This document shows positions 1-34,499 of a DNA stretch of 34,499 bases, in pieces. Source of the stretch: an uncultured Archangium sp. (GTDB lineage: Bacteria > Myxococcota > Myxococcia > Myxococcales > Myxococcaceae); assembly GCA_903905455.1 (NCBI GenBank), contig CAIVGN010000070.1:1-34499 (forward strand), given 5' to 3'. Each line of letters begins with the position of its first letter. Within the stretch, counting starts at the first letter, position 1. A model generated the notes under the pieces. That model was not told where the DNA came from. It did no database searches and was given only the letters and a program-made list of their open reading frames with translations. The position numbers were made by a program, and so were the translations under genes.

Positions 1-1758
1 GCCACCGACCACGAACGGCCAGAGCCGACGCGACGACTGGGACTTGACGGGCACCGGCAGCGAGGCGACGGGCGCCTCGTCCTGGAAGAAGGCGGCCTCG
101 ACGTCCTGCTGCGGCGCGGGTTCGGCGACGACGGCCACGGACGGCGTGAGCACCGGGGTCACCGACCGCGCGTCGACGATCACCGTGGGCGCCGAGGGAG
201 CCTGGGCCGCGGCGACCGGCAGCTCGACGGCGGGCGTCATCCACGGGGTCTCGATGCGGGCCTGCGAGCCGCGCGCCTGGTCCCGGTGCATCAGCTCGGC
301 CTCGAGCTCCGCTTCGGCGTCGGGCGAGAGGGCCTGGTTGAGGGACGCCTCGAGGCCGACGATCGACTCGGCGTCGACGGCCTGCAGGAGGACCGCTTCC
401 ATCACCGTGTCCGCCGCGAGCTCGGGCTGCTGGTCCGCGAACTGCTGGGCGACTGCGACCGCGGGCGACACGGGCAGCGCCTCCACGTGCATCGGGGTCA
501 GGAAGGCGTCGAGCTGCTTCGCCAACTCGGGCGCGAGCCCTTCGGCCAGCCCCATGGGCACCGGGGCGGTGGTCCAGCCGCCGTTCGCGTCTCCGAGCTC
601 GATCCCGGTCTCGCGCGGGCCCGGTGAGTACCAGTCGACGTCGGCCGACCCGTCCGCCTCGGCGCGGATCTCGGCGGTGCCGGCGAAGAGCTGCTGCATC
701 AACTCCTCGGCCTCGGTCGCCCGGGGCTCGAAGAGGCGCGGCATGGGCCGCAGCTCGGCGAGCGCATCGTCGGCGCCCTTGGCCGGCGCGAGCACCCCCA
801 TCAGGTACAGGCGGGTGGCCACCTCGAGCGTCAGCGTCTCGTTGAACGAGCTGTCGATGAGCGACTGTTCCACGGTGCGGAACCCGTCGAAGAGCTGCAC
901 GATGCGGTTCACCTCGTCAGGCATCGCCTTGAGGCCCTGCGCGAGGCGGCCGAAGTCGACCACCAGGCGCGACTCGAGCGGCAGGCTGCGCTGCAGCACC
1001 CGCGCCCACTTCTGGAGCCGCGGGAGCACCAGCTCGATCAGCTCGCGCAGGCTGCACTGGAGCTCGGCGAAGCCATCGACCGGCTCGAGCACCAGCTCGT
1101 AGGCGCCCGAGGTCAACGCCAGCGCGCGCACCACGGTGTCGAGCGTGCTGCCCTTGCCGTCGATGCGGGCGTCGATGATCTTCCCCGCGCGGAAGCGGAT
1201 CTCGGCGCGCCCTCCGACGAGCAGCAGGCGGCCGGAGCGCGGGCACGACATCAGGGCGCGCAGCAGCTGCACCGGGGGCAGCACCTTGGTCTCGAAGCGC
1301 AGCAGGCCCGAGCCGTCACCGTCCCGCTTCGCCAGCTCGACCCGCACCATCGACGCCACGTCGCGCGCGTAGGCCGGCTTCTGCAGGAAGTCGTCGACCC
1401 CCACCACGTCGGCCATCGCCTCGACGTTCTGGTCGTCGGCCTTTGCCAGCAACAACACGGGGATCTTCGCGAGCCGATCGTCGCCGCGCAGCTGCGCGCA
1501 GAAGGTGAAGCCGTCCTGGCCGCCGAGATCAGACTCGAGGACGATCACGTCGGGGAGCCGCGCCTGCAGCAACGCCATGCCCGCCGGCCCGGTGGACGCG
1601 CTCCAGATCTCGAAGCCGTCTCGCGACAGCGCGACCTCCAGCACCGACCGGGTCGACTCGTCGGGGTCGATCACCAACACCAGCGGCTTGCGCGTGGTCG
1701 CGCTGGGCAGCGTGGAGAGAGACGAGTCCAACGACGTGTGGGGGGCGGTGTGAGCCAT
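1..1758 (-). CDS. Receiver-like/DUF4388 regulator, C-terminus cut off by window edge
   Basis: The reading frame starts at ATG 1758 (GGAG six bases upstream) and stays open to base 1, giving 586 residues with no stop. Residues about 25-140 form a response-regulator receiver fold, followed by a DUF4388 (PATAN-type) domain at about 153-230, recognisable from the G-R-L-L-L and F-R-A-G-K-I-I-D-A pattern. A long acidic, Ala/Pro-rich linker follows, and the last visible residues (RRLWPFVVGG) look like the start of a membrane helix. The receiver looks non-canonical: Glu75 sits where the phospho-accepting Asp belongs, and Ala105 replaces the usual Thr/Ser, while Asp31/Asp33 and Lys127 are kept. Phosphorylation in the usual way is therefore unlikely. 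DUF4388 proteins with receivers are common in myxobacteria, and their targets are mostly unknown. An in-frame ATG at 1770 is a possible alternative start. Confidence 0.85.
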   Translation of the reverse strand, partial: MAHTAPHTSLDSSLSTLPSATTRKPLVLVIDPDESTRSVLEVALSRDGFEIWSASTGPAGMALLQARLPDVIVLESDLGGQDGFTFCAQLRGDDRLAKIPVLLLAKADDQNVEAMADVVGVDDFLQKPAYARDVASMVRVELAKRDGDGSGLLRFETKVLPPVQLLRALMSCPRSGRLLLVGGRAEIRFRAGKIIDARIDGKGSTLDTVVRALALTSGAYELVLEPVDGFAELQCSLRELIELVLPRLQKWARVLQRSLPLESRLVVDFGRLAQGLKAMPDEVNRIVQLFDGFRTVEQSLIDSSFNETLTLEVATRLYLMGVLAPAKGADDALAELRPMPRLFEPRATEAEELMQQLFAGTAEIRAEADGSADVDWYSPGPRETGIELGDANGGWTTAPVPMGLAEGLAPELAKQLDAFLTPMHVEALPVSPAVAVAQQFADQQPELAADTVMEAVLLQAVDAESIVGLEASLNQALSPDAEAELEAELMHRDQARGSQARIETPWMTPAVELPVAAAQAPSAPTVIVDARSVTPVLTPSVAVVAEPAPQQDVEAAFFQDEAPVASLPVPVKSQSSRRLWPFVVGG

Positions 1759-1816
1759 GCCGTACTCCATACCCTGAGTACCCACATGGCCTCAAATCGC
1801 CAAGTCGCTGCATTTA

Positions 1817-2200
1817 CTAGAGTTCGAGCGCCTGCGCCGCGCGCCGCTCGAGGTTGGGGAGCGCCGCGGCCCCGAACTCGCTCAAGAGCGTGTGCCCGAG
1901 GAGTTGGAGGTCATCGGGGGACACCTCGTCGAACTGGAGCACCCAGCCCCGCCCCGGCTCCATGGTGGCCGAGCACTTCGCCTTGAACATCTGGGGCCGC
2001 GCGGCGAACGACAGGTAGAGCGTGATGCCGTCGGTGAAGGGGCTGGTGCAGGTCAGCGGCAACATCGCCCCGCGCACCGAGAGCTCGATGCCCCGGCCCA
2101 TGCTCGAGCTGCCCTTCGACTCGACGAACCAGTCGACGTCGAGGTGGAACCGCGGGTAGCGCCTGCCCTGCACTGCTGACTTCCGCGTCGGAGTGCCCAT
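1817..2200 (-). CDS. Small stand-alone PilZ-domain protein
   Basis: The protein is 127 residues and is essentially a single PilZ domain. The N-terminal RxxxR arginine motif is present (RRYPR, about residues 13-17). The second motif reads E-L-S-V-R-G, where canonical c-di-GMP-binding PilZ domains have D/N-x-S-x-x-G. PilZ domains typically bind cyclic di-GMP and pass the signal to a partner. Whether this one binds is uncertain because of the Glu substitution. The start is ATG 2200; the gene ends 58 bases upstream of the receiver-DUF4388 gene on the same strand, so the two may be co-transcribed. The divergent neighbour begins about 90 bases away. Confidence 0.85.
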   Translation of the reverse strand: MGTPTRKSAVQGRRYPRFHLDVDWFVESKGSSSMGRGIELSVRGAMLPLTCTSPFTDGITLYLSFAARPQMFKAKCSATMEPGRGWVLQFDEVSPDDLQLLGHTLLSEFGAAALPNLERRAAQALEL

Positions 2201-2289
2201 GCCACAAGGCTGTAGCGACCTTCGGGGTCGGTCAAACTTTCGGCCGGCGGAAACTTGGCGCAGGAGCCCGCACAGGTACGTTGCACGCG

Positions 2290-2922
2290 ATGATCTCCAC
2301 GCTGCTCGTGATGCTTCTGTCTGGCGCCGACGACACCGCTCTCCCCACCACGCGGGTGACTGGAGGCGTGCTCGCGCCGGCCTCGCTGCCCGCGGGGACC
2401 AACGCGCTCTACGGCTTCGTGGGCGCCCCGGAGGTCGGGGTCGGCTACCGCCAGGGCTTCGGGCTCGTCGAGTTCGATGCCCGCGGGGTGTTCAACGTCT
2501 TCAAGGTGTCGGTGATCGGCGAGGCGGGCGTGAAGTTCGCCGCCTTCAGCCGCGAGAAGCTGCGCCTCGCCCCCACCCTGGCGCTGGGCCTCGAGTTCAA
2601 CAGCGGCACCCGCTACGTCGCGCCCACCAACTTCGGGTTCATCGGGCTGCGGCCCCGCCTGGGCCTCAACGCGTCCTACGCCTTCACCGACACCATCTCC
2701 GGCATCGCGCAGCTCGAAGTGCCGTGGGCCATCGCCTTGACCGTGCAGGGCTTCCAGGTCACCCCGCTCGTCGGCGCAGGCGCGGAGTTCCACCTGGGCG
2801 GCGGGTTCTCGCTCCTGGTGTCGGCGCACGTCGGCTTCGACGCCACGAAGGAACCGCTGGGCGTGACGCAGTACAGCCCGGCCTGGGCCGCGCGGCTCGG
2901 CGTCGGGTACCGGCTCTTCTAG
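2290..2922 (+). CDS. Probable outer-membrane beta-barrel protein, unknown function
   Basis: The 210-residue product opens with a hydrophobic stretch (MISTLLVMLLSGA) resembling a signal peptide. After that come alternating short amphipathic strands rich in Gly, Ala and aromatics (for example VGVGYRQGFGLVEFDARG and LRPRLGLNASYAF). It ends in YRLF; a C-terminal Phe on a final strand is typical of outer-membrane barrels recognised by the BAM machinery. I do not recognise a specific family. An in-frame TTG at 2281 is a possible earlier start; ATG 2290 puts the hydrophobic segment at the very N-terminus and is preferred, although no strong ribosome-binding site precedes it. The stop codon overlaps that of the converging gene. 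Confidence 0.7.
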   Translation: MISTLLVMLLSGADDTALPTTRVTGGVLAPASLPAGTNALYGFVGAPEVGVGYRQGFGLVEFDARGVFNVFKVSVIGEAGVKFAAFSREKLRLAPTLALGLEFNSGTRYVAPTNFGFIGLRPRLGLNASYAFTDTISGIAQLEVPWAIALTVQGFQVTPLVGAGAEFHLGGGFSLLVSAHVGFDATKEPLGVTQYSPAWAARLGVGYRLF

Positions 2923-3737
2923 AAGTTGCCGCGCAGCAGCGAGAGCTGCGCCCCGGCGAGGCCGGAGCTCGACGAGACGATGGGCGCGAGCGTCGGCGGC
3001 GCGAAGGTGACGCCCTGCCGCTTCACCGGGTCACCGATGGTGAAGTTCATGCCCGGCTTGGGCTGCTTGAAGAGGTTGATCACCGCCATCTGCAGCAGGG
3101 GCACGATGGCAATCGAGCCGATCATGAGCCACGCCACGCCGGCGGTCCGATCCTGCTGCACGCCGCCTTGAACGAACGGCTTCGGAAGCCAGCCAAACGC
3201 ATAATAGATGCCGAGGACGCCGGCCATGCCTGCCACGCCGGTCAGCGCGGCGGGCCAGGTGTCCGCTTGGTAGAAGCGGCTGCCGTTCGCCAAACTGACC
3301 TGGGTCTGCGCAACGGCCAACGGTGCGGCGCCAAAGATGAGACAGAAAACGATCGACGAGATCGGCTCCTCGAGGAAGCTGCCGTTCGAGAACAGCAGGA
3401 AATACGGCAGCACCGTCACGCCCGCCGCGGTGAGCATGCCGAACAGCGACTCGGACACCATGAGCCCGATCTCCGGCGCGGGCTTCTCCATCGACTTGGG
3501 CTGGCCGTAGGGCGAGTACTGGTAGCCCGGCGTCGCCTGCTGGCCGGGCACGTAGCCGGGCCCCGGCATCATCGACGGGGGAGGCGGCGTGCCCGGGTCC
3601 TGCGGCTGCGGTTCGGCCGGCGGCATCGGGGGCGGAGAAGCCGGCACCATGGGCGGCGGCGTCCAATCACTCGTCGCCTGGGCGAGCGCGCCTCCCGATG
3701 CGATCAACGCGATGAACAGCACACTCTTGAACGACAT
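2919..3737 (-). CDS. Proline-rich multi-pass membrane protein, unknown family
   Basis: From ATG 3737 (GGAG nine bases upstream) the protein is 272 residues. It has a signal peptide (FKSVLFIALIASGGALAQA), then about 70 residues dominated by Pro, Met, Gly and Tyr, and then about four hydrophobic segments, including ones around GMLTAAGVTVLPYFLLF, SSIVFCLIFGAAPLAVA, GVAGMAGVLGIYYAFGW and AWLMIGSIAIVPLLQMAVI. The tail is soluble and ends in Phe. It lies 38 bases downstream of ridA on the same strand, so it is probably the last gene of a relA-ridA operon. A longer reading from 3794 is open but would run into ridA and displace the signal peptide. I do not recognise the family. Confidence 0.75.
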   Translation of the reverse strand: MSFKSVLFIALIASGGALAQATSDWTPPPMVPASPPPMPPAEPQPQDPGTPPPPSMMPGPGYVPGQQATPGYQYSPYGQPKSMEKPAPEIGLMVSESLFGMLTAAGVTVLPYFLLFSNGSFLEEPISSIVFCLIFGAAPLAVAQTQVSLANGSRFYQADTWPAALTGVAGMAGVLGIYYAFGWLPKPFVQGGVQQDRTAGVAWLMIGSIAIVPLLQMAVINLFKQPKPGMNFTIGDPVKRQGVTFAPPTLAPIVSSSSGLAGAQLSLLRGNF

Positions 3738-3775
3738 GATCTTCGTCTCCACTGAGAAGCGACGGCGGCCTTCCG

Positions 3776-4162
3776 TCACCCCACGGCGATGCAATCAATC
3801 TCGACCTTCACCCCGCGAGGCAAGGCCGATACCTGAACGGTCGCCCGGGCCGGCGGGTTCGCGGGGAAGTAACGCCCGTAGACCTCGTTGACCTTCCCAA
3901 AGTCGCCCAGGTCGGTGAGGAAGATGCCGCAGCGCACCACGTTGGCGAAGGTGCACCCCGCCGCCGCGAGCACCGCCTCGAGGTTCTTCATCACCCGCTC
4001 GGTCTGCGCGGTCACGTCGCCTGCGACCACCTCGCCCGTCGCCGGGTCGAGCGGAATCTGCCCCGAGAGGAACACCATCTTCCCCGCCGAAACCGCGATC
4101 GCCTGCGAGTAGGGGCCAATGGCCCTGGGGGCCAGCTCAGTGTGGATCACGTCTCGTGCCAT
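3776..4162 (-). CDS. ridA: RidA family enamine/imine deaminase
   Basis: The 128-residue protein matches the RidA/YjgF/UK114 family in length and motifs: GPYSQAI near residue 16, FLSGQIPLDP near 31, and the active-site region PARATVQV with Arg106 (equivalent to Arg105 of E. coli RidA), plus Glu121. Family members hydrolyse reactive 2-aminoacrylate and related enamines and imines released by PLP enzymes, giving ketoacids and ammonia, in the cytoplasm. ATG 4162 gives the usual family N-terminus; an in-frame TTG nine bases upstream is unlikely. The gene follows relA by 40 bases on the same strand and probably shares its transcript. RidA beside rsh recurs in several bacterial lineages, though I cannot check this here. 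Confidence 0.95.
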   Translation of the reverse strand: MARDVIHTELAPRAIGPYSQAIAVSAGKMVFLSGQIPLDPATGEVVAGDVTAQTERVMKNLEAVLAAAGCTFANVVRCGIFLTDLGDFGKVNEVYGRYFPANPPARATVQVSALPRGVKVEIDCIAVG

Positions 4163-4202
4163 GTCGGGCAAGGTATCAGATGCCCGAGGCCCGCAAGAAC
4201 GA

Positions 4203-6395
4203 TCAAACCCGCTCGACGGTGAAGACGCCGGTGAGCTTCTCGATGCTCTTCATCAGCTCGGTGAGCTGCTTGAGATCGCTGATCGTCACCTCGAAGGTGT
4301 TGACCGCGCGGTCGTCGCCCGTGGCCCGGCAGTTGGCCTGGCTGATGTTGACGCCCTTCTTGCTGAAGATCTGGGACATGTCGGCCAGCAGGCCGGGGCG
4401 ATCGGCGGTGAGCACCCGCAGGGTGACCGGCCGACGGAAGTCGCCGCGCACGTCCCAGGCGACGTCGACCTTGCGCTCGGGGTCGGTGGCCTTGGCCTTC
4501 TCGCAGTTCGAGGTATGCACCGTGACGCCGCGCCCGCGGGTGATGAAGCCGACGATGGCGTCGCCGGGCACCGGGTTGCAGCACCGGCCGAAGCGCACCA
4601 GCACGTCGTCGATGCCGCCGATGGTCACGCCGCTGGTCGACTTGCGACCGACGACCTTGCGGGCGATGTCGCTGACGGTCTGGAAGAGGCCCGCGCTGGC
4701 CGACTGCTCCTGCGGCGTCTTCTCCTTCTCGCGCAGCTCTTCGACCTTCTCCTTGGGCAACAGGAGATCGACCAGCTGGCTGGGCTGCACCTTGCCGTAG
4801 CCCACGGCCACCAGCAGGTCTTCCTCGTTGCGGTAGCCGTAGCCGGCGGCGTGGGTCTTGAGATCCCCGCCCTTCATCAGCTTGTTGAGGTTGAGGCCGA
4901 AGCGCTTGAACTCGCGGTCGGTGAGCTCGCGCCCCAGGATCAGGCTCTTCTCGCGCTGCTGCTCCTTGATGAAGCTGCGGATCTTCTGCTGCGCGCGGCT
5001 CGTCTTGGCGAAGGTGATCCAGTCCTTGCTGGGGTGGGCCTGGGGGCTGGTGAGCACCTCGACCTGGTCACCGTTCTTCAGCTTGTAGCGAAGGGGGACG
5101 ATCTTCCCGTTCACCTTCGCGCCGACGGTCTTCTCGCCGACCCCGGAGTGGATGGCGTAGGCGAAGTCGATGGGCGTCGCGCCGCGGGGCAGCGACTTCA
5201 CGTCCCCCTTGGGCGTGAAGACGAAGACCTCGTCGGTGAAGAGGTCCACCTTCACCGTGTCCAGGAACTCCTTGGGGTCCTTGAGGTCCTGCTGCCACTC
5301 GAGCAACTGCCGCAGCCACGCGAACTTCTCGTCGTCGCTGTTCATCGCGCTCTTGCCCTCTTTGTAGGCCCAGTGAGCGGCGATGCCTTCTTCGGCGACG
5401 CGGTGCATTTCCTCGGTGCGGATCTGGATCTCGATGCGCTCGGAGAGCGGCCCAATCACCGTGGTGTGCAGGGACTGGTACATGTTCGGCTTGGGGATCG
5501 CGATGAAGTCCTTGAAGCGACCCGGCACCGGCTTCCACATCTGGTGCATCAGCCCCAGCGCGCCGTAGCACTGCGCGAGATCGGGGGTGATCACCCGGAA
5601 GGCGATGACGTCGGGCACCTGCTCGAAGTCGATGCCCTGCGAGCGCATCTTCTTGTAGATGGAATAGAAGTGCTTGAAGCGGCCGCTGACGCTCGCCGGC
5701 ACCCCGCTCTCCTTGAGCTTGGCCTCGATGATCCCCACCACGTCGTCGATGTACTTCTCGCGCTCCTTCTTCTTGCGCGAGACCTTGTTCTCGAGGTCGA
5801 GGTAGTCCTTGGGGCGGGTGTAGCGGAACGAGAGATCTTCCAGCTCGGTCTTCACCCAGCTGATGCCCAGCCGGTTGGCGAGCGGCGCGTAGATGTCGAG
5901 CGTCTCCTGGGCAATGCGCGCCTGCTTCTCTTCGCTCATGTGATCGAGCGTGCGCATGTTGTGCGTGCGGTCGGCGAGCTTGACCAGGATGACGCGAATG
6001 TCCTGCGCCATGGCCACGAGCATCTTGCGGAAGTTCTCGGCCTGCTTCTCTTCCTGCGAGAGCTGCTGGCTGGCGCTGAACTTCCCCAGCTTGGTGACGC
6101 CGTCGACGATCAGCGCGACCTCGTCACCGAAGAGCTCCTTGATCTCCTCGATGGTGGCCAGCGTGTCTTCGACGGTGTCGTGCAACAGCCCGGCGACGAT
6201 CGAGGCTTCGTCGAGGCGCAGTTGCGCCAGAATGCCTGCGACCTCGAGCGGGTGAATCAGGTACGGCTCGCCAGACTTGCGAACCTGCCCCTGATGGACC
6301 TTCGCCGAATACACGTAGGCCTTCTTGATGATGTCGAGATCGGGATCGGGGTGGTAGGCCGCAACCCGCTGGAGGATGTCGTTAAGGCGGATCAA
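4203..6395 (-). CDS. relA: Bifunctional (p)ppGpp synthetase/hydrolase (Rsh, RelA/SpoT family)
   Basis: The 730-residue protein is a full-length long Rsh. The HD hydrolase domain (about 1-180) keeps the metal-binding residues His48, His72-Asp73 and the E-D pair at 76-77. The synthetase domain (about 230-345) carries RFKD at 293-296; the RxKD form is typical of bifunctional Rsh enzymes rather than the EXDD of synthetase-only RelA. Then come TGS (about 390-449), a conserved RCCNPVPGD segment, and a C-terminal ACT domain (about 650-730). It makes and degrades the stringent-response alarmone. The start is TTG 6395: the N-terminus (IRLNDILQRV) aligns with the family's usual beginning and no suitable ATG lies nearby, so non-AUG initiation is probably real. 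It is the first gene of a likely relA-ridA-membrane protein operon. Confidence 0.97.
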   Translation of the reverse strand: MIRLNDILQRVAAYHPDPDLDIIKKAYVYSAKVHQGQVRKSGEPYLIHPLEVAGILAQLRLDEASIVAGLLHDTVEDTLATIEEIKELFGDEVALIVDGVTKLGKFSASQQLSQEEKQAENFRKMLVAMAQDIRVILVKLADRTHNMRTLDHMSEEKQARIAQETLDIYAPLANRLGISWVKTELEDLSFRYTRPKDYLDLENKVSRKKKEREKYIDDVVGIIEAKLKESGVPASVSGRFKHFYSIYKKMRSQGIDFEQVPDVIAFRVITPDLAQCYGALGLMHQMWKPVPGRFKDFIAIPKPNMYQSLHTTVIGPLSERIEIQIRTEEMHRVAEEGIAAHWAYKEGKSAMNSDDEKFAWLRQLLEWQQDLKDPKEFLDTVKVDLFTDEVFVFTPKGDVKSLPRGATPIDFAYAIHSGVGEKTVGAKVNGKIVPLRYKLKNGDQVEVLTSPQAHPSKDWITFAKTSRAQQKIRSFIKEQQREKSLILGRELTDREFKRFGLNLNKLMKGGDLKTHAAGYGYRNEEDLLVAVGYGKVQPSQLVDLLLPKEKVEELREKEKTPQEQSASAGLFQTVSDIARKVVGRKSTSGVTIGGIDDVLVRFGRCCNPVPGDAIVGFITRGRGVTVHTSNCEKAKATDPERKVDVAWDVRGDFRRPVTLRVLTADRPGLLADMSQIFSKKGVNISQANCRATGDDRAVNTFEVTISDLKQLTELMKSIEKLTGVFTVERV

Positions 6396-6540
6396 ACGTG
6401 CTGAAGCGTAGCACCCATGGTCCCTGCTGCAATGCGTCAGCCTCGTTTGTGATCACGACCCCAGAGTCAATGACGATGAAGTGCGGTGAGCACGCCATTG
6501 TTGCGGAAAGACTCGGCTTGCCAGACTATGGAGGCTCCCC

Positions 6541-7551
6541 ATGGCTGCGCTGTTGACCAAGAGCCTCGGCGTCATCTGCCCGTCCTGCGACTTCCTCAAC
6601 GTCGTCGCGGCCGTGCGCTGCATGGCGTGCGGGTCGGCGACTGACGGCATCGCCCTTTCGACCCCTCGCGCCGAGGTTCCGCGCCTGCAGCCTGCCCCCG
6701 TGGAGGCCAGCCGCGTGGCCGATCGCGAGGCCACCTCCCCCGGGGCGCCCAATCCCCTGCCCCCGGCGCCCACCCCGCCCTCGGCTACGCCGCCGGGCCT
6801 CAAGCGCACCGCGACCGGGCCGACGCCCATTCCGCAGCGCGGGCCGCCGACGCGCCCGACCTTCCAGTCTTCGGCGCCGACGCAGACCACCCCCGCCGTG
6901 GTGCCGGGCCCGAAGATCGGCCTGACGGTGCTCGCGGGGCCGGCGCGCGGCCAGCGCTTCCGCCTGGCCAGCACCGGGGCGCAGATCGGCTGCTCCCGCG
7001 GGGCGATCCTCTTCCCCGACGACCCGTTCGTCTCCCCGCTGCACGCGACGCTGAGCATCCGCGACGGGAAGCTCTTCGTGCGCGACGAGGCCTCGACCTC
7101 CGGCGTGTACGTGAGCATCACCAACACCGAGACCGTGCCCATGGGCGGCACCTTCTGCACCGGCCTTCGCCTCTTCCGCTTCGTCGGCGCCATCGATCCT
7201 GCAGAGCCGTGGAACAAGAGCGACGTGCTGGTCTACGGCTCGACCGTGCCCAACGGCCAGGTGCACTACGCCGTCGAAGAGGTGCTGCTCGGCGATCGCG
7301 GCGGGCGTTGCCTGCTCAGCCCGGGGCCGGTGTTGACCGTCGGCCAGGGGCGCTGCGACTTCAGCTACCCCAACGACGAAGGCCTCGCGCCGCGGCACTG
7401 CGAGATCTCCCCGCTGCCTGACGGGGCGATGATCCGCGACCTCTCCGGGGGCCTCGGCACCTACGTGCGCGTCAGCGGCGAGCGGCCGCTCAAGACGGGC
7501 GACCGGCTGCGCATCGGGCAGCAGACGCTGCAGGTCGAAGCGCTCAGCTGA
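6541..7551 (+). CDS. Zinc-ribbon protein with two FHA domains
   Basis: The start ATG 6541 follows GGAGG by six bases. The 336 residues contain an N-terminal four-Cys zinc ribbon (CPSC at 13-16, CMAC at 27-30), a Pro/Thr-rich linker (about 40-123) and two FHA-like domains (about 126-215 and 255-334). FHA1 keeps the S-x-x-H binding pattern (Ser165, His168). FHA2 has R-H at 285-286 and a G-G-L-G-T turn in place of the usual S-S-N-G-T. FHA domains bind phosphothreonine peptides, so this is probably a reader of a Ser/Thr kinase. The neighbouring kinase (converging, 22 bases away) is the obvious candidate partner, by position only. No membrane segment is visible. Confidence 0.88.
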   Translation: MAALLTKSLGVICPSCDFLNVVAAVRCMACGSATDGIALSTPRAEVPRLQPAPVEASRVADREATSPGAPNPLPPAPTPPSATPPGLKRTATGPTPIPQRGPPTRPTFQSSAPTQTTPAVVPGPKIGLTVLAGPARGQRFRLASTGAQIGCSRGAILFPDDPFVSPLHATLSIRDGKLFVRDEASTSGVYVSITNTETVPMGGTFCTGLRLFRFVGAIDPAEPWNKSDVLVYGSTVPNGQVHYAVEEVLLGDRGGRCLLSPGPVLTVGQGRCDFSYPNDEGLAPRHCEISPLPDGAMIRDLSGGLGTYVRVSGERPLKTGDRLRIGQQTLQVEALS

Positions 7552-7573
7552 AGCGTCACCGCGCTTTCGCCCT

Positions 7574-9133
<1,560 letters not shown>

Positions 9134-9225
9134 GAGCGGTCCCAGACTTCCACGCCGCCGGTCCGGGCGCCACAGCGATTCCCATTCCAGATTCCGGATT
9201 CCGCCCATGCTATGCACGCGGAGTC

Positions 9226-9870
9226 ATGCCTGCTGCCAATCGCCCCCGCGTCGCCGTTCGCGTCGTCCGCGCCGATGGAGGGCCCGAGTCGGTCATCCCC
9301 ATGCGCGGCGATGTCATGTTGTGTGGGCGCACCGGAGATCTCGCGATCGCCGATGATCCCTTCGTCGCCGACACCCAGATGCGCCTGTTCTTCTCGGGCG
9401 CGCGCCTCGCCGTGGAAGACGTCGGCGGGGGCAACGGGGTCTTCACCCGCCTGCGCGCCGAACGGGAAGTCCCCGCCGGTGGCGAGGTGCGCGTCGGTCG
9501 CCAGCGCCTCGTCGTCGAGCCGGTGCCTCCGCTGATGCCCGCCGAAGACGGCGCCACGGCCTGGGGCTCACCCGACGCGGGCCACCGCTTTCGCCTGGTG
9601 CAGCTGCTCGAGGGCGGCATTCGCGGCGGGGCCTTCCCCCTCAAGGACGGGGAGAACGCCATCGGCCGCGAGAACGGCGACATCACCTTCCCCTCCGACG
9701 GCTTCGTCTCGGGGCGCCACGCGGTGCTCCAGGTCGCGCCCGATCGCCTGCTGTTGCGCGATCTCGGCTCGTCGAACGGCACCTTCCTGCGCCTGGGCGC
9801 GCCCTCGTTCGTCGACAACGGAGACCAGTTCCTCATCGGTCGCCAGCTGGTCCGCGTCGAGCTGAGCTGA
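9226..9870 (+). CDS. Tandem FHA-domain protein
   Basis: The 214 residues hold two FHA-like domains and little else. The second (about 130-211) is canonical: IGREN (146-150), S-G-R-H (162-165) and LGSSNGT (180-186), so it should bind phosphothreonine. The first (about 10-98) has the fold signature, with GR at 34-35 and GGGNGV at 67-72. It reads V-A-D-T-Q-M where the S-x-x-H should be, so it has probably lost phosphopeptide binding. ATG 9226 follows a GGAG only two bases away. The gene diverges from the kinase and ends at a clear terminator. It and the zinc-ribbon FHA protein are candidate kinase effectors; that link is inferred from position. Confidence 0.88.
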   Translation: MPAANRPRVAVRVVRADGGPESVIPMRGDVMLCGRTGDLAIADDPFVADTQMRLFFSGARLAVEDVGGGNGVFTRLRAEREVPAGGEVRVGRQRLVVEPVPPLMPAEDGATAWGSPDAGHRFRLVQLLEGGIRGGAFPLKDGENAIGRENGDITFPSDGFVSGRHAVLQVAPDRLLLRDLGSSNGTFLRLGAPSFVDNGDQFLIGRQLVRVELS

Positions 9871-9877
9871 AAGCCCC

Positions 9878-9932
9878 AAAGACGAAGAGCCGGACTCCCC
9901 TCGATGGGAAGACCGGCTCAGGCGTCTTTTTT
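9878..9932 (+). terminator. Rho-independent terminator between FHA gene and dksA
   Basis: A compound hairpin: AAAGACG (9878-9884) pairs with CGTCTTT (9923-9929), and inside it GAGCCGG (9887-9893) pairs with CCGGCTC (9913-9919). A run of six T follows at 9927-9932. It lies between the stops of the two converging genes and may also serve dksA from the other side, though only three A lie on that flank. Confidence 0.8.
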
Positions 9933-9956
9933 CAGGTGAAGAGGGGAAGCGACGGC

Positions 9957-10337
9957 TCAGCCGTACGACTTCTCCTTCTTCTCCTGCTCTTCCTTGCAAC
10001 GGATGCACAGCGTCGTCACGGGGCGCGCCTCGAGCCGCTTCATGCTGATCGGCTCCTCACAGCGCTCACACATGCCAAAGCTGCCGTCCTCGATGCGCTG
10101 GAGCGCCTTCTCAATCTTCTTGAGGAGGAACTTCTCGCGATCGCGCAAACGAAACGCCATCGACTGGGCGTATTCGCTCGACGCCTGATCGATCTCGTCA
10201 GGGAGATCGTCGGTGTCGAAGTTCGACTCTTCTTCCATGGTCTTCCGCGCGTTCTCGATGATGGCCTTTCGGCTGTCCTCGAGGGACTTCTTGAAGCGCT
10301 TCAGATCCTTCTGCGACAGGTGACCCTTTTCGGACAT
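9957..10337 (-). CDS. dksA: DksA/TraR-family RNA polymerase secondary-channel regulator
   Basis: The 126-residue protein shows the DksA plan: an N-terminal helix, a long coiled coil whose tip holds acidic residues (NFDTDDLPDEID), and a C-terminal four-Cys zinc finger (CERC and CIRC). DksA inserts its coiled coil into the RNA polymerase secondary channel and, with ppGpp, re-tunes rRNA and amino-acid promoters. ATG 10337 follows GAGGAG closely. It is slightly shorter than E. coli DksA (151 residues), as many short-form homologues are, so some other TraR-family role is possible. It lies 3.6 kb from relA, whose product makes the co-effector. It has its own predicted promoter. Confidence 0.92.
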   Translation of the reverse strand: MSEKGHLSQKDLKRFKKSLEDSRKAIIENARKTMEEESNFDTDDLPDEIDQASSEYAQSMAFRLRDREKFLLKKIEKALQRIEDGSFGMCERCEEPISMKRLEARPVTTLCIRCKEEQEKKEKSYG

Positions 10338-10369
10338 GGCTCCTCACGGCTGAAAAATGAAGGCGCGGC

Positions 10370-10398
10370 ACTATCAGGAAGCCCGCCCTCCAAGTCAA
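10370..10398 (-). promoter_or_regulatory. Predicted sigma-70-type promoter of dksA
   Basis: Read on the minus strand, TTGACT (10398-10393) is followed after 17 bases by GATAGT (10375-10370). This matches 5 of 6 at -35 and 4 of 6 at -10 with ideal spacing. Transcription would begin near 10363, about 25 bases before the start codon, leaving the GAGGAG ribosome-binding site inside the leader. Confidence 0.55.
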
Positions 10399-10453
10399 GA
10401 CATCTCGAAATAAGCCTTTGAAATCATTTGCTCGATCGTAAGATTCAAGGCTC

Positions 10454-11335
10454 ATGTCGGACACCAATCGACTCGACCGGGAGTTCTTGAGGAGCGCGCT
10501 CGCGCTGGCCAGCACGTCGGAGGTCGATCACCTGCTGGTGATCAGCGACTCGAGCATTCCACCCGCAGACCTGCGCGGGCGCAAGTGCCGCAAGAAGTTG
10601 GTGTACGCGGTGACGCTGGAGGCCCTGGGCCAGGATCTCCTGTCGAAGAAGGAGAAGGCGATCGTCATCCCCGCCTACGACTACTCGCGCACCGAGCGGG
10701 TGAAGATGGCGATCGTCTCGGCGCTCGCGCAGGGGCTCTTCAAGGAAGGCGACGCGGTGCTCTGCCTCACCGGCCGCATCGGGCGCCACATCGACACCAT
10801 GATGACCATGCGCATCGGCGGCTCGCTCGACGATCGCGTGGCCATCGAAGGGGTGAAGCTCGGCGACGAGTTCAACTCGCAGGTGGTCGACGCGTTGATC
10901 CAGCTGGCGCTGCAGATCGGCCAGGAGGGCTTCGAGGGCCACCCCATCGGGACCATCCTCACCATCGGCGATCACAACGCGGTGATGGAGACCAGCCGGC
11001 AGCTCACGCTCAACCCGTTCCAGGGCATCTCGGAGAGCGAGCGCAACGTGCTCGACCCGAAGATCCGCGAGGCGATCAAGAACTTCTCGGTGCTCGACGG
11101 GGCCTTCGTCATTCGCGAAGACGGCGTGGTGCTCGCGGCCGGGCGCTACCTCTCGGCCAGCGACGAGAACGTGAAGATCCCGCTGGGGCTCGGGGCGCGT
11201 CACGCCGCGGCGGCGAGCATCACCGCGACGACCCGCTGCATCGCCCTGGTGGTCAGCCAGACCTCCGGCGCGGTACGCCTGTTCAAAGAAGGCAACATCG
11301 TGCTGGAGCTGCACCAGACCGCGCGCCGCACCTGA
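10454..11335 (+). CDS. DisA_N-domain protein, probable diadenylate cyclase with a pyruvate-kinase-like N-terminus
   Basis: The 293-residue protein has a C-terminal diadenylate cyclase (DAC) domain. The D-G-A motif is at 215-217 and a GARHAAA segment at 247-253 corresponds to the G-x-R-H-R motif of DisA and CdaA. VVSQTSGAVRLF follows at 266-277. DAC enzymes condense two ATP into c-di-AMP. The third residue of the R-H-R motif is Ala here. The N-terminal ~190 residues (for example EKAIVIPAYDYSRT and GDAVLCLTGRIGR) resemble the pyruvate-kinase C-terminal fold, an arrangement known in archaeal DacZ-type enzymes. It is not a DisA, since no DNA-binding HhH region follows, nor a CdaA, since no membrane helices precede. 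A small gene follows after 16 bases. Confidence 0.82.
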   Translation: MSDTNRLDREFLRSALALASTSEVDHLLVISDSSIPPADLRGRKCRKKLVYAVTLEALGQDLLSKKEKAIVIPAYDYSRTERVKMAIVSALAQGLFKEGDAVLCLTGRIGRHIDTMMTMRIGGSLDDRVAIEGVKLGDEFNSQVVDALIQLALQIGQEGFEGHPIGTILTIGDHNAVMETSRQLTLNPFQGISESERNVLDPKIREAIKNFSVLDGAFVIREDGVVLAAGRYLSASDENVKIPLGLGARHAAAASITATTRCIALVVSQTSGAVRLFKEGNIVLELHQTARRT

Positions 11336-11351
11336 AGAAAGGAACGAGACC

Positions 11352-11672
11352 ATGGGAGTCATCAAGTTCGAGGTCCCCAATTCGCTGCCCGTCGACGAAG
11401 CGCGCCAGCGCGTCGAGGCGCTGCTCGGCTACTGGAAGCGCAAGTACGGCGTGACCTCGGCCTGGGAAGGCAGCGGGGCGACGATGAAGGGCAAGGCCGT
11501 GGGCGTCACCATCGACGGCAAGCTCGCCGTCGAGGCGCACCGCATCGCCGGTGAGGCCAGCGACCCCGGGATGCTGCTGCGCGGGCAGGCCCAGAAGTAC
11601 CTCACCCGGAAGTTCGCGGAGTACCTCGACCCCAAGCGCTCGCTGGAGCAGCTGGTGAAGAGCGAGGACTGA
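11352..11672 (+). CDS. Small protein of the polyhydroxyalkanoate-system family
   Basis: The 106-residue protein begins at ATG 11352 after an AAGGA ribosome-binding site. Its pattern (hydrophobic start VIKFEVPN, A-R-Q-R-V helix, W-E-G-S-G, M-K-G-K-A-V-G-V-T-I-D-G-K, then a long C-terminal helix) resembles the small family annotated as putative polyhydroxyalkanoic acid system proteins (PHA_gran_rgn type). Those genes often lie near PHA synthesis genes, but none is seen here. Its biochemical role is unknown. The 16-base gap to the diadenylate-cyclase-like gene suggests co-transcription. The assignment rests on overall pattern only. Confidence 0.7.
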   Translation: MGVIKFEVPNSLPVDEARQRVEALLGYWKRKYGVTSAWEGSGATMKGKAVGVTIDGKLAVEAHRIAGEASDPGMLLRGQAQKYLTRKFAEYLDPKRSLEQLVKSED

Positions 11673-11744
11673 CGTCGGCGCCGAACCCCGATACAGTCAG
11701 GTTGAACCCCACGCGCCGGCGACCCCGCTGAGCGAGGAACCCCT

Positions 11745-14705
11745 TTGAGCAAAGCGAACACCAACGACGGCGAGGCTGATCTGCAGACCGTCATCAAGAA
11801 CGAGTCGAAGCCCCCCATGGTCGAGGCCACCGTGCCTCCCTCGGTGCCGCCGGCCCGGGCCCCGACGCAGCAGGCGCCCCGCTCGCCCGGTTCGTCGCAG
11901 TCGCTGACGCCGGTCACCGGCAACAGCGGCCGTGACTTCACCAGCCCCGGCCAGAAGATGGACGAGCCCGAGGTGGGCACGCGCATTCACCACTACGAGG
12001 TCATCCGCCTGCTGGGCCGCGGCGGCATGGGCTCGGTGTACCTGGCCCGCGACACGCGCCTGGGCCGTCGCGTGGCCATCAAGTTCCTGCGCACGCACTC
12101 GCCCGATCTCACCAAGCGCTTCATTCTCGAGGCCCGCACCACCGCCTCGGTGCAGCACGAGAACATCGTCATCATCTTCGAGGTCGATGCCTGGCAGGGC
12201 ATGCCCTTCATGGTGTTCGAGTACATCACCGGGAACACGCTGAGCAAGGTGGCGCCCGAGACCAAGCCGCTGCCCGCGCCCCGCGTCGCCGAGCTGATCG
12301 TGCCGGTGGTCAAGGCCCTCGCCTACGCCCACAGCCAGGGCATCGTTCACCGCGATCTCAAGCCCGACAACATCATGATCACCGACTCGGGCCAGACCAA
12401 GGTGCTCGACTTCGGCATCGCCAAGGTGCTCCAGAGCGACGAGCAGACGCCCTCGGCGATCTCCCGCCCGCGGGCCCCGAAGACCAACCTCGAGGACGAG
12501 GACGACGCGGAGCTCACGCAGCAGGGCGCGATGATGGGCACCCTCTCGTACATGGCCCCCGAGCAGTGGGGCATCGGCGTGCCCATCGACCACCGGGCCG
12601 ACATCTGGGCGGTGGGCATCATGATGTTCAAGATGTTGACCGGGAAGCACCCGCTGGACCCGCTCAAGGGCCACCAGTTGATGGTCACCGGCATGCTCGA
12701 TACGCCCATGCCCTCGCTCAAGAGCAAGTCGACCGACGTGCCGCCGGAGCTCGCGGCGATCGTCGACCGCTGCCTGCTCAAGCGCAAGGAGCAGCGCTTC
12801 CCCGACGCGGTCACCCTGCTGCGGGCCCTCGAGCCCTTCATGCCCGGGCGCTACACCCGCGAGCTGAAGATCGACGAGAGCCCCTACGCCGGCCTCGCCG
12901 CGTTCCAGGAGATCGACGCCAACCGGTTCTTCGGCCGCGGCGCGGAGATCGCCGCCACCGTCAACCGCGTGCGCGAGCGCCCGCTGATCGCCGTGGTCGG
13001 GCCCTCGGGCGCCGGCAAGTCCTCCTTCGTGCGCGCCGGCCTCGTGCCCGCGCTCAAGCGCTCGGGCGAGAACTGGGAATCGCTGGTGCTCCGGCCCGGC
13101 AGGAGCCCCCTCGCCGCGCTGGCCTCGTTGATCTCGCCCATGCTCGGCACCTCGGTGTCCATCGCCGACGAGATGGCCGAGCAGAAGAAGCTCGAAGAGC
13201 GCCTGGTCAAGGAGCCTGGCTTCGTCGGCGCGGTGCTCCGCGGCCGCGCCCGGCGCGAGAAAAAGAACATCCTCCTCTTCGTGGACCAGTTCGAGGAACT
13301 CTACACGCTGGTGCCCGACCTCGCCGAGCGCAAGGCCTTCACCGCCTCGCTGGCGGCCGTGGCCGACGACGCGACGTCGCCCATTCGCCTGGTGCTCTCG
13401 GTGCGCAGCGACTTCCTCGACCGCGTGCCCGAAGACGCGCGCTTCATGGCAGAGCTCAGCCAGGGACTGGTGTTCCTCAACTCGCCGGGCACCGAGGGGC
13501 TGCGCGAGGCCATCGTCGCCCCCGCGGAGCTCGCCGGGTACAAGTTCGAGTCGCAGGACATCGTCGACGACATGCTCAAGCACCTGGCGACGACGCAGGG
13601 GGCGCTGCCGCTGCTCCAGTTCGCCGCCTCCAAGCTGTGGGACGCCCGCGACGCCGCCAACAAGCAGCTCACCAAGGCCGCCTACGAGGCCATCGGCGGG
13701 GTCGCCGGCGCGCTCGCCAGCCACGCCAACGCGGTGCTCGAGAAGCTCTCGCCGCAGGTGCAGCCCCTGCTGCGCGCGATCTTCCTGCGCCTGGTGACGC
13801 CGGATCGCACCCGCGCCATCGTCAGCATGGACGAGCTGCGCGAGCTCCACACCAACCCCACCGAGATCCAGAACCTCGTCGACGAGCTGGTGCAGGCGCG
13901 CCTGCTGGTGGTGCAGACCGGCGGCGGCGCGGCCACCGTGGAGATCGTCCACGAGTCGCTCATTCACAGCTGGCCGATGCTCAAGCGCTGGCTCGAAGAG
14001 AGCGGCGAAGACTCGGCGTTCCTCGACCAGATCCGCAGCGCGGCCCGGCAGTGGACGCAGAAGGGCCAGGCCGAAGATCTCCTCTGGCGTGGCGAGCTGG
14101 CCGAAGAGGCGCTGCGCTTCTCGCGGCGCTACCGCGGTACCCTGCCAGGCGCGCAGAAGGCCTTCGTCGACGCGGTCATCGAGCTGACGGCGCGGCAGGC
14201 CCGGCGCAAGCGCGGGCTGACCATCGCGGCGATCGCCTTCCTGGGGCTCCTGGCGGCGGCGGCCTCGGTGGCCCTGGTGATCATCGCGGGCGCGCGGGCC
14301 GAGGCGCAGGAGAAGGCCACCGTGGCGCTCCTCGCCGAAGCCGACGCGCGCAAGAACCTCGAGAAGGCCCAGGTGCGCGAACGCGAGCGCGACGAGGCCG
14401 CGGCCAAGGCCGAGAAGTCAGCCTCGGAGCTGGCGGTGGCGCTGACCCAGGCCACCCAGGCCACGGCCCAGGCCGAGTCGGCGCAGCGGGCCGCCGAGGT
14501 GGCCGCCGACCTGGCGAAGAAGGCCGAGGCCAACGCGCGGCTCAACGCCAAGAGCGCGCTCGAGGCGAAGCAGGCGGCCGAGGTGGCCCGCAAGTTCGCC
14601 GAGAGAGAGCGGCTCAAGGCAGACAAGTTGAAGGCCGAAGCCGAAGCCCGGGCGCGACGCATCGAAGAGCAGCTCGGCAGCTCGGTGATCGACGATCTCA
14701 AGTGA
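11745..14705 (+). CDS. Ser/Thr kinase fused to an nSTAND ATPase with membrane helix and coiled-coil tail
   Basis: The 986-residue protein starts at TTG 11745 with GAGG seven bases upstream. After a disordered Pro/Ser-rich N-terminus, the kinase domain spans about 84-365: GRGGMGSVY (91-99), Lys113, HRDLKPDN (202-209), DFG (222-224) and APE (271-273). An acidic insert (LEDEDDAE, about 249-256) sits in the activation segment. Residues about 380-700 form a STAND-type P-loop ATPase of the nSTAND1 kind: SPYAGLAAF lead-in, FFGRGAE, Walker [10 protein letters not shown] (419-427) and Walker [11 protein letters not shown] (509-518). A membrane helix at about 825-848 precedes a 138-residue Ala/Glu/Lys-rich coiled coil, which would be extracytoplasmic. 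nSTAND kinases usually end in WD40 or TPR repeats; none is seen. It heads a four-gene operon. Confidence 0.93.
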
Positions 14706-14719
14706 GGGGACGAAGGACC

Positions 14720-15721
14720 ATGACGACTGGGAAATGGACCGCGATCGCGGTGGCAGCGGTGCTGGCGTGTGCTTCGTTCGCCTTCGCCGAAGAAGTCGAG
14801 CGCCCGTGGGCGAAGGGCGTGCCCAAGGATCGCCAGGCCCGGGCCATCGCCTTGTTCCGTGAAGGGAACGCGGCGCTCAAGGAGTCGCTCTTCCCCAAGG
14901 CGGCCGGCACCTACAAGGAGGCCCTCGCCGTCTGGGACCACCCCGCGGTGCACTACAACCTCGCCCTGGCCCTGGTGAACCTCGACCAGCCGCTCGAGGT
15001 GCACGAGCACCTCACCGCGGCGCTCCGGTTCGGCCCGGCCCCACTGGACGATGACAAGTTCCAGCAGGCGCAGCGCTACCTCGCGCTGATCGAGCGGCAG
15101 CTGACCAAGGTCAAGGTGTCGTGCACCTACGCCGGCGCCCAGGTGCGCCTCGACGGCCGCCCCCTCTTCACCGCCCCCGGCTCGTGGGAAGGCCAGCTGC
15201 GCGCCGGCCCGCACACGTTGACCGCCTCGCAGGACGGCCTGTTGCCCGATGAGCGCTCGGTGGTGCTCGCCGGCGGCGACACCCAGACCTTCGAGCTGAA
15301 GGTCTTCAGGACCGAGGAACTGACCGAGTACCGCCGGGCCTTCAGCCCGGTCATTCCCTGGGTCGTCCTGGGCACGGGCGCGGCGTTGATCGGCACGGGC
15401 GTGGCCCTGCACCTCACGGCGAGCACGGGGTTCCAGGCCTATGACACCGGCATCAAGAACTGCGCGACCTCGAGCGAGAGCGGCGGGTGCTACCCGGTGC
15501 CGACGCTCCAGGAGACCCGCCTCGCGGCGCAGGCCCAGCAGACGGCAGCCATCGCGATGTACGCGGTCGGCGGCGCCGCCCTGGTCGGCAGCGCAGTGCT
15601 CTTCTACGTGGGCCGGCCCATCGCCTTCCAACGCACCCTGAACGTCGAGGCCCCGCGCGTGACGCTGGTGCCGATCATCACGCCCACCACCACCGGCGCC
15701 CTCGCGTCCTTCGAATTCTGA
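14720..15721 (+). CDS. TPR/PEGA-domain envelope protein with two membrane segments
   Basis: The ATG at 14720 lies 14 bases after the kinase gene, with AAGGA just upstream. The 333-residue product has a signal peptide ending AFA near residue 23 and TPR-like helices (about 38-125; ALFREGNAALKESLFPKAAG, then YNLALALVNL). A PEGA-like beta domain follows (about 131-196; AQVRLDGRPLF, then RAGPHTLTASQDG). Two hydrophobic segments (about 211-233 and 276-298) flank a loop with two Cys (248, 257), which could form a disulfide. It ends FEF. PEGA domains are surface-associated beta modules, and TPRs bind peptides or proteins. Likely a periplasmic or envelope scaffold working with the upstream kinase and the downstream lipoprotein; the link is positional. 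Confidence 0.82.
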   Translation: MTTGKWTAIAVAAVLACASFAFAEEVERPWAKGVPKDRQARAIALFREGNAALKESLFPKAAGTYKEALAVWDHPAVHYNLALALVNLDQPLEVHEHLTAALRFGPAPLDDDKFQQAQRYLALIERQLTKVKVSCTYAGAQVRLDGRPLFTAPGSWEGQLRAGPHTLTASQDGLLPDERSVVLAGGDTQTFELKVFRTEELTEYRRAFSPVIPWVVLGTGAALIGTGVALHLTASTGFQAYDTGIKNCATSSESGGCYPVPTLQETRLAAQAQQTAAIAMYAVGGAALVGSAVLFYVGRPIAFQRTLNVEAPRVTLVPIITPTTTGALASFEF

Positions 15722-15729
15722 GACACCCC

Positions 15730-18700
15730 ATGAACCTCCTTCGACGACTCAGCATCGCGAGCCTGATGCTCGCTGCCAGCGCGTGCTTCGACACCACCAC
15801 CGCCACCTGTTCCAGCGGCCTGGTGTGCCCGGTGGGCTCGGTGTGTTCGGCCAGCGGCGACCAGTGCATCTCGCCCACCTCGCTGTGCGGCAACGGCGTC
15901 AAGGACACCCTGCCCGACGGCGGCGCCGAGTACTGCGACGACGGCAACCAGCGAAACGGCGACGAGTGCCGGGCCGACTGCAAGGGCGCGGGCATCTGCG
16001 GCGACGGCAACGTCGACAGCGACGTGCGCGACGCGCAGGGCAAGCCCCTCGAGGAATGTGACGACGGCAACAAGACGCCTGGCGACGGGTGCAACGCGCT
16101 GTGCCACGCCGAGCGCTGCGGCAACGGCGAGCGGGACATGCTCAGCGACGGCAGCTTCGAGCAGTGTGACGACGGCAACAACACCCTGGGTGACGGGTGC
16201 CGCGGCAACTGCACGCTGGAGCTGTGCGGCGACGGCGAGCGCACCAACTTCAACGACGGCGGCATGGAGCAGTGCGACGACGGAAACACCGTCAGCGGCG
16301 ACGACTGCAGCGCGACCTGCAAGGCCGAGCGCTGCGGCAACAACGTGCGCGACGTGCTCCACGACGGCGGCCTCGAGGCCTGCGACGACGACGTGGCCAC
16401 CTGCAACAGCGCCTGCGTGATCGTCGCCTGTGGCAACACCTTCGTGGAGAACGCCGACGGGGGCCGCGGCCAGGGCCGGGAGATCTGCGACGACGGCAAC
16501 CTCGACGGTGGCGACGGCTGCCGCGCCGACTGCCTGGGCTTGGAGCGCTGCGGTGACGGGCTGCGCGACCCGGCGCTGCGCGATGGCGGCTTCGAGATCT
16601 GCGACGACGGGAACGTCGACGGTGGCGACGGCTGCAGCGCCGACTGCCGCTCCGACGAGAGCTGCGCCAACGGCCTGTTCGACCCCCTGGCCGGCGAACT
16701 GTGCGACGACCACAACCGGACCTCGGGCGACGGGTGCCGGGCCGATTGCAGGGGCCTCGAGCGCTGCGGGGACAACAACCGCGACGCGGTGCTGGTCGAC
16801 GGCGGCACCGAGCAGTGCGACGACGGCAACCTGACCGCGGGCGACGGCTGCAGCGCGCTGTGCCGCTTCGAAGTCTGCGGGAACAACTTCGTCGACCCCG
16901 GAGAGCTCTGCGACGACGGCAACCAGGCGTCGGGCGACGGCTGCCGCGCTGACTGCAAGGGCCTCGAGCGCTGCGGCGACAACAACCGCGACGCGGTGCT
17001 GCTGGACGGCGGCGCCGAGCAATGCGACGACTTCAACCTCACTGCGGGTGACGGCTGCAGCGCGCTGTGCCGCTTCGAGGTGTGCGGGAACACCGTCATC
17101 GACCCCGGAGAACTGTGCGACGACGGCAATCTCGCCCCCATCGGCCCCACCGACAACTGCTCGTCGGACTGCCGGTCGACGGGTACCTGCGGCAACTCCA
17201 CCGTGGAAATCGGCCTCAACGAGCAGTGTGACGAGGGTTCGACGAACAACGTGGACACCGGCTCGTGTACCTCGCAGTGCAAGCTCGCCCGCTGTGGCGA
17301 CGGACTGGTACACACCGGCGTCGAGCAGTGCGACACCTCGGGCGAGTCGGCGACCTGCAACGTCAACTGCACCTCGCGCCGCTGCGGCGACGGCATCATC
17401 AACGCGTCGGCCGGCGAACAGTGCGACGTGTCGGGCGCGGTGACGGGCACCGAGACGACCACGTGCGACACCGACTGCACCGCGGCGTTCTGCGGCGACA
17501 GCAAGGTGAACCTCGCGCGCAACGAGCAGTGCGACACCGGCGGAAACTCGGCGTCCTGCAACTCGAACTGCCGCCCCGCCCTGTGCGGCGACAGCGTCCT
17601 CAACACCGCGGCCGGCGAGCAGTGCGACACCGGCGGCAACACGACCTATTGCGACAACGACTGCTCCCCCGCGGCCTGCGGCGACGGCTTCTTCAACAAC
17701 GTGGCCGGCGAGCAGTGCGACGATGGCAACTCGCTCAACACCGACGACTGCGTGACCGGCTGCCGCGCGAACGTGTGCGGCGATGGCTTCCGCGATCAGC
17801 AGGGCCCGGTGACCGAGGCGTGCGACGACGGCAACACGGTCAGCGAGACGGCCTGCGCCTATGGCACGGTGTCCTGCACCACCTGCAACGCGAGCTGTAC
17901 CGGGGTGCTGACGCTGGCCGGCCCGCGCTGCGGCGACGGCACCACCAACGGGCCCGAGGTCTGCGACGACGGCAACACCGCCACCGAGACCGCCTGCGTG
18001 TACGGCACGGCGACCTGCACGGGCTGCACGGCCAACTGCGCCGCCCAGTTCTCGCTCACCGGCCCGCGCTGCGGTGACGGCACCCTCCAGGCGGCCAACG
18101 GCGAGACCTGCGACGACGGCAACACCGTCACCGAGGCCACCTGTCCCTACGGGCCGGGGACCTGCAGCGTGTGCAACGCCGACTGCCGCGGCAGCACCGC
18201 GCGCACCGGCCCGTCGTGCGGCGACGGCACGATCAACGGCACCGAGATCTGCGACGACGGCAACACCACCACCGAGACCGCGTGCCCCTACGGCACCGCG
18301 AACTGCACCGCCTGCACCGCGAACTGCGCGGCCCAGCTCTCCCTGACCGGGCCCCGCTGCGGCGACGGCATCTCCCAGGCGGCCAACGGCGAGACCTGCG
18401 ACGACGGCAACACCATCACCGAGGCCACCTGCCCCTACGGCACGGCGAGCTGCAGCGTGTGCAACGCCGACTGCCGCGGCAGCACCGCGCGCACCGGCCT
18501 GTTCTGCGGCGACGGCCTGGTCAACGGCACCGAGGCGTGTGACGACGGCAACACCGTCACCGAGGCCGCCTGCGCCTACGGCACCGCCTCGTGCACCGGC
18601 TGCGCGGCGAACTGCGGCGCCCAGTACTCGCTGACCGGCCCCACCTGCGGCGACGGCGTGACCAACGGCACCGGGGTGAACCTCGAGACCTGCGACGACG

Positions 18701-19641
18701 GGAACACCACCACCGAGACTGCGTGCCCCTACGGCCAGGCGACCTGCTCGTCGTGCCGCAACGACTGCAAGGCGACCTTGAGCCTCACCGGCGCCACCTG
18801 CGGGGACGGCACGACCAACGGCGCCGAGGTGTGCGACGACGGCAACACCACCACCGAGGCGAGCTGCACCTACGGCACGCCGACGTGCAACGTGTGCAAC
18901 GCCACCTGCACCGCGCAGCTGCCGCGGACCGGCGCGTTCTGCGGCGACGGCACGACCAACGGTACCGAGGTGTGCGACGACGGCAACGCCACCACCGAGG
19001 TGACGTGCCCCTACGGCCAGGCCTCGTGCACGCGCTGCAACGCGACCTGCGCGGCCCCGCTCACGCTGACCGGCGGCGTCTGCGGCGACGGCGTGGTCAA
19101 CGCGCCCAACGAGCAGTGTGACGACCGGAACACCCTGGCCTGCGGCACCTGCAACGCCAACTGCACGCTGGCCCAGACGCCGCTCGAGGCCCAGGGCACG
19201 ATCAAGACCGAGACGGAGAACAACACCAACGACGGGGAGACCTTCACCCTCAACGACGGGGTGAACCCGGCGACGGTGTTCTGCTTCAAGGCGACGGCGA
19301 TGTCGGCGTGCACCGGGGCGCAGGTGGTGGTCGACCTCACCGGCGCCGGCAACTCGACCACCAGTGAAGTGGGCGACCTGATCGTCGCGGCGGTCAACTC
19401 GGTGGGCGGCACGCTGGCGGTGACCGCGAGCAAGCGCACCACCCAGCCCTTCGTGCGCCTCACCAACGACGCCATCGGTGGCTTCGGCAACCAGGCGCTC
19501 AGCGAGACCGTGGTCGACGTCGACTTCGTGGTGACGGGCATGAGCGGCGGCGGCGCGGCCGACTGCGCCAACGGCACGGGCTGCATGACGGGCAACGACT
19601 GCCTCTCGGGCGTGTGCACCACGGGTGCCTGCGCTCCGTGA
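15730..19641 (+). CDS. Giant cysteine-rich repeat lipoprotein (DUF4215/Myxococcus CDDGN repeats)
   Basis: The ATG at 15730 lies eight bases after the PEGA gene; the product is 1303 residues. A short signal peptide ends in a lipobox-like ASAC (Cys19), so it is probably lipid-anchored. From residue 53 I count 28 tandem modules, each beginning CGDG or CGN and containing C-DDGN. Modules 1-18 mostly have four Cys (CGDG..., CDDGN, GC, C). Modules 19-27 have six, with an added T-E-T-A-C-P-Y-G...C..C insertion and a regular 47-51 residue period. A non-repeat domain of about 150 residues follows, with a Cys-rich tail ending TTGACAP. Such repeats are abundant in myxobacterial surface and secreted proteins; function is not established. 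The C-terminal 4 bases overlap the next gene (GTGA). Confidence 0.92.
15886..19179 (+). repeat. 28 tandem cysteine-rich coding repeats
   Basis: Module 1 starts at Cys53 (base 15886) and module 28 at base 19081. Early modules vary from about 30 to 41 residues and include a degenerate one (module 5, with CDDD replacing CDDGN). Modules 9-10 and 11-12 are near-identical pairs ([10 protein letters not shown]...CRFEV then CGN...[10 protein letters not shown]). From module 19 a second, six-Cys type takes over. The array looks like growth by unequal exchange of one- and two-module blocks. Confidence 0.9.
17929..18504 (+). repeat. Two tandem 288-base copies (modules 20-21 and 22-23)
   Basis: Bases 17929-18216 and 18217-18504 are each exactly 288 bases and encode the same alternating pair of modules: one ending in an L-T-G-P-R type linker, the next carrying [12 protein letters not shown] and RGSTARTG. 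Only scattered substitutions separate them (for example TTNGPEV versus TINGTEI). This is a recent two-module duplication. Confidence 0.85.
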
Positions 19642-20924
19642 GCGAGCCGGGCGTGGGCCGCAAAGGGTCGACGCTCTACCTCCAGGTGCTGGCCGGCGTG
19701 GGCCTGGGCGTCGCCCTGGGCGTGGCACGGCCCGAGTGGGCGGTGGCGCTCAAGCCGCTGGGTGAAGGCTTCGTGGGGCTGATCAAGATGTTGATCGGCC
19801 CCATCGTCTTCACCACCGTCACCGGCGGCATCGCGGGCATGGGCGATCTCAAGAAGGTGGGCCGGGTCGGGGCCAAGGCGCTGCTGTGGTTCGAGTTGAT
19901 GACCACCGCGGCCCTGGTGCTGGGCCTGGTGATCGTCACGGTGATCGGCCCGGGCCGGGGCATTCACGCGAAGGTCGAGGCGCTGGACACCGCGCAACTC
20001 GACAAGACGCTTTCGGCGCCCCACCCCCAGGGCGTGGTGGAGCACCTGGTGGCCTTGGTACCCCAGAGCTTCGTGGGCGCCTTCGTCGGGGGTGACGTGC
20101 TGCAGGTGCTGGTGCTGGCGGTGCTCTCGGGCATCGCGCTGGCGGGACTGGGAGAGCGCGGCAAGCCGGTCCTCGCGGGCCTCGATCAGATCGCCGGGCT
20201 GTTCTTCGCGATCATCGGGGTGGTGATGCGCCTGGCCCCGGTCGGCGCGTTCGGCGCCATGGCCTTCACCATCGGCAAGTACGGCGTGGGCGCGCTGGGG
20301 AACCTCCTGCTGCTGATCGTCAGCTTCTACGCCACGTCGCTGCTGTTCGTCTTCGGGGTGCTCGGCGCGGCGCTCAAGCTCGTGGGCCTGTCGATCTTCC
20401 GCCTGGTGCGGCACCTCAAGGAGGAGCTGGTGCTGGTGCTGGGCACCTCGTCGTCCGAGTCGGCCCTGCCCTCCCTGATGACCAAGCTCGAGGCCCTGGG
20501 CTGCAGCGGGCCGGTGGTGCGGCTGGTGGTGCCCACGGGCTACTCCTTCAACCTCGACGGCACCTGCATCTACCTGACGATGGCCAGCGTCTTCGTGGCC
20601 CAGGCGCTCGACGTGCCGCTGACGCTGGGTGAACAACTCTCGCTGCTGGCGGTGCTGTTGCTGACCTCCAAGGGGGCCGCCGGGGTGACGGGCAGCGGCT
20701 TCGTGACGCTGGCGGCGACGCTGCAGTCGGTGGGCACGGTGCCGGTGGCCGGGCTCTCGTTGCTGCTGGGCATCGACCGCTTCATGTCGGAGGCGCGCGC
20801 GCTGACCAACCTCGTGGGCAACGCGGTGGCGACGCTGGTGGTGGCCAGGTGGGAAGGCGCGCTCGACCTCGAAAAGGCCCGCGCCACGCTCGAGCCGAAG
20901 CCCGACGCGCTACGGGTGCGCTGA
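19638..20924 (+). CDS. dctA: DctA-type proton/sodium-coupled C4-dicarboxylate transporter
   Basis: The 428-residue multi-helix protein belongs to the dicarboxylate/amino acid:cation symporter (SDF) family. Signature segments are GTSSSESALPSLMTKLEALG (hairpin 1 and TM7), GYSFNLDGTCIYLTMA (the N-x-D-G-T cation-site motif) and SKGAAGVTGSGFVTLAATL (hairpin 2), the last in the form typical of DctA rather than glutamate carriers. It should import succinate, fumarate and malate across the inner membrane. The start GTG 19638 overlaps the lipoprotein stop by four bases (GTGA), and no ribosome-binding site is obvious, so translation is probably coupled. Its last 15 bases overlap the converging MinD-PilZ gene. 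Its place in an operon with envelope signalling proteins is unusual. Confidence 0.92.
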   Translation: MSEPGVGRKGSTLYLQVLAGVGLGVALGVARPEWAVALKPLGEGFVGLIKMLIGPIVFTTVTGGIAGMGDLKKVGRVGAKALLWFELMTTAALVLGLVIVTVIGPGRGIHAKVEALDTAQLDKTLSAPHPQGVVEHLVALVPQSFVGAFVGGDVLQVLVLAVLSGIALAGLGERGKPVLAGLDQIAGLFFAIIGVVMRLAPVGAFGAMAFTIGKYGVGALGNLLLLIVSFYATSLLFVFGVLGAALKLVGLSIFRLVRHLKEELVLVLGTSSSESALPSLMTKLEALGCSGPVVRLVVPTGYSFNLDGTCIYLTMASVFVAQALDVPLTLGEQLSLLAVLLLTSKGAAGVTGSGFVTLAATLQSVGTVPVAGLSLLLGIDRFMSEARALTNLVGNAVATLVVARWEGALDLEKARATLEPKPDALRVR

Positions 20925-22211
20925 AGCGTCCTCGGCGCGGCGCAGCGCCTCGTCGAGCACCCGGGGGAACGACTCGGTCGAGGCGAACTCCACCCCGCCC
21001 AGGGCCTTGCCGGAACGGACGCTGCGCACGAGCACCTCGAGGTGCGGCGCCCCCTCCAGGGTACTGAAGGAGATGGTCCACCTCGAGCCGCGCTCGAGGG
21101 GCTCGGCGGTGGACACCAGCGCCCCCGACCGGGACAGCTCGGTGACCTGCCCCTCACAGCTGAGGGTTCCATTGCTGAGCTTGACGTTGAGTTCGACGGG
21201 CACGCGGGCATGGCGCCGCTGGGTCGGCGAGAGGTCCACCGGCAGCGGCTCGGCGCGGGGGGGCGCGGCGGCGAGCTCGGCCAGCACCTCGGCCTCGGCG
21301 CGGGCCCGCCGCAGCGCCTTGACGTCGACGTCGAGCAGCACCTTCGCCGCGGCGTGGAGCGCGAGCATCGACGGGTCCCGGATCGGGTCGAGCAACCACG
21401 GCCGCCGGTTGTTGACCGACTCGTGCACCTTGCGGCTTGCGCGCAGCGAACCGATCACCGGCGCCTCGACCGAGAGAAAGTCGGAGATCATGCGCGAGAC
21501 CGAGTGCGCGACGGAGCTCTCGTGGGCCTCGACCACCTGGTTGCCCAGCAGCGAGACGCCCATGGAATCGAGGAGCGCGGAGATGGCCCGCGCGAAGCCC
21601 GGGCTCTCGGCCCGCACCCGGGTGAGCAGCCCGCGCATGCGCGCCGTGTCCTGGCCCTGCCCGTCACCCAGGAGCTCGAGCTGCTCGGGGCCCTGGGCGA
21701 GCTGGCGCAGCAGGCGGTGCACCGCGCCCTTCAGGAAGGCATAGGCGTTCTGCACCGAGGTGAGCTGCGGGGTGGTCACCACGAGCCGCAGATCGGCGAC
21801 GTTGAAGACGTCCAGGGCGTTGAAGCTGGTACCGGCGCCGACATCGACCACCACCACGTCGGCGTCGAGGGCCGACACGTGGCGCAGCAGCTTGAGCTTC
21901 TGGGTGTGGGCGAGGTTCGCGGCGCCGGGGTGCGCGGGGCTGCCGGCGATGAGCTCGAGGTTCGGGACGAGGGTCGGCAGCCGGGCCTCGGCCAGGGAGC
22001 AGATCTCCTGGTTGAAGAGGCTGTCGAGCGTGCGCGGGAGCCGGTCGACCCCCAACAGGGTGTGGAGGTTGGGGGCCCCGAGGTCGGCGTCGACCAGGAC
22101 CACCCGGCGGCCGCACTGGGCGAAGGCCACGGCGAGATTGGCCGAGACGAGGCTCTTGCCCACGCCCCCTTTGCCACCTCCCACCGAGATGATTCGCCCC
22201 GCCTCTTTCAT
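20910..22211 (-). CDS. MinD/ParA-family ATPase fused to a C-terminal PilZ domain
   Basis: From ATG 22211 the protein has 433 residues. The first ~290 are a MinD/FlhG-like deviant-Walker ATPase: GGGKGGVGKS (11-20), DADLGAPNLHTLLG (41-54) and VVVVDVGAG (119-127). A linker leads to a PilZ domain (about 331-425) with the RxxxR motif (RRHAR, 332-336) and T-E-L-S-R-S-G, where canonical domains have D/N-x-S-x-x-G. MinD/ParA proteins are ATP-switch dimers that position cell structures; FlhG sets flagellum placement. PilZ could tie this to c-di-GMP. It shares the Glu substitution with the small PilZ protein at 1817-2200. A GTG at 22277 would add 22 residues ahead of the conserved start and is less likely. 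Confidence 0.9.
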   Translation of the reverse strand: MKEAGRIISVGGGKGGVGKSLVSANLAVAFAQCGRRVVLVDADLGAPNLHTLLGVDRLPRTLDSLFNQEICSLAEARLPTLVPNLELIAGSPAHPGAANLAHTQKLKLLRHVSALDADVVVVDVGAGTSFNALDVFNVADLRLVVTTPQLTSVQNAYAFLKGAVHRLLRQLAQGPEQLELLGDGQGQDTARMRGLLTRVRAESPGFARAISALLDSMGVSLLGNQVVEAHESSVAHSVSRMISDFLSVEAPVIGSLRASRKVHESVNNRRPWLLDPIRDPSMLALHAAAKVLLDVDVKALRRARAEAEVLAELAAAPPRAEPLPVDLSPTQRRHARVPVELNVKLSNGTLSCEGQVTELSRSGALVSTAEPLERGSRWTISFSTLEGAPHLEVLVRSVRSGKALGGVEFASTESFPRVLDEALRRAEDASAHP

Positions 22212-22322
22212 GACGGGACCAGCTGATCGCAAGGTTCGCGCCCACGGGGCCTTCCGCCCGGACGGGAACGATTTCACCGGGTCATCCGTGGTCGCGAAGT
22301 CGTGGCGACCCCAGCCATCGGC

Positions 22323-24092
22323 TCAGTCCAGCCGGGGGCCGCGCTTCTTCTGCAACAGGGCGCTCGCTTCGAGCACATCGGTGTACGTGAGCTGCCCTTC
22401 GGCGCCCTGGCTCAGCTCGGCGGCATTCGCCTCGTCGGTGTCGAGGTGCATCTCGAGGCGGTACTTGGGGCTGACACGGACCAGCACGTCGCCGAACACG
22501 AGATCGCGCGGCCCGCCGACGATGGCCACCTCGACTTCGTCCCCGTCGACCACGTCGTAGGCGGTGGCGTCGTCGGGCCCCATGTGAATGTGCCGCTTGG
22601 CGCAGATGAGGCCCTCGGGGAGATGCACGGTGCCCTTCGGCCCCTCGAGGGTGATGGGCGCGCTGCCGGCCACCTTGCCCGAGTCGCGGATGGGCGCGTC
22701 CACGCCGAGGACGAACTCGTCGCTGCGGCTGATCTCCACCTGGCTGGCGGAGCGCAGGGGCCCCAGGAGCCGCACGCCGTTGATGCGGTTGCGCGGCCCG
22801 ATGACGTTCACCTTCTCTTCGCAGGCGTACTGGCCGGGCTGGCTGATGTCCTTGAGCCGGGTGGGCGTGGCGTCGGCGCCGAACAACTGCGCGAAGGTGG
22901 CCGCGTCGAGGTGGAGGTGCCGGGCGGAGATCGCGATGGGGATGGGCCGGGGGCTCTTCACCGCGGTCTTCTCGCGCACCAGGCCCACGGTCTGCCGGGC
23001 AATGGACAGCTCCTCGTCGGTCTTCACCACCATCGCCGCCACGCGCGAATGCGGCGCGGAGATGGTGGCCACGGGCTGGTCGCGGGTCACCTTCGCGTCG
23101 GCGTTGCGATCGTCGTCGAACACCAGGCCGAGGAAGTCGAAGCGCTGGAGCATGCGGTTGCGCATGGCCACGGCGTTCTCCCCGATGCCCCCGGTGAGCA
23201 CCACGGCGTCGAGGCCGCCCATCACCGCGGCGTAGGCCCCGATGTACTTGCGCACGCGGTGGGCGAAGACGGACACGGCGAGGCGGCAGCGATCATCGCC
23301 CTCGGCGGCGCGTTGCTCGATGTCGCGCAGATCGTTGCTCACCCCCGAGAGCCCGGCGAGGCCGGCGCGCGAGTTGAGCAGCACGTCGAGGGAGCTGGCG
23401 TCGAAGTCGCCGCTGCGCAGCAAGGTGAGGAGCACGCCGGGGTCGAGATCTCCACCGCGGGTGCCCATGACCAGGCCGTCGAGGGGCGTCAGGCCCATGC
23501 TGGTCTCGGTCGAGTGGCCGAACTCCACCGCGCAGGCGCTCGCGCCGTTACCGAGGTGCAGGGTGACGAGGCGCAGCTCGCTCAGGGGGCGCTGCAGGTG
23601 CTTGGCCGCGAGCTCCGCGACGTAGGCGTGGCTGGTGCCGTGGAAGCCGTAGCGGCGCAGGTCGTACTTTTTCGCCACCTCGAGATCGAGGGCGTAGGTG
23701 CGGGCGCGGCGCGGCATGCGGGCGTGGAACGCGGTGTCGAAGACCGCGACCTGGGGCAGCAAGGGGAACGCGGCCCGCGCGGCGCGGATGCCGGCGAGGT
23801 TGGCGGGATTGTGCAGGGGCGCGAGCGGAATGCAGGCCTCGATGCCCTTCTCGACGGCGTCGTCGACAAGGGTGGCGTCCACGAACTTTTCCCCGCCGTG
23901 CACCACGCGGTGGCCGATGGCGCCGAGGTTCAGCCCTTTCACCTCGGCGAAGACCTGGGCGAGCGCCTCGGCGTGGGTGACGGCCTGTCCGATGCGCTCG
24001 ACCTGGCCCTGGCGCAGCACCGCCGAGGTGGCGGTGTCGATGACCTGGAACTTCACGCTCGAGCTGCCCGAGTTGAGGACGAGGACGTTCAT
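22323..24092 (-). CDS. ackA: Acetate kinase fused to PduL-type phosphotransacylase
   Basis: One 589-residue frame contains two enzymes. Residues 1-372 are a complete acetate kinase (NSGSSSVKF at 7-15, HRVVHGG 61-67, FDTAFH 118-123, GFHGTSH 149-155, GTRGGDLDPG 210-219, GGIGENA 301-307). Residues about 383-559 are a PduL phosphotransacylase with its metal-binding motifs RHLHL (391-395), RHIHM (500-504) and MHLDTDEANA (548-557). PduL makes acyl-phosphate from acyl-CoA, and acetate kinase uses it to make ATP; in reverse, the fusion would activate acetate. A fusion channelling acetyl phosphate would follow. Normally these are separate genes; here they join without a stop or frameshift. ATG 24092 is chosen because it gives the family's MNVLVLNSGS start. 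A basic 30-residue tail follows. Confidence 0.95.
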   Translation of the reverse strand: MNVLVLNSGSSSVKFQVIDTATSAVLRQGQVERIGQAVTHAEALAQVFAEVKGLNLGAIGHRVVHGGEKFVDATLVDDAVEKGIEACIPLAPLHNPANLAGIRAARAAFPLLPQVAVFDTAFHARMPRRARTYALDLEVAKKYDLRRYGFHGTSHAYVAELAAKHLQRPLSELRLVTLHLGNGASACAVEFGHSTETSMGLTPLDGLVMGTRGGDLDPGVLLTLLRSGDFDASSLDVLLNSRAGLAGLSGVSNDLRDIEQRAAEGDDRCRLAVSVFAHRVRKYIGAYAAVMGGLDAVVLTGGIGENAVAMRNRMLQRFDFLGLVFDDDRNADAKVTRDQPVATISAPHSRVAAMVVKTDEELSIARQTVGLVREKTAVKSPRPIPIAISARHLHLDAATFAQLFGADATPTRLKDISQPGQYACEEKVNVIGPRNRINGVRLLGPLRSASQVEISRSDEFVLGVDAPIRDSGKVAGSAPITLEGPKGTVHLPEGLICAKRHIHMGPDDATAYDVVDGDEVEVAIVGGPRDLVFGDVLVRVSPKYRLEMHLDTDEANAAELSQGAEGQLTYTDVLEASALLQKKRGPRLD

Positions 24093-24224
24093 GGGCCGGG
24101 AGGCTACACCCCGCGCGCCGCGGTGATTCACCACAAGGAGCAGGCCCGGGGCCGCGAATGCGTGCCTCGAGGCCCCCGCCCTCTATGACCCCACCCGTCA
24201 GCGCAGATTCGTAGAGTCCGGGGC

Positions 24225-25172
24225 ATGGAAAACACCACGAGCTACGACATCATCGGCGACATCCACGGCCACCTCGCCCCGCTCGAGGCCCTGCTGACGA
24301 AGCTCGGCTACCAGCGGAGGAGTGGCGCGTGGCAGCACTCCACGCGCAAGGCCGTCTTCGTCGGTGACTTCATCGACCGCGGGCCGAACCAGGTCGCCGT
24401 GGTGCAGACGGCCCGCGCGATGGTCGACGCGGGGAACGCCATCGCCGTGATGGGCAACCACGAACTCAATGCCTCCGCGTATTTCCATGTCGATCCGCAC
24501 ACGGGCAAGCCGTTGCGACGCCACGACGACGAGAACCGGAAACAGCACGGTGCGTTCCTCGCGGAGGTCGAGGGGACTCCGCTTCACGCCGAGTTGATCG
24601 GCTGGTTCCTCACGCTGCCGCTGTGGCTCGACCTGCCGGGGCTGCAGGTGGTGCATGCGTGTTGGCACCCCTCCTCCATGCGCTACCTCTCGGGCCGGTT
24701 GCAGGACCGACGCCTGCCGCTGGAGTTGCTCGCCGAAGCGACGCTGGAGCCCGCGGACGGATCGAAGCCAGCGCCCGGGACGACGCTCTTTGGGGCGGTC
24801 GAGGCGCTGACCAAGGGCATCGAGGTGCCGCTTCCCGAGGGCGTGGTGTTTCAAGACCACGGGGGGCGTGAGCGCAGGCACGCCCGGGTCCCGTGGTGGA
24901 AGGCCGACGCCACCTACCGCGATTCGCTCGGGGTCGACGACGCCGCGCGGAGCCAGTTGCCCCAGACGCCCTTGCCTGACCACGCGGTCGCCGGCATGCA
25001 GCGCGAGAAGCCCGTGCTCTTCGGTCATTACTGGATGAGCGGAGTTCCGACGGTCGCCGGGCCGCTGGCGACGTGCATCGACTACTCCATCGCCCAGAAG
25101 GGCCTGCTGTGCGCGTATCGCTTCGACGGCGAGCCGACGCTCGAGACCGGGCGCCTGGTCAGCGTGGCCTGA
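24225..25172 (+). CDS. Calcineurin-like (PPP-type) metallophosphoesterase
   Basis: The 315-residue protein has the three metal-binding motifs of the PPP superfamily in order: GDIHG (residues 11-15), GDFIDRG (about 46-52) and GNHE (about 84-87), with later His residues (HACWHPSS and FGHYWMSG) completing the site. Relatives include PrpA-type protein phosphatases and ApaH diadenosine tetraphosphatase; which substrate applies cannot be told from sequence. The C-terminal half (EGVVFQDHGGRERRHARV onward) is longer than in minimal PPP enzymes. It stands alone, divergent from the acetate kinase fusion. In a window with two Ser/Thr kinases a protein-phosphatase role is attractive but unproven. Confidence 0.88.
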   Translation: MENTTSYDIIGDIHGHLAPLEALLTKLGYQRRSGAWQHSTRKAVFVGDFIDRGPNQVAVVQTARAMVDAGNAIAVMGNHELNASAYFHVDPHTGKPLRRHDDENRKQHGAFLAEVEGTPLHAELIGWFLTLPLWLDLPGLQVVHACWHPSSMRYLSGRLQDRRLPLELLAEATLEPADGSKPAPGTTLFGAVEALTKGIEVPLPEGVVFQDHGGRERRHARVPWWKADATYRDSLGVDDAARSQLPQTPLPDHAVAGMQREKPVLFGHYWMSGVPTVAGPLATCIDYSIAQKGLLCAYRFDGEPTLETGRLVSVA

Positions 25173-25335
25173 GGAGACGCGAGGGAGCATCGCATCGAAG
25201 ACGGGGAGGCCTGTTTCCCGACATTCGAGCCCGGGTTGTCCGAATGCCGCGTCAGAACCCGAAAGCAAACAGCCCACATTTACTTTACAAATACACACAA
25301 TCGATCCGCGATCGCCCCTCGACAAACGCCCGCCG

Positions 25336-25779
25336 TTAGAGCGTTGAACCCCTTCCCTTGAGAAGAAACAGGGCGCTGAGAAGAAGCACGGGACACAGTA
25401 GAAGGAAGCCGAGAGGCTCCATCCAGAGGTCCCCAAAGGTGTCCATGCGGAAATCGGTGGGCAGCGCTGGGTCGTAGTACAGGCGCACGCGCTGCCCGAC
25501 CTCGAACACCCGCCTCCAGGAGCCGACCCGGTCCTCAGCGGTCACCTCGCGCCCCCCGGCGAGCTCGTAGCGGACGACCGGGTGGTGGGAGAGGGTCTTG
25601 CCCCCGCCGCGGGTGACCATCTCGACCACCACGCCCGCCGTCGCCGGGCACGCATTCCGGAAGTGCATGGAGTCGCGGATTTCCTGGAACAGCCTCACGA
25701 CGCAGACGAGCGCGAGGAGCATCGAGGAGCACCCCGCGAAGCGGTCGCGCGAGAGGACGGTCACGATGAGGAGGAACAA
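25336..25779 (-). CDS. DUF3592 membrane protein
   Basis: The 147-residue protein shows the DUF3592 layout: an N-terminal hydrophobic segment, a small beta domain (AGVVVEMV, HPVVRYELAGGRE, VGQRVRLYYDP) and a C-terminal membrane helix (GFLLLCPVLLLSALFLL). The function of the family is unknown. The frame opens with TTG 25779 without a clear ribosome-binding site; ATG 25722 is an alternative that would shorten the first hydrophobic segment. It converges with the phosphoesterase gene across a 163-base AT-richer gap that has two short hairpins (25202-25220 and 25222-25246) but no T tract. Confidence 0.75.
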   Translation of the reverse strand: MFLLIVTVLSRDRFAGCSSMLLALVCVVRLFQEIRDSMHFRNACPATAGVVVEMVTRGGGKTLSHHPVVRYELAGGREVTAEDRVGSWRRVFEVGQRVRLYYDPALPTDFRMDTFGDLWMEPLGFLLLCPVLLLSALFLLKGRGSTL

Positions 25780-25957
25780 ACCACGTTACGGGGCCGCGAT
25801 GTCTCTGTCAGCGAGGACGCCGCGTCCGCCAACCAGCCGCGCGGGTCAGGACGAGACGGTGAAGGCGACCGGCGACAGCGCCCCCTCGGGAGACAGCGGA
25901 AGGACTCGGCATGGCCTGCGACGACCGTGGTGATTCCTCCCACGAGGGCCGCACTCG

Positions 25958-26401
25958 TCAGTCTTCCTTCCGCATCGTGCACTGGCCGGAGAGGACCACC
26001 GTGGTGAACATCGCGCCCACCCAACTGACCGCCGAGAACGGCACGGCGATCCGCACCTGGACCGGCGTGTTGGGCAGGGCGGTCGATGGGTCGGCCGGGT
26101 TGAGCGTAACCGTGTGCCCGGTGATGCTGGCGAGGGCGAGGGCGGAGTTGATGTTCGCGAGGACCGTCGTCGTCGTGGTTCCAGAGAGCGACGCCTCACG
26201 CGCGCCCGCTCGGGCCGCGTTGCTGAGGGTCTGCTCCACCATCAGCAAGCGGCCCGCCTCGAAGATGCCGAACACGAGCAGCAACAGCACCGGTACCACC
26301 ACGGCGAACTCGACGGCGGCGGCGCCCCTGCGTCGGGCGCGCTGACACCGCGAGGTGGTTCGAGTCGGGGACACTGCGGGCGTTTCATCGTGGTTCCTCA
26401 T
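25958..26401 (-). CDS. TadE-like pseudopilin
   Basis: The 147-residue protein has the TadE/TadF signature: a basic N-terminus (RARRRGAAAVEFAVVVPVLL) running into one hydrophobic helix, then E-x-x-R-x-x-x-V-E-Q-T-L-S-N-A-A-R-A-G-A-R-E-A, and a short beta-rich ectodomain. The G-A-A-A-V-E-F context is the likely cleavage site for the Tad prepilin peptidase. TadE-type proteins are minor pilins needed to assemble the Flp pilus. It starts 11 bases after tadG on the same strand, so the two form an operon. A second TadE-like gene (31715-32128) lies in the other half of the locus. Confidence 0.88.
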   Translation of the reverse strand: MRNHDETPAVSPTRTTSRCQRARRRGAAAVEFAVVVPVLLLLVFGIFEAGRLLMVEQTLSNAARAGAREASLSGTTTTTVLANINSALALASITGHTVTLNPADPSTALPNTPVQVRIAVPFSAVSWVGAMFTTVVLSGQCTMRKED

Positions 26402-26412
26402 CGTCACTCCCC

Positions 26413-27492
26413 TCACTCTTGGTAGACGAGATGCGGCGGCAGCGTCGCGCAGACGGAAAACATGCCCTTCGCGAGATCGGCCGGCACAGGGGTCTGGAAG
26501 AAGGTGCCCTTGCCGCACACCAGCGCCCTCACGTTCGCCGCGCCGCCCGAGCCCTGATTGGAAGAGTAGTAGATGGCGAAAATCGAGTAGCCCTTGGCGC
26601 AGGCTGCCTTCGCGGCCGCGACCGCGCGTGACTGAGGGGTCCCACCGGGCGTCGTCTGTTCGTTCGGCTCGCCGTCGGTGACCACGATCATTGCGCACCC
26701 CTGGCCGGTGGTGCAGGTCATGGTGTCGAGCTGCTGCATGCCTCCGACGATGGCCGCTTCGGTGTTGGTCCCGCTGCACGGCGGCGCCCCGCGGCTGTCG
26801 CAGGCCTTGATGCCGTTGATCGCGGTCGAGATGGTGTTGTAGCCGGTGCTCGTCATGTCCTGGGGAGCCACCATCGTCTTCGACACGCCGGTGAACTCCG
26901 TCAGGCCGACGTGGGTGCCGGTGCCGGTGTGCGTCTTGACGCAGCCGAGCAGCGCCTGATCGGCGGCGATGGCGTGGCTGACCTGGTTCTTGAAGGACGC
27001 CGTGACGTCCTGCACGATCACGAGGTTCCACGACTTCGAGGCGGTCCCGAACGTCGCCACGGCGCGGGCCGTCTCGTTCACGCTCGCGACCCCGAAGATC
27101 GACGCGAAGAACGTCGGCGCGGCAACATTCGCGGTGACCCTGCACGCATCCGGCTGCACGGTCCCCGACTGAGGGGTGAAGATCCGGGTGGCGACGTTCC
27201 AATTCCCGAACTGCACATCGGCGTTCTGGATGATGACGGGCACCCCCATGACGGAGTTGTTCTGCCCGTAGAGTTTCGCCCGGCTCACCGCAGTCGCGGC
27301 GTCAGTCGCCATCCCGCTTTCACAGGCCAACGCCGCGGCCGCGCTCGCATTCTCGAGCTGCGCCTTGCTGGCAAATAGGTAGCCGACGTCAACGGCCAGC
27401 GCGGTGAGCCCGATGAGGACTGGGAGCACGACCGCGAAGGTCACCGCCACGCCACCACGCGCTCTGGACGACCACCTCGCCGACCTAGCCAT
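26413..27492 (-). CDS. TadG-like protein with von Willebrand factor A domain
   Basis: ATG 27492 follows GGAGG by five bases; the product has 359 residues. An N-terminal TadG/TadE-type signal (RARGGVAVTFAVVLPVLIGL) leads to the conserved helix with D-V-G-Y-L-F and Q-L-E-N-A-S-A-A-A-A-L-A. From about 155 to 345 a vWA-like domain follows, with IVQDVTASF (Asp162, Thr164, Ser166 as a D-x-T-x-S version of the MIDAS), Thr242/Thr244 and VTDGEPNE (Asp273). Several Cys (184, 231, 239, 260, 266, 299, 326, 348) suggest disulfides. Such TadG proteins are envelope components of Tad pili and some act in adhesion. It is followed after 11 bases by tadE. Confidence 0.88.
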   Translation of the reverse strand: MARSARWSSRARGGVAVTFAVVLPVLIGLTALAVDVGYLFASKAQLENASAAAALACESGMATDAATAVSRAKLYGQNNSVMGVPVIIQNADVQFGNWNVATRIFTPQSGTVQPDACRVTANVAAPTFFASIFGVASVNETARAVATFGTASKSWNLVIVQDVTASFKNQVSHAIAADQALLGCVKTHTGTGTHVGLTEFTGVSKTMVAPQDMTSTGYNTISTAINGIKACDSRGAPPCSGTNTEAAIVGGMQQLDTMTCTTGQGCAMIVVTDGEPNEQTTPGGTPQSRAVAAAKAACAKGYSIFAIYYSSNQGSGGAANVRALVCGKGTFFQTPVPADLAKGMFSVCATLPPHLVYQE

Positions 27493-27590
27493 CGTAGCCT
27501 CCCGTTGCACTCCCCGATTCCCGCCGCTGCGCCGATGCCCGCGTCGCAATCGAAAGTTGCTTCCGCGATCACGGAACCAGCGCCTACCCG

Positions 27591-27606
27591 AGCATTCGAC
27601 ATGCCA
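27591..27606 (-). promoter_or_regulatory. Sigma-54 (-24/-12) promoter of tadG-tadE
   Basis: On the minus strand the sequence is TGGCATGTCGAATGCT. Against TGGCACG-N4-TTGCW it differs at two positions, and the invariant GG and GC are 12 bases apart. Transcription would start near 27580, about 88 bases before the tadG start codon. Sigma-54 promoters need an enhancer-binding activator; none is encoded here. Confidence 0.65.
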
Positions 27607-27806
27607 ATCCGAGCCTCCGAACTTCAGCGGGCTTTAGCGCGATCGCCTCAGGCGACTGCACGCATGGGTTGCGGACCGGTCCAGATAGTGCGCTCTACCT
27701 ACGACGACCTCGCCTGCACTGCGTCCCCCAAGCCGTAACGCACACAGAGTATTGGACATCGGCGATTGCCGGAACACCAACCGCTACATGCTGTGTTCGC
27801 AGTGAG

Positions 27807-27818
27807 GTGAGCGCTCAC
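27807..27818 (+). promoter_or_regulatory. Perfect 12-base palindrome, possible operator
   Basis: GTGAGCGCTCAC is self-complementary over all 12 bases and lies 24 bases ahead of the preferred start of the membrane protein gene, a usual place for a dimeric repressor site. No cognate regulator is identified. Confidence 0.3.
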
Positions 27819-27841
27819 GAATATTGCAGCCACACGCCGTG

Positions 27842-29383
27842 ATGACCAATGACATGCCGATATTGCGAAGCAGTTCCGCAGGCCCAGTGAATGGCAGCGG
27901 CCTGTCATGGCCCTTGCTCGTGGCAGCCGGCGCCTTCCTCTTGTTCCTGACCCGGCAGGAACTCCTCAACGACCCCGACACCTACTGGCATATCGCCACC
28001 GGACGCTGGATCTACGAGCACCTGGCGATTCCGACCACCGATCCGTTCTCAAACAGCATGCTTGGCGCACCCTGGACGGCGCATGAATGGCTGTCGGAAC
28101 TCGTCTATTTCTCTGCCTACGCGGCCGGCGGTTGGACGGCAGTCGTCGCCGTTGCCGCCGCCGCCTTCGCTGCCGCACTGGCGATTCTGACCCGCTACCT
28201 GCTGCGGCACGTGGAGGCGATCTATGCGCTGTTCTTCGTGGTGATGGCGGCCACCCTCGCATTGCCGCACTTGCTCGCCAGGCCGCATACCCTGGCGGCG
28301 CCGCTGCTCGTCTTCTGGGGCGTCGTGTTGCTGCGCGCACGCGAGGAAAGTCGCGCACCTTCGAGGTGGCTGGCGCTGCTCTTGGCACTGTGGGCGAACC
28401 TGCACGGCGGCTTTCCAATTGCCTTGCTCCTTGCCGCCGCCTTTGCCTGCGAAGCCATTCTCGCAGCAACCGACACGACTGCACGTTGGTGCGCCGCCCG
28501 GCAGTGGGGTAGTTTCATGCTCGCGGCCCTACTCGCATCATTGCTGACGCCTCACGGACTCGACGGCTTGCTGTTTGCCAGCAATGTACACAAAATGGAC
28601 TTTACCTTGGACACCATTGCCGAATGGCGTTCACCTGATTTCCATGAACTGCAGTGGCTTGAAGTCTGGCTGATGGTGACTGCCGCTGCTGTCCTGACGC
28701 GCGGCCTGCGACTGCCCGCCGTACGGCTCATACTCATTCTCGGCCTACTCCATTTTGCGCTGCGCCATGTGCGACATTGTGAACTGCTCGGCCTGATGGG
28801 GCCCCTGATTATTGCCGAGCCCTTCGCCGCCCAATGGTTTGTATCCAGCAGCAAGGAGCAGCAGTCAGCGATGCTCGATCGACTTTTTGCATCGCTGGCC
28901 GGGCCTGCGAGCAAGCCGGCAACTTCCGTCGTGCTCGGCATTCTCGCCGTCCCCGGCCTGGCAGCAATACGCATCGACCACCTGCACCCATCACCGGAGT
29001 CAACACCTGCCTCCGCACTGAGGGCGATACAGGAAGCATTCCCCGAGAACCCGACGAAACAACCAGGGCGTGTCCTCAATTCCTATGACTTCGGAGGCTA
29101 CCTTATTTTTGCCGGAGTATCGCCGTACATCGACGGTCGTGCCGACCTCTACGGTGACGCATTCGTCCGCCAGTACGTTCGAACGGTGCAACTCGAAGAT
29201 CCGGAACTGCTGCCGCAATTGCTAGCGAGCCAACGCATCGGATGGACGCTCTTGAAACCGGGGGAACCGGCCATCGGCGTACTCGACCACCTGCCTGGAT
29301 GGCGGCGCTTCCACGTCGACAAAACGGCCGTTGTTCATGTCCGTGAGGCCACCGAAACAATGACGGAGCACCACCGCGACTAA
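27842..29383 (+). CDS. Multi-pass membrane protein, GT-C glycosyltransferase-like
   Basis: The 513-residue protein (ATG 27842; TTG 27824 and ATG 27854 are alternatives, none with a good ribosome-binding site) has about 9-11 hydrophobic segments. An N-terminal loop reads NDPDTYWHIATGRWI and later TAHEWLSELVYF; acidic and aromatic motifs in a first periplasmic loop are typical of GT-C glycosyltransferases and related uncharacterised membrane proteins. A C-terminal soluble part contains NSYDFGGYLIF and YIDGRADLYGD, a pattern shared by such proteins. Reaction and substrate are unknown. Its base composition is far lower in G+C than the flanking Tad genes, suggesting transfer. A role in pilin or polysaccharide glycosylation would be a guess from position. 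Confidence 0.75.
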   Translation: MTNDMPILRSSSAGPVNGSGLSWPLLVAAGAFLLFLTRQELLNDPDTYWHIATGRWIYEHLAIPTTDPFSNSMLGAPWTAHEWLSELVYFSAYAAGGWTAVVAVAAAAFAAALAILTRYLLRHVEAIYALFFVVMAATLALPHLLARPHTLAAPLLVFWGVVLLRAREESRAPSRWLALLLALWANLHGGFPIALLLAAAFACEAILAATDTTARWCAARQWGSFMLAALLASLLTPHGLDGLLFASNVHKMDFTLDTIAEWRSPDFHELQWLEVWLMVTAAAVLTRGLRLPAVRLILILGLLHFALRHVRHCELLGLMGPLIIAEPFAAQWFVSSSKEQQSAMLDRLFASLAGPASKPATSVVLGILAVPGLAAIRIDHLHPSPESTPASALRAIQEAFPENPTKQPGRVLNSYDFGGYLIFAGVSPYIDGRADLYGDAFVRQYVRTVQLEDPELLPQLLASQRIGWTLLKPGEPAIGVLDHLPGWRRFHVDKTAVVHVREATETMTEHHRD

Positions 29384-29411
29384 ACCACCCATTTCCACAA
29401 TACAGTTTCCG

Positions 29412-29657
29412 CCACAAAGCGCGCACCCGATCGCGATTCGCATTACCGGCGGAGATGGCGAGCACCCGAACATGAGGCAGCAGGACCTGGCGCATCGTCG
29501 CCTGCGAGGTCGATCTCGAGTATCGTCGGCGGCAGCGGGCGGACCTGAAGTGCCTGGAATGCCTCCGCGGCCGTTGCAACCACCGACAACGGATGCGACG
29601 CCATGGGAGCCATTTGCGAATGGCGTGGCGGTCAGCGATGAGGACCACACACAACAT
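29412..29657 (-). pseudogene. Probable frameshifted response-regulator receiver remnant
   Basis: The minus strand of this 340-base gap has no intact gene, but three short stretches resemble a receiver domain in the right order. MLCVVLIADRHAIRKWL is in one frame from ATG 29657. SVVATAAEAFQALQ followed by TILEIDLAGDDAP lies in a second frame. PHVRVLAISAGNANRDRVRAL returns to the first. Spacing fits beta1, alpha1, beta2-beta3 and beta4 of a receiver. Two frame changes would be needed, so the gene is dead or sequencing errors are present. It lies just downstream of the methyltransferase-like gene on the same strand. The call rests on pattern only. Confidence 0.4.
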
Positions 29658-29725
29658 GCTGGATGCCGGTTCGCCGCACTCTGCAGCGCTGGTGTACTCA
29701 GTGAAGATGGCCGCGATGACGGGCC

Positions 29726-30361
29726 TCAAAAAACCCCAGGCACGAGGCGCCAGCGCACGCGGCCCCGGTATTCGAGGTACTCGGCACTGGCGCACAGCAG
29801 GCGCTCTTCGCGCACGATGCGAATCACCTGTGCGGCATAGAATACCCCGAGCACCACCAGGTTTCTGAGCGAACAATTAACCGCCAGAAAGCCGACGTGT
29901 CCGATCAGATAGCCGAGGTAGATCGGATGGCGCACCACGCGGTACGGGCCCGCGACGACGATGCCACGGCGCGCGGGCAACAGGCCGAAGGAGCGCCCCA
30001 GCGTGACCTTGGAAGCCACTTGCCAGGATATGCCGACGACTTGCGTGGCCACGCCCAGCGCTTCGGGGACAAGGCGCTGGGTGCCGTCGGCGCTGAGTAA
30101 AACGACAAAGAACAGGGCGTACGTCGTCGCGATCACGGCGATGGGTGAAAGGTCGCGCACGGTGGCACGCCGGGCAATCAGCACCAGCGTGAGCGTGTAA
30201 AACTCGGACAACAGCAGAATCAATATCGTCAGGCGCGAGGTGTCGGCCCACCAACTCGAGGCGAGGTTCGACACCGCAAGCCCGCAGGCAATCAGCGCAA
30301 AGCCACGCAGCAGCCACTCAGTCAGAGCAGTCTCAGATATGCGATCGGACATTGGATCCAT
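29726..30361 (-). CDS. Isoprenylcysteine carboxyl methyltransferase (ICMT/PEMT)-like membrane protein
   Basis: The 211-residue protein has about five membrane segments and the ICMT-family C-terminal signature: GRSFGLLPARRGIVVAGPYR, VVRHPIYLGYL and REERLL...EYLEYRGRVRWRLVP. These residues form the S-adenosylmethionine pocket in known members, which methylate prenylcysteine carboxyls in eukaryotes. Bacterial homologues act on unknown lipids or small molecules. ATG 30361 follows AAGGGG by seven bases. It lies in the low-G+C segment and faces the membrane protein gene. Prenylated proteins are not expected in bacteria, so the eukaryotic substrate should not be assumed. Confidence 0.85.
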   Translation of the reverse strand: MDPMSDRISETALTEWLLRGFALIACGLAVSNLASSWWADTSRLTILILLLSEFYTLTLVLIARRATVRDLSPIAVIATTYALFFVVLLSADGTQRLVPEALGVATQVVGISWQVASKVTLGRSFGLLPARRGIVVAGPYRVVRHPIYLGYLIGHVGFLAVNCSLRNLVVLGVFYAAQVIRIVREERLLCASAEYLEYRGRVRWRLVPGVF

Positions 30362-30404
30362 CTCGTGTCCCCTTGTTCGGCGTATCGCTGGTGATGGGCT
30401 TCAC

Positions 30405-30433
30405 ACTATCCAGACACGACAGAGTAGAAACAA
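30405..30433 (-). promoter_or_regulatory. Candidate promoter of the ICMT-like gene
   Basis: On the minus strand, TTGTTT (30433-30428) and GATAGT (30410-30405) are 17 bases apart. The -35 is weak (3 of 6 strictly) but the spacing is ideal and the -10 hexamer equals that proposed for dksA. It would give a leader of about 35-40 bases. Confidence 0.35.
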
Positions 30434-30976
30434 CCCAACATAAGGGAGGAATGCCCCCAAGAAACCGGGAGGGGGGACACGCGAGCGCCCGCGAGGCGGC
30501 GGCGAAGGGATGAACCGAGTTCGATGGCTGGTCATCTTCACCCCAGCCAAATCGTCGTCACCTCATCCAACGGGGGGCGCTGCCCGGAAAGCGCACCCCG
30601 AAGCGAGATGGATCCGTTTCAGACCGGTGGCATCACTGCCGCCCGCCCTTCTCTGCGAACCCACCAATGCGGGTCAACTGCCCTCATCAGCGCCTCGGGC
30701 GCCGCAGTGAGAACCGCGCCTAACCCTGGCCCGCGTTTCGTGGGCTTGTTCTTCATTCACTTACGCCGCATTCGCAGTCGTTGCCGGTCAGAGTGCGATT
30801 TCACGCGCCGCCCTCAGTACGAGCGAAGCCTCGCTGCCGGCCACTGTTCCTGTTCTCGCGCACTTCGGACAACAGAGTATCAAAACAAACGTGGGCGCCT
30901 ACTTGCATTGCCTCGTCGCGCCGGCCAACCAGCGGGCGACGGCCGACGAACAACTTGGCCCGCAAGGAGTCACATC
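30434..30976 (+). other. Intergenic region upstream of flp
   Basis: No convincing gene is visible in these 543 bases. Short open frames (for example 20 codons from 30451 and 66 codons from 30510) have no recognisable content. It contains the right-hand transition from low to high G+C, the second copy of ACAGAGTAT (30872-30880) and a possible sigma-54 promoter for flp (30892-30907). Confidence 0.55.
30892..30907 (+). promoter_or_regulatory. Possible sigma-54 promoter of flp operon
   Basis: TGGGCGCCTACTTGCA keeps the invariant GG and GC with correct 12-base spacing and a TTGCA at -12, but four of the -24 flank bases differ from consensus. A start near 30918 would leave a leader of about 59 bases. 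It is weaker than the tadG site. Confidence 0.35.
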
Positions 30977-31132
30977 ATGAAAGCGTTTCTCGGGGACGAA
31001 GCCGGGGTCACCGCAGTCGAATATGGGCTGCTCGCGGCATTGATTGCAGTCGCCATCATCGGTGCAGCCACGACCCTGGGGCTCAACATCGCCAACAGGT
31101 TCACCGCAATCGGAACCTCCGTTGGGACGTGA
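30977..31132 (+). CDS. flp: Flp-family type IVb major pilin
   Basis: The 51-residue prepilin starts at ATG 30977, seven bases after AAGGAG. It has a short basic leader ending in Gly10, a cleavage site G-V-T-A-V-E-Y with Glu at +5 of the mature chain and the Flp-type Tyr at +6, and one hydrophobic helix (GLLAALIAVAIIGAATTLGL). The mature pilin would be 41 residues and should polymerise into the Flp pilus used for surface adherence. TadV, encoded next, is the expected leader peptidase. Confidence 0.95.
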   Translation: MKAFLGDEAGVTAVEYGLLAALIAVAIIGAATTLGLNIANRFTAIGTSVGT

Positions 31133-31190
31133 GCCGTATTCGAGCCCCTCGCGCTTCTGGAGGCGAGGGGCCCATCCCACGAGGATGACC

Positions 31191-31718
31191 ATGACGCCCA
31201 CTCAACTCACTTTGGTGTTCAACACCCTCCTTGTGGGGGCCTTGCTGGCGGTGTGCTGGACGGACATTCGGTCTCGCCAAATTCCGAACCCTCTCGTGGC
31301 CTTCATTCTGGCCCTCGGCGTGTTGAGGGCGGCGGAGGACGGTAGCGCCGTGCGCGCAGTCGCGCTGTCTGCGTCGGGAGTGCTCGTCGGAGCCGGACTC
31401 CTTGGCTGGCAGTATCGCCGAGGGCTCATCGGTGCCGGTGACGTGAAACTCCTGGCTGCGCTGGGGGCCTGGACGGGGCCGGTAGGAGTGCTGTGGCTCT
31501 TTCTTGTGAGTTCGCTGCTCGGTGGGGTAGTCGCCGTGGCCACCTGGGTTCGCTTGCCGCAGGAGCAGCGCCAGCGCGTCGCAGGGAACGTGATGGCTGC
31601 GGCGCAGTTTCAGGGATTTCAGACCTCGTCCCAGGGCGTTCCGTATGGCGTGTCGATCGCGCTCGGCGCCCTGGTGGTGATCGTCGCCGGGCTCCCCTTT
31701 GGAGGGTTCTGGCCATGA
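31191..31718 (+). CDS. tadV: TadV/CpaA prepilin peptidase (A24 family)
   Basis: The 175-residue polytopic protein has both catalytic aspartates of A24 peptidases: Asp25 in CWTDIRSRQIPN and Asp84 in GAGDVKLLAALG. It cleaves the leader of Flp and the TadE-type pseudopilins at the inner membrane. ATG 31191 has GAGG six bases upstream; ATG 31185 would overlap that site. The stop overlaps the next start by four bases (ATGA), so the two are translationally coupled. It is short, as TadV proteins are, lacking the methylase domain of PilD. Confidence 0.95.
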   Translation: MTPTQLTLVFNTLLVGALLAVCWTDIRSRQIPNPLVAFILALGVLRAAEDGSAVRAVALSASGVLVGAGLLGWQYRRGLIGAGDVKLLAALGAWTGPVGVLWLFLVSSLLGGVVAVATWVRLPQEQRQRVAGNVMAAAQFQGFQTSSQGVPYGVSIALGALVVIVAGLPFGGFWP

Positions 31719-32128
31719 AGACTCGACGGGGGGTTGCTGCCGTGGAGTTCGCTCTCGTCCTCCCGCTCTTCATCTTTCTGCTGCTCGCGACCGTCGACTA
31801 CGGCTGGTTCTTCATGATCGAACTCGCCACCACCAACGCGGTGCGCGAGGGGGCTCGAGCGGCGACGACCTACCCCGGGGCTTGCCCGAATGCGGCGGGA
31901 CAGGCTGCGGCCCGTAGCGTGGTCACGACGTACTTGAGACAGATTGGTCAAGACGCAAAGGCCACGACCGATGTCACGTGCACCACGGGGGCGGTGGGCG
32001 AACCGGTATTCCAGGTGGTGACGACCGTCTTGATGCCGCAGTTGACGGGGTACTCCCTCATTCCCATGCCGAAGACCGGCGCCCTCGTTCGTGCCAGTGC
32101 CCAGGTCACGATGCGAGGCGTTCCTTGA
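31715..32128 (+). CDS. tadE: TadE-like pseudopilin (second copy)
   Basis: The 137-residue protein has the TadE pattern: KTRRGVAAVEFALVLPLFIFLLL (basic leader, cleavage at G-V-A-A-V-E-F, hydrophobic helix) followed by N-A-V-R-E-G-A-R-A-A and a short ectodomain with two Cys. It overlaps tadV by ATGA and has GGAGG upstream inside tadV. In classical Tad operons tadE comes late, after tadABCD; here it sits between tadV and cpaB. It is not closely similar to the TadE at 25958-26401 beyond the N-terminal motif. Confidence 0.9.
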   Translation: MKTRRGVAAVEFALVLPLFIFLLLATVDYGWFFMIELATTNAVREGARAATTYPGACPNAAGQAAARSVVTTYLRQIGQDAKATTDVTCTTGAVGEPVFQVVTTVLMPQLTGYSLIPMPKTGALVRASAQVTMRGVP

Positions 32129-32142
32129 AAGGACGGTAGCCC

Positions 32143-33105
32143 GTGGCCACCCAACTCCCATTGACGCAGCCCGTTGTCCCCCACAAACCCAGAGAGGCCT
32201 CGTCGCGCCGGGCCCGGTCTCGCGCTGTCGCCTTCATGCTCCTGGCGCTCGTCGCCGGGCTTGCCGCGGCCTGGCTCGTGACACGCGAACTTTCGCAGCG
32301 GAGTGCACTGGTTGAGAGCCCGACTACTTTGATCGCCGTCGCCGCCGCAGACCTTCCTCGCGCGACGACCCTGCGGCCGGAGCTGATGTCCTACGTCGCC
32401 TGGCCGTCGCAGGCGCTGCCGGACGGAGCGACGCTGAAGAGCAATGCCGCGGCGCTCGAAGGCCGCGTCGTGGCACACGACCTGGGCCGGGGTGAACCGC
32501 TGCTGGAGGTCCGCCTCGCCCCCAAGGGCGCGGGGCTGGGGATGGCTGCGATTGTGCCTGGCAACATGCGGGCGATGACGGTCCTGGTGAACGAGGTCAT
32601 CGGAGTCGCCGGGTTCATTCACCCCGACGATTTCGTGGATGTGATTGTGACCATGGCCACCTCCGCAACCGGGAACAGCGACGAGATTCGGGCGAAGATC
32701 ATCCTCCAGAACGTGAAGGTGCTTGCGGTGGGCCAGGAGATGGTCACACAGGATGCGAAACCGGTGAAGGTCCCAGTGGTCACCCTGCTGGTCGACCCGG
32801 AGCAGTCCGAGCGGCTCGCGCTGGCATCGACCGAGGGACACATTCAGCTGACGCTTCGGTCACGAGCCGACGTCGCAGAGACGGCGACCGCGGGCATTTC
32901 GCCTCCGGAGCTCTTCGGTAAGGTCACAGAGAAGGTGGAGGCCCCACCGGCCCCGGCCCCAGCGCCGGCACCGACGCCACGGCCGGTGGTGCTCAGGCCC
33001 GCGGCCAAGCCCAAACCCAAACCTCAGCCTGTCCCCGACGTCGTCGAGGTCTTGCGCGGTGATCGCGTCGAAGAACGAAAGATTCGCCCTGCCGGAGGTC
33101 AATAG
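32143..33105 (+). CDS. cpaB: CpaB/RcpC-family Flp pilus assembly protein with SAF domain
   Basis: The 320-residue protein starts at GTG 32143 with AGGA about nine bases upstream. It has an N-terminal membrane anchor (about 28-47), a SAF-type domain (about 62-125; DLPRATTLRPELMSYVAWPS then GRVVAHDLGRGEPLLE) and the conserved CpaB stretch MRAMTVLVNEVIGVAGFIHPDD... (about 146-190). A C-terminal tail of about 50 residues is a Pro/Ala and Lys/Pro run. CpaB/RcpC works with the secretin at the outer membrane and may bind peptidoglycan. The gene ends two bases before cpaC. Confidence 0.93.
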   Translation: MATQLPLTQPVVPHKPREASSRRARSRAVAFMLLALVAGLAAAWLVTRELSQRSALVESPTTLIAVAAADLPRATTLRPELMSYVAWPSQALPDGATLKSNAAALEGRVVAHDLGRGEPLLEVRLAPKGAGLGMAAIVPGNMRAMTVLVNEVIGVAGFIHPDDFVDVIVTMATSATGNSDEIRAKIILQNVKVLAVGQEMVTQDAKPVKVPVVTLLVDPEQSERLALASTEGHIQLTLRSRADVAETATAGISPPELFGKVTEKVEAPPAPAPAPAPTPRPVVLRPAAKPKPKPQPVPDVVEVLRGDRVEERKIRPAGGQ

Positions 33106-33107
33106 TC

Positions 33108-34499
33108 ATGCGCGCCCATGTCCTGCTGGTGTTCGCCGTCGCCCTGCCGGTCTTGGCCCAGACCGAACCTCCCTCGAACGTCGGGGCCGCCCTGCACATC
33201 GACCGGGAGGTGGGAGCCACCCGGGAGATGGCGCTCGAGGTCGGCCAAAGTCGCCTGCTCGAAACCTCCACTCCGCTGGGTCGCGTGTCCGTCGCCAACC
33301 CAGAAGTGGCCGACCTCAAGGTGGTGACGAACACCCAGTTGCTGGTCACCGCCAAGGGCGTGGGAGAGACGCACCTGACGCTCTGGGACAAGAGCGACAA
33401 GCCGCTCGTGCTGGCCCTCAAGGTTTCGCGGAACCTCGAAACGCTGCGGCAGCAACTGGCCAGCCTCTTTCCCGGAGAGGCGGTCAAGGTGGCGGCGGCC
33501 GGCGACCTGGTGGTCTTGTCAGGCCAGGTGTCCGACGTTCGGCTCCCCGAGCGAATGTTGACCGTGGCTCGGCTCTACGCGCCGAAGGTCGCCAACCTCA
33601 TCGACGTGCTCGGGCACCAACAGGTGCAGGTCGAGATCAAGTTCGCCGAGGTCTCACGTTCGGGTCTGCGAGAAATGGGCATCAATTGGTTCCACGGGCA
33701 GGCGGGCCGCATGGCGGGCGTGGTGGCGCCGAGCCAGTCCATCGGCTTCCCGGCGGGAACGAGCGCGGCGCCCAGCGAAGCGAACGGAGTTCCGGGAGTG
33801 TATCCCCCCAGCATCCCCTCGGCGTTTTCGCTGTTCTTCTCCACCAGCGGCGCCTTTCCGTTCTCGGCGACCTTGTCCTTGCTGGAGCAAAACGCGCTGG
33901 CGAAGACCCTGGCCGAACCGACGCTGGTGGCCATGACCGGCCAGGAAGGCAAGTTCCTCGCCGGCGGCGAATTCCCCATCCCGATCTCGTCGTCGATGGG
34001 CCAGACGTCGATCGAGTTCAAGAAGTTCGGCATTCAACTCAGGTTCGTGCCCACGGTGCTCGGCGACGGGCTGATCAGCCTCAAGCTCTTCACCGAAGTC
34101 TCTGAGCTGGAGCCCGCCAACGGAATCACCCTCAATACGATCGTCATCCCCGGCATCTCGACGCGTCAGTCGGAGACGACCATTCGCGTTCGCGACGGGC
34201 AGAGCTTCGCAATCGCTGGGCTCTTGTCGGACAAGGTTCGTTCCAACATCGGCAAGCTCCCAGGCCTGGGCGACATTCCCATCCTGGGTGCGCTCTTCAG
34301 GTCCACCAACTTCCGTCGCGACGAGACGGAGCTCTTGGTGCTGGTGACGACCCGGCTGGTCCAGCCCGTGGGGTCAGCAGACGCACCCGTGCTCCCCGGC
34401 GAGGAAGAACTCAACGACCCCGATGACTTCGAGCTGTTTCTGCTCGGCAGGACCGGGAGGGCGCCTGCGCTCTCTCGCGCCCGGGGCGAGGCCATTCCC
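33108..34499 (+). CDS. cpaC: CpaC/RcpA outer-membrane secretin, 3' end outside window
   Basis: The frame begins at ATG 33108 (GGAGG nine bases upstream) and is open to the window end, giving 464 residues. It has a signal peptide (VLLVFAVALPVLAQ) and an N-terminal pilus-secretin domain (about 40-110; GQSRLLETSTPLGRVSVANP). A short BON-like segment follows (VVLSGQVSDVRLPERML), then the secretin domain (about 190-430) with the family motif GLGDIPILGALFRS and VLVTTRLVQPV. It forms the multimeric outer-membrane channel through which the Flp pilus exits. The domain appears complete, so few residues are probably missing. tadZ, tadA, tadB and tadC would be expected to the right of the window. Confidence 0.95.
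   Translation, partial: MRAHVLLVFAVALPVLAQTEPPSNVGAALHIDREVGATREMALEVGQSRLLETSTPLGRVSVANPEVADLKVVTNTQLLVTAKGVGETHLTLWDKSDKPLVLALKVSRNLETLRQQLASLFPGEAVKVAAAGDLVVLSGQVSDVRLPERMLTVARLYAPKVANLIDVLGHQQVQVEIKFAEVSRSGLREMGINWFHGQAGRMAGVVAPSQSIGFPAGTSAAPSEANGVPGVYPPSIPSAFSLFFSTSGAFPFSATLSLLEQNALAKTLAEPTLVAMTGQEGKFLAGGEFPIPISSSMGQTSIEFKKFGIQLRFVPTVLGDGLISLKLFTEVSELEPANGITLNTIVIPGISTRQSETTIRVRDGQSFAIAGLLSDKVRSNIGKLPGLGDIPILGALFRSTNFRRDETELLVLVTTRLVQPVGSADAPVLPGEEELNDPDDFELFLLGRTGRAPALSRARGEAIP

Follow-up and report, generated by a model that had tools for sequence, protein, structure and literature searches.

Four genes packed closely at positions 11745-20924 of the window, which here means the whole stretch of 34,499 nucleotides that was analysed, raise the question of whether they work as one unit and what such a unit would do. 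All four open reading frames lie on the plus strand, as do all the gene features below, and encode a kinase-nSTAND1 protein (KIN), a TPR-PEGA protein, a cysteine-rich repeat lipoprotein (LIPO) and the C4-dicarboxylate symporter DctA. Their coordinates bear out the order and distances given in the first-pass annotation: KIN and TPR-PEGA are 14 bases apart, TPR-PEGA and LIPO are 8 bases apart, and LIPO and dctA overlap by 4 bases. A single transcript for the four genes is plausible from the sequence. Scanning of positions 11200-21200 returned no sigma-70-like promoter site, and two terminator-like sites, both on the minus strand, against a mean of 4.2 in shuffled sequence; both results are weak evidence at a GC content of 70%. 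The host genome is 8.6 Mb and 97.8% complete.

The four genes had been taken as one unit, to be examined by a search for conserved synteny across Myxococcota. With a sample of 195 genomes, synteny holds for KIN, TPR-PEGA and LIPO, but not for dctA, which adjoins them only in the window and in one congener. KIN-type nSTAND proteins and the TPR-PEGA family were found in exactly the same 72 genomes (Fisher p 2.9e-55, a nominal value as the species are related), and 82 of the 94 KIN-type nSTAND matches have TPR-PEGA on the same strand within 1.4 kb downstream. The C-terminal domain of LIPO occurs in 64 of the 72 KIN genomes versus 2 of the 123 others; among the eight genomes in which the tail was not found, a contig end interrupts the locus in one (G004). 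The triad is complete at 51 of the 69 named loci, sequence is missing on one side at nine, and another nine do not show all three genes. Genome G076 is an exception: its PEGA-LIPO pairs are not linked to KIN, and it also has a lone KIN. Thus, KIN, TPR-PEGA and LIPO form a conserved three-gene module, usually found together.

No fourth universal gene accompanies the module, as the next most frequent neighbour family is present at 14 of 82 distinct loci, according to a census with a crude ORF caller that itself detects KIN at 73, TPR-PEGA at 57 and LIPO at 56 of these 82. A shared operon with upstream DAC and PHA was rejected as a general trait, being present at 12 of the 82. Incidentally, the triad carriers are social predators within the phylum Myxococcota.

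KIN (11745..14705; 986 residues, TTG start) consists of a kinase, an nSTAND1 domain, one TM helix, a coiled-coil-like region and a conserved C-terminal tail, and its start is supported by congener orthologues (loci L039-L042) that align from residue 1. The kinase domain (residues 84-352; 11994..12800), delimited by Pfam and orthologue alignment, matches PF00069 with 159.8 bits (cut-off 31.7). Having the Gly loop, catalytic Lys, HRD and DFG, it is a Hanks-type Ser/Thr kinase, and Lys113, HRD and DFG are invariant in all 40 aligned orthologues. The nSTAND1 domain, delimited likewise (residues 380-777; 12882..14075), matches PF20703 with 382.7 bits (cut-off 27.1), its Walker A and DQFEE motifs are also invariant (40/40), and KIN is the sole nSTAND1 match in the genome at E ≤ 1e-10. 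Hydropathy predicts the TM helix at residues 829-847 (14229..14285), followed by the charged, coiled-coil-like region and tail, which are aligned among orthologues and predicted to be periplasmic (14286..14702). In the tail end, position 978 and L985 are invariant in A3; LK are the final residues in 35/40, and a loose motif is fitted by 24/40. The three orphan KIN paralogues, which have no partner genes, each lack a catalytic kinase residue and the C-terminal tail. No obvious output gene lies beside KIN.

The TPR-PEGA protein (14720..15721; 333 residues) has a signal-peptide-like start, TPR-like helices, a PEGA-like sandwich, two long hydrophobic helices and a C-terminal beta hairpin. TPR matches in the window protein are only below cut-off (Pfam and NCBIfam). 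PEGA (PF08308) has no match there and is matched in 19 of 50 orthologues at E ≤ 0.01 (best 2.1e-6), while an AF2 model has a transthyretin-like sandwich at the PEGA position. The signal-peptide-like start is found in 32 of the 50 called TPR-PEGA ORFs, and some of the others look like start-site errors.

LIPO (15730..19641) contains 143 Cys among its 1303 residues, and is matched by DUF4215 with 222 bits (cut-off 27) and by TIGR02232 with 343.9 bits (cut-off 20.8) in 20 stretches. Its lipobox, ASA-C, has the cysteine at residue 19 (15784..15786) and Phe at +2. Lipoboxes were found in 59 of 62 LIPO heads by one pattern and in all 62 by a looser one that lets through at least one false case (L141). 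The +2 residue of these heads is never Lys or Asp. Lys at +2 is the inner-membrane rule for M. xanthus lipoproteins in the excerpt of PMC3222651. By its lipobox and the absence of a retention residue at +2, LIPO is probably an outer-membrane lipoprotein. Repeats of a short type start 30-40 residues apart (residues 53-682; 15886..17775), and those of a long type start 47-51 residues apart from residue 683 onward (17776..19179), overlapping a tandem DNA array of period 141 at 17813-19092. The repeats are followed by a conserved C-terminal tip domain (19189..19638), the fold of which is like phage tail and FliD surface domains. The number of Cys from the lipobox Cys onward is odd in 45 of 48 LIPO proteins. 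Both head and tail are family-specific; the tail has no consistent named match other than the repeat itself, and LIPO has no relative in the PDB by sequence at E ≤ 1.

The claim that the parts span the envelope is upheld as a prediction. We favor trans-envelope signaling from surface to cytoplasm, in the order of LIPO, TPR-PEGA and KIN, as a fairly probable function. LIPO would be a repeat stalk with disulfide bonds and a conserved tip domain, attached by its lipid anchor, probably to the outer membrane. TPR-PEGA would be a periplasmic adaptor fixed in a membrane by a helical hairpin. Charge counts leave its topology ambiguous, and the topology proposed here would place in the cytoplasm a loop with two cysteines that are conserved in A1; both points count against it. 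KIN would reside in the inner membrane with its kinase and nSTAND ATPase inside and its coiled-coil-like region and tail in the periplasm. A surface event may alter LIPO, and TPR-PEGA may pass the change to the KIN tail, upon which the nSTAND module would switch the kinase on toward cytoplasmic targets.

Parts of this candidate pathway resemble known systems in some respects. The best PDB matches of the KIN kinase are StkP and PknB, and like such PASTA-type Hanks kinases, KIN has a cytoplasmic Hanks kinase, one TM helix and an extracytoplasmic part. On the other hand, nSTAND1 lies between its kinase and TM helix, PASTA is unmatched, and the PASTA kinase model NF033483 scores 256.4 bits, below the cut-off of 450, placing KIN outside that family. 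Rcs envelope sensing runs from the lipoprotein RcsF to an inner-membrane phosphorelay. The triad would be similar in outline, from an outer-membrane lipoprotein to an inner-membrane kinase, with no homologous part claimed; Rcs uses a histidine phosphorelay, whereas the triad has a Ser/Thr kinase and an ATPase. LIPO also resembles TraA of the TraA/TraB outer membrane exchange system of Myxococcus in having cysteine-rich repeats, which in TraA are proposed to form a rigid stalk that holds out a recognition domain on the surface of the myxobacterial cell (excerpt of PMC3325183). TraA has TIGR04201 repeats, PA14 and MYXO-CTERM, and no kinase gene is included in TraAB, unlike the triad; LIPO has TIGR02232/DUF4215 repeats, a lipobox and another tip domain. 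A TraA-type receptor was thus rejected, as PA14, TIGR04201 and MYXO-CTERM are unmatched in LIPO at E ≤ 0.01 (Pfam and NCBIfam).

Also close to KIN are putative antigen-sensor proteins in which the same kinase-nSTAND1 core is followed by FGE/CLec (excerpts of PMC10907252 and PMC8195603). Among 14 other nSTAND1 proteins in genomes G003, G027 and G040, 11 were scanned, of which eight are Pkinase-nSTAND1-FGE proteins (a hydropathy TM helix in 5/8), two have WD40, and one has no named C-terminal domain. Their nSTAND1 is 28-39% identical to that of the window. KIN differs in its coiled-coil-like region and tail, in two conserved partner genes, and in lacking WD40 and FGE/CLec, unmatched by the Pfam library that detects it in 8 of the 11 relatives; it also forms a single clade (support 100/100) apart from them. 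What related Myxococcota proteins have as a sensor fused behind the core would be separate proteins in the triad. The first-pass annotation knew of no described system of this composition, and we found none in literature on DUF4215, TIGR02232, nSTAND1, PEGA, Myxococcus kinases and cysteine-rich lipoproteins, nor in the excerpts of PMC8195603, PMC10907252 and PMC7159879.

This kinship could instead mean that the triad is a conflict or defence system, in which LIPO senses phage, predator or non-kin and KIN triggers a protective or suicidal response. The nSTAND1 domain is named in counter-invader systems (excerpts of PMC8195603 and PMC10907252) and occurs with DGR-diversified FGE sensors (excerpt of PMC10907252), most of the scanned relatives are of the FGE type, the LIPO tip is phage-tail- and FliD-like, and in all 66 close pairs KIN is better conserved than LIPO, as is TPR-PEGA in 55 of them. 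However, the PADLOC matches to KIN, among the 25 of 36 listed, all begin within the kinase part and reach no further than residue 439, and none of these extends the match to PD-T4-6, MADS or MkoA over the whole protein with partner genes. PADLOC has no match for TPR-PEGA, LIPO or dctA, and Pfam and NCBIfam assign none of the four genes to a toxin, protease, TIR or nuclease family. The fixed place of the triad beside DAC in part of the family (12/82 loci) is also unlike a mobile defence island. A defence role is rather unlikely. As for a diversity-generating retroelement (DGR) nearby, Pfam found no reverse transcriptase among the 18 window genes scanned, a part of those in the window.

Another reading is an envelope-maintenance module, in which TPR-PEGA and LIPO would have a structural or assembly role and KIN would do no more than control their production or state; this is rather improbable. 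The triad is mostly single copy where present, and a stalk rich in disulfides would fit a coat, but presence is patchy within genera g23 and g26, with the triad absent even from some single-contig genomes, which speaks against its being structurally essential. It would also be hard to explain why a coat needs its own kinase-ATPase, one with a conserved tail.

As for dctA (19638..20924), its GTG start overlaps the TGA of LIPO, and its product is over cut-off for both SDF and DctA (NF002461, 578.6 bits against 513). Besides the window, dctA adjoins the triad at one of 40 fetched loci (L041 of congener G002) and at one of the 69 named loci (L081, apparently on the same contig), although some fetched loci end before the dctA position and are included in these counts of absence. 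The DctA relatives in congeners G003 and G005 are only 29-30% identical, G004 has a 43% partial match, the 79% match of G001 is a fragment at a contig start whose placement is impossible, and no triad gene was found in the 12-16 kb fetched around the dctA orthologues of G006 and G012. A four-gene module was rejected on synteny, and the suggested coupling to C4-dicarboxylate uptake is unsupported; dctA is most likely a lineage-specific neighbour, a passenger outside the module. Control of DctA by the kinase system, or sensing by way of it, is very improbable, as the frame overlap, the adjacency in G002 and an orphan KIN paralogue next but one to a DctA (53-55% identical) in genus g12 are set against 39 of 40 fetched loci, some of them cut short, without DctA beside the triad, the distant relatives in G003 and G005, and the g12 paralogues being catalytically degenerate and divergent from dctA.

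We return to signaling across the envelope by the three-gene module. Tentatively, the triad may even represent a new receptor class, a STAND-regulated Ser/Thr kinase in which a periplasmic adaptor and a giant, repeat-variable, disulfide-locked surface stalk, ending in a tip that resembles phage-tail and FliD domains, replace the fused antigen-type sensor. Touching prey, kin or phage on the outside of a myxobacterium would then switch the NLR-like ATPase and the kinase within the cell. In complex bacteria, both STAND ATPases and Hanks kinases belong to the classic components of immune-like and developmental signaling. For the question of how such proteins would read extracellular events, the triad offers a complete candidate path from surface to cytoplasm. 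With kinase and adaptor in identical sampled genomes, this path is open to simple deletion tests, and the KIN tail and the LIPO tip domain provide two handles for the search for partner and ligand.

The four plus-strand genes lie at 11745-14705 (KIN, a Ser/Thr kinase-nSTAND1 protein), 14720-15721 (TPR-PEGA), 15730-19641 (LIPO, a cysteine-rich DUF4215 lipoprotein) and 19638-20924 (dctA, for a C4-dicarboxylate symporter matching NF002461 over its cut-off), with ORF starts assigned by simple rules. Their spacing, 14 and 8 bases and then a 4-base overlap, is as the first-pass annotation had it. KIN contains a Pkinase domain (residues 84-352), an nSTAND1 domain (380-777) and a predicted TM helix (829-847), followed by a charged region judged coiled-coil-like by eye from the sequence. 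The window corresponds to C70, one of 251 contigs in an 8.6-Mb genome; in the nSTAND tree, the named rows closest to it belong to Archangium-type Myxococcota MAGs.

All four genes had been proposed as one unit, and conserved synteny holds for the first three, the triad. Among 40 loci fetched around TPR-PEGA orthologues and selected by TPR-PEGA score, a KIN-type match adjoins TPR-PEGA in 38 (L044 shows just the end of KIN, where its contig begins; L059 is truncated by a contig end; L075 has none) and a LIPO-type match in 39 (L042 is cut by the contig end), while DctA is present in one. Scanning named genomes yielded 69 loci, a set that overlaps the 40; nSTAND is upstream in 54, a cysteine-rich ORF downstream in 61, and both are present in 51. 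Many MAG contigs end within loci, and seven named loci lack upstream and two downstream sequence. TPR-PEGA and LIPO occur without KIN in L093, L125 and L136, the LIPO ORF was not called beside KIN in L138, and neither is found in L134, L143, L144 (preceded immediately by a kinase domain lacking nSTAND), L145 and L147 (a fragment match, E 5e-5). Named carriers include Archangium, Corallococcus, Pyxidicoccus, Hyalangium, several Myxococcus species, Anaeromyxobacter oryzisoli and Kofleriaceae MAGs. M. xanthus is absent from this list, which comes from a pattern-based scan of named genomes, and this may be why the triad went unnoticed.

The phylum search covered 195 genomes, with related species in every count and cut-offs set after earlier matches were known (TPR-PEGA profile A1, E<=1e-20; KIN-type nSTAND, E<=1e-100). 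Each protein was found in 72 genomes, and the two genome sets are identical. Of 94 nSTAND matches, 82 are followed by a same-strand TPR-PEGA match at a distance of 0.6-1.4 kb. In six of the remaining 12, TPR-PEGA sits on a separate contig, as assembly breaks could produce; four are additional copies from genus g12, and G076 and G193 contribute one each. G193 keeps its genes near one another in an altered arrangement, with KIN divergent from TPR-PEGA and a DUF4215-like stretch. The LIPO tail profile (E<=1e-8), counted by genome and not by adjacency, matches 66 genomes, 64 of those 72 and 2 of the 123 others. nSTAND1 matches per genome number one in G000 and in G092 (both in the triad), two in G003, four in G027 and ten in G040; DUF4215 matches in G000 are spread over six contigs. 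Triad adjacency by chance is not credible. In the tree, the 54 triad nSTAND domains group as one clade (support 100/100), apart from 14 nSTAND1 domains of other proteins in G003, G027 and G040, which are long branches. Separately, the small, 2.9-Mb genome G076 (L075/L093, L117, L136, L184, L185) has three TPR-PEGA and two KIN genes that are not all linked; its LIPO-type proteins range from 577 to 2801 aa.

Since dctA adjoins the triad in the window and G002 only, it was rejected as a member of the unit. That the symporter has a real functional link to the triad is improbable: DctA relatives in congeners G003 and G005 are only 29-30% identical, and orthologues in G006 (74%) and G012 (58%) have no triad gene within the 12-16 kb fetched, but g12 (L181, L182, L186) offers a second DctA-KIN neighbourhood, which counts against dctA as a mere neighbour. 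There, a single gene, for a P-loop protein of 564-570 aa, separates the catalytically degenerate KIN copy from a divergent DctA gene (53-55% identical). Two further congeners have a 43% partial match (G004) and a 79% fragment at a contig start (G001).

The surroundings hold other genes of note. Upstream, 4203-11672 encodes RelA/SpoT, two FHA proteins, another Ser/Thr kinase, DksA, a DacZ-like diadenylate cyclase and a PHA_gran_rgn protein, and forms a second-messenger and stringent-response neighbourhood; 12 of 82 loci have DAC upstream of the triad, and the counts for PHA and the DksA-like gene are the same. On the minus strand, 20910-22277 encodes a MinD/ParA-like ATPase with a C-terminal PilZ domain, and 22323-24134 an acetate kinase fused to a PduL-type phosphate acyltransferase (PF00871 and PF06130), as if it were a one-protein Pta-AckA pathway. 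At 27001-34499, GC drops to about 62-67%, and third-position GC is 0.71-0.78 in five of six ORFs from 27824 on versus about 0.93-0.96 in the four genes; this stretch, with the triad outside it, may be horizontally acquired or a contig join.

In the AF2 model of TPR-PEGA (mean pLDDT 91.7), five helices of a TPR-like array (residues 36-127) precede a sandwich (128-205); two long helices follow, at 211-251 and 261-297, and then a C-terminal beta hairpin that leads to the final Phe. Transthyretin-like carboxypeptidase domains and TPRs are among its top PDB matches, every one of them partial. A cysteine pair, residues 248 and 257 (15461-15490), sits in the loop joining two hydrophobic helices, near-invariant in the 32-row alignment A1 and below 90% in the 50-row A2; a signal-peptide topology would place it on the cytoplasmic side.

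LIPO runs from a lipobox through repeats to a C-terminal tip domain. A simple motif gives 28 repeat starts, spaced 30-40 residues up to residue 682 and 47-51 thereafter, and TIGR02232 finds 20 stretches. The head is conserved (lipobox Cys, then roughly C-x-SG-x-VCP-x-G-x-x-C), with neither Lys nor Asp at +2 in any of 62 heads, and the tail is conserved in most Myxococcaceae-type members; Kofleriaceae-type proteins (e.g. L096, L107, L131) end differently. Closed ORFs vary from 360 aa (L098, which looks truncated) to 1691 aa (L091, with masked bases), and L075 reaches 2801 aa. Counted from the lipobox on, cysteines are odd in number in 45 of 48 proteins (nominal p 6.6e-11, the rows not being independent because repeats add even numbers), the parity expected if one cysteine is lipidated and the others form pairs. 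In 66 close pairs, with truncated L098 left out and gap columns uncounted, KIN is more conserved than LIPO in all 66 and TPR-PEGA in 55. The cysteine repeats of TraA are proposed as a rigid stalk in PMC3325183; they are TIGR04201, whereas those of LIPO are TIGR02232, so the comparison is an analogy only. The tip domain model, built on a 200-residue fragment, has block pLDDT values of 87-97 at residues 51-170. Its PDB resemblance, to FliD and phage sheath domains, is weak (best E 6.2e-4; the upper rows have a query TM-score of 0.33-0.38). In BFVD it resembles phage proteins, of which two are baseplate J-like (best E 6e-11, with 31% identity and TM-score 0.55). It also occurs in open frames outside triads (G013, G040, G128, G129, G132, G143), and in G040 DUF4215 matches lie in a frame of the same length as the tip-domain frame. 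The tip domain is possibly a surface module that can be reused.

All 40 aligned KIN keep the kinase and Walker residues unchanged. The segment beyond the TM helix spans 126-190 residues and its end is partly conserved: G978 and L985 are invariant, the C-terminus is LK in 35 of 40, and a loose LGSxVIDxLK form fits 24. Three of the four extra g12 copies were examined (L181, L182, L186) and have no adjoining TPR-PEGA or LIPO; the HRD Asp is missing in L181 and L186 and the catalytic Lys in L182, and all three have lost the tail and kept the TM-like stretch and coil. Tail loss in partnerless copies, seen in one lineage, fits a tail that would serve the partners. Open frames were scanned for 11 of the remaining 14 nSTAND1 proteins, several of these frames running beyond the fetched stretch. 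Eight of these are Pkinase-nSTAND1-FGE-sulfatase proteins, five with a hydropathy TM; two have WD40 (one also CHAT), and one is Pkinase-nSTAND1 with no named C-terminal domain. The FGE-sulfatase proteins give the phylum examples of a kinase-nSTAND-sensor plan, and we infer that in the triad the sensor's place is taken by separate proteins.

What the first reader, a model, noticed from the sequence alone, without database searches (positions are those of the whole stretch)
22323..24092. Single-polypeptide acetate kinase-PduL fusion
Both catalytic units look complete with all major motifs. This physically joins acyl-CoA to acyl-phosphate to ATP conversion and could channel labile acetyl phosphate, which also phosphorylates response regulators. 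PduL, not Pta, is the partner.
Basis: partly seen in the sequence, partly recalled or inferred. Interest (0 to 1): 0.6.

Follow-up and report, generated by a model that had tools for sequence, protein, structure and literature searches.

The report
Acetate kinase joined to PduL
This is a real single protein that joins acetate kinase to a PduL-type phosphotransacylase, so one chain can probably turn acyl-CoA into ATP plus an organic acid; the fusion is old and widespread and was already reported in 2016, so it is a new example of a known enzyme architecture.

Summary
Minus-strand 22326-24092 (stop 22323-22325) encodes one uninterrupted 589-residue protein: acetate kinase (PF00871, residues 1 to about 366), a short linker, then PduL (PF06130, 385-560). 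All 12 AckA active-site positions checked, and every PduL zinc-ligand and phosphate position checked, are present. AlphaFold2 (pLDDT 90) gives the AckA and PduL folds. It is not a sequencing join: the same order is intact in 14 other genomes of the family and in most of the 80 closest PduL relatives among 84,980 species, across about ten phyla. In trees of each half, fused forms separate from the sampled solo forms, consistent with one ancient fusion. It is not new: Erbilgin et al. 2016 (PMC4784909) reported EP-less PduL fused to Ack and proposed channelling. Channelling and substrate remain untested. The genome also has a separate ackA-pta pair and an ALDH-bearing microcompartment locus; the fusion is its only PF06130 protein but lies outside that locus. 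More unusual things lie in relatives: an N-terminal cyclic-nucleotide-binding domain in some fusions, and AckA halves with lost catalytic residues in one Myxococcota family.

The parts
22323..24092 (-). Gene for the 589-aa AckA-PduL fusion (ATG at 24092, stop at 22323-22325)
22995..24092 (-). Acetate kinase half, residues 1-366; positions equivalent to M. thermophila N7 S10 S12 K14 R91 D148 H180 H208 N211 R241 G331 E384 all present (window residues 7,10,12,14,62,119,151,179,182,212,304,360)
22941..22994 (-). End of the AckA C-terminal helix and linker, residues 367-384 (lower model confidence at about 371-385)
22413..22940 (-). PduL half, residues 385-560; zinc ligands H392 H394 E453 and H501 H503 H549, phosphate-binding R447 and S471, plus Q418 Q421 Q451 R539, match 5CUO/5CUP
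22326..22412 (-). C-terminal tail, residues 561-589, low confidence in part (562-572, 586-589)

Best explanation
A bifunctional, cytosolic acyl-CoA-to-acid enzyme. The di-zinc PduL half interconverts acyl-CoA + phosphate and acyl-phosphate + CoA; the acetate kinase half interconverts acyl-phosphate + ADP and acid + ATP. Joined, they catalyse acyl-CoA + Pi + ADP <-> acid + CoA + ATP, making ATP by substrate-level phosphorylation or activating acetate or propionate in reverse. Shown: one chain, both complete active-site residue sets, both folds, conservation over many phyla. Inferred: that both halves are active, and that acetate (perhaps also propionate) is the substrate. Open: direction in vivo, and whether acyl-phosphate passes directly between sites.
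For: Domains above curated cut-offs. AckA residues complete in the window and in nearly all fusions; PduL zinc ligands and Arg103 and Ser127 equivalents complete and invariant in 50 aligned fusions. Model pLDDT 90.2, pTM 0.83; AckA half like 2iir/1g99 (rmsd 1.9-2.2 A), PduL half like 5cuo (rmsd 1.0 A). Same order conserved: 15 of 15 intact copies in the family, most PF06130 hits in the phylum, about 72 of the 80 closest relatives in genome contigs. The AckA half begins at residue 1, where BMC PduLs carry an encapsulation peptide; published fused PduLs lack one.
Against: No biochemical data on any fused member were found in the papers searched. The genome has a separate AckA plus Pta, so the need for this enzyme is unclear. 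No conserved gene neighbourhood supports a specific pathway. In one family the AckA half has lost catalytic residues while the fusion persists, so fusion alone does not prove both activities.
Confidence: 0.85

Rival explanations
1. The join is a sequencing or assembly error between two neighbouring genes.
For: The assembly is a 251-contig draft; in G053 the gene is broken at contig ends.
Against: The same in-frame join in 14 other family genomes and dozens of others across phyla, and annotated as one CDS in complete plasmids of Polaromonas and Paracoccus.
Confidence: 0.01
2. One half is a pseudoenzyme or mainly a regulatory or scaffolding part; only the other half works.
For: In five f11 Myxococcota genomes the AckA half has lost K14 and H180 (K to R, H to Q/F) while the PduL half looks intact.
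Against: Every checked active-site position is present in both halves of the window protein and its close relatives.
Confidence: 0.06
3. It is the phosphotransacylase and kinase that serves, in trans, the genome's H. ochraceum-like bacterial microcompartment, whose function is unknown.
For: The genome has a shell locus with an aldehyde dehydrogenase (C189) and only one PF06130 protein, the fusion. Fusion and shell genes co-occur more than expected without correction for ancestry (12 of 16 fusion genomes in the family, 23 of 32 in the phylum; Fisher p 4e-5 and 2e-5).
Against: The gene is not in the shell locus and has no N-terminal targeting extension; 16 of 28 shell-bearing genomes in the family lack any PF06130 and 4 fusion genomes lack shell genes. 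Shared ancestry alone could give the association. In phylum genomes with a solo PduL beside shell genes, the solo copy fills that role.
Confidence: 0.06
4. Its main task is to set the acetyl-phosphate pool (protein acetylation, response-regulator phosphorylation) rather than to carry carbon flux.
For: Acetyl phosphate is the shared intermediate (established knowledge), and a separate AckA-Pta pair could carry flux.
Against: No regulatory neighbour or domain in the window protein; a fused kinase would tend to consume acetyl phosphate.
Confidence: 0.06

Closest known systems
Ack-PduL (PF00871-PF06130) fusion proteins noted in 2016, PLoS Biol e1002399 (PMC4784909)
   Same: PduL without encapsulation peptide fused to Ack; the same channelling idea was proposed there. 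Domain order Ack then PduL is what I find throughout.
   Different: No difference found for the window protein; the passage read gives no assay of the fused form.
Rhodopseudomonas palustris PduL (5CUO/5CUP)
   Same: Fold, all zinc ligands, Arg103, Ser127, Gln77.
   Different: No encapsulation peptide; N-terminus joined to AckA; not in a microcompartment locus.
Acetate kinases of Methanosarcina thermophila (1G99) and Thermotoga maritima (2IIR)
   Same: Fold and active-site residues.
   Different: C-terminal PduL; about 28 residues shorter near residues 36-55, a shortness apparently shared with mycobacterial AckA, which aligns end to end at nearly equal length.
Separate ackA-pta pair of the same genome (C174)
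   Same: Same net reaction expected.
   Different: Two proteins; the transacylase is Pta (PF01515), unrelated to PduL.

Membership tests
Acetate kinase (PF00871 / TIGR00016) | Family model above curated cut-off over the AckA half | tested here: met
   423 bits vs 22; 408.5 vs 293.4
Acetate kinase (PF00871 / TIGR00016) | Active-site residues N7, S10, S12, K14, R91, D148, H180, H208, N211, R241, G331, E384 | tested here: met
   all 12 present (numbering from the 1g99 alignment; the list of residues is from my own knowledge)
Acetate kinase (PF00871 / TIGR00016) | Acetate kinase activity | not testable with these tools
   needs an assay
PduL phosphotransacylase (PF06130 / NF011652) | Family model above curated cut-off | tested here: met
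   236 bits vs 25; 240.9 vs 209
PduL phosphotransacylase (PF06130 / NF011652) | Two-zinc ligands His48 His50 Glu109 / His157 His159 His204 and phosphate-binding Arg103, Ser127 | tested here: met
   H392 H394 E453 H501 H503 H549 R447 S471
Microcompartment-associated PduL | N-terminal encapsulation peptide on PduL | tested here: not met
   AckA occupies the N-terminus and starts at residue 1
Microcompartment-associated PduL | Gene lies in a shell-protein locus | tested here: not met
   shell genes are on C189 and C18, fusion on C70
Pta-type phosphotransacetylase (PF01515) | PTA_PTB domain in the protein | tested here: not met
   only PF00871 and PF06130 found; Pta is elsewhere, on C174
Ack-PduL fusion described in 2016 | PF00871 and PF06130 in one chain, no encapsulation peptide | tested here: met
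Ack-PduL fusion described in 2016 | Substrate channelling between halves | not testable with these tools
   proposed, not shown, in the paper

The most novel reading that the evidence does not exclude
The fused enzyme passes acyl-phosphate directly between its two sites and acts as the missing phosphotransacylase-plus-kinase of the H. ochraceum-like microcompartment, giving that organelle a function.
Probability: 0.04. Interest if true: 0.6.

Novelty: new member of a known kind. Interest (0 to 1): 0.22.

Why it matters
It confirms that PduL, known mainly from microcompartments, has a widespread free-standing life as the C-terminal half of a two-step ATP-forming enzyme. NCBI annotation calls such proteins only 'acetate/propionate family kinase', so the PduL half is easily overlooked. 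The relatives with a cyclic-nucleotide-binding domain or an inactive-looking kinase half raise testable questions about control of acetyl phosphate.

Tried and rejected
Sequencing-error join: rejected by many independent copies. Operon context: no conserved neighbours among 80 relatives, nor in the same genus beyond the gene itself. Microcompartment membership: gene not in the shell locus, no targeting extension; co-occurrence with shell genes is real by raw count but was not corrected for ancestry. Papers on fused Ack/PTAC enzymes: only the 2016 remark was found.

Full report
What is there. The minus strand from 24092 to 22326 (stop 22323-22325) encodes one 589-residue protein without a break. 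Pfam finds Acetate_kinase up to residue 366, in two stretches, and PTAC (PduL) over 385-560; NCBIfam models for ackA and phosphate propanoyltransferase both pass their cut-offs. The large plus-strand ORF over the same stretch I take to be a shadow frame in GC-rich DNA. A longer GTG start (603 aa) is possible, but the ATG at 24092 matches the start of relatives.

Both halves look able to work. By alignment with M. thermophila acetate kinase the positions N7, S10, S12, K14, R91, D148, H180, H208, N211, R241, G331 and E384 are all present (which positions matter is from my own knowledge of that enzyme). By alignment with the R. palustris PduL structure and the residues named in that paper, both zinc sites (H392, H394, E453; H501, H503, H549), the phosphate contacts (R447, S471), and Q418, Q421, Q451 and R539 are present. 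Q421 corresponds to Gln77, which that paper reports as typically Gln or Glu in PduLs of acetyl- or propionyl-CoA pathways and Tyr or Phe in the presumed lactyl-CoA form; so acetyl- or propionyl-CoA is the likelier substrate (inference). An AlphaFold2 model from 50 aligned fusions has mean pLDDT 90.2 and pTM 0.83, dropping at the linker around 371-385 and in the tail. Foldseek matches most of the chain to acetate kinases (2iir, 1g99) and a 175-column part to PduL (5cuo, rmsd 1.0 A).

It is not an artefact. A whole-genome search of 145 genomes of the order finds the full fusion in 14 other genomes of the same family at about 48-83% identity, plus one genome (G053) where the gene is broken at contig ends. 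In the phylum, most PF06130 hits sit in open frames of about 580 aa or more with AckA in front. In 84,980 species genomes the 80 closest PduL relatives are about 72 times the same AckA-PduL order. They come from Myxococcota, Pseudomonadota, Bacteroidota, Thermodesulfobacteriota, Planctomycetota, Verrucomicrobiota, Nitrospirota, Chloroflexota, Acidobacteriota and Bdellovibrionota, many as MAGs whose labels may be wrong. Complete plasmids of Polaromonas and Paracoccus carry it as one CDS, named only 'acetate/propionate family kinase'.

History. In a tree of PduL halves the fused forms stand apart from the solo forms; the apparent exception, L058, is the contig-edge piece of G053. In a tree of AckA halves the fused and sampled solo forms are separated by a single change. 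Sampling started from fused sequences and solo forms are few, so this is consistent with one old fusion rather than proof. Within the family there are two distinct fused lineages: the window's (with its genus and G087) and another (L008-L017) at about 50% identity, which carries Gly instead of Asn at the N211 position.

Setting. The gene lies alone: a divergent metallophosphatase upstream, and a MinD-like/PilZ gene downstream on the same strand 45 bases after the stop. No neighbour is conserved, even in the same genus. The genome also encodes a separate AckA and Pta side by side on contig C174. It has a microcompartment shell locus with an aldehyde dehydrogenase on C189 and two vertex-protein genes on C18. 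Satellite BMC-P genes, three BMC-P in all and an aldehyde dehydrogenase resemble the H. ochraceum type, whose function is called enigmatic in the 2021 catalogue; I did not test membership of that type. The fusion is the only PF06130 protein found in the genome. Shell genes and fusion co-occur more often than expected by raw count, but ancestry was not corrected for, and many genomes have one without the other. In phylum genomes with a solo PduL next to shell genes (for example G146, G148, G150, G164), that solo copy is the obvious compartment enzyme. I therefore regard the fusion as cytosolic.

Known or new. The 2016 PduL structure paper states that two PF06130 domains occur in multidomain proteins mostly annotated as Acks, that these lack encapsulation peptides, and that the fusion may facilitate channelling. 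That is this finding and this interpretation. I found no assay of a fused member in the open papers searched, so activity and channelling remain untested.

What is more unusual lies in relatives. At least five fusions carry a cyclic-nucleotide-binding domain by Pfam in front of AckA-PduL, and several others show the same N-terminal extension by eye. Five f11 genomes have AckA halves that lost K14 and H180 while PduL looks intact. Neither applies to the window protein.

Noticed in passing
L111, L137, L139, L140, L124: AckA-PduL fusions with an N-terminal cyclic-nucleotide-binding domain (PF00027), in Thermodesulfobacteriota, Verrucomicrobiota, Rhodocyclaceae, Nitrospirota and Chloroflexota; L032, L036 and L047 look alike. 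Suggests second-messenger control; no paper holding the three search terms was found.
   Followed up: partly
L033, L035, L039, L040, L052 (f11 Myxococcota genomes): AckA half has lost K14 and H180 (and S12 or N211 in some), with PduL half apparently intact: a likely pseudokinase-PduL.
   Followed up: partly
G000:C189:31069-34099 (L149) and G000:C18:22095-22609 (L150): The window's genome has a microcompartment locus (BMC-H, BMC-P, aldehyde dehydrogenase, BMC-T) and a satellite pair of BMC-P genes; no PduL in it.
   Followed up: partly
G000:C174:7404-10451 (L002, L147): Separate ackA and pta genes side by side in the same genome.
   Followed up: yes
L008-L017: A second fused lineage in the same family has HLGGG instead of HLGNG (N211 to G) in the AckA half.
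   Followed up: no
L154 (Sinorhizobium meliloti plasmid pSmeRU11d) 5779-7576: The fused gene is annotated as two CDS, a long kinase plus a short PduL remnant: looks like a broken copy of the fusion.
   Followed up: no
L155 (Polaromonas naphthalenivorans plasmid pPNAP02) 1559-9591: The fusion lies between fabI and a DUF3141 gene, near ppk2 and a P-type ATPase: a possible functional context in Proteobacteria.
   Followed up: no
15487-19641 (+): Large ORF of many Cys-rich CDDGN...GDGC repeats, typical of myxobacterial surface or secreted proteins (from memory).
   Followed up: no
20913-22277 (-): MinD/ParA-like ATPase with a C-terminal PilZ domain, 45 bases downstream of the fusion gene.
   Followed up: no
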